In this document: positions 1-64,000 of the stretch, one piece after another
How the letters are laid out: each line of letters begins with the position of its first letter
Numbering within the stretch: the stretch's first letter is position 1
Origin: Thiomonas delicata
Lineage (GTDB): Bacteria; Pseudomonadota; Gammaproteobacteria; Burkholderiales; Burkholderiaceae_C
DNA: 64,000 nt
Direction: 5' to 3'
NCBI RefSeq assembly: GCF_900088825.1
Contig: NZ_LT592171.1
Span: 854,425 to 918,424 of the forward strand
Notes under the pieces: generated by a model
Told to the model about the DNA's origin: nothing
Seen by the model: only the letters and a program-made list of their open reading frames with translations
The model's database searches: none
Made by a program: the position numbers and the translations under genes

Positions 1-1256
1 GCGGTTTGCGCATCGGCATCAACATCTGCGAGGACGCCTGGTTTGCCGAGGCGCCGAGGCGCGCGCGCGCGGCGGGCGCGCAGGTGCTGCTCGTGCTCAA
101 TGCATCGCCCTTTCATCTGGGCAAGAGCCAGGCGCGCGAGGACATCATGCGCCGGCGCTGCCTGGAAACGGGGATGGCTCTCGTATTCGCCCACGGCGTG
201 GGTGGGCAGGATGAACTGGTCTTCGACGGCGGCTCGTTCGTGATGGACGCGCAGGGTCAGGTGCTGGCACGCGCGCCGCAGTTCGAGGAATGCCTGCTGG
301 TGGCGGGTTTCGACGCCCACGGCGCGCCGCAGGCGGGTCTGCGCGCCGAGATCCAGCCGCTTCCGGCCCAAGCCTGGGATGCCCTGGTGACCGGCACCCG
401 CGACTACGTGAACAAGAACGGCTTCCCGGGCGTGCTCATCGGCCTGTCCGGCGGGGTGGATTCGGCGCTGGTGCTGGCTGTCGCGGTGGATGCGCTGGGG
501 CCTGAGCGCGTGCGCACGGTGATGATGCCTTCGCCTTACACGGCCGACATCTCCTGGCTGGATGCGCGCGAGATGGCGCAGGGCCTGGGTGTGCGGCACG
601 ACGAGCTTTCCATTCGCCCCATGTTTGACGCCTTTCGCACCAGCCTGGACCCGTTGTTGACCGCGCGCGAGGGCGATACGACCGAGGAGAACCTGCAATC
701 GCGCATACGCGGCACATTGCTCATGGCGCTGTCGAACAACACCGGCTGGATGGTGCTGACCACCGGCAACAAGAGCGAGATGGCCACCGGCTACGCCACC
801 CTCTACGGCGACATGGCCGGGGGCTTCGCCGTGATCAAGGACGTGCGCAAGACCCTGGTGTGGGAACTGGCACGCTGGCGCAATGCGCAGGCTCTGCTGC
901 GCGGCAAGCCGGCGGTCATTCCCGCGCGCATCATCACGCGCGCGCCTTCGGCGGAATTGCGGCCCGACCAGACCGACCAGGACAGCCTGCCGCCTTATCC
1001 GGTGCTGGATGCCATCCTGGAGCGCTATATGGAAAACGACCAGAGTCCCGAGGAACTGCTCGCGGCCGGGCTGGACCCGGCGGCCGTGGCCCAGGTGCTG
1101 CGCCTGATCAAGCTCAACGAATACAAGCGTCGCCAGGCGCCGCCGGGGGTGCGTATCACGCACCGCGCTTTCGGCCGCGATTGGCGCTATCCCATCACCT
1201 CGCGCTGGCTGGAGGGCGTGGAGATCAAGCCATCTGCCGCGCAAGGTCAGGGCTGA
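1..1256 (+). CDS. nadE: Glutamine-dependent NAD+ synthetase, 5' truncated by window edge
   Basis: Makes NAD+ from deamido-NAD+, ATP and glutamine-derived ammonia in the cytoplasm, the last step of NAD synthesis. The reading frame is already open at the window edge, so about 120 N-terminal residues are missing, judging by the usual 540 aa of the two-domain form. What remains of the glutaminase (nitrilase-fold) domain starts at the nucleophile motif GINICEDAW; the partner Glu and Lys of the triad must lie upstream. The synthetase domain carries the ATP-binding loop LSGGVDSAL near base 450 and the NKSEMATGY stretch near base 770. glnB follows 63 bp downstream on the same strand, a common betaproteobacterial pairing. 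Confidence 0.95.
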   Translation, partial: GLRIGINICEDAWFAEAPRRARAAGAQVLLVLNASPFHLGKSQAREDIMRRRCLETGMALVFAHGVGGQDELVFDGGSFVMDAQGQVLARAPQFEECLLVAGFDAHGAPQAGLRAEIQPLPAQAWDALVTGTRDYVNKNGFPGVLIGLSGGVDSALVLAVAVDALGPERVRTVMMPSPYTADISWLDAREMAQGLGVRHDELSIRPMFDAFRTSLDPLLTAREGDTTEENLQSRIRGTLLMALSNNTGWMVLTTGNKSEMATGYATLYGDMAGGFAVIKDVRKTLVWELARWRNAQALLRGKPAVIPARIITRAPSAELRPDQTDQDSLPPYPVLDAILERYMENDQSPEELLAAGLDPAAVAQVLRLIKLNEYKRRQAPPGVRITHRAFGRDWRYPITSRWLEGVEIKPSAAQGQG

Positions 1257-1265
1257 ATCAGTTAA

Positions 1266-1658
<393 letters not shown>

Positions 1659-1707
1659 GAAGGAACCGGCCCCGGGGTTTGTCGGCCTTGGCGTGCCATA
1701 TCCGGGA

Positions 1708-2292
1708 TCAGATGGCTTCGCGCATGCGCCACCATGGATCGTCACGAACCAATTGGCTGCCCACCATGCGGTCGAGCAGCCGGCCAGGATCGGTGTCCAC
1801 CACCAGCGGGGCCAGAACCTCGGCACGTACAAAGCCTTGCTCGTGGCTTTGCGCCAGAAAATCCAGCAGCGAATCGTAGTAGCCCTGCACGTTGAGCAGG
1901 CCCACGGGCTTGTTGTGGTAGCCAAGCTGGCGCCAAGTCCACACCTCGAACAATTCCTCCAGCGTTCCCAATCCTCCGGGCAGGGCGACGAAGCCATCGG
2001 CATAGTCGGCCATGAGTTTCTTGCGCTGGTGCATGTTTTCGACGATGTGCAGTTCGCTCAATCCCGTGTGCCCCACTTCGCGCTGCATCAAGAGTTCCGT
2101 GATCACGCCCACGGCGCGGCCCCCGGCGGCCAGCGCGGCGTCGGCCGTGGCGTTCATCAGACCGACGCTGCCGCCTCCGTAAACCAGGGTCATCGCCCGG
2201 CTCGCGATCTCGCGCCCCATGGCCGTCGCGGCCTCGACATAGCCTGGGTCGGCCCCGGTGCTGGAGCCACAATAGACACATACTGCATGCAT
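1708..2292 (-). CDS. LOG family protein (nucleoside 5'-monophosphate phosphoribohydrolase)
   Basis: A 194-aa LOG (lysine decarboxylase-like fold) protein. Characterised members split AMP or cytokinin nucleotides into base and ribose 5-phosphate. The family motif PGGLGTLEE is present near residue 108, with GGGSVGLM near residue 45. The start at 2292 gives MHAVCVYCGSS, the normal N-terminus, rather than the longer form at 2334 that would overlap dgkA. It is the last gene of a minus-strand group and begins 13 bp after dgkA. The physiological substrate in this organism is unknown. Confidence 0.85.
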   Translation of the reverse strand: MHAVCVYCGSSTGADPGYVEAATAMGREIASRAMTLVYGGGSVGLMNATADAALAAGGRAVGVITELLMQREVGHTGLSELHIVENMHQRKKLMADYADGFVALPGGLGTLEELFEVWTWRQLGYHNKPVGLLNVQGYYDSLLDFLAQSHEQGFVRAEVLAPLVVDTDPGRLLDRMVGSQLVRDDPWWRMREAI

Positions 2293-2305
2293 GGAAGCTG
2301 GGCCT

Positions 2306-2686
2306 TCAAGAAAAGCGCGGCAGCAAGATCGCAAGCCACACCAAAGCGCAAAGCAGCAAGGTTAGCAAGACGGCGGCACTACCGAGGTCCTTGGCGGTTT
2401 TGCTCAGGTCGTGGCGCTCCAGCGAAACACGGTCCACGGTGTATTCCACGGCGGTATTGAGCAGTTCGACCACCAGGACCAGCACAACGGAACCGGCCAA
2501 TAGCGCGCGTTCTGTGCCGTCGTTGCCGAGCCAGAAGGCCAGCGGCAGCATCACGAGGGTCAAAAGGCTCTCCTGCCGGAAGGCGGACTCGGTGCGCCAT
2601 GCGGTACGGATGCCGCTGGCCGAGTTGCGCACGGCCTGCGCTAGGCGGGCCAGCCCGGTCTTGTTCTTGTAGGGATGCGGACTCAA
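2306..2686 (-). CDS. dgkA: Diacylglycerol kinase
   Basis: A small integral membrane kinase that phosphorylates diacylglycerol to phosphatidate, recycling lipid released by envelope glycan synthesis. Three hydrophobic segments are visible, with conserved ESAFRQE near the N-terminus, ELLNTAVEYTVD in the middle and KDLGSAAV near the third helix. No in-frame ATG lies at the right place. The TTG at 2684-2686 gives 126 aa, close to the usual 120 or so, while longer frames run into the upstream glycosyltransferase. It sits between that glycosyltransferase and the LOG gene, all on the minus strand. Confidence 0.82.
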   Translation of the reverse strand: MSPHPYKNKTGLARLAQAVRNSASGIRTAWRTESAFRQESLLTLVMLPLAFWLGNDGTERALLAGSVVLVLVVELLNTAVEYTVDRVSLERHDLSKTAKDLGSAAVLLTLLLCALVWLAILLPRFS

Positions 2687-2748
2687 ATGCAGACTTCCAG
2701 GAAGGCCGTGCCTGATCGGGGGTCGAGGTGGTTGCGGTGACGACCGAT

Positions 2749-3777
2749 TCAAGCCTCGACCCCGGTTGGGGCAGGTTTTTCGGCGGCCTGTTGCAGGTGA
2801 AGGAGGAATTGTGAGGTCGCGCGCTGCCAGGTGAACTGACGGGCGTGCGCCACGGCGTTTTGTCGCGGAATGCGCAGCGCGGCCAGGCATGCGGCGCGCA
2901 GATCCTCGTCCAGCACGCCGGCCGGAGCGTCGCCGATCACGTCCACCGGGCCGGTCACGGGGTAGGCGGCCACTGGACAGCCGCAGGCCAGCGCCTCGAT
3001 CAGCACCAGGCCGAAGGTATCGGTGCGGCTGGGGAATACGAAGACGTCAGCGCCCGAATACACCTCGGCGAGGCGGTCTTGCGAGAGCACTCCGAGGAAA
3101 CGCACTTGTGGATGCTCGCGGCGAATGCGTTCCAGCTCGGGCCCCTCTCCCACCACCCATTTGGTGCCGGGCAGGTCGAGTTCGAGGAAGGCGTCGATGT
3201 TTTTTTCCACCGCCACGCGCCCGACATAGAGAAAGATCGGCGGGTCTCCTTCCAGGCGCTGGCCATGGCGCGGGAAGAACACCCGGCTGTCCACTCCGCG
3301 CGACCAGATCGCCAGACGCGTGAAGCCGCGCGCCACGAGATCGCTGCGCACGACTTGCGTGGGCACCAGGGTGACGCGTGCGGCGTTGTGGAACCAGCGC
3401 AGATAGGCATAGGTCCAGGACAGTGGCATGCCGAATCGGGCTTTCACATATTCCGGGAAGCGTGTGTGATAGGCGGTCGTCAGCGGAATGTCCAGATGCA
3501 AGGCGGCGCGGCGCGCGGCCAGGCCCAGTGGGCCCTCGGTGGCGATGTGCACGACATCCGGGCTGAAGCTGGCGATGCGCTGCATCACCAGCCGTCTCGG
3601 GCGCCAGCTCAGGCGGATTTCCGGATAGGTGGGGCAGGGGATGGTGCGGAACAGTCCGGGCTCGATCACCTCGACCTCTTCGCCCTGGCTGCGCAGGTGT
3701 TCGATGGTTGTCTTCAGCGTGCGAACGACGCCATTGACTTGAGGACTCCAGGCGTCGCTGACGATCAGGATGCGCAT
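2749..3777 (-). CDS. Glycosyltransferase family 4 (GT-B fold)
   Basis: A 342-aa glycosyltransferase of the GT4/mannosyltransferase-like type. The N-terminus MRILIVSDAWSPQVNG contains the glycine-rich acceptor-domain loop, and the nucleotide-sugar domain carries SRTDTFGLVLIEA at about residues 249-261, the D/E-x7-E motif. No membrane segment is visible. The start at 3777 overlaps the stop of the LpxH-like gene by 13 bp, which implies co-translation. With dgkA next, a role in membrane glycolipid or lipid A-related synthesis is likely. Donor and acceptor cannot be read from sequence. Confidence 0.85.
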   Translation of the reverse strand: MRILIVSDAWSPQVNGVVRTLKTTIEHLRSQGEEVEVIEPGLFRTIPCPTYPEIRLSWRPRRLVMQRIASFSPDVVHIATEGPLGLAARRAALHLDIPLTTAYHTRFPEYVKARFGMPLSWTYAYLRWFHNAARVTLVPTQVVRSDLVARGFTRLAIWSRGVDSRVFFPRHGQRLEGDPPIFLYVGRVAVEKNIDAFLELDLPGTKWVVGEGPELERIRREHPQVRFLGVLSQDRLAEVYSGADVFVFPSRTDTFGLVLIEALACGCPVAAYPVTGPVDVIGDAPAGVLDEDLRAACLAALRIPRQNAVAHARQFTWQRATSQFLLHLQQAAEKPAPTGVEA

Positions 3778-4703
3778 GTTGCGGGGTTCGGCTCGGTCAT
3801 GGTTGAGGAGTGGCTGGCGGCTGCGGCGGCGGGAGCACGCATCTCGGCGAGAACCTGCGGGCTCGAGGTGGCCGACTTCCACATCAGGAGCTGCATCGCG
3901 CCGTCGTGCTGTTCGGCCACGGCGGTCAGGCTTTCGACCCAGTCCCCGCAATTGGCGTAGAGGGTGCAGCCGATGTGGCGCAGTTCGGCGCGATGGATGT
4001 GGCCGCAAACGACGCCCTCGCACTGTCGTCGTGCGGCTTCCTCGGCGAGCAACTGCTCGAAGCTGGAGATGTAGCTCACGGCGTTCTTGACCTTGCCCTT
4101 GAGGTACTGCGACAGCGACCAGTAGGAAAAGCCGAGTCGGTGGCGCACGTGGTTGAGCCAGCGGTTGAGCTTGAGGGTGAAGATGTAGAGTTGGTCGCCC
4201 AGATGCGCCAGCCATTTGGCGTGCATCACCACGCCGTCGAACCAGTCTCCGTGCACGATCCACAGCCGGGTGCCGTCGACTGTGACGTGCACGACGTCGG
4301 ACAGGACCTCGATACCGCCGAAATGCAAGCCCACGTAGTGGCGGGCGAACTCGTCGTGGTTGCCCGGAATGAAGATGACGCGGCATCCCTTGCGGGCCTT
4401 GCGCAGCAGCTTTTGCACCACGTCGTTGTGCGCCTGAGGCCAGTACCAGCCCTTGCGCAGTTGCCAGCCGTCGATGATGTCGCCGACCAGGTAAATGGTT
4501 TCGGCGTGGCAATGCCGGAGCAATTCCAGCAGGGCATCGGCCTTGCAGTCGCGCGTGCCGAGATGGATGTCCGAGAGCCACAGGGTACGGAACTGGTACG
4601 ACGTGTCCGGATCGTCGGCCGGATCGGCCGCAGGGACTGAAGACAGGGCTTGCGCCACCAAGTGCGCATCCGCGGGAGGGCTGCTGAGGGTGCTGGGCTG
4701 CAT
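3765..4703 (-). CDS. Metallophosphoesterase, UDP-2,3-diacylglucosamine diphosphatase-like
   Basis: A 312-aa calcineurin-type phosphoesterase resembling LpxH-family enzymes, which hydrolyse UDP-2,3-diacylglucosamine to lipid X in lipid A synthesis. Metal ligands are visible in order: SDIHLG at residues 44-49, GDIIDGW near 74, GNHDE near 114, HGDWFD near 150 and CGHIHRAE near 230. It is longer than classical LpxH (about 240 aa), with an extra N-terminal 40 residues and a C-terminal tail, so it may be an LpxH2-like paralogue rather than the housekeeping enzyme. It is the first gene of the minus-strand group with the GT4 enzyme, dgkA and LOG. Confidence 0.8.
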   Translation of the reverse strand: MQPSTLSSPPADAHLVAQALSSVPAADPADDPDTSYQFRTLWLSDIHLGTRDCKADALLELLRHCHAETIYLVGDIIDGWQLRKGWYWPQAHNDVVQKLLRKARKGCRVIFIPGNHDEFARHYVGLHFGGIEVLSDVVHVTVDGTRLWIVHGDWFDGVVMHAKWLAHLGDQLYIFTLKLNRWLNHVRHRLGFSYWSLSQYLKGKVKNAVSYISSFEQLLAEEAARRQCEGVVCGHIHRAELRHIGCTLYANCGDWVESLTAVAEQHDGAMQLLMWKSATSSPQVLAEMRAPAAAAASHSSTMTEPNPATCAS

Positions 4704-4731
4704 GCGCGCATTGCAGCGCGGTCATGTGACA

Positions 4732-4762
4732 AGGGGATGACACCAACGACGTGTCATCCCCT
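4732..4762 (-). terminator. Perfect 12-bp hairpin after the RDD gene
   Basis: AGGGGATGACAC pairs perfectly with GTGTCATCCCCT around a 7-nt loop. It lies 9 bp beyond the stop of the minus-strand RDD gene and 28 bp upstream of the LpxH-like start. Only a short T-poor tail follows on the minus strand, so termination efficiency is uncertain, but the position suits the end of the sigma factor operon. Confidence 0.6.
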
Positions 4763-4770
4763 GCCTGGCC

Positions 4771-5280
4771 TCAAGGCTCGGTATCGACCAGCCGTGTGCC
4801 CGACCACGCGTCATGCCAGAATTGGCGATCCTCGCGCAGCAGGCAAGCGAAGGCCCAAAGCACGATCCAGACCGCCAGCAGGACGAGTCCCGCGGCGTGG
4901 TCGAGTCCGGCCCACCAGGCGATGGCCAGGGGCGGAAGCACCCAGAGCCATCCCAGCAGGAATCGCAGGCCTGCGCGCCAGAAACGCGGCGGTCGGCCCT
5001 GCGCATCGATCACGCGAATATGCCAGGCGCGCATGGCCACGGTCTGGCCCGCGCGGGTCCAGAAACCGATGAAATACAGCCCAAGCGCGAGGCATGCGGC
5101 AAGCTGCAAGCCGTGGCGATCCATCACTCCGCTGCGCTGCCCCACGGCAAGTCCATAGATCATGGCGACGGCCCAGAGCGCGCCGAACAGGACAATGGCC
5201 TCGTACAGCAAGGCCGCGAGTCGGCGCAACAGTGCGGGGGCGCGCGGCCGGGACGACGGACCTTGCGTGGAGGCCGGCAT
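4771..5280 (-). CDS. RDD family membrane protein
   Basis: A 169-aa inner-membrane protein of the RDD family, function undefined. After a short basic N-terminus it has LLYEAIVLFGALWAVAMIYGL as the first hydrophobic segment, then GFWTRAGQTVAMRAWHIRV, the typical RDD core, and two further hydrophobic stretches. The start at 5280 avoids overlap with the DUF3106 gene, which ends 31 bp upstream. It is the last gene of the sigma-DUF3619-DUF3106-RDD operon. Confidence 0.82.
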   Translation of the reverse strand: MPASTQGPSSRPRAPALLRRLAALLYEAIVLFGALWAVAMIYGLAVGQRSGVMDRHGLQLAACLALGLYFIGFWTRAGQTVAMRAWHIRVIDAQGRPPRFWRAGLRFLLGWLWVLPPLAIAWWAGLDHAAGLVLLAVWIVLWAFACLLREDRQFWHDAWSGTRLVDTEP

Positions 5281-5311
5281 ACCTGGCGGCTGGGGTTGGC
5301 AGCTCAAGCGG

Positions 5312-5962
5312 CTAGTCGCTGGCCGAAGGCGCGCGCTGCGGAACGGCGGGAGTCGATGCGCCGGCATGAGGCGGCACCGAAGCGACTCCCCCCGTCTTGG
5401 CGCCTGGGCCGGATGCCCTGGCTGCAGGCGCGTGGCTGCCTTTGGGATGCCGCCGGTGCTCCTCGGCGACGTAGCGGCTGACGGAGCCGGGCGCCTTGGG
5501 AGGAGATTTGGCCTCGTGGGCCAGTCTGCGTTTTTCGGCTTCGGGCAATTTCTGGTAGCGCTCCCAAGCTTCTTTGCGACTATCGAGCGGGGCTTTGCCG
5601 GTGGCGAGAAAGTTTTCGCGTGCCAGGCGTCTTTGTTGAGGCGTCATGTGCACCCATTCCGACATGCGCCTATGCAGCGTGGCCCGCTGCTGCGGGCTCA
5701 TCGCCGGGTAACGCGCCGCAATGTTGAGCCATTTGCGCTTGCGGTCGGCGTTGAAGCGTTCCCATTCGGTCTGAAGCGGGCCGAGCGCTTCCTTTTGCAT
5801 CGGGGTGAGTTGCTGCCATGCGGGTTTGGCCCCGACGGGTTCGGCAGCGTGCGCGCGCATCCAGCACGCGGCAAGCAGGACACAACAGGCGATCAGAAAC
5901 TGCCGCAGGACAACAGGGGCAGATGCCTCGGTGAAGGTGCCGAGCTTGTGGGAGGCCGCCAT
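5312..5962 (-). CDS. DUF3106 protein, probably exported
   Basis: A 216-aa protein of the DUF3106 type, unknown function. The N-terminal third has a hydrophobic stretch (about residues 18-40, FLIACCVLLAACW) ending in AHAAE, consistent with a signal peptide. A lipoprotein reading of LAAC is possible but lacks a following small residue. The body is rich in W, Q and R with repeated short helices (PMQKEALGPLQTEWERF, MSPQQRATLHRRM, MTPQQRRLARENF). The tail is low-complexity. The ATG at 5962 overlaps the DUF3619 stop by one base, indicating translational coupling. Confidence 0.78.
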   Translation of the reverse strand: MAASHKLGTFTEASAPVVLRQFLIACCVLLAACWMRAHAAEPVGAKPAWQQLTPMQKEALGPLQTEWERFNADRKRKWLNIAARYPAMSPQQRATLHRRMSEWVHMTPQQRRLARENFLATGKAPLDSRKEAWERYQKLPEAEKRRLAHEAKSPPKAPGSVSRYVAEEHRRHPKGSHAPAARASGPGAKTGGVASVPPHAGASTPAVPQRAPSASD

Positions 5963-6396
5963 CAACCGCCCTGCCGCAGAAAACTGGTGAAACCGGGGTC
6001 GACGTAAGCTTGTGGCGGCAGATTGTCAAGCAAGAGGGCCGTATCGATATCGGCAATTTTTCCCACAAACCGTTCTTGCTGGTAATGCTGCAGCGCATAC
6101 AGCCCGCACAACAGCGTCGGGATCGCCAGCAGCAATCCGAGACGCAGCCGCCAAGACGACGCTTCGCCGGCGTCGCCGCCCATGGTGGCAGCGCCGCCAC
6201 GGCCCGGAATGACGACGTGCGCGAGGGCCGTGCGACGTTCACGGTGGCGGTCGACCGCCATGTGCCGGATGCCTTTGAGCCGTTCCGTGATGTCCATCGG
6301 CAGTTGTTCGCTGCCTTCACTCAGGCGCGCCGCAACCTGATAGCCGAAACGCGTTTCCGCCCCCGTCAAACTGAAATTCTTGTTATCTGTGTTCAT
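5962..6396 (-). CDS. DUF3619 family protein, single-pass membrane
   Basis: A 144-aa protein with a soluble N-terminal half (MNTDNKNFSLTGAETRFGYQ) and one membrane helix near residues 85-103 (LRLGLLLAIPTLLCGLYAL). The C-terminal 40 residues are then periplasmic. The start at 6396 overlaps the sigma factor stop by 14 bp. This layout (cytoplasmic N-terminus, one helix, gene directly after a sigma factor) resembles anti-sigma factors. That role is an inference; the family is only known as DUF3619. Confidence 0.8.
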   Translation of the reverse strand: MNTDNKNFSLTGAETRFGYQVAARLSEGSEQLPMDITERLKGIRHMAVDRHRERRTALAHVVIPGRGGAATMGGDAGEASSWRLRLGLLLAIPTLLCGLYALQHYQQERFVGKIADIDTALLLDNLPPQAYVDPGFTSFLRQGG

Positions 6397-7024
6397 GATC
6401 GAAACCTTGCGCCTTGAGCGCCTTAGCCAAGGTATGCGTGGCACGCGAACAGTGCGTTTTCACGCTGCCCTCGGAACATCCCATGGCCGCTGCCGTTTCA
6501 GCGACGTCCAGGCCTTCCCAATAACGCATGAGGAAGGCTTCGCGTTGACGATCCGGCAGTTTCTGAATTTCGGCTTCAAGGATGGTCAGGGTCTGCATCC
6601 TCTCGAGCTGACGGTCAGCGCCGTCGAGAAGCTCTGAGCTGGCTTCGAGCTCGAAAGTTTCAAGCAAATCGAAATCCTCGGTTTCTCCCGCCGCTTGGAA
6701 GTCCGACAGGTTGCTCATCCACGCCGAGCGGACCTTTTGTCTGCGATGCCAGTCCAGAATCGCATTTGTAAGTATGCGCTGGAAAAGCATGGGCCATTCG
6801 GCCGGGTCGTGATCGCCATATTTCTCGGCCAGGCGGATCATCGAGTCCTGCACCACATCGAGCGCCGCATCGGCGTTTTGCGTGGCGTATTGCGCGCGTT
6901 TGAATGCGCGTTTGTCGACGCTGCGCAAAAAATCCGAGAGTTGCTGGTCGTTGGCCACAGCCGAGGGGTGCCGAGATGGCGTTGTAAGCAAGCCCTCAAT
7001 TATGCCCAGCAGTTGCGTCTGCAT
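6383..7024 (-). CDS. RNA polymerase sigma factor, ECF type
   Basis: A 213-aa sigma-70 family factor with sigma-2 and sigma-4 regions only. The sigma-2 region includes DAALDVVQDSMIRLAEKY (near residue 55) and RILTNAILDWHRRQK. The sigma-4 helix-turn-helix covers LPDRQREAFLMRYWEGLDVAETAAAMGCS and SVKTHCSRA near residues 157-195. The two are separated by an acidic linker with DLLETFELEASSELLDG. It heads a four-gene minus-strand operon with DUF3619, DUF3106 and RDD proteins, which are therefore candidate regulators or co-regulated envelope proteins. Confidence 0.9.
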   Translation of the reverse strand: MQTQLLGIIEGLLTTPSRHPSAVANDQQLSDFLRSVDKRAFKRAQYATQNADAALDVVQDSMIRLAEKYGDHDPAEWPMLFQRILTNAILDWHRRQKVRSAWMSNLSDFQAAGETEDFDLLETFELEASSELLDGADRQLERMQTLTILEAEIQKLPDRQREAFLMRYWEGLDVAETAAAMGCSEGSVKTHCSRATHTLAKALKAQGFDHEHR

Positions 7025-7167
7025 CCGTCACGCAGCTGGAAGACGCCAAACCCGGGCCGTCGCCAACCCGCATGCAGGCGAGTCAGCGACATGTGTTGGA
7101 GGTCGGAGGCATTTTCTCTCTCGGGTGAGCCGAATTCGTGCTTCCGGTGCCGGGACGCGGCAGGTGC

Positions 7168-8640
7168 TCAGCGGGGCAGGGCGCGGACGACCATCTCGGC
7201 TTGCGCCACGAAGTTTCTGAAACCTTCGAAGGCTTCGGCATCGAGTTCGCGGCCCGACGGTTTGCGGTCGGCGTAGAACAAACCGATGACTTTGAGGTCC
7301 ACGGTGAACGCCGCCAGGAAGCAGTGTGGGGTGCCGCTCGCCTGTCGGATGAACGCCGGGGCCGCGGACGCCTCGGTAAACCAGTGTGTCGCCTGCGGCT
7401 TCAGCAGGGTGTCGAGTTCGGCGCCGCAGTCCCACATGAAATGCTGGCGCAAATCCGCCGCACCGTGACCCATGGCCATGCGTGCGACGAGTTGGGTCCT
7501 GGCCGGGGTCAAGAGACACAGCACGCAACGATCCAGGCCCACGGCGCGGTGCATGCCTTCCAGGCAGGTCTCCAGCAGCATGGGCAGATCCTTGCGCGTG
7601 ACCGCGACCTTGCCCATTTCGGCGAGCGTGCGCAGCTGCAACTGCAGGTTCGGATCGGGGTAGCGAGCCGCAACGGCGTCGGGCGACGCTTCATCCGGAG
7701 TCGTCGCGGCCGACGCGGGCGGGGGCTCGGACGGCGATGCGATATAGGGCAATGTCTTGGGTGCGCCTAGGGCCACCGCCAGGCTCACGGCCTCGTCGGC
7801 GTTGCGTTTGAGGCTTGCCAGGGTTTCGTCGTCGGATTGCTTGAGCAGGGTGCCAATGGCTTGCGTGGTGCGCATCACCTCGACCGTGTCCCAGCCTTGC
7901 TGCGAAGCCAGGCTCAGGGCTGTGGCGAGTTCGACTTCCTTGCTGTTTTGCAGGATCGCGCCGAGGTTCCAGGCTTGCAGCAGATCGCGTCCGAACTGGC
8001 GCAAGGTGGTGCCCAGCGTGTCCTGCTCGGCCTTGGCCTGCGGCATGCCCGCCTGCATGGCCATGTCCAGCCGCTGCGCATAATCGCCGGCGAAGCACCA
8101 GAAGGCCATCTCGCCCACGCTGCCCAGCACGGCCTCGACGAACAGGCGTTCGGCCGCATCTTTGGTCAGCCGCCTGCGCAGGCCCATGTCGCGCGCCTGG
8201 ACGGCGGCATGCAGGGCGCGTCCCAGGGCGTCTTGGACCCGTGGGCCGAAGCGGCCGCTTGCACCCATCGCCTCGATGGTCAGCGCCGAGATGCATACGG
8301 TGCGTATGGCCTGGATGCCAAGCACCACGACAGCGCGGCTGACCGTGACGATCTTGCTGTGGCCGCCATAGCCCAGGTAGGCGGCATTGGCGGCGCGCAG
8401 GACATGGGAGGTCAGCGCCGGGTCGTGCAGGATGACCTCGGCGATCTGATGTCCGGACAGGGCATCGCTTTCCGTGGCTTGGACCACCGCCTGCAAAGTC
8501 ATCCCGAAGGCGGGGAGATGCATGTCGGCGATCTGGCGTGCCAACTCCTTGAACGATGCGGGAGCAAGCTCGGGGGCGAGGCGGGCCATGGAGGGAAGGT
8601 TTGTTGTCGGGGCGGGAAACGATGACAGGATACGTGACAT
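7168..8640 (-). CDS. HDOD and GAF domain signalling protein
   Basis: A 490-aa cytoplasmic protein. An N-terminal HDOD domain (about residues 30-240) shows LPAFGMTLQAVVQ, EVILHDPALTSHVLRAANA and a VVVLGIQAIRTVCISALT core, a degenerate HD fold without the catalytic HD pair. A C-terminal GAF-like domain (about 330-485) follows. HDOD proteins act in bacterial signalling, often linked to cyclic-di-GMP or stress outputs; no specific role can be assigned. The start at 8640 is used; an in-frame ATG at 8589 is an alternative. It is divergent from the downstream methyltransferase. Confidence 0.82.
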   Translation of the reverse strand: MSRILSSFPAPTTNLPSMARLAPELAPASFKELARQIADMHLPAFGMTLQAVVQATESDALSGHQIAEVILHDPALTSHVLRAANAAYLGYGGHSKIVTVSRAVVVLGIQAIRTVCISALTIEAMGASGRFGPRVQDALGRALHAAVQARDMGLRRRLTKDAAERLFVEAVLGSVGEMAFWCFAGDYAQRLDMAMQAGMPQAKAEQDTLGTTLRQFGRDLLQAWNLGAILQNSKEVELATALSLASQQGWDTVEVMRTTQAIGTLLKQSDDETLASLKRNADEAVSLAVALGAPKTLPYIASPSEPPPASAATTPDEASPDAVAARYPDPNLQLQLRTLAEMGKVAVTRKDLPMLLETCLEGMHRAVGLDRCVLCLLTPARTQLVARMAMGHGAADLRQHFMWDCGAELDTLLKPQATHWFTEASAAPAFIRQASGTPHCFLAAFTVDLKVIGLFYADRKPSGRELDAEAFEGFRNFVAQAEMVVRALPR

Positions 8641-8818
8641 CGCAACCCGATCCCGACCGCTACAGTGTGAGGGCAAAGGCCGGGTTCGGCCGGGTGTCTC
8701 CCACCATGGTTCGTCCATGCATGCCGACGCAAGCACGGCCGGATTGGCACATTCCGACACAACAGGCATGGGGCAAGGCTGGAACAATCCGGTTCCAGGC
8801 CGCGCACTCGCTTCAATC

Positions 8819-9835
8819 ATGACAACCGAAGATCTCAAAACCCAATTCCGCCAGCAATCTCAGGCAGCCCTCAGTCTCGACATCGCCTATATCGGCGTGG
8901 TGAACGGCCTGTTCAGCGCCTTGCATCGGCTGGGCCGTTCGACGCCGCAGGCGCTGGCGCAGGCTTCGTCCATGGACGAAGGCTATGTGCTGCGATGGTG
9001 TGACGCGGCGTTTGCGTTCGGCTACCTCGACGCGGATGGGGAAACCTTGACACTGACCCGCATGGGCGAGGCGATGCGCCCCGATGCGCCCGATACGCTC
9101 ATGCCCATGGCCGTGCAGTCCGTGTTGTCGGCCCATATGGCCGAACGCGCGGCCGGCCTGATGCGGACGGGTGAACGGCCGGGCGAATCGGTCCTCGCGG
9201 AGCGTGCCACCGTCTTGCCCTGGTTTGGCCCCATGCTCGAGGCCAGTTTCGGTCCGCTGTTCGAGCACACCATCTGCCCCGCGATTTCGGCCTTTGCCGA
9301 GGTTGACGCGCGCGGTGGGCTGGCTGTGGATCTGGGTTGCGGCAACGGTTGGTACCTGCGTGCCCTGGCCCGGCGCTGCCCAAAGCTGCGGGGTCTGGGG
9401 CTCGACGGTTTTGCCGAGAACATCGCCCAGGCCACCGCGCGAGCCGCCGCCGAAGGGCTGGAGCGTCGCTTGGCGTTCGAAACGGGTGACATCCACGATT
9501 TCAAACTGGACGAAGCCGCGGATCTCATTGCCATGAACCGCGCCTTGCACCATGTCTGGGAGAAAGACGCCGCCGGGATCTTCGCCTGGCTGCGTGACCA
9601 CCTGAAGCCCGGCGGCTATGCGGCCATCTGGGAGCCGGCATGGCCTGACGACCGCCAGGCGCTGCGCGATCCGGCCCGCAAGGGGCTGACCTTCCAGAAC
9701 CTGAGCGAGCACATCCAGGGTAACCATTTGCTGCGTCCGCAGGACATCGCCGACGCTTTCGCCAAGGTCGGCATGCGCGCCCGGATCCACCTGTTCGCAG
9801 GCGGCAACGAGGCTATGGTGGTGGCGCAGCGCTGA
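8819..9835 (+). CDS. Class I SAM-dependent methyltransferase with N-terminal winged helix
   Basis: A 338-aa protein. Residues 1-90 look like the winged-helix/dimerisation domain seen in O-methyltransferase-like enzymes. The SAM-binding Rossmann motif VDLGCGNGWYLRAL is near residue 165, with GDIHDFKLDEAADLIAMNRALHHV at the motif II/III region. The substrate is unknown. The ATG at 8819 begins MTTEDLKTQF. The next gene (LysE type) starts 24 bp after the stop, so the two are probably co-transcribed. Confidence 0.8.
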   Translation: MTTEDLKTQFRQQSQAALSLDIAYIGVVNGLFSALHRLGRSTPQALAQASSMDEGYVLRWCDAAFAFGYLDADGETLTLTRMGEAMRPDAPDTLMPMAVQSVLSAHMAERAAGLMRTGERPGESVLAERATVLPWFGPMLEASFGPLFEHTICPAISAFAEVDARGGLAVDLGCGNGWYLRALARRCPKLRGLGLDGFAENIAQATARAAAEGLERRLAFETGDIHDFKLDEAADLIAMNRALHHVWEKDAAGIFAWLRDHLKPGGYAAIWEPAWPDDRQALRDPARKGLTFQNLSEHIQGNHLLRPQDIADAFAKVGMRARIHLFAGGNEAMVVAQR

Positions 9836-9859
9836 GGTTTGCTGCGTCCCGGAGCATCC

Positions 9860-10507
9860 ATGCCGTCCTGGTCCGTTTATACGTTGTTCGTCGGCGTCGC
9901 GCTGGTCGCGGCCTTCACTCCAGGGCCTGCCGTGATGCTCGCGATTCACAACGCCATGCACTTTGGCTGGCGCCGCGCCCTGTGGTCGTCGCTGGGCAAT
10001 ATTTCGGGTCTTCTCGGCCTGGCGATGCTGAGCGCGGTCGGCGTCAACGCCTTGCTGCAGGCTTCCGAATGGGCGTTCACCATGGCCAAGCTGGTCGGGG
10101 CCGCCTACCTCATATGGCTGGGGGTTCAGCAATGGCGCCGCGCGGGCGATGCAGCGCGCCAGACGGTGGATGGGCCGGAACCGCCGATGCGAAGCGCGCA
10201 GAAGCCGCGCGAACTGTATCTCAAAGGTCTTGGCGTGGCGCTGACCAACCCGAAGGCGATTGCGTTCATCACCGCCTTGTTTCCCCAGTTCCTGGATGCC
10301 GCGCGACCGATGCTGCCGCAGTACCTTGCCCTGACGGCCACCTTCATGGCCATCTCGTTGCTGACGCTCAGCACCTACGCCGGCTTCGCCGTGTTCACCC
10401 GCAGGCGACTGAGCCTGTGGTTCGGCTCGGGCTGGCCACAGCGGGTTTCGGGCACGGTGTTTTGCGTTTTTGGCCTGGGGCTTCTGCGCCTGCATCGGAC
10501 CGTCTGA
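9860..10507 (+). CDS. LysE/RhtB family amino acid exporter
   Basis: A 215-aa inner-membrane exporter with the family N-terminus containing TPGPAVMLAIHNAMHFGWRR and the central YLKGLGVALTNPKA motif. Five to six hydrophobic segments are apparent, as usual for this family, which exports lysine, homoserine, threonine or related compounds. The substrate is not predictable. It lies 24 bp after a methyltransferase gene. Confidence 0.88.
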   Translation: MPSWSVYTLFVGVALVAAFTPGPAVMLAIHNAMHFGWRRALWSSLGNISGLLGLAMLSAVGVNALLQASEWAFTMAKLVGAAYLIWLGVQQWRRAGDAARQTVDGPEPPMRSAQKPRELYLKGLGVALTNPKAIAFITALFPQFLDAARPMLPQYLALTATFMAISLLTLSTYAGFAVFTRRRLSLWFGSGWPQRVSGTVFCVFGLGLLRLHRTV

Positions 10508-10673
10508 GCGATCTTCTCGCATCAGCCGCCTTGCTGCGGCAACGGGCCGCCACGGCGCCGCCGACGGTCAACCGGGACGGTATCTGGCCGAACCCATGCG
10601 CATGCCCCCGAAATGATGGATATTGCAACAGCCAGGGTCAACCTACGATCGGTGCCGGTTTCCGGGAGGCATC

Positions 10674-11531
10674 ATGGTTCTGTTCGAACGCGCGCACCAT
10701 TGGCTGGACCGCCTGACGACTTTGCCAGGTCTGCGACAGGCTTGCGCAATCCGGTACGAGCGGCGATTTGCGGGCAATCGCCGGGAAAACCTGTTTCGCG
10801 GCGTTTATGACAGCTTCGAGGCTGCCGCCGCGACGGCCCCTGCCGCAAGGCCGCTCGGCTACGACAATCCCGACTCGGCCCTGATGTACCGCGACCGCAT
10901 CCAGCGCGTCTATCCCAGTGACTACCCTGTTCTTTTCTGGCTGCAGTGGTTGTTTGCGCAGGGCTGCACCCATGTGTTCGAGTTGGGTGGGCATATCGGA
11001 ATCAGCTATTACGCCTACCAGCTGGTGATGTCTTATCCGGATGCGTTGCGCTGGGTGGTGTCCGATGTTCCGGCCGTGATGGAGCGAGGAACGGCCTTCG
11101 CGCGCAACAAGGACGGCCTCGGCAAATTGTCGTTCGACGGCGATTTTTCCCATGCGGCCGAAGCCGACGTCCTCATGGCTCTCGGCGTGTTGCAGTACTT
11201 GCCCGAAACCCTGGCGCAGCGACTCGCTGGCCTGCCGCGCTTGCCGCCCCATCTCATCGTCAACCTCACCCCCTTGCACGCAGAGCGCGGCTATTTCACG
11301 TTGCAGAGCATCGGCACCGCGTTTTGCCCCTATCGGATCGACGTGTTGCAACGGTTCATCGATGGATTCAAGGCTCTGGGCTATACCGTTCGCGATGCCT
11401 GGATCAATCCGGAGAAGTCTTGTGAAATCCCCTTCCATCCCCAGCACAGTCTTCGCCACTACCACGGCTTCTATTTGCGCCGCGATGATGCCGATGGCGC
11501 TTCAAGCTCGCGGAATCGCCTTGACAGATGA
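10674..11531 (+). CDS. Putative methyltransferase (TIGR04325-like)
   Basis: A 285-aa protein resembling the TIGR04325 putative methyltransferases often linked to surface polysaccharide loci. Visible features are FELGGHIGISYYAYQ near residue 104 (a motif I-like glycine segment), ADVLMALGVLQYLPE near 164, and a conserved C-terminus with HYHGFYLRR. The start at 10674 gives MVLFERAHHWLDRL. The gene stands alone, 113 bp upstream of tRNA-Asp. The methyltransferase role is inferred from motif I only. Confidence 0.7.
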   Translation: MVLFERAHHWLDRLTTLPGLRQACAIRYERRFAGNRRENLFRGVYDSFEAAAATAPAARPLGYDNPDSALMYRDRIQRVYPSDYPVLFWLQWLFAQGCTHVFELGGHIGISYYAYQLVMSYPDALRWVVSDVPAVMERGTAFARNKDGLGKLSFDGDFSHAAEADVLMALGVLQYLPETLAQRLAGLPRLPPHLIVNLTPLHAERGYFTLQSIGTAFCPYRIDVLQRFIDGFKALGYTVRDAWINPEKSCEIPFHPQHSLRHYHGFYLRRDDADGASSSRNRLDR

Positions 11532-11644
11532 ATCATCTTCACTTTATAGTTACCGTTTGCTGTTTGCAGAAAGCTTGGCACGGGCGGGCGGTTTCGCTGG
11601 CTCCGGTTTGAAACGCCGAGCATCTGCATGCAAATCCGGAATCT

Positions 11645-11721
11645 GGAGTGGTAGTTCAGTTGGTTAGAATACCGGCCTGTCACGCCGGGGGTCGCGGGTT
11701 CGAGTCCCGTCCACTCCGCCA
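11645..11721 (+). tRNA. tRNA-Asp (GTC)
   Basis: A 77-nt gene including an encoded CCA. The acceptor stem GGAGTGG pairs with CCACTCC, the anticodon stem CCGGC/GCCGG encloses CTGTCAC with anticodon GTC at 11679-11681, and the T-arm GCGGG-TTCGAGT-CCCGT is intact. Its 3' part from 11674 is the left attachment repeat of the genomic island, so the integrated element reconstitutes a functional tRNA. Confidence 0.97.
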
Positions 11722-11722
11722 A
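11674..11722 (+). repeat. attL: 49-bp direct repeat in tRNA-Asp
   Basis: Identical over 49 bp to 41314-41362. It starts in the 5' side of the anticodon stem and ends just past the encoded CCA. Covering the anticodon loop through the 3' end is typical for tyrosine integrases that recombine in the anticodon region. Confidence 0.93.
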
Positions 11723-11746
11723 AAAATACAAGTAAATCAATCAGTT

Positions 11747-11777
11747 AAAAAACCCCGCCATTGAGCGGGGTTTTTGC
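11747..11777 (+). terminator. Rho-independent terminator after tRNA-Asp (island-borne)
   Basis: AACCCCGC and GCGGGGTT form the stem around a short CATTGA-type loop, followed by a T run. It lies just inside the island. The original chromosomal terminator of tRNA-Asp appears to be the one beyond attR at 41374. Confidence 0.9.
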
Positions 11778-11802
11778 TTTTGGGCCTTCCATGAGGCTTT
11801 CA

Positions 11803-11873
11803 TTCCCACTGGATTCCCACAGGTTCATTCCGTTTACCGTTGTCTCTCGCTTTACATCCCACTGGGTTCCCAT
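11803..11873. repeat. Two integrase arm-type repeats at the left end
   Basis: TTCCCACTGGATTCCCAC at 11803-11820 and a near copy, ATCCCACTGGGTTCCCAT, at 11856-11873. A third copy, TTCCCACTGAATTCCCAC, lies at 41234-41251, directly upstream of the integrase start. Each is itself a doubled TTCCCAC unit. The symmetric placement inside both att sites suits integrase arm-binding sites; this is inferred from position and sequence only. Confidence 0.65.
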
Positions 11874-11996
11874 TCGTCGGTTGATCGGCCGAGCGGCCAG
11901 ATAAATCATTAGCTGTGATGTGACTGAGCTACGGCATTCTTCCTAGAAGTTCATTCTGGCTTGACAACGGTCTATTTTTATGGGAGATTTCATCCC

Positions 11997-12479
11997 ATGC
12001 AGCGAAAATTTTTCAACTGGCTGATGTTTGCGAGCACCGATTGGGTCGCTCGCGGTCGGGGTTGCGGTTCGAAAAAGACTCCTGCGAGGGTGACGGCGAT
12101 TCTTTTGCTCGCACCAGTCTGCGTTTGGCCCGCGAACGAAATAGCAGGCCTACTGGGCGCCCAGATCGTTACCCTGATGATTTTGCTTTTGCTGGGTGGA
12201 ATCGGTCTGGGTTACGCAATGCGTCAGGTGAGTGTCAAGCTGGCAGTACAGCGCAACGCAGTCGCGACAGCAGCGTCAAGAGCGTCGACACTGGTATCTC
12301 AAATTGCTCGCGCCATCGCGTTATCACTTCACAGCCTTGCGATCGCCAAGACGCTATCAACGACAGCCTTGCAACGTGCATGGAAGCCGAGGCCTTTGGC
12401 TTCTTTGGGGGCGCGTGCAATCGCGACCTTGGGCATCACGTCTCGACTGCTCCCTACGCCGATCTTTACCCGCGCTTAG
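11997..12479 (+). CDS. Hypothetical small membrane protein
   Basis: A 160-aa open frame starting at ATG 11997. Residues 30-80 include two hydrophobic segments (ILLLAPVCVWPA and IVTLMILLLLGGIGLGYAM); the rest is an A/S/R-rich tail of unconvincing composition. A GGAG lies about 11 bp upstream, a long spacing. No family is recognised. It is the first possible gene inside the island and may be spurious in its C-terminal half. Confidence 0.35.
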   Translation: MQRKFFNWLMFASTDWVARGRGCGSKKTPARVTAILLLAPVCVWPANEIAGLLGAQIVTLMILLLLGGIGLGYAMRQVSVKLAVQRNAVATAASRASTLVSQIARAIALSLHSLAIAKTLSTTALQRAWKPRPLASLGARAIATLGITSRLLPTPIFTRA

Positions 12480-12555
12480 CGGGCATAGGCTTACTCCCCT
12501 CCACGCCTGCTGAGTCTCCTGTTCCACAGGGGGGTGTCTCCGTCGGAGCGCCCTA

Positions 12556-12909
12556 ATGCAGGCAGATCAGGATCTCACGATCCGCACCAATTTTGAGTTT
12601 CTCACGGTCGCGGAGCATGCGCGTCAATTACGTCGCAAACCGCAAACCATCTACAACCGAATCAGCCAGGGCACGTGGCCCGTCAAAACAGTCCTTGTCG
12701 GTGGACGACGCCTGGTTCCGCGCCTGGAACATGAGCGATATATCCAGCAGCTGCTGATCCAGGCTGGCATTGCGCTGCTGGTTTGTGGGTCTGAGCCATC
12801 TATTTCTGTGGCTGGAAACGAAAATAGCGCGAGTTCGGAGAACCCCAAAAAACGCAGGGGCCGTCCGCGCGTTAGCGCCTTTCCGCTCCCAGTGAAAGGG
12901 GGCGCATGA
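12556..12909 (+). CDS. Excisionase-like helix-turn-helix protein
   Basis: A 117-aa protein. Residues 10-60 resemble MerR/excisionase-type DNA-binding domains: FLTVAEHARQLRRKPQTIYNRI followed by VLVGGRRLVPR. The C-terminal tail is basic and ends in PKKRRGRPR, an AT-hook-like motif. Such proteins steer integrase towards excision or regulate element genes. Its stop overlaps the next start (ATGA), placing it first in a run of co-translated genes. Confidence 0.65.
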   Translation: MQADQDLTIRTNFEFLTVAEHARQLRRKPQTIYNRISQGTWPVKTVLVGGRRLVPRLEHERYIQQLLIQAGIALLVCGSEPSISVAGNENSASSENPKKRRGRPRVSAFPLPVKGGA

Positions 12910-13334
12910 TGCCAACTGACGCCTTGCTGAGTCGCTTGGACGGCGTGCGACGCACCGGATCTGGGCGGTGGTTGGCCCGTTGCCCAGCGCATGATGATCG
13001 TCGCCCGAGCTTGGCCATTCGAGACTTGGGTGATGGTCGGATCTTGCTGCACGACTTCGGCGGTTGCGAGACGGAAGGCGTGCTTGCCGCTATAGGCATG
13101 ACCTGGGCCGACCTCATGCCGGCAAAGGCCGTCGACCATTACCGCCGGGCAGAGCGTGCTCCATTCCCCGCACTTGATGTTCTTCGCGCCCTTGAATTCG
13201 AGACCATGATCGTCGTGGGCGTTGCGGCCGCCATTGGTGTGGGCACACTACCCAACGAAGCTGACCGTCAGCGTGTGCATGTGGCTCATTCCCGAATTCT
13301 GGCCGGATTGCGGCTGGCAGGAGGAGGCGTATGA
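12906..13334 (+). CDS. Primase-type zinc-binding domain protein
   Basis: A 142-aa protein whose N-terminal half looks like the CHC2-type zinc finger of plasmid and phage primases: GSGRWLARCPAHDDRRPSLAI then LHDFGGCETEGVLAAIGM, with Cys/His/Cys ligands. The C-terminal half (about residues 70-142) has a hydrophobic segment and no recognised fold. No TOPRIM domain is present in this gene. It overlaps its neighbours on both sides by ATGA, indicating coupling to the HTH protein and the DUF3987 protein. Confidence 0.7.
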   Translation: MMPTDALLSRLDGVRRTGSGRWLARCPAHDDRRPSLAIRDLGDGRILLHDFGGCETEGVLAAIGMTWADLMPAKAVDHYRRAERAPFPALDVLRALEFETMIVVGVAAAIGVGTLPNEADRQRVHVAHSRILAGLRLAGGGV

Positions 13335-14815
13335 GTGCCATTGCCGAAGCTGACCATAGGCAAGAGGCCATCCGGCGTGGAGCGGCCATATTGGACGATA
13401 TTGCCGCCGCGTCTGGCCACTACCCAACAGCACGAGCCTTCCCGCGTCTAACGCTGGCCCAAGCCCTGGATCGCGCGCAAGCCATGCTCATGCAACCCAT
13501 GGGGCGCGGAGGTGGCGACTATCCTGTCGAAGCCCTGGGGCCGCTCGCCGAAGCTGCGCGCGACCTGGCTACTGGAGCACAAGTCGCGCCCGCTATGGCC
13601 GGGCAATCCTTGCTTGCGGCCGCTGCCCTGCTCGTGCAGTCCACCGCCAACGTGCGCAGCCTGGATGGGTCCTCAAGGCCCTTGAGCCTGTATTGCCTGA
13701 CCATCGCCCACTCGGGAGATGGGAAAGACAGTGCTGACCGCCCAGCCCTGCGCATGATCCACGATCACCAGCGCCAGGCAGGTGCTAAGTGGGAGGTTGA
13801 TCGCGCCGCATTCGAGGAGGCCAAGGCGAATCGCAAAAAGGGTGAACATCCTCCTGACCCTCCAGGCCCAGCGCCTTATCGTCTGGCCTCTGACCTGACG
13901 ATCGAAGGATTGCGACGCAGTTTCGCGGAGGGTGTGGCCGCACAAGGGATCTACTCGACCGAAGCAGGTGTGGTGCTGGCCGGGCACGCCATGAGTGCGG
14001 AGAACCGAACCAAAACAGCCGCCAACCTATGCGGGATGTGGGACCGTGGGCACATCAGCGTGCTGCGTGCAGGTGGTGGCCGCACAGAGCGCTACGGCGT
14101 GCGTTTGAGCGCTCACATGCTGATCCAGCCCGCTGCTCTGGGCGACGTGCTGAGCGACGAAACCTTGGCCGGTATCGGCTTCTGGCCGCGTTTCTTGCTG
14201 GCCTGGCCTGCGCCATTGGAGCCGCGCAAGTACCAGCCATGGCAACCCGACAACAGCGAAGCGATCCGCAGATACTGGGGCGATTGCGAGCGACTGCTGG
14301 CACGTCCCATGCCACTTGATTGTGACGGGTTGCCGGTGATCGAGTTGGACGACCATGCCGCCCAGCACATGGCCGCGTTCTTCGAAGCGATGGAGTCAGA
14401 GGGCCGTAAAGGCGGGTTGCGCGACGTGCGCCCCTTCGCCCTGCGAGCTACCGAACTGGCCTGCCGGATTGCGGGCGTTCTGGCGGCATTCAACGGCACG
14501 GGCACCATCGACATGGGCCTGGCGAAATGCGGTGCTGAGCTGGCGGCACATTCCCTCGAAAACTGGCAGGCCGCGCTTGCCGGCAGCGCTGACCCCGTGC
14601 CTGGCTGGGCCTTGGCCCTTTATCGGTGGCTGGCCACTCGGCGTGATCCAGTGGCGATCCGGGATCTGACCAAACTTGCCCCGGCTAGCGTGAGGCCGCG
14701 CAATCGGCGGGATGCGGCCATCGACCTGCTGAAAGTATATGGGCTGGTGGCGATCGACGAAGGCCACGTTGGTGCCTTGGGGGTGGAGTTGGGGGTAGAC
14801 CATGCGCCCGAGTGA
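13331..14815 (+). CDS. DUF3987 (YfjI-like) protein
   Basis: A 494-aa protein of the DUF3987 type common on islands and prophages next to primase-like zinc proteins. Visible stretches include LTIAHSGDGKDSADRPALR near residue 127, which replaces a Walker A in this family, GVVLAGHAMSAEN near 217 and GFWPRFLLAWP near 280. The family is often described as primase/helicase-associated, and a role in element replication is inferred. It overlaps the next gene by 14 bp. Confidence 0.7.
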   Translation: MSAIAEADHRQEAIRRGAAILDDIAAASGHYPTARAFPRLTLAQALDRAQAMLMQPMGRGGGDYPVEALGPLAEAARDLATGAQVAPAMAGQSLLAAAALLVQSTANVRSLDGSSRPLSLYCLTIAHSGDGKDSADRPALRMIHDHQRQAGAKWEVDRAAFEEAKANRKKGEHPPDPPGPAPYRLASDLTIEGLRRSFAEGVAAQGIYSTEAGVVLAGHAMSAENRTKTAANLCGMWDRGHISVLRAGGGRTERYGVRLSAHMLIQPAALGDVLSDETLAGIGFWPRFLLAWPAPLEPRKYQPWQPDNSEAIRRYWGDCERLLARPMPLDCDGLPVIELDDHAAQHMAAFFEAMESEGRKGGLRDVRPFALRATELACRIAGVLAAFNGTGTIDMGLAKCGAELAAHSLENWQAALAGSADPVPGWALALYRWLATRRDPVAIRDLTKLAPASVRPRNRRDAAIDLLKVYGLVAIDEGHVGALGVELGVDHAPE

Positions 14816-15479
14816 CATCGTTCGCGCGGTATTTGGGATGGCCCCACTGGCGGATGTTGCGGAACCTGCGGACGCCCGTATGGGAACTGGCGCGGTAGGT
14901 TTGCAGAACTTTGCGGACCGCTGCGGATACACCCCCAGCGGCCCAAATGTCCGCAAATTTCCGCAGCGATCCGCAAACCATTCGACACGCATCGGCGCTG
15001 GCGATCCGCAGCATCCGCAGGTTCCGCAGGTTCCGCAGCCCTTCTACAAATGGAGCAACTCGCGCACTCCATGGATGGGAGTCCATCGCACCGCCATTGC
15101 ACCCGAAGCGATGGAACGTGCCATCGAGTGGCTGAACTGGCTTTCTAGTCAGGGCATCGCGGTGGAAGCGGAGTCCTCTGGAGCATTACACCTATTTGGG
15201 CTTGATAGTGCCAGTCATGACGTCTGGCAAGAAGCTCAGGCGTTGGTGATCTGCCATGCAAATGAGTTGCGCGTGGCACTGCAGGCCGAGGTAATGGCTG
15301 CAGCGTCGATCCGCAAAGCCGCAGATCCATGTGGAGGCTGTCGACGCTCCCGTCACGGGCGGTGCATCACGCCGACCAGCCTAAATGGTCAAAGACTTAT
15401 GTGGTGCAGCGAATCAAGCAGGTGCTGGTCAAAGTACAGGAATGCCCAACAGCGCACAAAGCGTAAGGACAGCAAGTGA
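14802..15479 (+). CDS. Hypothetical island protein over a TCCGCAR repeat array
   Basis: A 225-aa frame with no recognised family. Residues 20-85 are encoded by DNA packed with TCCGCAA/TCCGCAG repeats and include the tripeptide repeat PQHPQVPQVPQP. From about residue 88 the protein looks more ordinary (TAIAPEAMERAIEWLNWLSSQG). A CxxC-rich segment near 195 (DPCGGCRRSRHGRCI) could bind metal. The first ATG overlaps the DUF3987 gene; a start further in is possible if the repeats are non-coding. Confidence 0.5.
   Translation: MRPSDIVRAVFGMAPLADVAEPADARMGTGAVGLQNFADRCGYTPSGPNVRKFPQRSANHSTRIGAGDPQHPQVPQVPQPFYKWSNSRTPWMGVHRTAIAPEAMERAIEWLNWLSSQGIAVEAESSGALHLFGLDSASHDVWQEAQALVICHANELRVALQAEVMAAASIRKAADPCGGCRRSRHGRCITPTSLNGQRLMWCSESSRCWSKYRNAQQRTKRKDSK
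14857..15316. repeat. Iteron-like array of 12 TCCGCA(A/G) heptamers
   Basis: Inverted copies (YTGCGGA) start at 14857, 14866, 14911 and 14921. Direct copies start at 14950, 14960, 14970, 15005, 15014, 15023, 15032 and 15310. Spacing within groups is 9 or 10 bp, close to one helical turn, so copies in a group face the same side of DNA. The array overlaps the start of a hypothetical gene directly after the primase-like and DUF3987 genes. Iterons or another protein-binding array are plausible. Confidence 0.6.
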
Positions 15480-15537
15480 TGGCCACCTGTGACTTCAATC
15501 GTACCGAGCCCAATCGAATTTGAAAAAGGACCAAATC

Positions 15538-15801
15538 ATGCAATTCCTCAAGACGATGCAAAGTGTAGGCAACACCGTTGTCCAGTTTCTGGCCGCCGTT
15601 TCGTACAGACTCGATCAGATCGAGTTTCGTATCACCCGCCGCGAACAGATCGGCAAGCTTGCCCAGCAGGCTGGTGTACTCGAACTGAGTGACACGCGCA
15701 TCCTCGCAGCGCTGCGCACACTGAAAACCGAGTACGCAGACCCAGACCCGACGGATCGACACACGGCCAGCCAGCGGTCCCGAGGGGAGGATGTGCAATG
15801 A
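15538..15801 (+). CDS. Small hypothetical protein upstream of mobC
   Basis: An 87-aa protein, MQFLKTMQSVGNTVVQFLAA onwards, with an amphipathic N-terminal half and a polar tail. A GAAAAAGGA stretch 6-10 bp upstream supports the ATG at 15538. Its stop overlaps the next start by ATGA, so it is coupled to the relaxase candidate and could be a mobilisation accessory factor. No family is recognised. Confidence 0.55.
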   Translation: MQFLKTMQSVGNTVVQFLAAVSYRLDQIEFRITRREQIGKLAQQAGVLELSDTRILAALRTLKTEYADPDPTDRHTASQRSRGEDVQ

Positions 15802-16508
15802 ATTTGCCGCACCTGTCCCATCCAGAAATATGGGCTCGCGCCCATGCCAAGCGTCGGCTGGTCCTCGATTGGCTGGCAGGCGGTGAGTGCTATTCAACAG
15901 TCCAACATCTGGCCATGTTGCTTGAGTTGTCGCGGCCGACCGTACATGACTTGCTCACGGCAATGGAACGCGACGGCTTGCTTCAGCATGAGTCGGTCGA
16001 AGCCAGTAAACGAAAAATCTGGGGTGTAACCCCGCATGGAATCGCACTCGCTTCGGTCGAAAAACCCGGCCCACATTTCGAGCGCGGTCGCGTTTCGGCT
16101 GGATTCATTCAGCATCACCTGGACACGCAGAAGGCACGGCTTCAAGCAGAGGCCAATGGCTGGATTGGATGGATGCCTGGCAAGCTTCTCTACGACATCG
16201 GCCTCAAGAAAATTCCCGACGCCTTGGCCACCACACCTGCCGGCCAGACCATCGCGATCGAGGTCGAGCGCACGATCAAGACTCCGAAGCGATACGCCGA
16301 GATCATCCCTATCACGCTGATGGACGTAAAGGCCGGTCGCTATGCCGCTGTCCATTACATCAGCCCGCAGGGCCATGCTTCCGCGATCTCGCGCGCGCTG
16401 CGCCGCGTCGAGAAAGTCAAAGTCGGAGGCGAGACCGTCAAGCTGACCGATGCGCATTTCACGCGTTTCAGCTTTCACGACTTGGCCGAATGGCCGCCAT
16501 CGCTATGA
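15798..16508 (+). CDS. Candidate MOBC-type relaxase (replication-relaxation family)
   Basis: A 236-aa protein. Residues 15-85 form a winged-helix domain (CYSTVQHLAMLLELSRPTVHDLL, ERDGLLQHE). Residues 125-210 hold PDALATTPAGQTIAIEVER followed by a Lys, reading as a PD-(D/E)xK-like D...ExE...K arrangement. MOBC relaxases, exemplified by CloDF13 MobC (also about 240 aa), combine a winged helix with a restriction-endonuclease-like core and belong to the replication-relaxation family. A VirD4/TraG-like coupling protein follows after a hairpin-rich gap, as expected for a mob module. Relaxase activity is inferred; a wHTH regulator is the alternative. Confidence 0.6.
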   Translation: MNLPHLSHPEIWARAHAKRRLVLDWLAGGECYSTVQHLAMLLELSRPTVHDLLTAMERDGLLQHESVEASKRKIWGVTPHGIALASVEKPGPHFERGRVSAGFIQHHLDTQKARLQAEANGWIGWMPGKLLYDIGLKKIPDALATTPAGQTIAIEVERTIKTPKRYAEIIPITLMDVKAGRYAAVHYISPQGHASAISRALRRVEKVKVGGETVKLTDAHFTRFSFHDLAEWPPSL

Positions 16509-16540
16509 ACAATGTGATGACCATCAGATGTGCGAGGTCA

Positions 16541-16620
16541 CCGACATCGGTCACCGACGGGTATCCCGACAAGGGTGTCGGCATGCCATGTCGGCACGCC
16601 CATCGACATGCCCTGCCGAC
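16541..16620. repeat. Cluster of six CCGAC/GTCGG pentamers
   Basis: CCGAC starts at 16541, 16554, 16566 and 16616; GTCGG at 16577 and 16590. The first pair sits in a 10-bp direct repeat GGTCACCGAC (16536 and 16549, 13 bp apart), and the inverted pair in GTCGGCA repeats also 13 bp apart. CCGAC at 16566 and GTCGG at 16577 form a small hairpin. The cluster begins 28 bp after the relaxase candidate's stop, as relaxase-binding repeats at an oriT might. Confidence 0.5.
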
Positions 16621-16835
16621 GGGCAGCTCATGTGAGGACAAGGCCAACGGGGGTCGTTCGATTCCGCTGTGCGGCCCCGGTGCTGGACGCACCGGCATCA
16701 AGCCTGCGGCTTTCGTCTTTCTGAACGCTAGGGCATTCACCCCCTTGCAAGCGGCCCGGCGGCGCGCGCTTCGCGCCCGCCTACCCCCAAACCAGGCACC
16801 GAACGTCATGCCGCGTCGCGGCCTGCCGATCGGTG

Positions 16836-17096
16836 GTTCTGCTACCGCAGAACTCTCGCACCGTGCGGAGCACGCTGCTCGACCCTGCGCACCTCGCATC
16901 GCTTTGCTCGCTGGTGCTGGCTTCTCGCATCGCTCGAAGTGTTTTGCGGGTAGGCGGGCGCGTTCCGCTTCCGCCGGGGGGCTGTGCCCCCGCTGCGCCA
17001 CCGCCTGCTTGGGCAGGCTTGCGCGGGCGACGCTTTGCAAGTGTGCCCTTGCAAAGCTGCCCGCACATGGCTTGCGGCCCCCCGCACTGCAGTGCG
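16836..17096. repeat. Series of five perfect hairpins
   Basis: Stems: GTTCTGC/GCAGAAC (16836-16853, 4-nt loop); GGGGGC/GCCCCC (16977-16991, 3-nt loop); GCCTGC/GCAGGC (17003-17018, 4-nt loop); GCTTTGCAAG/CTTGCAAAGC (17032-17057, 6-nt loop); and the 14-bp palindrome CGCACTGCAGTGCG (17083-17096). Five perfect stems with short loops in about 260 bp is far more than expected by chance, even at high GC. Confidence 0.6.
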
Positions 17097-17276
17097 CGTC
17101 GCTTGACCTCGGCGCGGCTTCGCCTTGCTCGGCGCTCGCTCCTGCCTGCAGTGGGCCACGCCCTGGACGGGCTTGCCCCGCAGTGATCGCCCGTGGGTCG
17201 TCCTGCGGCCAACTAACTACCGACGCGCGGTGCTGGATGCCGGGCTGTCCAATCGCTTTCGATGCTGGAGGCCTTG

Positions 17277-19016
17277 ATGTCTGAATTCTTTGCAAACCTG
17301 TTGGCCGACATCCTCGGCTTTATCTGGGCTCATGGCGCCAATCTTGGCGTGCTTGGCGCCTTCATCCTGTTCTGGCTCAGCCTGAAACGAGATCGCTCGA
17401 CACGATTCACGCGGTTGCTGGGCCTCCTGGCCTTGCTGGCCATCGCTCCCATGGTTTCGGCGGTTGGCCTCATCCTTGTCCAGACGCAATGGTTGCAGCA
17501 GCCATGGACACCGACCTTGGGCGAATTCGGGGCCTATCTCGGGCACCTCTGTTTGAGTGTCCTTGTGGCCGTTTTTTGGTTTCGTATCGTCGTGCCCGCC
17601 TTCAACAGCTTGACCGCAAGGTTGACGCGACGGACTGAGTTGGAGCGTAATCGCAAGACTGATGTTCGCGAGATCAGCAAATTTTTGCCCGCGAAGGTCG
17701 CAGCCTACGATCCACGGAAGTTCATCCGCAAGACGCCAACATGCCAAATTCTGGTTGGCCTTGATGACCACAGAAAGCCTGTGACGATCGCGTATGACGA
17801 CTTCAGCATCCGACACATCCTGCTCGCAGGTGGAACCCGAAGTGGCAAAGGTGTCGCCGCGCAAATCTTGATTTCGCAGGCCCTGCAACGCGGGGAATTC
17901 GTGGTCGTCTTGGATCCGAAGGGTGACGACTGGATGCCCCACGGATTCAAGGTGGCATGCGAACAGGCCAACGTTCCTTATCACTACCTCGACCTGCGCC
18001 AGTCTCAGCCCGCTCAGTGCAATCCGTTTTCAGGCTGCAATGTTGAAACGCTGGAGGGGATGTTGATTGGTGGTTTCGGCTTGAGCGAGAAGGGTGAGGC
18101 AGCCGATTTTTACCGCTTGGCGGATCGGAAGGCCGCCAGGCAATGCGCCGCTTGGTTGGCCGGTCATCGAGGTGCGACGGCCCGCGACGTGCTTGCGGCG
18201 CTGGGGACAGATTGGATTGAGGCTGCCCCAGCATTTCACAGCTACTTGTCGGAGATGGCGGCGCTGGATTGCGTGAACGCAGCATCCGGCGGATTGGACG
18301 TCGCATCTGGCGAGCGCGAAGGCGGAATGCTTTACGTGGTCGGTGACATGATCCATTCGGGCATCATCCGTATGCAACGCATGGTGCTGCTCCGTCTGCT
18401 GTATCTGGCCAAGAACCGCCGCTATCTGGGCAAAACACCACGCAAGATTCTTGTCTTTGCAGACGAATTCAAAGTCCACATCAGTCGGCCTTTCATGACC
18501 AGTCTGGGCGCCTCGGCAGGTTGGGGTTTGCATTGCATCCTGGCTTTCCAGAGTATGCAGGACTTGGCCGATTGCCCACAAGACTTGTCTCCCGAGGTGG
18601 TCAAGGGTGCCGTGTCCGAAAACTGCACGATCAAGCTTTCCTACCGTGCTGACGATCCAGATACGGCGGAATGGCTAAGCCGTTCGACAGGTACGGTCCT
18701 CGTGGACGACGAGTCGCGCACCATCGAAAAGAACGTTGGCCTCGCCGAGACGGTGCATCCGGTTCGGCGTATCAGCCAGGCCGAACGCCCGCTCGTAGAC
18801 ACGAATATGTTCATGAATCTGCCGAAGGGCTGTGGGGTACTGCGCATCCCCGGTTCGCTGGCCCGATTTGTCTACACCTCGCCGGTACCGACCGAGCGCG
18901 GCGATGCCGCGATCACACCCATCGTTGCACAGGCTAGTGTGTATCCGACGGCTGGTGCTGCTGCGATCGACACGGCGCAGCCCGTCTTACAGACTGCAGT
19001 TGACCCTCTGCTATAG
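17277..19016 (+). CDS. VirD4/TraD-type conjugative coupling protein
   Basis: A 579-aa protein of the type IV coupling ATPase family, which links a relaxase-DNA complex to a conjugation channel. Two to three membrane helices lie in residues 1-110. The soluble part holds Walker A GGTRSGKGVAAQ near residue 186 and Walker B ILVFADEF near 390, followed by a C-terminal TraG/TraD-like core. The ATG at 17277 has GGAG 6 bp upstream. It follows the relaxase candidate and putative oriT, matching the MobC-MobB layout of MOBC plasmids. No channel genes occur, so a helper element would be needed. Confidence 0.82.
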   Translation: MSEFFANLLADILGFIWAHGANLGVLGAFILFWLSLKRDRSTRFTRLLGLLALLAIAPMVSAVGLILVQTQWLQQPWTPTLGEFGAYLGHLCLSVLVAVFWFRIVVPAFNSLTARLTRRTELERNRKTDVREISKFLPAKVAAYDPRKFIRKTPTCQILVGLDDHRKPVTIAYDDFSIRHILLAGGTRSGKGVAAQILISQALQRGEFVVVLDPKGDDWMPHGFKVACEQANVPYHYLDLRQSQPAQCNPFSGCNVETLEGMLIGGFGLSEKGEAADFYRLADRKAARQCAAWLAGHRGATARDVLAALGTDWIEAAPAFHSYLSEMAALDCVNAASGGLDVASGEREGGMLYVVGDMIHSGIIRMQRMVLLRLLYLAKNRRYLGKTPRKILVFADEFKVHISRPFMTSLGASAGWGLHCILAFQSMQDLADCPQDLSPEVVKGAVSENCTIKLSYRADDPDTAEWLSRSTGTVLVDDESRTIEKNVGLAETVHPVRRISQAERPLVDTNMFMNLPKGCGVLRIPGSLARFVYTSPVPTERGDAAITPIVAQASVYPTAGAAAIDTAQPVLQTAVDPLL

Positions 19017-19361
19017 ATTTGCAGATCTCCTATCGAAGCACGCTTTACGCGGGCTTTTTCATGCGCGCTCCACGCGCGTGATGCCGTCCCCTGGCCGTCA
19101 TGGCTGCTGCCTTGCTTCGCCGGGCGGACGGCTGGCTGCATTCGATCCATCAGGCGGTTGACCGCCAGTTCTGAAGCCGCGGGACTTTCAGTGCCTTTCC
19201 GCGCAGTGCATCTGTCACGCCAGCCCATGCGGGCGTGCTGAGCACGGGCTACGCCCTGTCATGCCGTCTGCAGCGCGGCATGCCTTCGGCACCGGTTTGA
19301 AAGGTCCGTTTGTGAGCGGCTCCATACCTGGCAGAAACCAACCACCTCGAAGGAGATCACC
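19017..19361. other. Intergenic region with hairpins, no gene seen
   Basis: This 345-bp gap starts with a probable terminator and contains further inverted repeats, such as GGGCGT/ACGCCC (19231-19256, enclosing GTGCTGAGCAC) and ATGCCG/CGGCAT (19261-19281). A strong Shine-Dalgarno, GAAGGAGAT, lies at its end for the next gene. No convincing coding frame was found on either strand. Confidence 0.6.
19036..19059 (+). terminator. Rho-independent terminator after the coupling protein gene
   Basis: AAGC-A-CGC pairs with GCG-G-GCTT around a TTTAC loop with one mismatch, followed by five T residues. It begins 20 bp after the coupling protein stop. Confidence 0.6.
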
Positions 19362-20054
19362 ATGAGTGAAGCAATCCACAACACCCCCGTCCGGCAAGCC
19401 CAGTCCGCAGCCCAAACCATTCAGGGCGCTGCCCCGAACCCCGGAGCTTCCAACCCGGCAGTTGAGCAGGACAAAGTTCATGACGCCCGTCAGCGCTTTG
19501 CCAGCATCACCGGCCTGCACCTCATCGACAGCGACGTCTCCACCGGATTTGCAGCCTACGGCGACGGCATCAAACGACTTGCGATTTTCGGCGGCAAGCG
19601 CACCAAGGCAGATCGCTACAACACTTATTCGACGTGGGAGAAGGCCTTGGAAACCGCTGCCCGCGTCAAGGCGGCTGCTGCCAAGCAGCTTGCTGACAAG
19701 GCCACTGCTCGCGAGGCCGAAGCCGCGAAGCCTTGCCCCTTGAAAGTCGGCGATGTGCTGGTGGCATCTTGGGGCTACGAGCAGACCAACATCGACTTCT
19801 ATCAAGTCACGACCCGCACCGGCAAGCGCGGCGTAACGCTGCGAAAAATTACCTCGCAACGCGAAACCGACGCATGGGAGCAAGGGACATGCGTTCCAGC
19901 AGTAGGTCACTTCGTCGGCGAGCCGTTCACTGCCCGATCAAACAGCCGGGGCACTGTGACCCTGGCGAGCTACAAAACGGCTTATCCCTGCGAATACACC
20001 GAAGTCGCCGGCGTGCGGCTCTACAAGCCGACGCGCTGGACGAGCTATTACTGA
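19362..20054 (+). CDS. Hypothetical island protein
   Basis: A 230-aa soluble protein with no recognised family. The N-terminal 40 residues are Ala/Pro/Gln-rich and probably disordered. A central region (about 45-110) ends in an Ala/Lys-rich helix (KALETAARVKAAAAKQLADK), and a C-terminal beta-rich region contains VGDVLVASWGYEQTNIDFY and GKRGVTLRKI. GAAGGAGAT 6 bp before the ATG is an unusually strong ribosome binding site, suggesting high expression. The DUF6573-like gene follows 38 bp later. Confidence 0.65.
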   Translation: MSEAIHNTPVRQAQSAAQTIQGAAPNPGASNPAVEQDKVHDARQRFASITGLHLIDSDVSTGFAAYGDGIKRLAIFGGKRTKADRYNTYSTWEKALETAARVKAAAAKQLADKATAREAEAAKPCPLKVGDVLVASWGYEQTNIDFYQVTTRTGKRGVTLRKITSQRETDAWEQGTCVPAVGHFVGEPFTARSNSRGTVTLASYKTAYPCEYTEVAGVRLYKPTRWTSYY

Positions 20055-20092
20055 TTCCATTCGGCCCGACTGATCCACCAGGAGCACACACG

Positions 20093-20545
20093 ATGAACAC
20101 GAACACCACCACCGACACCCTGACCGAATTCTTCGGCGAGCCTATTCACACTTACACCCGTGCCCAGGCCATTGAGGACGGCATGCTGATCGACGTCAGT
20201 ACCACCGCACGAGAGGCGGGCATCGTGTGGCCCGTGGCCGTCACCAGCGCCGCCTGGGGTGATGCAATCGCATGGTCCGACGCGGACGACAGGCGAAAAA
20301 AAGGCCGTGCCAGTTGGCAAAGCGAGAGCGGCCGGCTTTGGGATGTGGTCTGGATGGCATCGCATGCGATTCGAGCAGGACTGCGCCATGGCGACGACTG
20401 CAGCCGAAATATCCTGTTCCGTGTCCTCCGCATCCCGCGTGATGGGCGAGGAGCGCGGCCGACGCTGACAACATTGAGCTTGCATGTCGGCCCAGGCGAT
20501 GACCGTCGGCCGGTCATCACGATCATGTTGCCGGGTGAAAGCTGA
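20093..20545 (+). CDS. DUF6573-like protein
   Basis: A 150-aa protein resembling the DUF6573 proteins found on plasmids and conjugative elements. Characteristic segments are YTRAQAIEDGMLIDVSTTARE, AGIVWPVAVTSAAW and RLWDVVWMASHAIR. Function is unknown. AGGAG lies about 10 bp before the ATG at 20093; in-frame upstream extension would overlap the preceding gene and is rejected. Confidence 0.7.
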   Translation: MNTNTTTDTLTEFFGEPIHTYTRAQAIEDGMLIDVSTTAREAGIVWPVAVTSAAWGDAIAWSDADDRRKKGRASWQSESGRLWDVVWMASHAIRAGLRHGDDCSRNILFRVLRIPRDGRGARPTLTTLSLHVGPGDDRRPVITIMLPGES

Positions 20546-20585
20546 GACGACAGACCCGCCGATAAAGGTGGGTGGGTCTGTCGTC
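20546..20585 (+). terminator. Perfect 12-bp stem after the DUF6573-like gene
   Basis: GACGACAGACCC pairs with GGGTCTGTCGTC around a 16-nt loop, right after the stop codon. There is no T tract, so it may act as an mRNA 3'-end stabiliser or factor-dependent terminator rather than a classic intrinsic terminator. Confidence 0.5.
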
Positions 20586-20667
20586 CCCACGGGCGCAGAG
20601 GGTCGATTCTCTTGCGGCATATCTTTCTGAAATATCTTTGCGGTACGCCCAGGCCTGGGCGATGCTA

Positions 20668-21765
20668 TTGATCTTTCCGTAAATCATGACAACCGTTGAG
20701 CCGTTCATGCGTTGTACCGATACTTGGCAAGAATTGGGTGCGAAGCATGGCGAGAAAACGATTCGACGAATCGGTGCGGCGACGCTTGCGAGCCGGCCGG
20801 ATGCTGTTGGCGGGCAAGACGCCTGCGCAAGCGGCACACGCCGTGGGCGTGGCGCGGCAGACCGCGTACACGTGGAAGGCGGTGCTCGATGAAGGCGGCA
20901 TCGATGCATTGCGAGCGATGCCCACGCGAGGCCGTCCAGCGCGACTGGATCAAGACCAGTTGCAGGACTTGGGGCGTGCGCTGCTGCGACGCCCGACGGA
21001 GCATGGTTTCGGCACCGAGCTGTGGACGCTCAAGCGCGTGGGCGTGCTCACCTGGCGCCTGTACGGTGTCAAGTTCGGCCAGACGCAGATCTGGCGCATC
21101 CTGGGTGGTCTGGGGTTCTCGGTGCAAAAGCCCGAGCGCCGCGCCATCGAGCGTGACGAGGATGCCGTGCAGACCTGGAAGCGCAAGACCTGGCCTGCGC
21201 TCAAAAAAAAGCCAGGCGCCAAGGGCGGCTGATCGTCTTCATCGACGCGTCGGGCCTGAGCGAGCGGCCCACGCGGGTTCGCACCTGGGCGCCCAAGGGC
21301 CAGACGCCGATCATCCAGTTCCACTTCAACTGGACCCACATCCCCGTCATCGCCGGCCTGTCGCACACGAACTGCCTGTTCCGGCTGCACGAGGGCTCGA
21401 TCAAGAAGGAGCAGCACGTCGAGTTCCTCAAGGCGCTGCGTGCGCACTTGAAGCGGCCGCTGTTGATCATCTGGGACGGTCTGAAGGCCCATCGCAGCAA
21501 GCTCGTGCGCGAGTATTTGGACTCCACCGAGGGCGCTGTCCAGATGGCATTCCTGCCGCCGTACTCGCCAGACTTGAATCCCGTGGAATACCTGTGGGCC
21601 TGGCTCAAGCGGCATGCCCTCGCCAACTTCTGCCCGGCCAACCTCGACGAGCTCAACGTCACCGCCCGCAACAAGCTCAAGAGCGCGCAACACCGACCGT
21701 CGATCATCGCGGCGTGCTGGGTCCAGGCCGGCCTGTGGTGATGTCGCCATTTACGGAAAGCTCAA
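20668..21765 (+). mobile_element. IS630-family insertion sequence
   Basis: A 1.1-kb element flanked by TA on both sides (20666-20667 and 21766-21767), the target duplicated by IS630/mariner elements. Terminal inverted repeats of about 24 bp share TTGA-N-CTTTCCGTAAAT and a GACA end with four mismatches. The transposase is split over two frames. It sits between the DUF6573-like gene and the toxin-antitoxin pair and does not visibly break a gene. Confidence 0.9.
20747..21741 (+). CDS. IS630 transposase, two frames joined by a -1 frameshift
   Basis: The first frame (20747-21232) encodes an N-terminal HTH region (RRRLRAGRMLLAGKTPAQAAHAVGV then RQTAYTWKAVLDEGG) and a helix-rich linker. The catalytic part lies in the -1 frame and ends at 21741: FIDASGLSERPT (first Asp), LLIIWDGLKAHRS (second Asp) and SPDLNPVEYLWAWLKRH (Glu), the DDE triad. 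An A8 run at 21203-21210, just before the first frame ends, is the likely slippage site. Ribosomal frameshifting is usual in this family, so about 331 aa of active enzyme could be made; a decayed copy is the alternative. Confidence 0.85.
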
Positions 21766-21815
21766 TAGAACCTACAGTATCATCTTATACCCGATTGGAT
21801 CTAAAATAAGTCAAG

Positions 21816-22178
21816 ATGGCGACAACGAAAATTGTTCCAAAGCAACTCATCTGGATTGCATCGAGCAAGGCTGATCTGCTGGCGATGCCGGCGGCTGTGC
21901 AAGACACCTTCGGCTATGCCCTGCACATGGCCCAAATGGGCGGTAAGTACGAGCATGCGAAGCCGTTGAGCGGTTTTGGCAACGCAGGAGTGGTGGAGGT
22001 GGTCGAGGATTGGAAGGGCGACACCTATCGCGCGGTGTACACCGTGAAGCTGGCAGGCCGTGTCTATGTGCTGCACTGCTTCAAGAAGAAATCGACCAAG
22101 GGCATCCAGACGCCCAAGCCGGACATGGATTTGATCGAGTCGCGATTGAAGGCAGCACGCGAACACTTCAAGGGATGA
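21816..22178 (+). CDS. HigB/RelE-superfamily toxin (phage Gp49-like)
   Basis: A 120-aa protein of the Gp49-like/HigB type, ribosome-dependent mRNA interferases. Recognisable are the GYALHMAQMGGKYEHAKPLSG stretch, the core beta strands VVEVVEDWKGDTYRAVYTV and VYVLHCFKKKSTKG. The antitoxin gene follows with an ATGA overlap, the toxin-first order typical of HigBA-like modules. It probably stabilises the island; activity is inferred. Confidence 0.82.
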   Translation: MATTKIVPKQLIWIASSKADLLAMPAAVQDTFGYALHMAQMGGKYEHAKPLSGFGNAGVVEVVEDWKGDTYRAVYTVKLAGRVYVLHCFKKKSTKGIQTPKPDMDLIESRLKAAREHFKG

Positions 22179-22516
22179 ACATCATGAGCACGAAAGTTGA
22201 AATCGAAGTTGGATCAGGCAACGTCTATGCCGACCTGGGTTATGACGATGCCGAGGAAATGCGTATCAAGGCTGGCCTCGCAATGAAGATCGGCGAGATC
22301 ATCAAGCGCAAGCATTACACCCAGATGGAAGCTGCGGCCATCGTGGGCCTGCCGCAACCCAAGCTGTCTGGGTTGCTGCGTGGGCAGTTCAGGGGTATCA
22401 GCGAAACCAAAATGATCGAAGTTCTGAATGCCCTCGGTCGTGATGTGCAGATCATCGTCGGCCGGGCTAGTCGCAAGCCGGCTGCGAAGGGGCGCACGAC
22501 TGTTATTTACGCTTGA
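22175..22516 (+). CDS. XRE-family antitoxin of the HigBA-like pair
   Basis: A 113-aa protein (or 110 aa from ATG 22184) with a helix-turn-helix at about residues 45-85: KHYTQMEAAAIVGLPQPKLSGLLRG. Its start overlaps the toxin stop. As in other HigA-type antitoxins it should neutralise the toxin and repress the shared promoter. It ends 141 bp before the cytosine methyltransferase gene. Confidence 0.82.
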   Translation: MNIMSTKVEIEVGSGNVYADLGYDDAEEMRIKAGLAMKIGEIIKRKHYTQMEAAAIVGLPQPKLSGLLRGQFRGISETKMIEVLNALGRDVQIIVGRASRKPAAKGRTTVIYA

Positions 22517-22657
22517 TCGGATATGCATATAGGCATTTTTCATTCAGGATGCAGCCAGTAGTGATGGGTGGCCGCTGGTGCCTGAGCCCGACGAGAGCAG
22601 TATCAACGCCGTGGTCGCACAGTCGCCTCTGTCTCTGTTACCGATGAATAGATAAAA

Positions 22658-23713
22658 ATGAGACCTAATATTAAAAAGGCGGCGTGTGTTGACCTGTTCT
22701 GCGGCGCGGGCGGCCTGACGCATGGCTTCGTTTTGGAGGGGGTGCCCGTTGTTGCAGGTATTGATCTGGACCCTGCCTGCCGTTTTCCCTATGAAGCCAA
22801 CAACCAGGCCAGATTCGTCGAACGTGATATCAGCAAGGTCGCCACCGATGAGTTGAAAGCGCTGTTCGGGGACGCTGACTTCACGATTCTCGCGGGTTGC
22901 GCCCCGTGCCAGCCCTTCTCGACCTACGCACAGCGCTACGAGCTGGATGGGAAGGATGGCAAGTGGGGCTTGCTGTATGAGTTCGCGCGTCTCGCTAAAG
23001 GCGCCAAACCCGATGTCATCACGATGGAAAACGTGCCCACCGTTGCGAAGCATGAGGTGTTTCATGATTTCGTCGACACCCTGAAGCGACTGGGCTACAA
23101 GGTTTGGTTCGACGTCGTCGATAGCTCCCGCTATGGCGTGCCGCAGATGCGGCGGCGCATGGTGCTACTGGCATCGAAGCATGGCGACATCACGATGATC
23201 GAACCGACCCACGAGAAACCGAAAACGGTTCGTCAATCCATTGGCCGCTTGCGCCCACTGAGTGCTGGCGAGGCGGCCCCCAGGGACAAACTGCACGTCA
23301 CCTCGACGCTGTCCGAAAAGAATCTCCAGCGGATCAAAATCTCCAAGCCAGGCGGCACCTGGCGCGACTGGCCGAATTATCTGGTCGCAGACTGTCACCG
23401 CGCGGAGAGCGGGCGTACTTACCCGAGTGTTTACGGCCGTATGGAGTGGGACAAGCCAGCCCCGACCATGACCACTCAGTGCTACGGCTTCGGGAATGGC
23501 CGTTTCGGGCACCCGGAGCAAGATCGCGCCATCTCATTGAGGGAGGCTGCAATCCTCCAGAGCTTTCCGCGCCACTACGCCTTCGTGCCGGAAGACGGCG
23601 AGGTGAGCTTCAAGGCTCTTGGGCGGCTCATCGGCAATGCGGTTCCCGTCGACCTCGGTCGCGCCATCGCGCGGAGCATCAAAGCGCATATCGCATCAAT
23701 CGCGGCTCAATGA
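22658..23713 (+). CDS. DNA (cytosine-5) methyltransferase
   Basis: A 351-aa m5C DNA methyltransferase with all main motifs in order: I (DLFCGAGGLTHGF, near residue 9), IV with the catalytic Cys (GCAPCQPFSTY, near 75), VI (ENVP, near 123), VIII (QMRRRMVLLAS, near 165), IX (SLREAAILQSFP, near 292) and X (GNAVPVDLGRAIARSI, near 325). The recognition region between VIII and IX is about 110 residues. It starts the defence operon, 21 bp before vsr. It could serve as a DISARM modification enzyme (drmMII-like) or as part of an inherited m5C/Vsr unit. The target sequence is unknown. Confidence 0.93.
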   Translation: MRPNIKKAACVDLFCGAGGLTHGFVLEGVPVVAGIDLDPACRFPYEANNQARFVERDISKVATDELKALFGDADFTILAGCAPCQPFSTYAQRYELDGKDGKWGLLYEFARLAKGAKPDVITMENVPTVAKHEVFHDFVDTLKRLGYKVWFDVVDSSRYGVPQMRRRMVLLASKHGDITMIEPTHEKPKTVRQSIGRLRPLSAGEAAPRDKLHVTSTLSEKNLQRIKISKPGGTWRDWPNYLVADCHRAESGRTYPSVYGRMEWDKPAPTMTTQCYGFGNGRFGHPEQDRAISLREAAILQSFPRHYAFVPEDGEVSFKALGRLIGNAVPVDLGRAIARSIKAHIASIAAQ

Positions 23714-23734
23714 CGACCTGACGAAGGTCTGCCG

Positions 23735-24190
23735 ATGCCGCGCATTCAGCCCTCGTCCCCTGAGACCAGTCGCCGCATGGCGAAAGTTCGGCAAAAGGGA
23801 ACTGATGCCGAGATCGCGCTGCGAAGAGAGCTTTACTGTAGAGGCCTGCGTTACCGGGTCGACTACGAGGTCATAAAGAAACCTCGCCGCGTGGCAGACG
23901 TGGCATTTCCGGGGTTGAAGATCGCCATCTTCGTCGACGGGTGCTTCTGGCACGGTTGCCCCGAGCATGCCACCTGGCCGAAGCAGAACGCCGAGTTCTG
24001 GCGGAAGAAGATCAAGGCGAATCGCCTCAGGGACGCCGACACGAATTCGAGGCTTCTCACAGTCGGTTGGACGGTACTGCGATTCTGGGAACACGAGTCC
24101 CCGATCGAAGCCACGGAAACCGTCGCGCGGATGGTCGCCATGGTCAGGTCGAAGCGCTGCGCTTCGCCTGGCGCACAAGAGAAGAACTGA
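23735..24190 (+). CDS. vsr: Very short patch repair endonuclease
   Basis: A 151-aa Vsr-type nuclease that nicks at T:G mismatches left by deamination of 5-methylcytosine. Visible are the N-terminal MAKVRQKGTDAEIALRREL, the catalytic Asp region VADVAFPGLKIAIFVDGCFW and the zinc-ligand segment HGCPEHATWPK, then a C-terminal FWRKKI-NRLRD. It follows the m5C methyltransferase and lies 8 bp before drmD. Vsr usually accompanies m5C methyltransferases, so it likely protects the host from mutation at the methylated sites. A role as a defence effector nuclease is possible but unsupported. Confidence 0.92.
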   Translation: MPRIQPSSPETSRRMAKVRQKGTDAEIALRRELYCRGLRYRVDYEVIKKPRRVADVAFPGLKIAIFVDGCFWHGCPEHATWPKQNAEFWRKKIKANRLRDADTNSRLLTVGWTVLRFWEHESPIEATETVARMVAMVRSKRCASPGAQEKN

Positions 24191-24198
24191 ACAGGAAG

Positions 24199-27100
24199 AT
24201 GGCAGACCGCATGGAAATCTCGAACGATCAGAAGCACCAGACCTACCGTGCCTGTCCGGAGCCAGGTCAGCTGGTCGAGGTTCGCCGGCGCCAGTGGGTC
24301 GTGGCGGATGTCACTTCCTCAAAACTGGAATCGGCTTCGGCGTCGCAGAACTGCGTGACGCTTTCATCCATCGACGAGGACGGTCTCGGCGAGGAACTGG
24401 AGGTCATCTGGGAGATCGAACCCGGCGCACAAGTCATCGAGCGCGCGGGTCTGCCTTCCATCACCGGGCAGGACGACTCGGACACGCTCGAAGCATTCCT
24501 CGATGCCGTCCGTTGGGGCGCCGCCACTAATGCCGAAAGAGGTTTCTTGCAGGCGCCTTTCCGTAGTGGCGTCAGCATCGAGGACTTCCAGCTAGACCCG
24601 CTGGTTCGCGCCATCGACATGGCCCGCGTTAATCTGCTCATCGCTGACGACGTCGGCTTGGGCAAGACCATTGAGGCTGGGCTGGTCATCCAGGAGATGC
24701 TGCTGCGGCACCGCGCCCGTACCGTCTTGATCATCTGCCCAGCCTCTCTCCAGGAGAAATGGCGTGTCGAGATGCTAGAGAAGTTCGGCCTTGAGTTCCG
24801 CGTGGCCGACACCGCGTATATCAAACAACTGCGGCGCGAACGTGGCATCCATGCCAACCCGTGGACCTCCCACCCACGGCTCATCGCCTCAATGGACTGG
24901 GTCAAGAGTGGCGAGGGGCTTCGCGCCATGCGGGATGTGCTGCCACCTCACGCAGGCCATCCACGCAAGTTCGATCTCCTGGTCGTCGACGAAGCGCACA
25001 ACATCGCCCCTGCAGCCGGGGCGCATTACGCGCTGGAGAGTCAGCGGACCCGTTTCATTCGCGCGATCAGCCCGCACTTCCAGCACCGCCTGTTCCTGAC
25101 CGCGACGCCTCACAACGGCTACACGGAATCCTTTACCTCGCTGCTGGAATTGCTGGACGACCAGCGCTTCGCCCGCAACATCCTCCCAGACGAGAAGCAG
25201 TTGAGTCAGGTGATGATCCGTCGCCTGAAGAGTGATCTCGTCGATGCCGACGGCAAGCCGCTGTATGCCCAGCGCAAGCTGCAGGCGCTGGCGGTCCCTT
25301 ACACGGCTGAGGAACGGGAGATCCACCAGAAGCTGAACGATTACTGCGCCAGTCGCGAAAAAGACGCAGAGAGGGCTGGTAGCACGTTCGGCACCTCGTT
25401 CGTCAACCAGCTACTCAAGAAGCGCCTGTTTTCGTCGCCCGCCGCGTTCGCTTCCACGCTTGAGAAGCACGTCGCCTCGCTGTCGAACGGCGCCAGCCCC
25501 AAGGCACAAGACGCCTTGGCCGATCGCATCCTGCGGAAAGCCATCCTGAAAGTGGATGAGGATTACGCCGACGATCAGGAGGTCGAGAACGCCCAGTCGG
25601 AGGCCGTCGAGGAGGCATCGCGTCGATCCCAGCCGCTGACACAGGAACAGCAACGGATGCTGGCCGACTTGCGGCAATGGGCGCAGCGCGCCAAGAACCA
25701 GACCGACTCCAAGGCCAGGGCCATCATCGATTGGCTCTCGGCCAACCTCAAGCCGGGCGGCCAGTGGAACGATCGCCGGGTGATCCTGTTCACCGAGTAC
25801 CGCACCACCCACCAGTGGATGCACGAGATACTGGCCAGCCACGGCTTCGGCGGTGAACGTCTAGGCCTGCTCCATGGTGGCCTCACGCAGGATGAGCGCG
25901 AACCTATCAAAGCGGCCTTCCAGTCCTCGCCCAAGGATTCCCCCGTCCGCGTCCTGCTCGCGACCGATGCAGCCTCGGAAGGTATCGACCTGCAGAACCA
26001 CTGCAATTGTCTCATCCATTTGGAGATTCCCTACAACCCGAACGTGATGGAGCAGCGTAATGGTCGTATCGACCGTCACGGTCAACGCGAGAAGGAAGTG
26101 CTGATCTGGCACCCGGTCGACGGCGGTGGGCAAGGCCATGCTACTGTGGGTGGCCATGGCGAGGACATCCTGCGTGCACTGCGCAAGCTGGAGTCGATGC
26201 GCGCCGACATGGGCAGCGTCAACCCGGTCATCGCGCCGCAAATGTCCGGCCTCATCGAAGGTTCGCTGAAGGATCTGGACACTCGCCTCGCGGAAGCCAA
26301 GATCGCCAAGGCTCGGCGCTTCGTCCGCGCCGAACGTGAGCTGAAAGAGCGCGTCGCCAAGCTCAACGAACGGCTTCTCTCCACTCAGCAGGATTTCCGT
26401 CTCACCCCCGATCACATCCAGATGGCGGTGAAGACCGGCCTCGCGCTGGCTGGCCGCCCACCACTGGAACCCTGCGCCCTCCCGGATGCTCCCCAAGGCA
26501 GCGTATTCAGGATGCCACCCCTCTCGGGGTCGTGGGCACGCTGTCTGGAGGGTTTGCGTCACCCGCATACCCAGCAGATACGCCCCATCACCTTCGATCA
26601 CGCGGTGGCCAAGGGACGAGACGATGTCGTGCTGGTTCATCTGAATCATCGACTGGTGCAGATGTGCCTGCGTCTGTTGCGCGCCGAGGTCTGGGCGCAG
26701 GACGACGTGAAGAAACTGCATCGAGTCACCGTGCGCACCTTGCCGGATGGCAGCATCGAAGGCCCGGCCGTGGTCGTCATCTCACGATTGGTCATCACCG
26801 GCGGCAACCATCATCGACTCCATGAGGAGCTGACCGTCTCGGGCGGCTACCTGCGCGATCAGTCGTTCCGGCGCGAAGAGGGTGTCACGCGTATCCAGCA
26901 GTGGCTGGACGAGGCCCAGCCCACCACCGCGAGCGATGCGCTGTTCGATGCCCTCCGAGTACGCTTCGACCGAGCCCAGCCGGCCATCCTGCAAACGGTG
27001 GATGCCCGCTCCAAGGACAGACTCAAATTCTTGGCGAACACGCTGCAGAGCCGCAAGCAACAGGAGATCGACGACATCGGAACGGTACTAGACGAACTGG

Positions 27101-27351
27101 AAAAGGCGATCCAGAACGAGCTGAAGAAAGATCAACAACCCGAACAGCTCACGCTCTTCACCGAGGACGAGCGCACCCAACTCAGACGCGATACCGCTGC
27201 ATTGGAGGCCCGCCTCGCACGTATACCCGCAGAAAGAATCCAAGAGATTCAAGCGATTGAGGCGCGCTACGCCAAGCTCGACGACCGCACCTTCCCGGTC
27301 GCGGTGATCTTTCTGGTTCCCGAATCCGCTGCAAAAGAGGGGGCGGCATGA
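24199..27351 (+). CDS. drmD: DISARM SNF2-like helicase DrmD
   Basis: A 1050-aa superfamily 2 helicase of the SNF2/RapA-like type. The N-terminal ATPase half has LLIADDVGLGKTIEAGLVIQ (Walker A near residue 153), LLVVDEAHNI (DEAH at 264-267) and FLTATPHNG (motif III). The C-terminal half has LLATDAASEGIDLQ and MEQRNGRIDRHGQ (motifs V and VI), followed by a long helical region. The ATG at 24199 lies 8 bp after vsr; a longer in-frame extension covers vsr and is rejected. Its stop overlaps the drmMI start (ATGA). DrmD with DrmMI defines class 1 DISARM. Confidence 0.9.
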   Translation: MADRMEISNDQKHQTYRACPEPGQLVEVRRRQWVVADVTSSKLESASASQNCVTLSSIDEDGLGEELEVIWEIEPGAQVIERAGLPSITGQDDSDTLEAFLDAVRWGAATNAERGFLQAPFRSGVSIEDFQLDPLVRAIDMARVNLLIADDVGLGKTIEAGLVIQEMLLRHRARTVLIICPASLQEKWRVEMLEKFGLEFRVADTAYIKQLRRERGIHANPWTSHPRLIASMDWVKSGEGLRAMRDVLPPHAGHPRKFDLLVVDEAHNIAPAAGAHYALESQRTRFIRAISPHFQHRLFLTATPHNGYTESFTSLLELLDDQRFARNILPDEKQLSQVMIRRLKSDLVDADGKPLYAQRKLQALAVPYTAEEREIHQKLNDYCASREKDAERAGSTFGTSFVNQLLKKRLFSSPAAFASTLEKHVASLSNGASPKAQDALADRILRKAILKVDEDYADDQEVENAQSEAVEEASRRSQPLTQEQQRMLADLRQWAQRAKNQTDSKARAIIDWLSANLKPGGQWNDRRVILFTEYRTTHQWMHEILASHGFGGERLGLLHGGLTQDEREPIKAAFQSSPKDSPVRVLLATDAASEGIDLQNHCNCLIHLEIPYNPNVMEQRNGRIDRHGQREKEVLIWHPVDGGGQGHATVGGHGEDILRALRKLESMRADMGSVNPVIAPQMSGLIEGSLKDLDTRLAEAKIAKARRFVRAERELKERVAKLNERLLSTQQDFRLTPDHIQMAVKTGLALAGRPPLEPCALPDAPQGSVFRMPPLSGSWARCLEGLRHPHTQQIRPITFDHAVAKGRDDVVLVHLNHRLVQMCLRLLRAEVWAQDDVKKLHRVTVRTLPDGSIEGPAVVVISRLVITGGNHHRLHEELTVSGGYLRDQSFRREEGVTRIQQWLDEAQPTTASDALFDALRVRFDRAQPAILQTVDARSKDRLKFLANTLQSRKQQEIDDIGTVLDELEKAIQNELKKDQQPEQLTLFTEDERTQLRRDTAALEARLARIPAERIQEIQAIEARYAKLDDRTFPVAVIFLVPESAAKEGAA

Positions 27352-30300
27352 GCGCCAACACCTTGCATCACGACTGGCTGGCGCTCATCGAGATCTCCGG
27401 CCCATTCCTCGCCGTCCCCGTGCTGACAGAGGCCTTCCCGCAAGGACTGGAAGAACTCAATGGGATCAGGCGCAAACGGCTGCGTCAGGCCTACGAGGAA
27501 TGGCGCGAGGCGCAAGAAACGGAAGATCCGAAGTTCGGCGAGTTGCACGCGGTCTGGATCAACGAGGTCCTGTCGCGTAGCCTCGAACTCGACGAAGACG
27601 GTAAGGGCGACGTCCTGAAGCGCGCCGACTGGTGCACCGCCAATCTGAGTGTCAGCCTGCCCGAACACGGTGTAACGCTGGTTCCTGACCTCGCGGTGAT
27701 TGACGAGCAACGGGGCAATAGACCCCTGATGCTCATCCACACCTACGGGCAGGACGTCGACCTCGACGCCACCCTGAAGCTGGACGGCTGGGCTGCTACA
27801 CCTGCCGAACGCATGGTCCAACTCTGCCGCGCTACTGGCTGCCGCCTCGGGCTGGTGACAAACGGCGAACGCTGGATGCTGGTCGATGCACCAGTGGGTG
27901 CCGTGACCACCTTCGCCAGCTGGTACGCCCGCATCTGGGTTCAGGAACCCATCACCTTGCAGGCTTTCGTTCACCTGCTCGGCATTCGACGCTTCTTCGT
28001 CGATGAAGCAGAGCAACTGCCTGCGCTGTTCGACCGATCTTTGAAATATCAGGACGAGGTCACCGACGCACTCGGTGAGCAGGTTCGCCGCGCCGTCGAA
28101 GTGCTGATCCAGGCGCTCGACAAGGCCGACCAAGACCGCGACCGCGAACTGCTGCGTGACGTGAAGGAGCCAGAGCTCTACGAAGCAGCCCTGACGGTGA
28201 TGATGCGACTCGTCTTCCTGCTCTCCGCCGAAGAACGAGGCCTGCTGCTCTTGGGCGACGAACGCTACGAGGCCAACTATGCGCTCTCGACCCTGCGCAT
28301 GCAGCTGCGAAAGGAATCCGAGGAGATCCTTGAGCGCCGCTGGGATGCCTGGTCGCGCTTGCTGGCTATCTTCCGTGCCGTGTTCGGCGGTATTGAGCAC
28401 GAGAACCTGCGCCTGCCCGCGCTGGGCGGTTCACTGTTCGACCCGGATCGTTTCCCCTTCCTTGAGGGTCGAGCCAAGGGTTCCAACTGGCGCACCGACA
28501 CGGCCAAGCCGCTGCCGATCGACAACCGCACTGTGTTGCTGTTGCTTGAGGCCATCCAGCAGTTCCAGGGGCGGATACTTTCTTACCGCGCACTGGACGT
28601 CGAGCAGATCGGCTACGTCTACGAAGGCCTGCTGGAGCGGACCGTCAAGCGCACCAGCGAGGTCACGCTGGAACTGGACGGCACCAAGAGTGCCAAGAGT
28701 CCCTGGGTCAAGTTGGCCGAGCTGGAGTCCGCCAGACTGGAGGGTGCAGACCGACTTGCCGAACTGCTCCAGGAGCGCTCCGGCAGTTCCGTCAGCCGAG
28801 TGCGCAACGATCTGGCCAAGCCGGTCGACGACACGCTTGCCGATCGTCTGCTCGCCGCCTGCCACGGGGACGCCGGCCTGCGTGATCGCATCAAGCCGTT
28901 TGCCCACCTGGTGCGCACCGATCCATGGGGCTATCCGCTGATCTATCCCGCCGGAGCCTTCATCGTCACCACCGGTTCCGACCGGCGCGAAACCGGCACC
29001 CACTACACCCCGAAATCGCTGACCGAGGCCATCGTCACGGAGACGCTGACGCCGATCGCCTACATGGGGCCAGCCGATGGCACTCCTCGCGAACAATGGG
29101 TGTTGAAGTCTCCCGCCGAACTGCTCGACCTCAAGATCTGCGACCCGGCTATGGGCTCGGGCGCTTTCCTCGTGCAAGCCTGCCGCTGGTTGGCCGATCG
29201 CCTGGTTGAGGCTTGGTCACTGGCCGAAGCCAGCGGCAAGTCGGTCAGCGTCGATGGCGAAGTGCTGGACTCATCGGACACGAAGGAGCCACTGCCCCGC
29301 GACATTGAGGCCCGCACCGTAATCGCCCGCCGGCTGATCGCAGAGCGTTGCTTGTACGGCGTGGATCTGAACCCGCTGGCGGTCGAGCTCGCCAAGCTCT
29401 CGATCTGGTTGGTGACGCTGGCCAAGGGGCGTCCTTTCGGTTTCCTCGACCACAACCTGCGCTGCGGCGATAGTCTCCTCGGTATCCATCGTCTGGATCA
29501 ACTCACGGAACTTTCGATGACGCCGTCCGGAAAGGGCCAGCAACGCCTGTTCGGGCAGAACATTGAGCGGGCGGTTCACGAGGCGATCGACTTGAGGCAA
29601 CAGCTGCGCCGGATGCCGATCCGCGACATTCGTGACGTCGAGGCCATGGCGCGGCTGGATGCCGATGCACGTCAGAAGCTCGAAGTGCCGGAGCGTATCG
29701 CCGATGCGTTCATAGGGGAAGTGTTCGTTACGGGTGGTGCTGGCGCGGCGCTTGAGAATTCGCTGGCCTCGCTCTCAATCCAAGCCGGACAAGCCATTGA
29801 GGGTAACCAAGACTCTCTGGCTGCGATGCGCCGAGGAGCTGTCGCTGCTTTTTTGACAGATCTACCGGAGGGCAAGTCATCTCGTCGGCCATTCCACTGG
29901 CCCCTCGAATTTCCTGAAGTGTTCGCACGTGACGCCCAAGGTTTCGATGGCTTCGTCGGAAATCCACCGTTCAGCGGCGGACGCTGGATTGGACGTCGTT
30001 TTGGTCTGGCGTACCAAGAGTATTTGAAGCTGATACGCAATGGCGTCGTGGGTTCCCCCGACTTCTGCGTCTATTTCTATTTGCGGGCCTTCACATTGCT
30101 TGGGTCAAAGGGCTGCCTCGGCCTGTTGGCAACCAAGTCAATCACGGAAACTGGCTCCCGAGTGGTCTGCTTGGATCAGATCATCGGAATGGGCGGAACC
30201 GTTTATCGGGGATGCTCGCGCATGGCTTGGCCGGGCAACGCGGCCGTAGTTGTTTCGATTGCATGGGTTGCCCGCAAGGGCTGGCAAGGTCAGAGAATCC

Positions 30301-31619
30301 TGGACGACCGAGCGGTGTCCGCCATTAATGGTGCACTGGAAGAGGATTTCCAGATAAAGCGCCCAGTGAAGCTAAAGGCACTTAAGGGGCGGTTCTCGCA
30401 GGGACAAAATCTTCACGGAGTTGGGTTCGAGTTGACCGCCGACGAGCGTGCTCAAATGCTCGCAATTGATCCCAAGTCTATTGAAGTCATGCGCCCGCTA
30501 TTTAATGGGCAAGACCTAAATGCCATGCCCGAACTGGCCCCCTACCGTTGGACGCTTTATTTCGACGACTGGCCAGAGGAAAAGGCACGCCAGTATCCTT
30601 TGGCGTTCAATCGCGTTGAGAGGCTTGTCAAGCCAATGCGTGATGCATTGACAGGGCAGATACATCAGAAGTGCTTCTGGAAATTTTGGGATTTGAGGCC
30701 AGGACTGATTCGAGAGGCGAGCCAGAACGAATTCTTTCTTGCTTCAGCGATGGTGACGAAATACGTCTGTTTTCGGCGGGTGCCAACACGAAACATCTAC
30801 AACCATAAAACAATTGTCTATTTTTTCTACGATTGGTGGGAATTTGCGGTTTTGCAATCCAGTCTCCACTTGGAGTGGGCATATTGGAATTGCGGAACAC
30901 TTGGTACTTCGACACTAAGCTACTCGACTTCAACTGCCTTGGAAACATGGCCAATGCCGATCCTTGATGGTGACGAAGAAATCGAGAATCTCGGTGAGCG
31001 TTATCACTCGCACCGTGAGTCGTTTATGGCAGAGGAAGCAATCGGCCTCACCCAGCTCTACAACCGCTTCCATGATCGGTCTGACACAGATCCCCGAATG
31101 GGAAGGATGCGAGTGTTGCATCGTGAAATCGACCTCGCAGTTGCTCGCGCCTACGGCTGGGACGACCTTGACTTGGAGCATGGCTTCCACGAAGTGCCGT
31201 ACCTGCCAGAGAACGACCGCGTTCGCTTCACCCTCAGCGATCGTGCGCGCCTTGAAGTGCTGCGCCGCTTGTCGGAACTCAACCATCAGCGATACGAGGA
31301 AGAAGTCGCCCAAGGGCTACATGGAAATGCCGGGGCACGAACCCCGCGCCGTGCTGCCCGCGCCACGCTTACACAACCCTCCTTTGATTTCGACGCGGAA
31401 GCCGCGCCCACTGCCAATAGCGGGGCACCAGCCACAGCAATCCTTGATTTCCTGAGCGCGCATCAAGGCTGGCATGCCAAGGCGGACATCGTTACCGCTA
31501 CCGGTATTGCGGACAGTCAATGGAATGTCTCGATCGCCGCGCTGATCTCTGACGGTAACGTCGAGCGCCAAGGGGAGCGACGAGGGGCACGATATCGCTT
31601 TGTCAAGGTGAGGCCGTGA
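27348..31619 (+). CDS. drmMI: DISARM adenine methyltransferase DrmMI
   Basis: A 1423-aa gamma-class N6-adenine methyltransferase of the large Eco57I/type IIG-like build. The SAM-binding motif CDPAMGSGAF is near residue 598 and the catalytic GNPPF near 871. The region after it (about 880-1250) should be the target recognition part, and a winged-helix-like module closes the protein (ILDFLSAHQGWHAKADIV, residues about 1360-1420). The N-terminal 550 residues are helical, without a clear PD-(D/E)xK nuclease motif, so it is read as modification-only. DNA for residues about 1000-1200 is visibly AT-richer than its surroundings. It overlaps drmD and the next gene. Confidence 0.88.
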   Translation: MSANTLHHDWLALIEISGPFLAVPVLTEAFPQGLEELNGIRRKRLRQAYEEWREAQETEDPKFGELHAVWINEVLSRSLELDEDGKGDVLKRADWCTANLSVSLPEHGVTLVPDLAVIDEQRGNRPLMLIHTYGQDVDLDATLKLDGWAATPAERMVQLCRATGCRLGLVTNGERWMLVDAPVGAVTTFASWYARIWVQEPITLQAFVHLLGIRRFFVDEAEQLPALFDRSLKYQDEVTDALGEQVRRAVEVLIQALDKADQDRDRELLRDVKEPELYEAALTVMMRLVFLLSAEERGLLLLGDERYEANYALSTLRMQLRKESEEILERRWDAWSRLLAIFRAVFGGIEHENLRLPALGGSLFDPDRFPFLEGRAKGSNWRTDTAKPLPIDNRTVLLLLEAIQQFQGRILSYRALDVEQIGYVYEGLLERTVKRTSEVTLELDGTKSAKSPWVKLAELESARLEGADRLAELLQERSGSSVSRVRNDLAKPVDDTLADRLLAACHGDAGLRDRIKPFAHLVRTDPWGYPLIYPAGAFIVTTGSDRRETGTHYTPKSLTEAIVTETLTPIAYMGPADGTPREQWVLKSPAELLDLKICDPAMGSGAFLVQACRWLADRLVEAWSLAEASGKSVSVDGEVLDSSDTKEPLPRDIEARTVIARRLIAERCLYGVDLNPLAVELAKLSIWLVTLAKGRPFGFLDHNLRCGDSLLGIHRLDQLTELSMTPSGKGQQRLFGQNIERAVHEAIDLRQQLRRMPIRDIRDVEAMARLDADARQKLEVPERIADAFIGEVFVTGGAGAALENSLASLSIQAGQAIEGNQDSLAAMRRGAVAAFLTDLPEGKSSRRPFHWPLEFPEVFARDAQGFDGFVGNPPFSGGRWIGRRFGLAYQEYLKLIRNGVVGSPDFCVYFYLRAFTLLGSKGCLGLLATKSITETGSRVVCLDQIIGMGGTVYRGCSRMAWPGNAAVVVSIAWVARKGWQGQRILDDRAVSAINGALEEDFQIKRPVKLKALKGRFSQGQNLHGVGFELTADERAQMLAIDPKSIEVMRPLFNGQDLNAMPELAPYRWTLYFDDWPEEKARQYPLAFNRVERLVKPMRDALTGQIHQKCFWKFWDLRPGLIREASQNEFFLASAMVTKYVCFRRVPTRNIYNHKTIVYFFYDWWEFAVLQSSLHLEWAYWNCGTLGTSTLSYSTSTALETWPMPILDGDEEIENLGERYHSHRESFMAEEAIGLTQLYNRFHDRSDTDPRMGRMRVLHREIDLAVARAYGWDDLDLEHGFHEVPYLPENDRVRFTLSDRARLEVLRRLSELNHQRYEEEVAQGLHGNAGARTPRRAARATLTQPSFDFDAEAAPTANSGAPATAILDFLSAHQGWHAKADIVTATGIADSQWNVSIAALISDGNVERQGERRGARYRFVKVRP

Positions 31620-33493
31620 TGGAGAACGAACGCTACCCAGTAGATCTGACTGTCTCAGTCGATGACTTTGCTAACTGCGGCTGGAAGGAAGTGCTGGAGC
31701 AGATCTCCCGCGAAGGGTACTCGGCCATGTGGCAGGCGTTCTCCGCGGCTGCACGGACAGCCATGGACGAGGGTCGCAAAACGCATGGCAAGGTTCTCTG
31801 GTTATTGGCTGACGCCTGCTCAATGATGCTAGTGCCGTCGAGTCATAACGAACCCTTCAAACCCATCGCGGTGTTTCATGATCGCCGGTCTGTGATCCCG
31901 GACGACTTGACCGAATCGGATTTCGAATTCTTTAGTTTGGTCCTCGATTCGACTGATGACCTGTGGCTTAAGGCCCGCCTTGCAGATCTGTGCTGGTTGA
32001 AGCAAAAACCCAGGGTAGTAGATCATGCGCTGGCGGCCATCGATGCCTATCTCACCATTCCGCTGGACATTGAGACATGGGTTCGTGGGGGCAGGGAGTG
32101 TTGGGAGCGTGCTATCAGCCTGGCACGGATGCTGAAAGCCGGGGCTGGTGATCGTTTGCAGAAAATGGAGGCAGCGATTCTTGTCGCCTTCAATGCAGCG
32201 ACACTCCGAGACGGCTTCCTGGGGCTATGGCTCGCTGATCTGCTGAAAACGAATGGTATGGCGCGGGAACGACGGATCGACGTCGCCAAACGTTTGGAAT
32301 CCCTGGCCCGGGAGTTCGATGGCGAGGGTGATCTGCACCGTGCGCGTGAGTATTTCTCAGCGGCTTCCGACTGGTACAGGATCTCAGCGGATGAGTCGAA
32401 GGCAGCCGAAATGACCGTGTCCGTTGCCGAAGGGTGGGTAAAAGAGGCCATCGCTCGGACCTCATCAAGTGCCCCGAGTCACATGGTGGCTGCGAGCTTC
32501 TTCGAGAATGCGATTCAGACCTATCGGACGATTCCAGGAGCGGAACGCGCCGCACACCGAGTAGACGAGCGGATCGCCGAGCTACGGTCTCACCTCAACG
32601 ACTCCGGTGAGAAGGCACTGGGCGAGATGGGCGTTATCAGCACGCCGGGTGTCGATATCTCCGATCTCGTGGAGAACGCGCGCAGGGCCGTCAGCGGCAA
32701 GTCGCCTATCGATGCATTGAAGGCGTTTGCCAACCTGCACCGAGGTGCGAAGGTGGATGAGCTGCGCAAGAGTGCCCTTGATCGGATGCGGGAGTTCCCC
32801 TTGCAATCCCTCTTCGCTGCGACGGTCATGAGCCGGGACGGAAGAGTCATCGCCAAACGCCCTGCCATGAGCCTAGGTGGCGAATTGACGGATTCCGACG
32901 AGCTCGCCATCCGAGCGGAAATGGTTCGAGACTACGGAATCTTCGTCAGCATCATCGTGCAGGGGGACGTTTGGCCCGCACTCGAGACGATGCTCCTGGA
33001 GCATCGCTTGCGCGAAGCGGATTTCGTAGGCCTGGCGCGCCAGTCTCCCATCGTGCCGAAGGGGCGAGAAGGGCTTTTTGGCAAGGCTCTGTTCCAAGGC
33101 TATGAGCGAGATTTCGTATCCGCGCTGCACCTGCTCATCCCACAGATCGAGCACATGGTGCGCTTTCACCTCAAACAGGCTGGTGCGAAGACTACGAATC
33201 TGGACAAGGATGGTGTCGAGAACGAGAACGGGCTGAGCACCTTGATGGATCTGCCTGAAGCGGAAACCGTTTTCGGCAAAGACCTGGCCTTCGAGCTGAA
33301 AACGCTTTTCTGCGATGCGTTCGGCCCGAATCTTCGTAACGAGCTTGCTCACGGCTTGCTCGACGAGGATGCCTGCCATTCACCATTTGCCATCTATGCA
33401 TGGTGGTTTGGGTTGCGGCTTGTATTCAATGCCTGGTGGAACGCAGCACGCAAAGATGACACCACGGTCGAAGAGGAAGAAACCAATGGCTGA
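31619..33493 (+). CDS. DUF4209-like protein with HEPN-type RNxxxHG motif, within DISARM operon
   Basis: A 624-aa predicted all-helical protein, not part of described core DISARM. Residues 1-560 contain TPR-like helical pairs (DLHRAREYFSAASDWYRISA). The C-terminus has IPQIEHMVRFHLKQAG near residue 510 and NLRNELAHGLLDED with RNELAHG at bases 33335-33355. RNxxxHG is the hallmark of DUF4209 and fits the R-x4-6-H signature of HEPN domains, many of which are RNases. The ATG at 31619 (or GTG at 31616) overlaps the drmMI stop, and its own stop lies 8 bp inside drmA, so it is translationally embedded. A catalytic RNase effector is inferred; a structural HEPN is the alternative. Confidence 0.75.
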   Translation: MENERYPVDLTVSVDDFANCGWKEVLEQISREGYSAMWQAFSAAARTAMDEGRKTHGKVLWLLADACSMMLVPSSHNEPFKPIAVFHDRRSVIPDDLTESDFEFFSLVLDSTDDLWLKARLADLCWLKQKPRVVDHALAAIDAYLTIPLDIETWVRGGRECWERAISLARMLKAGAGDRLQKMEAAILVAFNAATLRDGFLGLWLADLLKTNGMARERRIDVAKRLESLAREFDGEGDLHRAREYFSAASDWYRISADESKAAEMTVSVAEGWVKEAIARTSSSAPSHMVAASFFENAIQTYRTIPGAERAAHRVDERIAELRSHLNDSGEKALGEMGVISTPGVDISDLVENARRAVSGKSPIDALKAFANLHRGAKVDELRKSALDRMREFPLQSLFAATVMSRDGRVIAKRPAMSLGGELTDSDELAIRAEMVRDYGIFVSIIVQGDVWPALETMLLEHRLREADFVGLARQSPIVPKGREGLFGKALFQGYERDFVSALHLLIPQIEHMVRFHLKQAGAKTTNLDKDGVENENGLSTLMDLPEAETVFGKDLAFELKTLFCDAFGPNLRNELAHGLLDEDACHSPFAIYAWWFGLRLVFNAWWNAARKDDTTVEEEETNG

Positions 33494-36400
33494 CGAGAAA
33501 AGCACGAAAGCCCCCAACGCCTGGATCGCCATCAATCACGGCCTTGACACTGACCATAGGCTTGCGCCCTACATCCTGGTTCTGAAGGCTGACCGGTCCC
33601 TCTACCAGGCCATCGGGGAGGACGACTGGGTCCTGGTCCTGACGCCAGCGGGAGACATCACCCGTGTCGGGCGTGTGCTGCGGGTTCGTTCCGATCTCGC
33701 AACCACCACGCTCTATTTCGACCGATTGCTGTCGATCTCCGAACCCATCTCGATCAGCCTCACCGCACTCACAACCCCATCCTCTGGAAGCGTCGGTCGG
33801 GTCCAGTGGACGGATTTCGTCGAAGCCCTGCCCAAGGTACTGAACAAGACCATCGCCGAGGTGCCGACGATCGGCTCCGACGCCAGATCGCCTCAATACC
33901 AGCAAGAGCTCGCCTACATCCGCGAATTGCTGCAACTGGCCGTGATGGACGACCTGCTTGGCCCGGCTGGCGGCCCTCATGAGCGCATCGTCGACATGGG
34001 TGTACGGGATCGCTACCTGGTGGGCAAGCTTGCTCCACGCGAGGCGGCGCAAGGTGGTATTGAGGGGCTTGAGGGACCGCTGGCGAACGAAGAGGCCGAA
34101 GAGCCGACAGATCCGAAGGTTCCAGGCCAGCACGAACCTGGCGCGGAATTCGGCACGGCGACGGGGCGTGTAGAGCCCGAGTCCGACGCCACCGACGAGA
34201 TTGATGCCGCCAGCAATCAATCGTTGGTGCCGAGCAGTCTGGGCATGACCTTCTGCGTGGATGGTGATGCCGAGCAGATCGAAGTCGAGGTGCACTGGGG
34301 ACGCTACGAGCGCTGTGATGAGCACGAGATCTTCCGCACCCGCAAGAGCAAGGAGTCCGGCGCCGAGGAACAGACCAAGGCCAAGGTATGGCAACGCATC
34401 CCCTGTGGCGGCAAGTTGGTGTTGCCGCTCACCGAGGGCGTGATCCCTCATCAGGCGCCGGACAATACCTATCCCGAAGTGCGGGTGCAAGGCTCGGTGC
34501 GCGCCAAGAATGCGAATGGCGATCGCTTGGTGACGCTGTTCTTGGTCAACGCACAGGAGGAGCCCGACACCAACCGGGATACGGCCTGGGTCTTCCAGCC
34601 AGAGCTGATCGTTCGCGCTGAGCCAGAAGCTCCTAAGCGTGCAATATTCCGTCGCCGCCCCGTGCTGGATGCAGACGGTATGGACCCGGAGCGTGAGTCT
34701 CTGGAGATGATCTACCGAAACCGGGTTGAGTTCGCGGTCGGCCATGGCGTCGCCGTTCATGCAGAGACAGCGGATGACGTGACCCTGGCCACTGAGGTGC
34801 GGACCATCGTCATGCCGCAGTACGAGGTGCAGGTCACCGAGACACCGGGGCTGGACCCCGCCGACCGCCCCGCGATGAAGAAAATGGTGAGCAGTGGCCT
34901 GCTCGACATGCAGCGCCTCGCCACGCTGGACATTGATCCTTTGGTCGATGCCCTAAACCTGCTGACCAAGGATTACGGCGCATGGATTGACGAGCAGCGT
35001 GCGCGGGTCAGTGTCGACGTACTTGGCTACGCCGCGCAAGCACAGCAAGCGATGAATCGATGCCAGGAGATTCAAAAGCGTCTACAGCAGGGTATCGACA
35101 CGCTGAAGAGCGATGAGAAAGCCCTGGCCGCCTTTCGGTTTGCCAACCTAGCAATGGCCACGCAGCGCGTGCGCAGCCAATACGCCCTTGAGGTCCGGCG
35201 CGGCAAGGACGTCACCGTCGAGCAGTTCGACGTTCTGAAGAACCGCAGCTGGCGCCCGTTCCAGCTGGCTTTCCTGCTGCTCTCGATCCCGTCACTGGCC
35301 GACCCAAGTCATCCGGATAGGGTGCAGCCCGTCGAATCCTATGCCGACCTGCTGTGGTTCCCCACCGGCGGCGGTAAGACCGAGGCCTACCTGGGTGTGG
35401 CCGCCTTCACCATGGCAATTCGGCGCATGCAGGGGAACCTGGGCGGCTACGACGGCTCGCGCGGTCTGGCAGTGATCATGCGTTACACCCTGCGTCTGCT
35501 CACACTTCAACAATTCCAGCGCGCCACCGCGCTGATCTGTGCCATGGAAGTCCTGCGGCGCGAGGCACTGGCCAAGGGCGACGAATCGCTCGGCACCGAA
35601 CCCTTCACTATCGGACTGTGGGTGGGCAACAAGGTGACACCCGGAACGACCGAGGACAGTCATCGGGCCATTGAGGACATCCGCAACCCCGGCAAGTACA
35701 ACGCCGGGTCGGCGTCTCCGGCGCAGTTGACCAGTTGTCCTTGGTGTGGCTCAGAGGTCGCGCCAGGCCGCGACGTGGAGGTCGACAAGGGCCGTGGACG
35801 CACTTTCGTCTACTGCGGAGACAAGAAGGGCCGCTGTGACTTCTCTAAAGGCAAGTCCAGCAAGCTACCCCACGCAGGCATCCCGGTGCTCGTCGTGGAC
35901 GAGGAGATTTACCACCGTCCCCCGACGATGATGATCGCCACCGTGGACAAGTTCGCCATGATGGCGTGGCGCGGCCAGGTGCGCACGCTGTTCGGTCGAG
36001 TTGGCCAGGAATGCGAGCGACATGGCCTCCTATGGCAGGGTGCGGACTGCAATGGCAACCATCAGGCCGGAAAAGGACTGGCTGCCACCAAGGTCAAGAA
36101 CATCAGCCCGATCCGCCCCCCGGACCTGATCATCCAGGACGAATTTCACCTGATCAGCGGACCGCTCGGAACCATGGTCGGCTTGTACGAGACGGCCGTG
36201 GACGAGCTGTGCAGTTGGAAGCTCGGGGAGCATTCCATCAAGCCGAAGATCATTGCCTCGACCGCGACGGTGCGCAAGGCGCGCGAACAGGTGAATAACG
36301 TCTTCATGCGCCGCGTGTCGGTATTTCCGCCGCACGGGTTGGACGTGGAGGACAACTACTTTTCGGTACAACGACCGATCAAGGAAAAACCGGGTCGGCG

Positions 36401-37520
36401 CTATCTCGGGGTCTGCTCACCTGGCAGTTCGCGACCCGCGATGCTGATCCGCGTCTACACAGCATTCCTGACCGCTGCTCAGGCACTGTTCGATCGTTTC
36501 GGCGAGGCTGCAGATCCGTACATGACCATGGTCGGTTACTTCAACTCGCTGCGTGAGTTGGGCGGCATGAAGCGTCTGGCCGAGGATGACGTGCAGACCC
36601 GTTCCTACCGGGTGCAGATGAGCATGGTGGAGCGGCCAGCATTGGCACAGCGCAGCGTCAGTAATATTCGCGAGCTGACGTCTCGGGTGTCCAGTCAGGA
36701 CATTCCCAAGTACCTCGACAACCTTGAGGTGAAGTTCAAAGCCGAATACGACACTGCCACTGGCAAGTTTGTGACCAAGTGGCAAGAGGGTGACACCCGC
36801 GCGATCGACGTGGTGTTGGCGACCAACATGCTTTCGGTGGGCGTCGACGTCAATCGCTTGGGGCTCATGGCGGTGAATGGTCAGCCCAAGGGCACGGCGG
36901 AATACATCCAGGCCACCAGTCGTGTCGGCCGCTCTTTTCCCGGCTTGGTCTGCACCGTGCTCACCTGGGCACGGCCACGCGACCTTTCGCACTACGAGAC
37001 CTTCGAGCATTACCACGCCACCTTCTACAAGCATGTCGAGGCGCAGTCGGTGACGCCCTTCTCGCCGCGCGCGATGGACCGTGGACTCACTGGCTCTTTG
37101 CTGAGCCTGATGCGACTTGAGAACGATGTATTCAGCCCCAACGAGGGTGCGGGCAAGCTGGACAAATCCGACCAGAGCGAGATCCTTGATGCCATCGACG
37201 TCCTGGTCAAGCGGGCATGGAATGTCAGCGAGCTGTCCAGCACGAAGAGCTTGGCAGAACAGGAGCTTAAGGAGCGCGCAGACGAGTGGGCCAAGGAGGT
37301 CAGCGTCCCGGGTCGAACGCTGGCTTATGAAAAGCGTGGGCCGAATGCGGCTACGACCAAGAATTTGATTGAGGCACCCGGCATCAAGCCATGGGACAAC
37401 TGGACGGTGCCCATGTCAATGCGCGAGGTGGAGCCCGGCGTGCGTCTGATTATGAATACCAGCCACATAACGGACGACCACGCTTGGAAGCCTCGTCCTG
37501 CGACGAAGGATGAGGATTGA
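33486..37520 (+). CDS. drmA: DISARM helicase DrmA
   Basis: A 1344-aa superfamily 2 helicase. Walker A is WFPTGGGKTEAYLG (near residue 627), motif II is IIQDEFHLISG (near 885), motif III is ASTATVRKA, and motifs V-VI are LATNMLSVGVDVNRLG and YIQATSRVGRSFPG. A zinc-finger-like segment lies between motifs I and II (CPWCGSEVAPG then YCGDKKGRCDF, near 755-785). The ATG at 33486 overlaps the upstream stop by 8 bp and follows an AGAGGAAG ribosome binding site. DrmA works with DrmB in a DNA-binding complex in known DISARM systems. The stop is 2 bp before drmB. Confidence 0.9.
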   Translation: MADEKSTKAPNAWIAINHGLDTDHRLAPYILVLKADRSLYQAIGEDDWVLVLTPAGDITRVGRVLRVRSDLATTTLYFDRLLSISEPISISLTALTTPSSGSVGRVQWTDFVEALPKVLNKTIAEVPTIGSDARSPQYQQELAYIRELLQLAVMDDLLGPAGGPHERIVDMGVRDRYLVGKLAPREAAQGGIEGLEGPLANEEAEEPTDPKVPGQHEPGAEFGTATGRVEPESDATDEIDAASNQSLVPSSLGMTFCVDGDAEQIEVEVHWGRYERCDEHEIFRTRKSKESGAEEQTKAKVWQRIPCGGKLVLPLTEGVIPHQAPDNTYPEVRVQGSVRAKNANGDRLVTLFLVNAQEEPDTNRDTAWVFQPELIVRAEPEAPKRAIFRRRPVLDADGMDPERESLEMIYRNRVEFAVGHGVAVHAETADDVTLATEVRTIVMPQYEVQVTETPGLDPADRPAMKKMVSSGLLDMQRLATLDIDPLVDALNLLTKDYGAWIDEQRARVSVDVLGYAAQAQQAMNRCQEIQKRLQQGIDTLKSDEKALAAFRFANLAMATQRVRSQYALEVRRGKDVTVEQFDVLKNRSWRPFQLAFLLLSIPSLADPSHPDRVQPVESYADLLWFPTGGGKTEAYLGVAAFTMAIRRMQGNLGGYDGSRGLAVIMRYTLRLLTLQQFQRATALICAMEVLRREALAKGDESLGTEPFTIGLWVGNKVTPGTTEDSHRAIEDIRNPGKYNAGSASPAQLTSCPWCGSEVAPGRDVEVDKGRGRTFVYCGDKKGRCDFSKGKSSKLPHAGIPVLVVDEEIYHRPPTMMIATVDKFAMMAWRGQVRTLFGRVGQECERHGLLWQGADCNGNHQAGKGLAATKVKNISPIRPPDLIIQDEFHLISGPLGTMVGLYETAVDELCSWKLGEHSIKPKIIASTATVRKAREQVNNVFMRRVSVFPPHGLDVEDNYFSVQRPIKEKPGRRYLGVCSPGSSRPAMLIRVYTAFLTAAQALFDRFGEAADPYMTMVGYFNSLRELGGMKRLAEDDVQTRSYRVQMSMVERPALAQRSVSNIRELTSRVSSQDIPKYLDNLEVKFKAEYDTATGKFVTKWQEGDTRAIDVVLATNMLSVGVDVNRLGLMAVNGQPKGTAEYIQATSRVGRSFPGLVCTVLTWARPRDLSHYETFEHYHATFYKHVEAQSVTPFSPRAMDRGLTGSLLSLMRLENDVFSPNEGAGKLDKSDQSEILDAIDVLVKRAWNVSELSSTKSLAEQELKERADEWAKEVSVPGRTLAYEKRGPNAATTKNLIEAPGIKPWDNWTVPMSMREVEPGVRLIMNTSHITDDHAWKPRPATKDED

Positions 37521-37522
37521 AC

Positions 37523-39382
37523 ATGACGACGACCAATAAGACGCCAGTCGGAGAAGTCAGACCCAGTCAGTTGCTCTGGACCTATGGGCCCGGGGCATTG
37601 ATCGACCTGCCGAGCCTGTCGGTGGTGACGCTCGGGATCGACCGTTGGGAGAAGGATCGCTGCCAGCCGATCCAGGAGGCCAGACTGCTTGCCGCCGTAA
37701 GGAAGGTACTGGGCGGACAGGTCGAGAACCTGCGTATGCCGCCCTTCCAGAAGAGTGAGCTCGTCGACCCCTGGTCCGCTGAGGCCAATATTGGTGTTCC
37801 CGTCCGGCCATTCCCTCGCTGGATGCGCTGCGTGAAGTGCGGCCTGCTCTCGCCCTTTGATGCAGGACTGTTTGAGATCAAGGAGCACCGCTTCAGACCC
37901 GAACGAACCCGGTTCGTCCACAAAAGCTGCCGGGGCTCCAAGGGCGATCAACCCGCCAAGGACGCGGATGCCGTCCCCGCTCGTTTCCTGTTAGCGTGCC
38001 GCGATGGTCACCTCGACGACTTCCCTTGGCACTACTTCGTACACGGTGGCAACAGCTCATGCAAGGGCACGCTGCGATTCTTCGAGAGTGGCGCGTCGCT
38101 GCAGACTGAAAACCTCTGGGTGAAATGTGACGCGTGCGGTGCATCGCGAAGCATGGCGCACGCCTTTGGCAAGGCGGGGAAAGAGAACTTGCCGGCGTGC
38201 CGTGGACGTCACCCTCACCTTGATCACTTCGACAACGAGTGTGACGAAGATGCGCGCGCGGTTCTATTGGGCGCCACGAATAGCTGGTTCCCGATCACAC
38301 TCTCGGCGCTCGCGATCCCTCAGACCAACGACCCGCTGAGTCAGCTTGTCCAGGACGGCTGGGAGTTCTTCGAAGAGCTGGAGTCCGAAGCCGAAGTGTC
38401 GGTGACGGTAAAGACGCTGAAGAAGGCCGGGGCTCTGCCAGGGATCGACAAATACCCGGCAGCGTCCATTTGGTCGGCCATCGAAGCGCACCGCAGCGGT
38501 GGCGGACAGGATGTCGTCGGTGAGGCTGATATCAAGGGCCCGGAGTGGGACGTGCTGACGGAGGCGAACCCTCCCACGGACTACCCACACTTCATGAGCA
38601 AGAAGGTCGGCACGCCGCCGGGCTTTGCGAACCAAATCAGCAGAGTGCTGCTCCTTGAGCGACTGCGCGAGGTCAATGCCTTGTTGGGTTTCACGCGGGT
38701 GGAGGCGCCCGAAGAGACGGGTGACCCGAACGATCGGCCCCAGATGGCCGACCTCTCGCGAGCCAAGCCGGATTGGGTTCCTGCGAACCAGGTCCATGGC
38801 GAAGGCATTTTCATGCAGTTCGACGAACAGGCGCTCGTGGCCTGGGAGGGGCTTCCTGCCGTCAAGCAGGTCGACAAGATGCTCCTGGGCGGCCACAGGG
38901 GATGGCGCAACTCACGCCATCTTGACCCGGATGAGGGCTACCCCGGTATTCGCTACGCCATGCTCCACACGCTCTCGCACCTGCTGATTCGTGAGCTGGC
39001 GCTGGAATGCGGTTACAACGCCGCGAGTATTCGCGAGCGAATCTATGCCGACATCTCGGGCGAAAACCCGCAGGCCGGCATTCTCATCTACACGGCGGCA
39101 GCCGACTCAGATGGGACGCTGGGCGGCCTCGTCGATCTCGGAAAACCAGAGAACCTCGGGCGCCTGCTGGAGCAAGCCTTGAACCGCTCGAAAATTTGCT
39201 CCTCGGACCCGCTCTGCTCCGAGCACGCCCCCCAAAAGGATAGATCACTCCACGCAGCCGCGTGCCATGCATGCAGCCTCGTCGCAGAGACATCGTGTGA
39301 GCGAGGAAATCGTTACCTTGATCGGTCATTGCTGGTGCCGACCTTGGAGCGTGTAGACGCAGCCTTCTTCAAGGGCTTGTGA
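37523..39382 (+). CDS. drmB: DISARM protein DrmB (DUF1998)
   Basis: A 619-aa protein. The N-terminus VRPSQLLWTYGPGALIDLPS is typical of DrmB. Two CxxC zinc sites appear near residues 100 (MRCVKCGLLS) and 200 (VKCDACGAS). The C-terminal DUF1998 domain (about 475-610) has HTLSHLLIRELALECGY, ILIYTAAADSDGTLGGL and a Cys cluster around AACHACSLVAETSCERGNR. It partners DrmA. Spacing is 2 bp from drmA and 1 bp to drmC, so the three are co-translated. Confidence 0.9.
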   Translation: MTTTNKTPVGEVRPSQLLWTYGPGALIDLPSLSVVTLGIDRWEKDRCQPIQEARLLAAVRKVLGGQVENLRMPPFQKSELVDPWSAEANIGVPVRPFPRWMRCVKCGLLSPFDAGLFEIKEHRFRPERTRFVHKSCRGSKGDQPAKDADAVPARFLLACRDGHLDDFPWHYFVHGGNSSCKGTLRFFESGASLQTENLWVKCDACGASRSMAHAFGKAGKENLPACRGRHPHLDHFDNECDEDARAVLLGATNSWFPITLSALAIPQTNDPLSQLVQDGWEFFEELESEAEVSVTVKTLKKAGALPGIDKYPAASIWSAIEAHRSGGGQDVVGEADIKGPEWDVLTEANPPTDYPHFMSKKVGTPPGFANQISRVLLLERLREVNALLGFTRVEAPEETGDPNDRPQMADLSRAKPDWVPANQVHGEGIFMQFDEQALVAWEGLPAVKQVDKMLLGGHRGWRNSRHLDPDEGYPGIRYAMLHTLSHLLIRELALECGYNAASIRERIYADISGENPQAGILIYTAAADSDGTLGGLVDLGKPENLGRLLEQALNRSKICSSDPLCSEHAPQKDRSLHAAACHACSLVAETSCERGNRYLDRSLLVPTLERVDAAFFKGL

Positions 39383-39383
39383 C

Positions 39384-40145
39384 GTGGAGAAGCTCTTGGA
39401 CGCCGTGGCAGCCGTGGTCTGTCTGGTCTCTCCTGAGAAGGTTCAGGCGATCGCCAACCGGATTCGTCGGACCGATTTCACTATAGCAGCCGACTCGCTT
39501 TCGGGGGTGGTCGGCACGCCTGCTGCCGCTGGGGTAGTGCATCAGCTCGTCGATGCCTGGCGAACGACCGCTGTTAGCGCCGAAGAGCTTGCATCAATGC
39601 TGCTTGCCGCCGGCCATGTCTTCACCAAGGCAGCCAACCAGCAATCCACAGAACTCGTGTGGACAGGGCCGACGACGCCCTTCGTTTCGGCCCGTCGAAC
39701 GGAACAGGCGTTGCTTCAGGTCATCAACGCCGCCAAGCAAACCCTGTTCATTACCAGTTTCGTTGCATACGACGTCTCGACCATCGTGAAGGCGCTGAAT
39801 GCGGCAAGCGAACGCGGTGTGGTGATTTCCATGCTGCTTGAGTTATCCCAGGATCACGGCGGCAGCATCTCATTTGATGCGATAGGCAAGATGACCGCGC
39901 TGGTTCCCGCTGCGAGGCTCTATGCCTGGCGGGAAAAGGCCGATCCGTTCTCAGGCGGGCGTGTCCACGCCAAAGTCGCTGCCGCCGATGGCAGGGTGTG
40001 CTTCATCACCAGCGCAAATCTGACCGGGCATGCGATGGAGAAGAACATGGAGGCGGGGGTACTAATTTCTGGCGGGAGTATCCCTCAGCTAATGATGCAG
40101 CATCTTGATTCACTTGTCGGGATGAAATTCATTGCTCGGGTTTGA
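39384..40145 (+). CDS. drmC: DISARM phospholipase D-like protein DrmC
   Basis: A 253-aa PLD-superfamily protein. A single HxKx4D motif, VHAKVAAAD, starts at residue 193 and is followed by SANLTGHAMEKNMEAGVLI. One motif per chain implies a dimeric active site, as in PLD-type nucleases. The GTG at 39384, one base after the drmB stop, is the only start giving a full-length N-terminus. In tested DISARM systems DrmC is reported as dispensable, so its exact role is open. The convergent integrase gene ends 35 bp downstream. Confidence 0.9.
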   Translation: MEKLLDAVAAVVCLVSPEKVQAIANRIRRTDFTIAADSLSGVVGTPAAAGVVHQLVDAWRTTAVSAEELASMLLAAGHVFTKAANQQSTELVWTGPTTPFVSARRTEQALLQVINAAKQTLFITSFVAYDVSTIVKALNAASERGVVISMLLELSQDHGGSISFDAIGKMTALVPAARLYAWREKADPFSGGRVHAKVAAADGRVCFITSANLTGHAMEKNMEAGVLISGGSIPQLMMQHLDSLVGMKFIARV

Positions 40146-40180
40146 AATTGGAGGAGGCCGACAAGAAAGCGGGCCGGCAG

Positions 40181-41212
40181 TTACCCCAACTTTGCAGCCA
40201 GTTTCTCCGCCTCGATATGCGTGTATCGCCTGAGCATGGCTAGTGTCTTGTGCCCAGTCATGCTCGCCACTTCCATAATGCCAAGTCCCTTTTCGAATAG
40301 ACAAGACGTCGCCTCATGTCGCAGATCGTGAAAACGTAAATTGGTAAGAAATGCCGGATCAGGTTTCTGATTTGCTTTGCCGCAGTCAGTTTCGTAGCTG
40401 CTTAGCGCACGCGCCTTGGTGCGTTGCCACGCCTTCTCAAAAGAGTCCTTGGATTTCCAGCCGAATACATGGCCGTCAAGACGACGCGGCAGGCTTCGCA
40501 ACGCTTCCACGGCCTTACTGGACAGCGCGACTGTCCGGCTTTCACCGTTCTTCGTTTCGGGAAGATGCGCGATGCGGCGACTTAGATCAATGCGTGACCA
40601 CTCCAAGCTGAACAGCTCGCCCAGGCGCATGCTGGTTTCAATCGCAAGAATGATGATTTGCCGCATGCCAACCGCACGGGATTCGGCGGCAGCCGGAAGA
40701 AGATATTCAAGTTCGCCAGGACGTAGTCGTCGATCCCTGGCTTTTGGCAACGCTGGTTTGCGGATGGCACGTGCAGGATTGCCTGACGGTAAGGGGATCG
40801 ACAATTCCTTTTCTGCGAACGTGAACACGCTCGACAAGGCGTTGAGATGATGCACGACAGTCTGGCTAGACAGTCCATCTGCCAGCAAGGTGTCACGCCA
40901 GGTTGCGACATCGACAGAACGGATGGCCGAAAGGAAATATGCTCCGAATATCTCGGAAGCAACGCGTAACCGCTGCGCCTGGGTGGGGTCGAGGGTGCGA
41001 GCCCCTTTGAGCCGGTCAGCAACTTCTTTGAAGGTGATTTTCCCGGCCTCATTGACGGCCGCTGCGATGTTGCCGCGTTGAAGGTCTCGTTCGACTTCTC
41101 GCGCCCAAGCCTCGGCGTCTATTTTCAGGTCAAAGGTGCGACTAAGCGTCGGCGCGCCCTTGCGCCTGACTTGAGCCATCCACCCCGACTTACGCTGCTC
41201 AATGTAGGCCAT
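40181..41212 (-). CDS. Tyrosine recombinase / phage-type integrase
   Basis: A 343-aa site-specific recombinase. An N-terminal arm-binding domain (about 1-60, YIEQRKSGWMAQVRRKG) and a core-binding SAM-like region (about 65-160) precede the catalytic domain with the Arg in SMRLGELFSLEW, HDLRHEATS, MTGHKT and the Tyr in LRRYTHIEAEK. The start at 41212 is preferred to the upstream 41251 frame, which runs through the putative arm site at 41234-41251. It sits 101 bp from attR and is transcribed away from it, convergent with the DISARM operon. Confidence 0.93.
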   Translation of the reverse strand: MAYIEQRKSGWMAQVRRKGAPTLSRTFDLKIDAEAWAREVERDLQRGNIAAAVNEAGKITFKEVADRLKGARTLDPTQAQRLRVASEIFGAYFLSAIRSVDVATWRDTLLADGLSSQTVVHHLNALSSVFTFAEKELSIPLPSGNPARAIRKPALPKARDRRLRPGELEYLLPAAAESRAVGMRQIIILAIETSMRLGELFSLEWSRIDLSRRIAHLPETKNGESRTVALSSKAVEALRSLPRRLDGHVFGWKSKDSFEKAWQRTKARALSSYETDCGKANQKPDPAFLTNLRFHDLRHEATSCLFEKGLGIMEVASMTGHKTLAMLRRYTHIEAEKLAAKLG

Positions 41213-41233
41213 GCAAAGCCCCTGAACGGGCAA

Positions 41234-41251
41234 TTCCCACTGAATTCCCAC
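41234..41251. repeat. Integrase arm-type repeat at the right end
   Basis: TTCCCACTGAATTCCCAC differs from the left-end copy at 11803-11820 by one base. It lies 22 bp upstream of the integrase ATG and 62 bp inside attR, so binding there could also autoregulate int. Function is inferred. Confidence 0.6.
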
Positions 41252-41313
41252 AAATGATAGCCCATATTTTGAAGAATCTAGGAATTAAGCTGATCCCAAT
41301 GGATCTTTATTTA

Positions 41314-41362
41314 GGCCTGTCACGCCGGGGGTCGCGGGTTCGAGTCCCGTCCACTCCGCCAA
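41314..41362 (+). repeat. attR: 49-bp direct repeat of the tRNA-Asp 3' end
   Basis: A perfect copy of 11674-11722, lacking the 5' 29 nt of the tRNA, so it is a tRNA fragment and not a second gene. The next base differs (G here, A at the left), fixing the repeat end. Confidence 0.93.
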
Positions 41363-41373
41363 GCATTCAAGTC

Positions 41374-41402
41374 AACCGGGCCTGCGCGGCCCGGTTTTTT
41401 TT
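41374..41402 (+). terminator. Rho-independent terminator, ancestral to tRNA-Asp
   Basis: AACCGGGCC pairs perfectly with GGCCCGGTT around TGCGC, followed by eight T residues. It lies 12 bp past attR and most likely terminated tRNA-Asp before the island inserted. Confidence 0.9.
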
Positions 41403-41439
41403 CGCCTTGACTTGGCGTCCTCAGCGTAGCGTGCCCGCT

Positions 41440-43230
41440 TCACTGCATGAACTGCAGGGAGGCGAGATTCGCGTACAGCCCGCCACGGGCCATGAGTTCA
41501 GCATGTGTGCCCATGTCGATGATGCGTCCGCGGTCCATCACCACGATGCGGTCGGCGCGCTGCACAGTGGCGAGTCGATGGGCGATGACGAGGGTGGTGC
41601 GCCCCTGCATGGCTTGTTCGAGCGCGGCCTGCACAGCCCGTTCGCTTTGCGCGTCGAGCGCGCTGGTGGCTTCGTCCAGCAACAGCAGCGGGGCGTTCTT
41701 CAGAATGGCGCGGGCGATGCTGATGCGCTGGCGCTGTCCGCCGGACAGGCGCACGCCGCGTTCGCCCAGATAGGTGTGGTAGCCCTGCGGCAGTTCGCGG
41801 ATGAATCCGTCCGCCTGTGCCGCGCGGGCGGCCTCGATCACCTCGTGGTCGGTGGCCTCGGGCCGGCCGTAGCGGACGTTGTCCATCGCGCTGGCGGAAA
41901 AGATGACGGCGTCCTGCGGCACCAACCCGATGCGCCCGCGCAGTTCGGCCAGACTGGCGTGATCGGTGCGCACGCCGTCGACGCTCACCGCGCCGTGCTG
42001 CGCGTCATAGAAGCGCAGCAACAGTTGCAGCACCGTGGTCTTGCCCGCGCCGCTGGGACCGACGAGGGCGACGGTTTCGCCGGGCTCCATGCGCAGCGAA
42101 AAATCGTCCAGCGCCGGTTGCTCCGGGCGCGAGGGGTAGGTGAAGCGGACATGGGCGAATTGCACTGCCGATCCCCCGGGCGCGGGCGCCAGGGGCTGCG
42201 GCTGCAGCGGGTCGGTCACGGGCGAACGCTCCGCGAGCAGTTCCATCAGGCGCTCGGTGGCGCCCGCGGCGCGCAGCAGATCGCCGAAGACTTCGGCCAG
42301 GGTCGCGGCGGATCCGGCCACCAGGCCGATGTACAGCACGGTCTGACCCAGCGTGCCCGCGCTCATGCGGCCCTCGACCACGGCCACCGTGCCGAGATAC
42401 AGGCCATAGATGAGCGCACCGAACAGCGCGACGATGACAAAGGCGGTCAGCAAGGCGCGCATGCGGCTGCGCCGCACGGCCGTGGCGAAGGCGGCCTCGG
42501 CGGCGTCGCGAAAGCGGCGGGCTTCGTCCGCTTCGCGCGTGTAGCTCTGCACCGTCGGCACAGCGTTGAGAACCTCGGCGGCGATGGCGCTGGAGTCGGC
42601 GACCCGGTCCTGGCTGGCGCGCGACAATCGCCGCACCCGCCGGCCGATGGCCACGGCGGGCAGCACCACGAGCAGGATGACGGCCACGACGGTGAGCATC
42701 AGGCGCGGGCTGGTGGCCACCAGCATGACCATGCCGCCCAGGAACACCACGGCATTGCGCAGCCCCATCGACAGGCTGGACCCCACGACGGTCTGCACCA
42801 GGGTGGTGTCGGTCGTCAGGCGCGACAGCACCTCGCCGGTCTGCGTGCTTTCGAAGAACTGCGGGCTTTGCCCCAGCACATGGGCGTAGACCCGGCTGCG
42901 CAGATCGGCCGTGACCCGCTCGCCCAGCCAGCTCACCATGTAGTAGCGCGCCGCCGAGAAAAGGCCCAGCAGCACGGCGAGCCCGAAGAGCCCGGCGAAA
43001 TGGATGCCCAGGGCTGCGCCCTTGCCGCCGGCGGCCGGATGGAGCAGGCCGCCGTCGATCAGCCAGCGCAGTGCGAGCGGGAAGCTCAGGGTGCTGCCCG
43101 CGGCGAGCAGCAGGAACAGCAAGGCAAGCGCGATGCGGGCGCGATACGGGCGCAGGAAAGGCAGCAACTGGCGCAGCGAGCCCAGGGTGCGCTTGCCGGC
43201 CAGGGCGGGGAAGGATGGGGTATCGGCCAT
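41440..43230 (-). CDS. ABC exporter, fused permease-ATPase (ABCB/MsbA-like)
   Basis: A 596-aa half-transporter. Six membrane helices span about residues 25-325, then a nucleotide-binding domain with Walker A GPSGAGKTT (near 395), Q-loop VPQDAVIFSA, signature LSGGQRQRI (near 500), Walker B LLLLDEATSALD and the H-loop Asn-Ala-His equivalent VIAHRLATV. It would act as a homodimer exporting a lipid or hydrophobic compound. The family is often annotated MsbA-like or multidrug; the substrate is not predictable. It is the first chromosomal gene right of the island and divergent from uvrA. Confidence 0.88.
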   Translation of the reverse strand: MADTPSFPALAGKRTLGSLRQLLPFLRPYRARIALALLFLLLAAGSTLSFPLALRWLIDGGLLHPAAGGKGAALGIHFAGLFGLAVLLGLFSAARYYMVSWLGERVTADLRSRVYAHVLGQSPQFFESTQTGEVLSRLTTDTTLVQTVVGSSLSMGLRNAVVFLGGMVMLVATSPRLMLTVVAVILLVVLPAVAIGRRVRRLSRASQDRVADSSAIAAEVLNAVPTVQSYTREADEARRFRDAAEAAFATAVRRSRMRALLTAFVIVALFGALIYGLYLGTVAVVEGRMSAGTLGQTVLYIGLVAGSAATLAEVFGDLLRAAGATERLMELLAERSPVTDPLQPQPLAPAPGGSAVQFAHVRFTYPSRPEQPALDDFSLRMEPGETVALVGPSGAGKTTVLQLLLRFYDAQHGAVSVDGVRTDHASLAELRGRIGLVPQDAVIFSASAMDNVRYGRPEATDHEVIEAARAAQADGFIRELPQGYHTYLGERGVRLSGGQRQRISIARAILKNAPLLLLDEATSALDAQSERAVQAALEQAMQGRTTLVIAHRLATVQRADRIVVMDRGRIIDMGTHAELMARGGLYANLASLQFMQ

Positions 43231-43326
43231 GCCGCATCCTAGCCCGTGCCTGTCGCCGGCGACGGATGCCAGCCATCAATTCCCCAGCCCAGCCGGCTCA
43301 CGCGGCGGCTGCGTATAGTGCTGTGC

Positions 43327-46300
43327 ATGACCGCACGCGACCCCATTGACCCCGTCCAAGACCTTGCCGCCATCCAGATCCAGGGGGCGCGGCAGAACAA
43401 TCTGAAGAACCTCGATCTGGACATCCCGCTCGGGCAGATCGTCGTCGTCACCGGAGTCTCGGGGTCCGGCAAGAGTTCGCTCGTGTTCGACACCGTCTAT
43501 GCCGAAGGCCAGCGGCGCTATGTCGAGACCTTCTCGCCCTACGCGCGTCAATTCCTCGACCGCATGGACCGGCCGCAGGTCGACCGCATCGGCGGCATTC
43601 TGCCGGCCATCGCCATCGACCAGACCAACCCGGTGCGCACCTCGCGCTCCACGGTGGGGACGATGACCGAACTGGCCGACCATCTCAAGCTGCTCTACGC
43701 CCGCAGCGCCCGCCTGTTCTGCCGGCAATGCGGGCAGGCGGTGCGGCGCGACAGCACAGCCAGCATCGCCGCCGATGTGTTCGCGCGCGCGGCGGCGGGC
43801 GACCCGCGCCTGGTGTTGACCTTCCCGGTGCGCATCCCCGCCGGCTTGCCCGAAACCGACGTGTTGCAGGGGCTCGCGGCGCAGGGCTACACACGCATCC
43901 ACGTTCGCGACGATGCGGTCCTGCACGTCGTGCAGGACCGTTTTCGCGCCGGCAACATCGAGGCCGCGCGCCTGGCCGAGGCCCTGGAATCGGCGCTGCG
44001 CCTGGGCGGTGGGCGCACCGCGGTGTGGCCGCTTGCGGAGGGCCATGTCGGCACCGAGACCGCCGCGCCGGCGTGGCGCTATTCGTCCGACCTGCACTGC
44101 GCGCATTGCGACATCGCCTACCGCGATCCCAGCCCGGGCTTGTTCAGTTTCAACTCGCCGGTGGGCGCCTGCGACACCTGCCGCGGCTTTGGCCGCACGC
44201 TGGGGGTCGACTGGGGCCTCGTGATTCCCGATGCGCGCAAGAGCCTCGGCCAGGGCGCCGTCAAGCCCTGGCAGACCGCCAGTTTCAAGGACGCGCAGAA
44301 GGACCTGGAGCGTCACGCCCCCGGGGCCGGCGTGCGCCTGGACGTGCCCTGGGGCGAACTGACCCAGGCCGAACGCGACTGGGTGATCGAGGGCGACCCG
44401 GGCTGGAAGGGGCAGTGGGAGAAGCAGTACTACGGCGTGCGCCGTTTTTTCGACTGGCTGGAAACCCGCACCTACAAGATGCATGTGCGCGTGCTGCTGT
44501 CCAAGTACCGCAGCAGCAGCCTGTGCCCGGCCTGCGGTGGTGCGCGCCTCAAGCCCGAGGGCTTGTTGTGGCGCGTCGGAAGCCGCGAGGCGGCGGATGC
44601 CGCCCTGGCGGGCCGCCCGCGCTTTCGCCCCGCGGGCGCGACGTGGGGCGAGCCCGCCATGCAGGCCATGCCGGGGCTGTGTCTGCATGACGTGATGCAA
44701 CTGCCGGTGGCGCGTGCGCAGGATTTCTTCACCACGCTGGAGCACGAGCCGGGAGCCGATTCCGCGACCCGGCTGCTGCTCGACGAGATCCGCGCCCGCC
44801 TGCGCTATCTGCTGGACGTGGGACTGGGCTACCTGACGCTCGACCGGCAGTCGCGCACGCTTTCGGGCGGCGAGGTGCAGCGCATCAACCTCACCACCGC
44901 GCTCGGCACTTCGCTCACTCAGACCCTTTTCGTGCTCGACGAGCCGTCCATCGGCCTGCACCCGCGCGACCTGCATCGCCTGAATGGCGTGATGCGGGGC
45001 CTGAAGGACGCCGGCAATTCGCTGCTGGTGGTCGAGCACGACCCGCAGGTGATGCTCGCGGCCGACCATCTGATCGAACTCGGGCCCGGCGCCGGCGAAC
45101 ACGGCGGCGAGCTCGTGTTCCAGGGCGACCTCGCCGGCTTGCGCCTGGCGAACACCCTCACCGGAGCCTATCTGCGCGGCGAGCGGCGGGTGCAACCCGA
45201 CCGTGCCCCGCGCCGCCCGAGCGAGGACGCGACGGGTCGGCTCACCGCGCCCAGGCTCATCCTGGAAGGCGCGCGGGAACACAACCTGCGCGGGGTCACC
45301 GCCGAATTTCCGCTGCGTGCCATGGTGGCCGTCACCGGCGTATCGGGCTGCGGCAAGTCCACCTTGGTGGGCGATGTGCTGTACCCGGCGCTGGCGCGCG
45401 CGCTCGGCAAAACCGCGCCCGAGCCCGGCCTTCACGACCGCCTGCTGGGCGCCGAGCAGGTGGCCGACGTGGTGTTCGTCGACCAGTCGTCCATGGGCAA
45501 GACGGCGCGTTCCAACCCGGTGAGCTTCGTCGGTGCCTTCGACGCCCTGCGCAAGCGCTTCGCCGCGCTGCCGGCGGCGCAGCAGCGCGGTTACACCGCG
45601 GGAACATTCAGCTTCAACAGCGGCGAGGGCCGTTGTCCGACCTGCGGGGGTTCGGGCTTCGAACACGTGGAGATGCAGTTTCTCTCCGACGTCTATCTGC
45701 GCTGTCCCGACTGCGACGGCAGGCGCTACCGCGCCGAGGTGCTGGAGTTGAAGTTGACGCTGGCCGACGGCAGAAAGTTGAACATCGCCGACGTGCTCGA
45801 ACTCACGGTGGCCGAGGCGCTGGCGGTTTTCGCATCCGATCGCGACCTGATGCCGGGGCTCAAGGCGCTGCAGGCTGTCGGCCTCGATTACCTGCGCCTG
45901 GGCCAGCCCACGCCCACGCTGTCGGGCGGCGAGGCCCAGCGGCTCAAGCTCGCGGCCTTTCTGGCCGAAGCCCGCAAGACGGCCGGGCGCGGCGCGCGCA
46001 AGGGCAGTCTCTATCTGCTGGACGAACCCACCACCGGCCTGCACTTCGACGACATTGCCAAGCTGCTGCGGGCCCTGCACGAATTGGTGGACGCCGGCAA
46101 CAGCGTGGTGCTGATCGAGCACAACCTGGACGTGATCGCCGCGGCCGACTGGGTCATCGACCTCGGCCCCGAGGGGGGCGACGCCGGCGGCCAGATCCTG
46201 GTCGCCGGCACGCCGGCGGTGGTCGAAGCTTGCGCGGCATCGCATACCGGACGGGCGCTGGCGGCGTATCGCGGGCAGGTGGGAGCGGGCGTCATGCACG

Positions 46301-49035
46301 GCCTTCTCCCCGCTCCGGCACAACCCTACGCCAGCAACGATGCGCAAATCATGCAGGCCGCCGAGGAGACAGGCGCCTATCTCGCGCAAGCCATGCGGCG
46401 CGGCCGCGAGGGTTTCATCGCCATACGCCACGCGCGCGAGCACAACCTCAAGAACATCGACGTGGACCTGCCGCGCGGCAGCATGACGGTGATTACCGGG
46501 GTGTCCGGGTCCGGCAAGAGTTCGCTGGCGTTCGACGTGCTGTTCAGCGAGGGGCAGCGGCGCTATCTGGAGTCGATCAACGCCTACGCCCGCCAGTTCG
46601 TGCAGCCGCCGCCGCGGCCCGACGTCGACGCCATCTTCGGCATCCCGCCCACGGTGGCCATCGCCCAGCGCACCAGCCGCGGCGGGCGCAAGAGCACGGT
46701 GGGCACGCTGACCGAAACCCACCAGTTCATGCGCCTGATCTATGCCAAGCTCGGCACGCAGTACTGCCCGGACTGCGCCGTGCCCATCGCTCCGCAGAGC
46801 GAGGACGCCATCGTCGCCCAGCTCATGCGCGAGCTGCGCGACCAGCGCGTCGGCCTGATGGCTCCGCTGGTGGTGCAGCGCAAGGGGGTGTACACCGAAC
46901 TTGCGCAGTGGGCCGCCAAGCGCGGACACACGCATCTCTGGGTGGACGGCCTGTTCCTGCCTACCGACCCCTGGCCGCGTCCGGACCGGTTCCGCGAGCA
47001 CGACATCTCCGTGCCTTTGGGTGAAGTGCAGCTGGCACCCGAGGACGAGGCGCGTTTGCGTGGCCTGGTGCGCGAAGCCGTGCAACTCGGCAAGGGCGTG
47101 GTGCAGGTGGTGTGGCCGCTGGACGCGCTGCACCGCGCGATGGCCGCGGGCGACGTGGTCGGCGCGCATGCCGGGCTCAAGCTGCGCCAGTTCAGCACAC
47201 GCCGCGCCTGTCCGGTGTGCGCGCGCAGCTTCCCGGAGTTGGACCCGCGCCAGTTTTCCTACAACTCATCGGCCGGCTGGTGTCCGACCTGTTTCGGCAC
47301 CGGCCAGCATCTGCCCGGCTTCAGCGCCGAGCAAAGCGGGGAGGAGGGCGCCTGGCGCGAGGCGGGGGCGGATGGTGCCGAGGATCAGCCATGCCCCGAC
47401 TGCGGCGGTGCGCGCCTGAATGCCGTGTCGCGCGCAGTGCGTTTCCGCGATCTATCGATCACCCAGCTCGCCGCCATGCCGGTGAACCGCGCGCGCGACT
47501 GGTTCGATGCCCTCGTGCCCGACGCGCGCGAGCAGGCCGTGGCGCGCGACGTGCTGACGGAAATCGGCGCCCGGCTGACCTTCCTGCAGCGCGTGGGGCT
47601 GGGTTATCTGGCGCTGGACCGCGCAGCGCCCACGCTGTCGGGCGGCGAGGCGCAGCGCATCCGCCTCGCGGCGCAGCTCGGCAGCAATCTGCGCGGCGTG
47701 GCCTACGTGCTCGACGAACCGACCATCGGCCTGCACCCGCGCGACAACATGCGCCTGCTGGATGCGCTGGACGCCTTGCGCGCGCGCGGCAACACCCTGG
47801 TGGTGGTCGAGCACGACGAGGACACCATGCGCCGCGCCGACGCCATCCTCGACATCGGCCCCGGCGCCGGCAGTCAGGGCGGCCAGGTGGTGGCGCAGGG
47901 CAGCCTGGCGGAATTGATGCGTCATCCCGAGTCCCTCACCGCGCGCTATCTGCGCGAGCCCCTGCGCCACCCGCTGCGGCCGCGGCCACAGACCACGCCG
48001 GCCACCGCGGCGCTGGAGGTGTATGGCGCGCATCTCCACAACCTGCACGATGTCGACGTGCGTTTCCCGCTCGCGCGGCTGTCGGTGATCACCGGCGTGT
48101 CGGGGTCGGGCAAGTCCAGCCTCGCGCGTGGCGTGCTCTACGCCAGCAGCCGTGCCCTGCTGGCTGGCGAAGGCGCTCCGGTCGGCTGCAGGGCATTGCT
48201 GGGCCTGGGCGCCGTGGAGCGGGTGCTGGAGGTGGACCAGACGCCCATCGGCAAGACTCCGCGCTCCTGTCCCGCCACCTATGTCGGCATTTGGGACGAC
48301 ATTCGCCGCCTGTTCGCCGACGCCACCGAGGCGCGCATGCGCGGTTTCGCCGCCGGCCGTTTCTCCTTCAACACGGGCCCGGGACGCTGCCCGACCTGCG
48401 ATGGCCAGGGCGCGGTGCGGGTGGAAATGAACTTCCTGCCCGACGTGATTCAGCCTTGCGACGATTGCGCCGGCCTGCGCTTCAACCCGGAAACCCTGCA
48501 GGTGAAGCTGCGCGGCCAAAGTGCGGGCGACGTGCTGAACATGAGCGTGGATGCGGCGCTGGCGTTCTTTTCGGCGCATCCCCGCATCACGCGCGCCTTG
48601 CAGCTGCTGCAGGACGTGGGCCTGGGCTATCTGCGTCTGGGCCAGCCCAGCCCGCAGTTGTCCGGCGGCGAGGCGCAGCGCCTGAAGCTCGTCACCGAGC
48701 TGGCCACAGCCGCCGCGCGACCGACGCTTTACGTGCTCGACGAGCCCACGGTCGGCCTGCACATGGCCGACGTCGGGAAGCTCATCCTCGTGCTGCTGCG
48801 CCTGGCCGACGCCGGGCACACGGTCGTGGTGGTCGAGCACAACCTGGACGTGATGGCCTCGGCCGACTGGATCGTCGATCTCGGTCCGGAGGGCGGTACG
48901 GAGGGCGGCCGGCTGGTGCATCAGGGGCCGCCGATGGACTATGCGGCCGAGCGAGGCGCTGCGGGACACACGGCGCGAGCGCTCGGCGCCTTCCTGCGTG
49001 AGCGCTCGCGCGCGAATCAGCCGACCGGCGCGTAG
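43327..49035 (+). CDS. Double-length UvrA-like excinuclease ATPase (tandem fusion)
   Basis: A 1902-aa protein, twice the usual UvrA length (about 940 aa). Two UvrA-like halves (about 1-1010 and 1030-1902) each carry two ABC modules. Four Walker A loops are visible: GVSGSGKSS near residues 43, 1058 and 1588 and GVSGCGKST near 671. ABC signatures of the LSGGE(V/A)QR type recur, and zinc-binding CxxC pairs are present ([26 protein letters not shown]). UvrA dimers scan DNA for damage in nucleotide excision repair, so this looks like a covalent dimer. Such long UvrA paralogues are known in some proteobacteria, and it is probably not the sole uvrA. Its 3' end overlaps the convergent GGDEF gene by 19 bp. 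Confidence 0.9.
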
Positions 49036-50309
49036 AGCCGGATGCCGCTGCCGCCGCCGGCCTTGGCCAGGTACATGGCCTCATCGGCCTGACGCCGCAG
49101 GGTGTTGGCGTCCTGGGCGTGGCCGGGGAACAGGGCCACGCCGACGGAGGCATAGGCCAGGTCCGACAAGCCGGTGGCGTCGAACGCCGTCTGCACGCGT
49201 TCCAGCAAGGCCTGGGCCCGCTGGCCGGCCGCTTCGGGCTGGATGCCGGTGAGCAGCACGGCGAATTCGTCCCCGCCCATGCGCCCGGCGATGTCGCCCG
49301 GGGTGAGGAAGGCCAGGAGTTCCTGCCCCGCGGCCTGCAGCAGGCGGTCGCCCTGGGCATGGCCGTGGCGGTCGTTGACCTGCTTGAAGCGGTCGAGGTC
49401 GATGAACAGCAGCGCCGCCGTCTGCCTGCGCTCGGCCAGACCGGCGATGCGGGTGGGCAACTGGTCCAGGAAGGCGCGTCGGTTGTACAAGCCGGTGAGG
49501 CCGTCGCGTTCGGCGAGTTCGCGCATGCGCTGTTCGGCGGCGCGGCGGGCGCGAATGTCGCGCACCAGGGTCATGCGCAGGGTTTCGCCGTCGAATTGCA
49601 CATTGCGCCCGAGCACTTCCACGGGGATGTCGTAGCCCTCGCTGTGCCGCAGCGCGATCTCGTAAGGCCTGCCCTCGACTCCCTTGCTGATGTGGCCGAT
49701 CACGATATCGCGGTCGTCCGGGCTGACGAAGCCGATCGAGGGGCGCCCGATGACGTCTTCGGCGGCATGTCCCAGCAAGCGCGTGAGGGCCGGGTTGATG
49801 TCCACGATGATGCCGGCGCGCTGAAACACGATGCCCTCGGTGCTCGCATCCATGAAACGGTGGAGCCTCGCCATCGCCTCGTGCGCCATGCGCGCGGTGG
49901 CGCGAAAGCGCGTGATCTCGTGCATCAGCAGGCACAGTTCCCGCGCTGCGCCGCGATTCGCGTACCGCACCAGGTTCACGTCGAAATCGCGCATCTGGCC
50001 ATCCCGTGTGCGCAGGCCCAGGTCGACGATGCGTCCGCCGGCGCCATCCGGCGCGTCACGCTGCAGATGAGGTTCGATTTGCGCGAAGGTGGCGGGCTCG
50101 AAGATGTGCGGCAAGGCGAGGCCGATCATGGCCCCAGGGCTGGTCCCGAACAGGGCGGCGAAGGCGGTGTTGGCTTCGGTGCAGCGCTGGGTGGCGATGT
50201 TGAAACAGGCCATCGGGGTGGAGGATTGCCTGGCCACGGCGCCCATGCGTTCGCCGCCGGCTTGATCGGCCGGCACGGCATCGTCCTGTGTCGTTGTCGC
50301 TTCGGACAT
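49017..50309 (-). CDS. PAS-PAS-GGDEF diguanylate cyclase
   Basis: A 430-aa soluble protein. Two PAS domains (about residues 25-130 and 145-260, the second with GIIVDINPALTRLLGHAAEDVIGR) precede a GGDEF domain with RDGLTGLYNRRAF and the active-site loop MGGDEFAVL near residue 345. It should make cyclic-di-GMP in response to a ligand or redox signal sensed by the PAS domains. No RxxD inhibitory site was seen upstream of GGDEF. It converges on, and overlaps, the uvrA-like gene. Confidence 0.9.
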   Translation of the reverse strand: MSEATTTQDDAVPADQAGGERMGAVARQSSTPMACFNIATQRCTEANTAFAALFGTSPGAMIGLALPHIFEPATFAQIEPHLQRDAPDGAGGRIVDLGLRTRDGQMRDFDVNLVRYANRGAARELCLLMHEITRFRATARMAHEAMARLHRFMDASTEGIVFQRAGIIVDINPALTRLLGHAAEDVIGRPSIGFVSPDDRDIVIGHISKGVEGRPYEIALRHSEGYDIPVEVLGRNVQFDGETLRMTLVRDIRARRAAEQRMRELAERDGLTGLYNRRAFLDQLPTRIAGLAERRQTAALLFIDLDRFKQVNDRHGHAQGDRLLQAAGQELLAFLTPGDIAGRMGGDEFAVLLTGIQPEAAGQRAQALLERVQTAFDATGLSDLAYASVGVALFPGHAQDANTLRRQADEAMYLAKAGGGSGIRLYAPVG

Positions 50310-50716
50310 CCCCCACCCTCCCTATATCGGTCAGGGATCTCCGCCCCTGATACTCCAATTTGTATTCTGGGCGAGCCAGCATGCGGCGTGCGGCCTGGGA
50401 GATTCAAATAAGCGGGGAAAGCGTGAAGAATCGCACGAAACTTCGATCCCATTGCATCGAAGGAGGTTTGGTCAAGGTCCGTGGACCGGTATTCCCGGGC
50501 CGGTGCGGCGTGGCGTTCGAGGTTCGGCCCGAAGCCCGTTGAACGCCGCTGTTTTCCGTACATCGTGCAGCGAATCTTGCATTTCGAGACGGTGCCTTGT
50601 CACGGATTTGTCACGAGGAATTTGCACCATCGACGCAAACAAGACGAAGGGCTCGCGACGCTGCGCGCCCGCCTGCGCAAGGCCCGAATCAAGGAGGCAT
50701 TTCACCGGAGGTCTCC
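50310..50716. other. Intergenic region upstream of the MFS transporter
   Basis: This 407-bp region separates the divergent GGDEF and MFS genes. It holds a Pho-box-like direct repeat at 50597-50614. Short open frames exist but none has a family signature or a convincing ribosome binding site. Confidence 0.6.
50597..50614 (+). promoter_or_regulatory. Pho-box-like direct repeat
   Basis: TTGTCACGGATTTGTCAC: two identical heptamers TTGTCAC with an 11-bp period, matching the PhoB half-site layout (CTGTCAT-4 bp-CTGTCAT). It lies about 100 bp upstream of a phosphate-transporter-like MFS gene, the expected position for PhoB control. Inferred from one site. Confidence 0.55.
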
Positions 50717-52156
50717 ATGCAGACAGCACCCAGCACCATCTCGGCCACGCCCGACGTCGTCGATTCCCTGAACAACGCCCCGATCAGCTTTTTCCACCTG
50801 CGCGCCGCGTTCACCGCGGGCATGGGTTTTTTCACCGATGCCTACGATCTGTTCATCATCGGATCGGCGCTTGTCTACATCAAGCCGGCATGGCATCTGC
50901 ACAGCCACGACATCGCCCTGCTCGGCAGCATCTCGCTGGTGGCGGCCTTTCTCGGCGCCTTCGTGTTTGGCCGCCTGGCGGACCTCATCGGCCGCAAGCG
51001 CATCTATGGCCTGGAGGCGCTGCTGATGGTGATCGGCGCACTGGCTTGCGCGTTCGCCCCCAGCTTCATCTGGTTGCTGGCGTTCCGCGTGGTGCTGGGC
51101 TTCGGCATCGGCGGCGACTATCCGATGAGCGCGGTGCTGATGTCCGAATATGCCAATGCCAAGAAACGCGGGGCGCTGACCTCGCTGGTGTTCGGCATGC
51201 AGGGGTTGGGGCTGGCTTTCGGCCCGGTCGTGGCGCTGACGCTGGAAGCCTCGGGAATGCCGCCCGATTCGATCTGGCGCATCATGCTCGGCCTGGGCGC
51301 CCTACCGCCGTTGGCGGTGCTCTACCTGCGCCGCACCATGCCCGAGTCGCCGCGTTACAAAGCCCTGGTGCTCGGCCATGCGGACGAGGCTGCGCGCGAC
51401 ATGCGGGCCTATTCCTTCGGCCAGGTCCAGTCGGCCGGAGACAAGACGCAACCCCGGCGCATCGGCCTGATGGAGATGCTGCGCGACCGGCGCATGCTGC
51501 TGCTGATTCTGGGCACGGGCGGCGCCTGGTTTCTCAACGACTACGCCTTCTACGGCAACGCCATTTCCACGCCGGAAATCCTCAAGCTTCTGGCGCCGTC
51601 GTCGTCCACGCTCACCGGCAGCGCCTGGGCGCTGATCACGTTCGCGGTGTTCGCGATTCCCGGCTATCTGGCGTCGATCTTCTTCATGGATGCCATCGGT
51701 CATCGCCGCCTGCAGGTTCTCGGCTTCTCGGCCATGGCCATTTGCTTCGGGGCGATGGGGCTGCTGCCAGGCATCACCCACGAGGTTGCGCCGTTTCTCG
51801 TGCTTTACGGCGTGAGTTTTTTCTTCATCCAGTTCGGCCCGAATTGCACCACCTTCGTGATGCCGGCCGAGGTGTTTCCCACCAGCGTGCGCACCACGGG
51901 GCACGGATTCGCCGCCGGCATCGGCAAGTTCGGCGCCTTTGTCGGCACGTTCGTGTTTCCCTTGATCAGTGCCGCAGGCGGGGTCAAGGGCGCCATGCTG
52001 TTCTCGGCGGGGGTGTCGGTGCTGGGCGCCTTGTTGACACTGACAACGCTGCCCGAGCCCAGCGGCAAGACGCTTGAAGAGATCAGCGGCGAGCGCCCGG
52101 GCGCATCGGCACCGACCTGGTCGTCGCCGCAGGCGCAGGCAAGCGCGGCGAGCTGA
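50717..52156 (+). CDS. MFS transporter, phosphate:H+ symporter-like
   Basis: A 479-aa major facilitator with 12 hydrophobic segments. The N-terminal region (AGMGFFTDAYDLFIIGSAL), the A-loop FGRLADLIGRKRIYG, and GFGIGGDYPMSAVLMSEYAN resemble the phosphate:H+ symporter group (PHS). The second-half signature FFMDAIGHRRLQ and a FGPNCTTFVMPAEVFPTSVR stretch fit too. GGAGG lies 7 bp before the ATG at 50717. A Pho-box-like repeat upstream supports a phosphate role, although other organic-anion MFS members share these motifs. Confidence 0.8.
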   Translation: MQTAPSTISATPDVVDSLNNAPISFFHLRAAFTAGMGFFTDAYDLFIIGSALVYIKPAWHLHSHDIALLGSISLVAAFLGAFVFGRLADLIGRKRIYGLEALLMVIGALACAFAPSFIWLLAFRVVLGFGIGGDYPMSAVLMSEYANAKKRGALTSLVFGMQGLGLAFGPVVALTLEASGMPPDSIWRIMLGLGALPPLAVLYLRRTMPESPRYKALVLGHADEAARDMRAYSFGQVQSAGDKTQPRRIGLMEMLRDRRMLLLILGTGGAWFLNDYAFYGNAISTPEILKLLAPSSSTLTGSAWALITFAVFAIPGYLASIFFMDAIGHRRLQVLGFSAMAICFGAMGLLPGITHEVAPFLVLYGVSFFFIQFGPNCTTFVMPAEVFPTSVRTTGHGFAAGIGKFGAFVGTFVFPLISAAGGVKGAMLFSAGVSVLGALLTLTTLPEPSGKTLEEISGERPGASAPTWSSPQAQASAAS

Positions 52157-52179
52157 AGCACGCGGACCCGCGTGCTTCA
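52154..52179. terminator. Bidirectional hairpin containing both convergent stop codons
   Basis: TGAAGCACGCG pairs perfectly with CGCGTGCTTCA around a 4-nt loop. The MFS stop (TGA 52154-52156) and the miaA stop (complement of TCA 52177-52179) are the two outer ends of the stem. No T tract follows in either direction. Confidence 0.6.
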
Positions 52180-53109
52180 GGGGCGCAGGAGTTGCGCCAG
52201 TGCGCGCGGTAGGGCGTCACGGGCGCAGCAATCGACCACCAGCCGCTGCGTCATGCCGCGCAGCCAGGTCAGCTGGCGCTTGGCGAGCTGGCGGGTGGCC
52301 GCGATGGCCTGGGCCTCGAACGTGGCGGCATCGGTGAGGCCGCCGAGATGAGCCCAGGCCTGGCGGTAGCCGACCGCGCGCAAGGCGGGCAGGCCGGGAT
52401 GGAGGTCGGCCCGGGCACGCAAGGCCCGGACTTCGTCGAGAAAACCGGCCGCCAGCATGGCGTGGAAGCGCACGGCAATGCCGGCATGCAGTTCGGCCCG
52501 GTTCGACGGTTCCAGCGCCAGCACGCGCAAGGGCGTGCCGCCTCCGGCCGGCTGGTCCTGGAAATGCAAGGACAGCGGCTTGCCGGTGAGGCGCCACACC
52601 TCCAGCGCGCGCTGCACGCGCTGGGCATCGCCGGGTTCGAGGCGCGCGGCGGTGGCGGGATCCACCCGCGCCAGGTCCGCATGCAGCGCGGCCCAGCCGC
52701 GAACGCGCGCCTCCTCCTCGAGTTCGGCGCGCAGGGCGGCATCGGCCTGGGGCAGGGTATTCAGCCCTTGCTGCAGGGCGCGCAGGTAGAGCAGGGTGCC
52801 GCCGACCAGCACGGGTTCGCGTCCGCGTGCGCGGATGGCGTCGATCAAGCCTCGCGCGTCGGCCGCGAAGGCGGCGGCGCTGTAGCTTTGCGACGGATCG
52901 CGGATGTCGAGCAGGTGGTGGGGCACGCGGGCGCGTTCGCCGGCCGCAGGCTTGGCGGTGCCGATATCCATGCCGCGGTACACCAGCGCCGAGTCCATGC
53001 TGATGATCTCGATGTCGCGCTGCGCGGCCAGCGCCAGGGCCACCGCGGTCTTGCCCGCGGCGGTGGGGCCGGTGATGACCCAGGCGGGCGGCGGCACGGG
53101 ACGGGTCAT
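52177..53109 (-). CDS. miaA: tRNA dimethylallyltransferase
   Basis: A 310-aa enzyme that adds a dimethylallyl group to A37 of tRNAs reading UNN codons. The P-loop [15 protein letters not shown] is near residue 13, with [18 protein letters not shown] near 37, [18 protein letters not shown] and the [10 protein letters not shown] motif near 105. A C-terminal [13 protein letters not shown] matches the family. The ATG at 53109 is chosen over a TTG two codons earlier. It follows mutL by 49 bp, a common arrangement. Confidence 0.95.
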
Positions 53110-53158
53110 GGACAAGTTCCGCCCCCGGTTGGCGACGTTGATCGCGCAGTCAAGGGCA

Positions 53159-55081
53159 TCAACGTCCGCGCAGGAACAGCGCGTCGAGCTCGGCCAGGCT
53201 GACTTGGCGCCAGGTCGGGCGGCCGTGGTTGCACTGGTCGGAGCGCTCGGTGGCTTCCATGTCGCGCAGCAGGGCGTTCATTTCGGCGAGGTTGAGCGCG
53301 CGGTTGGCGCGTACGGCGCCGTGGCAGGCCATGGTCGAGAGCAGGGCGTTGCGGCGCTGCTCCAGCGTCCGGCTGCTGCCGAACTCGGCGAGTTCGGCCA
53401 GCGCGGCGCGGGCCAGGCGCACCGGGTCGGCGCGGGCCAGCAGGGCCGGCACGGCGCGCACGGCGAGACTGGCAGGGCCGGCGGGGGCGATGTCCAGACC
53501 CATGGCGGTCAGGGTTTCGGCGTTGTCTTCGGCAGCGCCCATTTCCTGGGGCGTGGCGGCGAAGCCGGCCGGCACGAGCAGCGGCTGCGTGGGCAGGCCG
53601 CGCTCGGCCCACGCGGTCTTGAGCCGTTCGTAGACCACGCGTTCGTGGGCGGCATGCATGTCCACGATCACCAGGCCCTGGCTGTTCTGCGCCAGGATGT
53701 AGATGCCATGCAGTTGCGCGATGGCGTGTCCGAGGGGCAGGGCGTCGGCCGCGTCGGCTGGCGGAGCCCCGCGGGCTGCCGCATCGATCCCTGTCCCGGC
53801 GGCGGCCCACCCGTCGCGGCTCGGCGCTTCCGCCACCCAGGCGGATGGACCGGGCTCGAGAGGAGCATAGGCTTGCAGGACCGTACCCAGGGATAGGGCG
53901 CCCTGGCGCATGCCGGACTGACGCTCGAACAGGCCCGGAGCTTGAGGCGCGCGCCCCTCCCGGGAGGCTGGCGTCGCCAGGCCCGGCGCAGCGGTGGCCG
54001 AGGCCTCGGCGACGCGGCCGGCCAGGGCGGGGGCGAGCGCGCGCTGCACGGCGTGGAACACGGCCTGGTGCACCGCCTGCGATTCGCGGAAGCGCACCTC
54101 GCTCTTGGCCGGGTGGACGTTCACGTCCACGCGTTCGGGCGGCAACTCCACCAGCAGCGCGTATTGCGGCTGCAAGGCGCCGTGCAGCACGTCGGCGTAG
54201 GCCGCGCGCACGGCGTGGGCCAGCACGCGGTCGCGCACCCAGCGGCGGTTGACGAAGCATTGCTGGACCTCGGCCCGCGCCCGTGCGGCGGTGGGGCGGC
54301 AGACCAGGCCGCGCACGGCGAGCGGGCCGATGCGCGCGTCCACGGGCAGGGCGTGCTCGGCAAAGCTCTTGCCCAGCACGTCGGCCAGGCGCTGCAGGCC
54401 GAGCGGGCTCGAATCCGGCCCCAGTTGCATGCCGGCGCGGCCGTCCTGCCACAGGCTCCAGGCCACCTGGGGGTGGGCGATGGCGGCGCGTTTGAACACC
54501 TCGATGCACCAGCCGGCTTCGGTCGCGGCGGACTTGAGAAAGCTGCGACGGGCCGGGATTTCGTGGAACAGGCGCCGCAGCGTGATGAGCGTGCCGGGCG
54601 CCGCGGCGGCCGGAGCCACCTCCCCCAGGCGGCCGTTCGCCGCGCTGATGCGCGCGCCGGGCTGGCCGCGGCGGCGGCTGACGATCTCGACCTCGGCCAC
54701 GGCCGCCATCGACGCCAGCGCCTCGCCCCGGAAACCCAGCGATTGGGCCTGTTCGAGGTCGGCCAGCGAGGCGATCTTGCTGGTGGCGTGCCGGGCCAGC
54801 GCCAGCGGCAGCTCATCCGGCGGGATGCCGCAGCCGTCGTCCTCCACGCTCAGCATGTCGAGCCCGCCCTGGGCGATGCGCACGGTGATGCGGGTGCTGC
54901 CGGCGTCCAGGGCGTTGTCCAGCAGTTCGCGCAGCGCCGAGGCCGGCCGTTCGACCACTTCGCCGGCGGCGATTTGCGAAATCAGGGTGTCGGGCAGGGC
55001 CCGGATGGGGGCTGGAGACTGCGCGCTGCGTGGCGCCGAATCCATGAATTCAGGCTGGGATTCAGCAGGTGAAAGCATCAT
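53159..55081 (-). CDS. mutL: DNA mismatch repair protein MutL
   Basis: A 640-aa GHKL ATPase linking mismatch recognition to strand cleavage. The N-terminal ATPase motifs are [34 protein letters not shown] and [13 protein letters not shown], then [10 protein letters not shown] and [15 protein letters not shown] variable linker (about 345-440) leads to the C-terminal dimerisation domain. The endonuclease motif DQHA(X)2E is absent: the corresponding stretch reads [14 protein letters not shown], as in MutL of MutH-type or endonuclease-negative lineages. The start at 55081 (MMLSPAE) is used; the precise start is uncertain. Confidence 0.92.
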
Positions 55082-55257
55082 CGGCTCAGTATACTCAGCC
55101 GGCTTTTCCGCCACGCCGAGGCCAGTTGCCTCGGCGGGCGAAGTCTCCGCAAATGCTCAGCCTGGGCTCAGGAAGCCCGGGCATCATGCTGCGGCGCGGC
55201 CTGAACCGAGGCGCCAGCGCCAGCCCTATCCACAGACCCGACGCTCCGCAGTCAACC

Positions 55258-55899
55258 ATGGACCTCTCGACCCTCGTCAACCTGCTGCTGCATTTCGATG
55301 CCCAGCTCGCGCAGTTCATCCAGGCCTATGGCCACTGGGTCTACGCCATGCTGTTCGCCATCGTGTTCGTCGAGACCGGGCTGGTGGTCATGCCCTTTCT
55401 GCCGGGCGACTCGATGCTGTTCATCGTCGGCGCCTTCTGCGCCTCCGGCGCGCTGAGCCTGCCGGCGGCTTTGTCATTGCTGTGGGCGGCCGCGGCGCTG
55501 GGCGATTCGCTCAACTATCAAATCGGCAAGGCCATCGGCCACAAGGTCTTTTCCTGGCAGGACAGCCGCTGGTTCAACCGCCGCGCCTTCGACCGTGCCC
55601 ACGCCTTCTACGAGCAATATGGCGGCATCACCATCATCGCGGCGCGTTTCATTCCCTTCATCCGCACTTTCGCGCCGTTCGTCGCGGGGGTGGCCGAAAT
55701 GTCCTACGCCAGGTTCCTCGTCTACAACATCGTCGGCGGCGGGTTGTGGGTGGGTTCGCTGATGCTGGCTGGCTACGCCTTCGGCAACATCCCGTGGATC
55801 AAACACAACCTGGGCGCTCTCACCCTGGGCATCGTGGTGTTTTCCCTGCTGCCGGTCGGCTGGGGCTGGTGGAAGGCCAGGCGCGCCGCAGCGGTCTGA
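55258..55899 (+). CDS. DedA family (VTT domain) membrane protein
   Basis: A 213-aa inner-membrane protein with four to five hydrophobic segments. DedA hallmarks are FVETGLVVMPFLPGDSMLF (near residue 40), AAALGDSLNYQIGKAIG, and AARFIPFIRTFAPFVAGVAEM (near 125) with the conserved R-x3-P-F-I-R-T. Family members act in lipid-carrier flipping and membrane homeostasis. The ATG at 55258 removes an implausible basic extension. It is transcribed divergently from mutL and converges on the TRAP permease. Confidence 0.9.
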   Translation: MDLSTLVNLLLHFDAQLAQFIQAYGHWVYAMLFAIVFVETGLVVMPFLPGDSMLFIVGAFCASGALSLPAALSLLWAAAALGDSLNYQIGKAIGHKVFSWQDSRWFNRRAFDRAHAFYEQYGGITIIAARFIPFIRTFAPFVAGVAEMSYARFLVYNIVGGGLWVGSLMLAGYAFGNIPWIKHNLGALTLGIVVFSLLPVGWGWWKARRAAAV

Positions 55900-55912
55900 T
55901 TCAGGCGATGGC

Positions 55913-58006
55913 TCAGGCGATGGCGCCGGCTTGCCGGCGCGTGCGCCAGCCATGCGCCAGCAACAACAGCGCGGCGGCAGCGAAACCGAGTTCGTCGGTC
56001 AGCGGCAGGGCGGCCACCAGTAGCGCCGCGGCGGCAAAGGCAGCCAGGCGCTCCAGGAGTCCGAGGGGTGCGCGCAGATGGCCCACGGCCACGGCGCCCC
56101 ACAGCACGATGGCCAGGACAGCCTTGCCCGTGACGTAGATCGCCCCCGTCCAGGTCCACGCGCCTTGCAGCATGAGTTGCGGGTCGTACACCGCCATATA
56201 GGGCACGACGAAACCGGCCAGCGCGATCTGCGTCGCCTTGAAGCCGATGCGCATGGGCGAGGCGCGGGCGATGGATGCCGCGGCGAACGCCGCCAGCGCG
56301 ACCGGCGGTGTGAGATCGGCCATGATGCCGAAATAGAACACGAACATATGGCTGACGATCAGCGGCACGCCGAGCTTGAGCAGCGCCGGCGCGGCGATCG
56401 AACTGGTGATGATGTAGTTCGGGATGGTGGGGATGCCCATGCCGAGGACCAGGCACACCAGCATGGTCAGCAGCAGCGAGGCGAACAGACTATGGGCGCC
56501 GATGTCGACGACGAATCCGGCGAGGCTGGTTGCCGCGCCCGTGAGGGTGAGCACACCGACGATGACGCCGACGATGGCGCAGGCAATGCCGACCGGCAAT
56601 GCGTGCCGCGCCCCGTCGATCAGGCTGTTGCGCAGCGTGCGCAGGGTGTCGCGCCCGCCGTGCACGAACAGGGTCAGGGCGACGAGCAGGGCGATGACGC
56701 CGAGCACGGGCACGATGCCGAACTGCAGGAAGGCCGCCGCGCCCAGGCCGCAGCCGAACCAGAACACGGTGCGCAGCGCGGTGTGCGAGATGCGCGCCGC
56801 GATGGCGGCGCCGAGCAGCAGGATGGCCGTGAGCGACAGCCCCATCATGCCGGCGAACATGGGTGTGAAGCCGTGGAACAGCATCCACACCAGCACGGCC
56901 AGCGGCAGCGCCAGGTGCCAGCTTTCCTTCAGCGCCTTCCACGGATTCGGGCATTGTTCGGGCGGCAGGCCCAGCAGCTTCTTGCGCCCGGCTTCGAGAT
57001 GCACCATCCAGAACGCCGTGAAGTAATAGAGCATGGCGGGGATGACGGCCGCTTTCACGATGTCGGCATACGGCACGTTGAGGGTCTCGGCCATGATGAA
57101 GGCCACCGCGCCCATGACCGGGGGCATGATCTGCCCGCCCATGCTGGCGGTGGCCTCGACGGCGCCGGCGAACACCGGGGTGTAGCCGAACCGCGTCATC
57201 AGCGGAATGGTGAACTGGCCCACGGTCAGCACATTGGCCACGCCCGAGCCGGAGATGGTGCCCATCAGCCCGGACGACAGCACCGCCACCTTGGCCGGTC
57301 CTCCACGCGCGCGCCCCACCAGACCCAGGGCGAGGGCGTTGAACAGCCGGATCATGCCCGCGTGCTCCAGGAACACGCCGAACAGGATGAACAAAAAAAT
57401 GTAAGTGGCCGACACCAGGGTCGGAATGCCGTAGATCCCTTCCGTGCCGAGGTAGAGCTGGCCGACGATCTGGTCGATGCCGTAGCCGCGGTGGCCGAGG
57501 CCGCCCGGCAGGTATTGTCCGAACAGGCCATAGAGCAGGAAGATTGCGCACACGAGCGGCAAAGCCAGGCCCAGGCTGCGCCGCGCGGCCTCGAACAGCA
57601 GGACGATGGTGGCGGTGCCCACCACGAGGTCGAGCGTGGTCGGATCGCCCGAGCGCTGGATCAGTTCGGCCTCGAAAACCCAGTGATACAAGCCCAGCGC
57701 GAAGGCCGCGCCGCCCAATGCCCAGTCGAACCAGGGCGTGTGCTGTTGCCAGCGCTTGGGTCGGGCGGCGGGGACCACCCAGTAGACCAGCAGCAGCAGG
57801 AAACCCACATGCAGCGAGCGCATCACGAGGCTGGACAGCGGCGCGAATGCCGCGATGACGAGTTGGTAAACCGAGAACGCCAGGGCCGCGACCATCACCG
57901 CGATCCGGGCCTTGCCGCTCAGGCGGCGCTGGTGTCCGGCATCGGCGTGGTGGGAGTCGTCGTGGTGTCCGGCTTCAGCGGGGTCCGCGATGCTTGCATG
58001 GGTCAT
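55913..58006 (-). CDS. TRAP transporter permease, fused DctQ-DctM
   Basis: A 697-aa multispanning permease with about 18 hydrophobic segments, the fused small/large TRAP subunit that pairs with TAXI-type binding proteins. Recognisable parts are FEAARRSLGLALPLVCAIFL near residue 135, GSGVANVLTVGQFTIPLM near 255 and GMGIPTIPNYIITSSIAAPAL near 525, where conserved glycines and prolines of the large subunit lie. The His-rich N-terminus (GHHDDSHHADAGHQRR) is cytoplasmic and unusual. It follows the binding-protein gene by 170 bp on the same strand. The substrate is unknown (TAXI systems often take carboxylates). Confidence 0.88.
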   Translation of the reverse strand: MTHASIADPAEAGHHDDSHHADAGHQRRLSGKARIAVMVAALAFSVYQLVIAAFAPLSSLVMRSLHVGFLLLLVYWVVPAARPKRWQQHTPWFDWALGGAAFALGLYHWVFEAELIQRSGDPTTLDLVVGTATIVLLFEAARRSLGLALPLVCAIFLLYGLFGQYLPGGLGHRGYGIDQIVGQLYLGTEGIYGIPTLVSATYIFLFILFGVFLEHAGMIRLFNALALGLVGRARGGPAKVAVLSSGLMGTISGSGVANVLTVGQFTIPLMTRFGYTPVFAGAVEATASMGGQIMPPVMGAVAFIMAETLNVPYADIVKAAVIPAMLYYFTAFWMVHLEAGRKKLLGLPPEQCPNPWKALKESWHLALPLAVLVWMLFHGFTPMFAGMMGLSLTAILLLGAAIAARISHTALRTVFWFGCGLGAAAFLQFGIVPVLGVIALLVALTLFVHGGRDTLRTLRNSLIDGARHALPVGIACAIVGVIVGVLTLTGAATSLAGFVVDIGAHSLFASLLLTMLVCLVLGMGIPTIPNYIITSSIAAPALLKLGVPLIVSHMFVFYFGIMADLTPPVALAAFAAASIARASPMRIGFKATQIALAGFVVPYMAVYDPQLMLQGAWTWTGAIYVTGKAVLAIVLWGAVAVGHLRAPLGLLERLAAFAAAALLVAALPLTDELGFAAAALLLLAHGWRTRRQAGAIA

Positions 58007-58133
58007 GGCTTGGTCTCTTGATCGCCCCGGTCGGGTGGCGCCGCTTCGCTCCCACGCAGACCAAGGAAACTTGGGGTCGGCCCAACGTTTCCTTGAAATC
58101 CTGGAAAACCTGCGGTGGCGAGCGGGGCTGTCG

Positions 58134-58160
58134 CCTTTGGCGGCGCGATCCCGCCAAAGG
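58134..58160 (-). promoter_or_regulatory. Perfect 10-bp hairpin between TRAP genes
   Basis: CCTTTGGCGG and CCGCCAAAGG flank a 7-nt loop, 17 bp after the binding-protein stop and 127 bp before the permease start. Hairpins here are known to stabilise the upstream mRNA or attenuate the downstream gene, allowing more binding protein than permease. Inferred from position. Confidence 0.55.
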
Positions 58161-58176
58161 CCGATGGGCTTCGGCC

Positions 58177-59151
58177 CTACTTCAGGACGCCCGCTTCGCG
58201 GTAGTAGCGCGCGGCGCCGGCGTGCAGCGGCGCCGGCGGATTCTTGGCCGCGTTTTCCAGGGTGATGGCCTTGGCCGCAGCGTGCGCGGCGACCAGATCG
58301 GGCAGATGGGTGAACATGGCCTTGGTCATCTGGTAGACCACGTCGGCGCTCAGGTCCTCGCGCGTGACCAGATAGTTCTGGATCCTGGCGGTGTGCACCT
58401 CGGCGGTCTGGCCTTCGTAGGTGTTGGGGGGAATGACGCCGGGCTGGTAGGCCGCGTCACCCACCTTGGCCACGACGTCGGCCGGGATCGGCACGACGAC
58501 GATTTTTTGCGAGCTGGCAAGGTCGCGCAGCGAAGCTACACCGAGGCCGGCCGACTGCAATGTGGCGTCGAGTTGGCGGTTTTTCATCAGTTCGACCGAT
58601 TCGCCGAAGGGCAGGTATTCGACCTTGGAGAAATCGCCATAGCCCAGGCCCGCGGCCTTGAAGATCGCGCGTGCATTGAGTTCGGTGCCGCTCTTGGGCG
58701 CGCCCACCGCGATGCGCTTGCCCTTCAGGTCGGCCAGGGTCTTGATGCCCGAGTCGGCCAGGGCGACGATCTGCACGTAGTTGGGGTAGACGGCGGCCAT
58801 GGTGCGCAGCTTTTTCAGCGGCGCCTTGAAGCCGGCGTCGGCCTCGCCTTTCCACGCATCGGACAGCGAATCGCCCAGCGAGAAGCCGAGTTCGGCGCGC
58901 CCGGCTTGGAGAAGATTCAAGTTCTCCACCGAGCCTTTGGTCGCCTGCACCGATGTCTTGGCGCTGGGGATGGCCTTGGTATAGACCTGGGACAACGCGA
59001 CCCCCAGCGGGTAGTACACGCCGCTGGTGCCGCCGGTGGCGATGGTGATGAATTCGGCGGCTTGCACCTGGATCGCCGCGCCCAGGCTGAGGAGCGATGC
59101 GGTCGCAAATGCGCACAGGCCGCGCACGACGGCATTCGAGGTTTTCGACAT
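58177..59151 (-). CDS. TAXI family TRAP transporter solute-binding protein
   Basis: A 324-aa periplasmic binding protein. The signal peptide LCAFATASLLSLGAAIQVQA is cleaved near residue 31 (QA-AE). The family motif TIATGGTSGVYYPLGVALSQ follows, then GKRIAVGAPKSGTELNARAIF near 145 and the C-terminal TAXI tail. It captures substrate for the fused permease downstream; ligand unknown. An inverted repeat TCCGTT/AACGGA (59160-59187) lies just upstream of the start and may be an operator. Confidence 0.9.
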   Translation of the reverse strand: MSKTSNAVVRGLCAFATASLLSLGAAIQVQAAEFITIATGGTSGVYYPLGVALSQVYTKAIPSAKTSVQATKGSVENLNLLQAGRAELGFSLGDSLSDAWKGEADAGFKAPLKKLRTMAAVYPNYVQIVALADSGIKTLADLKGKRIAVGAPKSGTELNARAIFKAAGLGYGDFSKVEYLPFGESVELMKNRQLDATLQSAGLGVASLRDLASSQKIVVVPIPADVVAKVGDAAYQPGVIPPNTYEGQTAEVHTARIQNYLVTREDLSADVVYQMTKAMFTHLPDLVAAHAAAKAITLENAAKNPPAPLHAGAARYYREAGVLK

Positions 59152-59248
59152 GATGCGTCTCCGTTCTTTACGTTGTTTACAAACGGAAACGATGCTACGC
59201 CAACGCCCGCGCGGCGCATCGGGAAAAACACGCGGGGACGCGCCCGCG

Positions 59249-60706
59249 TCAGACGAAGGTGCGGCGGCGTGCCAGCGGCGGGTTGGTCGCGAGGTATTCG
59301 CGGATGCCCTCGAAAATGGCGCGCGCGACTTGCTTGCGATACGCGGGCGTTTGCAACCGAGCTTCTTCCTCGGGATTGCTGATGAAGGCCGTCTCGACCA
59401 GCATGGACGGTACCGTGGGTGACTTGAGCACGACGAAACCGGCCTGCTGGACCTGATGCGAATGCAGGTGGACGATGCTGCCCATTTTTTTCAACGTCGG
59501 TCCGGCCATTCTCAAGCTGGCATTGATCTGGGCCGTGGTCGACATGTCCAGCAGGACCTTGGCCACCTGGTAGTCGCGCGAGTTGATGTCGATGCCGCCG
59601 ATCGCGTCCGAGGCGTTTTCGCGCTGCGCCATCATGCGCGCCTCGACGCTGGAGGCGCCGCCTTCGGACAGGCAGTACACCGAGGCCCCGCGTGCCTGCG
59701 GCGTGTACCAGCCGTCGGCGTGGATGGAGGTGAACAGGTCGGCGTTGGCGCGCTGGGCCTTCTCCACGCGCATCCACAGCGGCACGAAGAAGTCGCTGTC
59801 GCGCGTCATCATCACGCGCATGTTCGGGGTGTTCATCGCCAGTTCGCGCAAATGGCGGCCGATCAGCAGCACGACGTCCTTCTCGTGCACGCCGCTCGGT
59901 CCGGTGGCGCCGGGATCCTCGCCGCCGTGGCCGGGGTCGAGCGCGAGCAGCACACTGCGCTGGTACCGCCGGTCGCGCCGCATCGGGGTGTCCGGGGCGT
60001 TGGTCTTCATGGCCCCGTTGTTGCTCCTGGCATCGGCCAGCCGGCTCCCGGTGCCAGGGCCTGGATCGCGCGCGGGGCCGTCGAGTTCGCTGCGGTGCCG
60101 GGTGATCCAGTCCCCCAGGCTGTCGGGCTGTGTTTCGGCCACCTGGGCGGAGGCATCGCCCTGTGCCTCGGGCGTCCCGGCGCTGCCGCTCTTCGGGGCT
60201 GAAATCGCGGCGCCAGCGCCGTCGGACGGCGCTGGCGCACGCGCCAGCAGTTCCTCGCGGTCCATGAAGGCCAGCAGGCGGTCGCCACGTGCGGGATAGA
60301 GATCGAACACCATGCGGTTTTCGTACGCGGCCACGGGCAGCAGGCTGAACACCTGGGGTTTGACGGCCTGTTTCAGGTCGAACACCAGGCGCACTACGTC
60401 GGGGGCGTACTGGGCGACGCGCACATCGCGGATGAAGGGGTCGTCGGGCTTGATCTTGCCCACCAGGTCCTTGAGCTGCGGGTTCAGCGTCAGGCCTTTC
60501 ACGTCCACCACCAGTCTGGGAGGATCGGGCACGATGAAATGGGTGGCGGTCAGCGGCTGGTCCGATTCGAGCGTAACGCGGGTGTAGTCGGGGGCCGGCC
60601 ACACGCGCACCGACATGATGGTGGCTCCCCGTGCCAGCATGGGCGTGGTCAGCAGCAGGGCGAGGCTGGAGGACTGGATCAGGAATCGGCGGCGATCGGC
60701 ACTCAT
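59249..60706 (-). CDS. amiC: N-acetylmuramoyl-L-alanine amidase, AmiC-like, Tat-exported
   Basis: A 485-aa periplasmic cell wall hydrolase that cuts the peptide stem off peptidoglycan during cell separation. The N-terminus MSADRRRFLIQSSSLALLL has a twin-arginine signal. An AMIN domain (about 28-140) and a low-complexity linker precede the zinc amidase domain: LALDPGHGGEDPGA (His, near 255), RDSDFFVPLW, FTSIHADGW (second zinc His) and the catalytic Glu in MLVETAFISNPEEE near 450. It starts 46 bp after tsaE, a pairing conserved in many proteobacteria. Confidence 0.92.
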   Translation of the reverse strand: MSADRRRFLIQSSSLALLLTTPMLARGATIMSVRVWPAPDYTRVTLESDQPLTATHFIVPDPPRLVVDVKGLTLNPQLKDLVGKIKPDDPFIRDVRVAQYAPDVVRLVFDLKQAVKPQVFSLLPVAAYENRMVFDLYPARGDRLLAFMDREELLARAPAPSDGAGAAISAPKSGSAGTPEAQGDASAQVAETQPDSLGDWITRHRSELDGPARDPGPGTGSRLADARSNNGAMKTNAPDTPMRRDRRYQRSVLLALDPGHGGEDPGATGPSGVHEKDVVLLIGRHLRELAMNTPNMRVMMTRDSDFFVPLWMRVEKAQRANADLFTSIHADGWYTPQARGASVYCLSEGGASSVEARMMAQRENASDAIGGIDINSRDYQVAKVLLDMSTTAQINASLRMAGPTLKKMGSIVHLHSHQVQQAGFVVLKSPTVPSMLVETAFISNPEEEARLQTPAYRKQVARAIFEGIREYLATNPPLARRRTFV

Positions 60707-60752
60707 GTCGGGCACTCCCTGGCGAGTCGCGCCAGGGAGTGCCCCGGCGCGG

Positions 60753-61283
60753 TCAGACGTCCGTCGCAGCGGACGCCAGTTGGTGAAGCATGGCGGCTCC
60801 AACGGGGCTGCCACTTTGCAGATCGATCTCCCGGCCTTGCGGGCTGGGGTTCAGGGTGATGTCCAGGTCCGCCTGGGGCAGCAGGGCGGGAGCCCGTTCG
60901 GGCCATTCCACCAAGCACAGGCTGCGCCCATCAAGCAATTCGCGCAGGCCGGCATCGTCCCATTCATTCGGATCTGAAAATCGATAGAGATCAATATGAT
61001 AGGCGTTTGTTTGCAGAGTTCCCTTTAATTTTAGAGATTTTCGCTCGATTGCATAGGGTTCAACCAGCGCGTAGCTGGGGCTTTTGATGCGGCCTGTGAC
61101 GCCCAGGCCACGCAGGATGGCGCGCACGAGGGTGGTCTTGCCCGCGCCGAGGTCTCCGCGCAGGGTGATGAGCAAGCCGGGCAATTCGCACCGCACCATG
61201 GCCTGTGCCAGCGCGGCACCCAGCTCGATGGTGGAGGCTTCGTCGGTGCAATGCCGGTGCAGGGTCAAGCGCGTTTCGGGCAT
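60753..61283 (-). CDS. tsaE: tRNA threonylcarbamoyladenosine ATPase TsaE
   Basis: A 176-aa ATPase needed for t6A37 synthesis on ANN-reading tRNAs with TsaB and TsaD. The P-loop LRGDLGAGKTTLVRAIL is near residue 42, followed by SPSYALVEPY (switch-type region) and a CLVEWPERAPALLP stretch near 135 with Trp and Glu conserved in TsaE. The ATG at 61283 avoids a long extension into the divergent queG. A 30-residue loop with KSLKLKGTLQTNAYH is somewhat longer than usual. Confidence 0.92.
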   Translation of the reverse strand: MPETRLTLHRHCTDEASTIELGAALAQAMVRCELPGLLITLRGDLGAGKTTLVRAILRGLGVTGRIKSPSYALVEPYAIERKSLKLKGTLQTNAYHIDLYRFSDPNEWDDAGLRELLDGRSLCLVEWPERAPALLPQADLDITLNPSPQGREIDLQSGSPVGAAMLHQLASAATDV

Positions 61284-61329
61284 GGATGGTGCAGGGGAGG
61301 AGGGGCGCCCGAGCCTATAGCATCCGGGC

Positions 61330-62490
61330 ATGCAAGAACGCAGTGAACCATCGAACTCAAGACCAGCGCCGCATGCCGAAGCGCTGCGCGTCTTGGTGGG
61401 CGAGATCCGGGCCGAGGCCAGGCAGCTCGGATTCTCGCAAATCGCCATCAGCGACGTGCATCTGGCCGAGGCCGAAGCGGCTTTGCAGCGTTGGCTGGAC
61501 GCGGGCTATCACGGCGAGATGGGCTATATGGCGCATCACGGAACCAAGCGCGCCCGCCCGGCGGAGCTGGTTCCGGGCACGCTGCGGGTGATCACCGCGC
61601 GCATGGACTATCTGCCCGGCGACGCGTCGGCGGGGGCAGGCTGGCAGGAGATTGAGTGGGCAAGGCTGCATGATCCCAAGGCCGCGACGGTTTCGCTCTA
61701 CGCCAGGGGACGCGACTATCACAAGGTGCTGCGTTCGCGCCTGCAAAAACTCGCGGATTTCATCGCCGCGCGCGTGGACCCCGGCGTGGTGCGCGTGTTC
61801 ACCGATTCGGCCCCGGTGCTGGAGGTGGCGCTGGCCAGCCGCGCCGGCCTGGGGTGGCGCGGCAAGCACACCCTGCTGCTGAACCGCGAAGCCGGCTCCA
61901 TGTTTTTCCTGGGCGAGATCTTCATCGGCATTCCCCTGCCGGTGGACGCGCCGCAGGGCGGGCATTGCGGATCGTGCACGCGTTGCATCGACGTCTGTCC
62001 GACCCGGGCCATCGTCGCTCCCTATGTGCTGGACGCAAGGCGCTGCATCTCCTACCTGACCATCGAGCTCGCCGGCCCGATACCCGAGCCGCTGCGTCCG
62101 CTGATGGGCAACCGCGTGTACGGCTGCGACGACTGCCAGCTGGCCTGCCCGTGGAACAAATACGCCCAGCTTGCGCCGCTGCCGGATTTCGCCGCCAGGC
62201 ACGGACTGGACCAGGCCACGCTGCTGGACCTTTGGTCGTGGACCGAGGAGCAATTCCTCGCCCGCACCGAGGGCAGCGCCATCCGGCGCATCGGCTTCGC
62301 GCGCCTGCGCCGCAATCTCGCCGTGGCGCTGGGCAACGCCCGGCGCGGCCTGCCGGCGTCGGATGCCGCCCAGGCGGGCATCGAGACCGCGCTACGGGCT
62401 GCGCTGCCCACGGCTTCGCCCCTGGTGGCCGAGCACATCGCCTGGGCCTTGGCGCAAAGTCCGGGCGCCGGCGCGGGGCAGGCGGCCTGA
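61330..62490 (+). CDS. queG: Epoxyqueuosine reductase
   Basis: A 386-aa cobalamin- and iron-sulphur-dependent enzyme that converts epoxyqueuosine to queuosine in tRNA. The N-terminal region has ARGRDYHKVLRSRLQKLA near residue 125 and DSAPVLEVALA near 160. Two [4Fe-4S] motifs follow: CGSCTRCIDVCPT near 215 and GCDDCQLACPWN near 262. The C-terminus carries HEAT-like helices. It is divergent from tsaE with 46 bp between starts. Confidence 0.93.
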   Translation: MQERSEPSNSRPAPHAEALRVLVGEIRAEARQLGFSQIAISDVHLAEAEAALQRWLDAGYHGEMGYMAHHGTKRARPAELVPGTLRVITARMDYLPGDASAGAGWQEIEWARLHDPKAATVSLYARGRDYHKVLRSRLQKLADFIAARVDPGVVRVFTDSAPVLEVALASRAGLGWRGKHTLLLNREAGSMFFLGEIFIGIPLPVDAPQGGHCGSCTRCIDVCPTRAIVAPYVLDARRCISYLTIELAGPIPEPLRPLMGNRVYGCDDCQLACPWNKYAQLAPLPDFAARHGLDQATLLDLWSWTEEQFLARTEGSAIRRIGFARLRRNLAVALGNARRGLPASDAAQAGIETALRAALPTASPLVAEHIAWALAQSPGAGAGQAA

Positions 62491-62860
62491 TCCATGTCGC
62501 CGGAGGCGCTCGCGGGCGGATCGAGCAGGGTCATCGCCTTGGTAGGATCCCGGCGGACTGGACGAACCTCTTGCCCGCATTGAACCGCCACCCGGAAGAT
62601 CTCGAAATGTCCGAGCGGATGTGGGGTGACTTCGTGCGCACTGATCTTGAGCCGCCAGCATCGGCGTCGGGTCGACAGCCTGTCAGGCGCGGGGACTCGG
62701 CTTGCGTTTCGCCATGGTCGGGGATGTGATGACCGACGTGAACCCGTGTCCTCGTGTCGAGAGCGTCGAAGCAATCTTTCCTCGGCTCGGAGCGGTCGGC
62801 CGGACGGAAGAGGTCATCGTGCTCCCCGATTTGACGCACAGCTGAACCGCGCGCAACGAC
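62491..62860. other. Gap without recognisable gene
   Basis: This 370-bp gap lies between queG and the MFS gene. A 102-codon minus-strand frame (62531-62839) shows no family signature, no convincing ribosome binding site and a random-looking composition. No repeat or RNA gene was recognised. It presumably holds the promoter of the downstream transporter. Confidence 0.5.
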
Positions 62861-64000
62861 ATGCCCGACGATCCGCGACAGGCCTGGCCGGCATCGGCAA
62901 CCATTGCAACCGCGGGAGAGCCGCCGCCCGTCGAACCGCCCCGTCGCCTGAGGATGCTGATTCCGCTGATCGTGGCGATCGCATTCCTGATGGAGCAGCT
63001 CGACGTCACCATCGTGACCACCGCCATTCCGGACATGGCGCGCGCTTTACACACCACCGCCGTGCACATGAGCCTTGCGGTGAGCGCCTACATTTTCACC
63101 CTCGCGGTGTTCATTCCGATCAGCGGTTGGTGTGCCGACCGCTTCGGCACGCGCCGGGTGTTCACGGCGGCTCTCGCCGTGTTCACCTTGGGGTCCGCCT
63201 TGTGCGGCATGGCCGACAGCTTTGCGATGCTCGTGGCGACTCGCGTGTTGCAAGGCCTGGGCGGGGCCATGATGACCCCAGTCGGCCGCCTCATCCTGCT
63301 GCGCAGCTTTCCGCGCAATCAGCTCGTCAAAGCGATGACGTATACGACCTTGCCAGCCATCATCGGGCCGGTCATCGGTCCTCTGCTCGGCGGTTATCTC
63401 ACCACCTATCTCTCCTGGCGTTGGATTTTTTACATCAACCTACCCTTCGGTCTGATCGGGATGGCGTTGGCCTATCGCTATGTCACGCCCCTGCCGGCCG
63501 AGGAGGTGTCGCCTTTCGATCTGACGGGTTTCGCTCTGTTCGGCGTGGGCGTCGGCCTGCTGCAGTTCACGATGGAAGGCATCGGGCATTTCTCCTGGGG
63601 CGCATTGGCGGCTCTTGTCGTGATCGCCATGGGGCTAGTCCTGGGTTTTGCATGGCGAAGCCGCGCGCAAGCGCACCCCGCCGTCGACCTGGGGCTGCTG
63701 CGTGAGCGGGCGTTTGGCATTGCGACGATAGCCGGCGGGTTGTGCCGGGTTGCGATGAACGCGCCCGTCTATCTCCTGCCGCTTCTGCTGCAACTGGGCC
63801 TGGGCATGAGTTCCGTGGAGTCCGGCTCGCTCACCTTTCTATCCGCGTTCGGCGCGCCGCTGATCCGGCTCGCCATCGGCCCCGCGTTGCGCCATCTTGG
63901 ATTCAAGAGCCTGTTGATCGGCAGCGCGCTGGCCTGTTCCGGCATGCTCGCTAGCTTCGCCTTGATTGGACCAGTGACGTCACACGCCTGGATTGCGGCC
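62861..64000 (+). CDS. MFS exporter, DHA2-type, truncated by window edge
   Basis: The frame from ATG 62861 stays open for 380 codons to the window end. It starts with a polar, Pro-rich 35 residues, then IVAIAFLMEQLDVTIVTTAIP (helix 1 with the drug:H+ antiporter motif D1), GWCADRFGTRRVF (loop 2-3 motif A), ATRVLQGLGGAMMTPVGRLI (motif B) and TYTTLPAIIGPVIGPLLGGY (motif C). These mark a 14-helix DHA2 family exporter (EmrB-like). An HlyD-type partner is not visible in the window. The true start is uncertain; no strong Shine-Dalgarno precedes it. Confidence 0.88.
   Translation, partial: MPDDPRQAWPASATIATAGEPPPVEPPRRLRMLIPLIVAIAFLMEQLDVTIVTTAIPDMARALHTTAVHMSLAVSAYIFTLAVFIPISGWCADRFGTRRVFTAALAVFTLGSALCGMADSFAMLVATRVLQGLGGAMMTPVGRLILLRSFPRNQLVKAMTYTTLPAIIGPVIGPLLGGYLTTYLSWRWIFYINLPFGLIGMALAYRYVTPLPAEEVSPFDLTGFALFGVGVGLLQFTMEGIGHFSWGALAALVVIAMGLVLGFAWRSRAQAHPAVDLGLLRERAFGIATIAGGLCRVAMNAPVYLLPLLLQLGLGMSSVESGSLTFLSAFGAPLIRLAIGPALRHLGFKSLLIGSALACSGMLASFALIGPVTSHAWIAA

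Follow-up and report, generated by a model that had tools for sequence, protein, structure and literature searches.

In CloDF13-type MOBC mobilization regions the layout oriT-mobB-mobC is found, where the putative oriT is the region upstream of mobB and the nic sites lie in an inverted repeat (PMC2262945). The MOBC relaxases are PD-(D/E)XK-related (PMC12857230, PMC11389934), and CloDF13 MobC has been reported probably to work without a covalent relaxase-DNA intermediate (PMC9299015). In SGI1, the sgm-sRNA is required for mobilization (PMC9299015); like the field described here, it spans several hundred non-coding bases beside oriT and an atypical relaxase, but the SGI1 module is a different one (MpsA/MpsB). 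The element reported here has a conserved secondary structure as the Rfam families do, but none of the 4227 families matched the window field with E <=1, and the related loci gave tRNA matches and others below threshold only. Strand-specific hairpins near oriT are also known from ssDNA initiation sites and Frpo-type leading-region promoters; our element is larger than these and has a conserved three-way junction. No description of its fold was found in the openly readable literature searched.

The 64-kb stretch of Thiomonas delicata DNA analysed in our study (the window) shares with the CloDF13-type regions, including pMET1, pCRY and HPI-ECOR31, a predicted relaxase of the MobC family, a coupling protein gene and a long non-coding region with inverted repeats beside mobB/mobC, and the same loop-conserved hairpins are present in CloDF13 itself. 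The gene order is different, being mobC, field and coupling protein in the window and field, mobB and mobC in the CloDF13 type (Table 1). The window mobC matched NF041423 over its full length (E 5e-56, 189.7 bits against a curated NCBIfam cut-off of 200), and its motif IPDAL...IAIEVERTIK aligns with the MobC proteins of CloDF13-type plasmids, which predicts a PD-(D/E)XK-type active site. A VirD4-type coupling protein gene lies beside it, as in a MOBC mobilization module. The exact repeat of the tRNA-Asp end together with the integrase gene delimits an island of about 29.7 kb, which is a mobilizable element at tRNA-Asp with a MOBC mobilization pair; no T4SS genes were found among the island ORFs scanned. 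A DUF3987 protein is encoded upstream of mobC (13331-14815), and the island also carries a complete-looking DISARM set (DrmMII, DrmD, DrmMI, DrmA, DrmB, DrmC) with a PDC-S39 candidate gene (22658-40145). A 662-aa ORF without any Pfam family overlaps attR (41254-43242) and is followed by a 1929-aa UvrA-like ORF (43246-49035).

Table 1. Features of the island and of the hairpin field in the window (strand "." where neither is assigned)
Feature	Position	Strand	Basis or remark
attL, 3' end of tRNA-Asp	11696-11721	+	exact 26-bp repeat, 0 expected by chance
mobC, MOBC-type (CloDF13 MobC-like) relaxase with MarR-like HTH and PD...EVE PD-(D/E)XK-type motif	15798-16508	+	NF041423 MobC_subf
Iteron and inverted-repeat block next to mobC, centre CCGACA-AGGG-TGTCGG at 16566-16581	16530-16630	.	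blocks of this kind adjoin the element in L002, L026, L037, L038, L040, L042
Hairpin CCGGTGC-TGGAC-GCACCGG, 7 bp, pentaloop class	16677-16695	+	hairpin search
Hairpin AAGCC-TGC-GGCTT, triloop class	16700-16712	+	hairpin search
Hairpin GAACGC-TAGG-GCATTC, then conserved ATTCACCCCC	16723-16744	+	one A.C mismatch (wobble on the other strand)
15-bp long-range stem, 5' arm CGCGCCCGCCTACCC	16772-16786	+	sequence and folding
Perfect stem, 7 bp, loop TACC	16836-16853		hairpin search
15-bp long-range stem, 3' arm GGGTAGGCGGGCGCG	16948-16962	+	sequence and folding
Module 3: G-run, three-way junction with two hairpins (17003-17018; 17032-17057), GGGGGC-ACA-GCCCCC hairpin	16977-17084	-	models R1, R2
Perfect stem, 6 bp, loop TGT	16977-16991		hairpin search
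Perfect stem, 6 bp, loop TTGG (CCAA on minus strand)	17003-17018		hairpin search
Perfect stem, 10 bp, loop TGTGCC	17032-17057		hairpin search
Stretch of about 70 nt, 79% identical to the second element copy of the same genome (L002/L018), one hairpin loop changed	17074-17140	+	
14-bp palindrome CGCACTGCAGTGCG	17083-17096	.	hairpin search
Hairpin GCCC-TGGAC-GGGC	17160-17172	+	sequence
VirD4/TraD-type coupling protein, MobB role	17262-19016	+	PF02534, PF10412, PF12696; TIGR03743
Island tyrosine integrase	40181-41251	-	PF00589, E 3e-26
attR, exact copy of tRNA-Asp 3' end	41336-41361	+	26-bp repeat

An earlier note, made from the sequence alone, had described a dense, gene-free hairpin field upstream of the coupling protein, and this was borne out. 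Between 16509 and 17261, 16 perfect hairpins (stem at least 5, loop 3-6) are found against a mean of 4.9 in shuffles, and 8 have a stem of at least 6 (shuffle mean 1.3); none of the 300 dinucleotide shuffles reached either number. The five perfect stems and the palindrome described in that note are all present. The field itself is real, but its start had been placed at 16700 whereas it begins at about 16530 with the iteron and inverted-repeat block, a candidate relaxase-binding or nic region. The folding of the gap strand also exceeded the shuffled controls that had been proposed, both as DNA (z -3.7, 0/20 shuffles equally good) and as RNA (z -2.9, 1/100 shuffles). The long minus-strand ORF spanning the gap had zero matches in the Pfam family search, and tRNA and promoter scans of the field gave no identity and no promoter-like match. 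A gene-coding reading and a REP-like array were both rejected, as no family match was obtained, the stems are variable and they covary.

The stems had been called unrelated to each other; their sequences do differ, but the loops recur, as C-TGGAC-G and C-T(A/G/T)GG-G, on one strand only. The loop classes were picked after inspection of the fields, and with this proviso nine related gaps hold 29 shared loops against 0.2 expected and 0 on the other strand, comprising 13 pentaloops TGGAC/TGAAC/TGGAT (0.03 expected) and 16 tetraloops T[AGT]GG (0.17 expected), while reverse-complement versions were absent from all nine fields. Elsewhere in the window a single five-base-pair hairpin has such a loop. 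The order TGGAC, TAGG and C-run is also kept in L002, L003 and L017, and where both are found, the TGRAC hairpins come before GGCYCCCCC in almost every copy. A CsrA/RsmA sponge acting through the GGA of the TGGAC loop was also weighed but not retained, since GGA is missing from the tetraloop classes and the opposite strand seems to be the active one. As the classes were chosen post hoc, the plasmids and the genome scans described below are the strongest independent checks.

Covariation across homologous copies, the other check that had been proposed, gave strong compensatory change, above shuffles in three alignments. In a plain MAFFT alignment of nine sequences (A2), 28 cells carried changes in both partners of a pair, where shuffles gave 10.7; in two alignments fitted to the structure, which favours the structure, there were 113 against 38.6 (A3, 27 distinct matches) and 99 against 32.7 (A5, 22 matches with the window excluded; slid controls 13-24), and in all of these the double-changed cells are not independent events. 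For seven conjugative-type plasmids RNAalifold predicted 111 pairs, 32 of them with double changes. On the strand opposite the loops, module 3 has, in this order, GGGGG(A/G)GCCG, a three-way junction that holds two hairpins with CCCA/CCAA/CCTA as loops, and a G-run/C-run hairpin. Models R1 (the three-way junction) and R2 (leave-window-out) were both built without the window sequence, and the window copy scored 28.3 bits (E 0.0018), the sole match in 64 kb, and 37.4 bits (E 5e-4), respectively, which is a moderate fit to the family (28-37 bits).

Comparable fields were found in the same genome and in relatives. In a second element of this genome (L002/L018), a hairpin field of about 800 bp comes after a MobC-like gene, and comparable fields occur in the Thiomonas locus L003 and in other relatives. 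Over 558 bp, L003 and L017 share 75% identity, the long-range stem being swapped for a different paired one; equivalents of this stem with other sequences were also seen in L007 and in plasmids. DNA similarity searches with the fields against plasmids gave no matches, so conservation of the element does not extend to its sequence. The window's own genome holds a third copy of the structured module (L068, C5:699289-699398), next to a MobC-like ORF that is divergent, and in some relatives helicase/primase-type genes also adjoin the element (L045/L057, L050/L060).

Blind scans with R1 matched 9 of 301 genomes of the family and 4 of 339 genomes of the class, the own genome being counted in both. 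Profile searches of the flanks revealed MobC-like proteins, often highly divergent, beside most matches; none was found at G242 (L058) and at G159 C109 (contig end), and at G237 a weak candidate lies about 5 kb off. Conversely, all five genomes with a strong MobC match in a 401-genome family sample have a field (L013 and L017 judged by eye).

In MOBC plasmids of Enterobacterales, Vibrio and Acinetobacter, the loop hairpins were present in 14 of fifteen full gaps upstream of mobB, each time on one strand only; the gap of L039 had none under the strict rule, and L034 is a 151-bp fragment only. In CloDF13 (mobB 9406->7534 and mobC 7486->6757 by tblastn) they can be read immediately upstream of mobB. 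ColE-type and Acinetobacter plasmids carry the loops on the mobB strand, conjugative MPF_T-type and Vibrio plasmids on the opposite one, hence the cassette can flip. Across the element from mobB, the gaps of conjugative-type and Vibrio plasmids (L026, L029, L036, L037, L039-L043) also hold 2-3 iteron-like copies of TTAACAAT...ATTGAA (or TTAGCAAT...) hairpins. A conserved, strand-specific folded element is associated with MOBC modules, and the window field is one copy of this folding non-coding stretch, whose shape is kept while its letters vary, beside MOBC genes in plasmids and islands of many Gram-negative bacteria.

The earlier reading, that a single strand folds here as an ssDNA initiation site, an oriT or a structured RNA, is thus supported by folding, covariation and the setting, since a position beside a MOBC relaxase and coupling protein pair fits an oriT or a structured RNA of the transfer region. 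We consider it likely that, in this mobilizable island of the MOBC (CloDF13) type, the field forms the structured, non-coding portion of the origin-of-transfer region and acts when single-stranded. The iteron block by mobC would be the relaxase-binding and nicking region. The adjoining stretch of about 550 nt folds when single-stranded into loop-conserved hairpins, the long-range stem and the three-way-junction module, as the covariation across copies shows. The element most likely works in this single-stranded state while the island is mobilized, and the active molecule would be either ssDNA or an RNA copied from the strand opposite mobC; possible binding partners for the conserved loops and the G/C-rich run are MobC, the coupling protein or some further factor.

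The wobble bias suggests which strand is active, namely, in the window, the one opposite mobC, but it does not tell RNA from DNA. Read in the mobC-sense orientation, one-mismatch stems have A.C and G.T at 24:6, so the wobbles (G.U) sit on the other strand. The strand opposite mobC folds better in 25/25 copies (19 sequence groups), and in 17/20 it gains more than its complement when G.U pairs are permitted. When the folding was re-run without G.U a part of the asymmetry persisted, so loop energies contribute and not wobble alone. In the window by itself the G.U counts do not favour this strand (17 vs 21), and the strand argument therefore holds at the family level.

Between RNA and ssDNA as the active form the balance is about even. 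The element may be a structured non-coding RNA with a length of about 500-700 nt that is read from the strand opposite mobC and needed for MOBC mobilization or its control, in a role comparable to the sgm-sRNA, which SGI1 requires and which is encoded between mpsA and oriT (PMC9299015). We hold this tentatively; the mismatch ratio, the better folding and the larger G.U gain of that strand speak for it, and long-range covarying stems with a three-way junction are typical of RNA. On the other hand, the promoter scan found no promoter-like site in the window field, the folding asymmetry is partly left without G.U, the window counts do not favour that strand, G.T is a mild mismatch in DNA also, and the covarying cells are not independent.

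It is just as possible that folded ssDNA of the transferred strand is the working form, its hairpins serving recognition, complementary-strand priming, ssDNA promoters or rejoining. The polarity relative to the iteron block is constant wherever that block was detected, which suggests a role in cis, and relative to mobB the whole cassette changes its orientation together. In DNA, GNA triloops with a closing C-G pair are very stable, and this was counted for the ssDNA reading; the wobble bias fits RNA somewhat better, without being decisive. A chance or mutational by-product, in which GC-rich intergenic DNA gathers palindromes or a REP-like repeat array, is very improbable, as the high GC of the field (0.68-0.72 against about 0.58 in the surroundings) is outweighed by the hairpin excess over dinucleotide shuffles, the strand-specific loops, the compensatory changes that already contradict it and the element copies in AT-rich hosts (L019, L027).

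Read as a structured part of the putative oriT region, the element would have its role in transfer. The shape kept despite the change of letters suggests a functional component of gene transfer that has so far not been characterised, and the element may represent a new family of RNA or ssDNA structures. It can be used as a marker for locating oriT regions in MOBC islands that have no sequence similarity. MOBC relaxases resemble restriction endonucleases, and CloDF13 MobC is reported probably to do without a covalent intermediate (PMC9299015); to the question of how such transfer starts and ends, a conserved folded element beside the MOBC genes in most copies examined adds a specific and testable part. 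As a tentative proposal, a large structured RNA (or ssDNA structure) next to oriT could be a conserved core component of MOBC systems, common to CloDF13 plasmids and chromosomal islands across Gammaproteobacteria (in the GTDB sense), which would help these atypical nuclease-type relaxases to start or end transfer.
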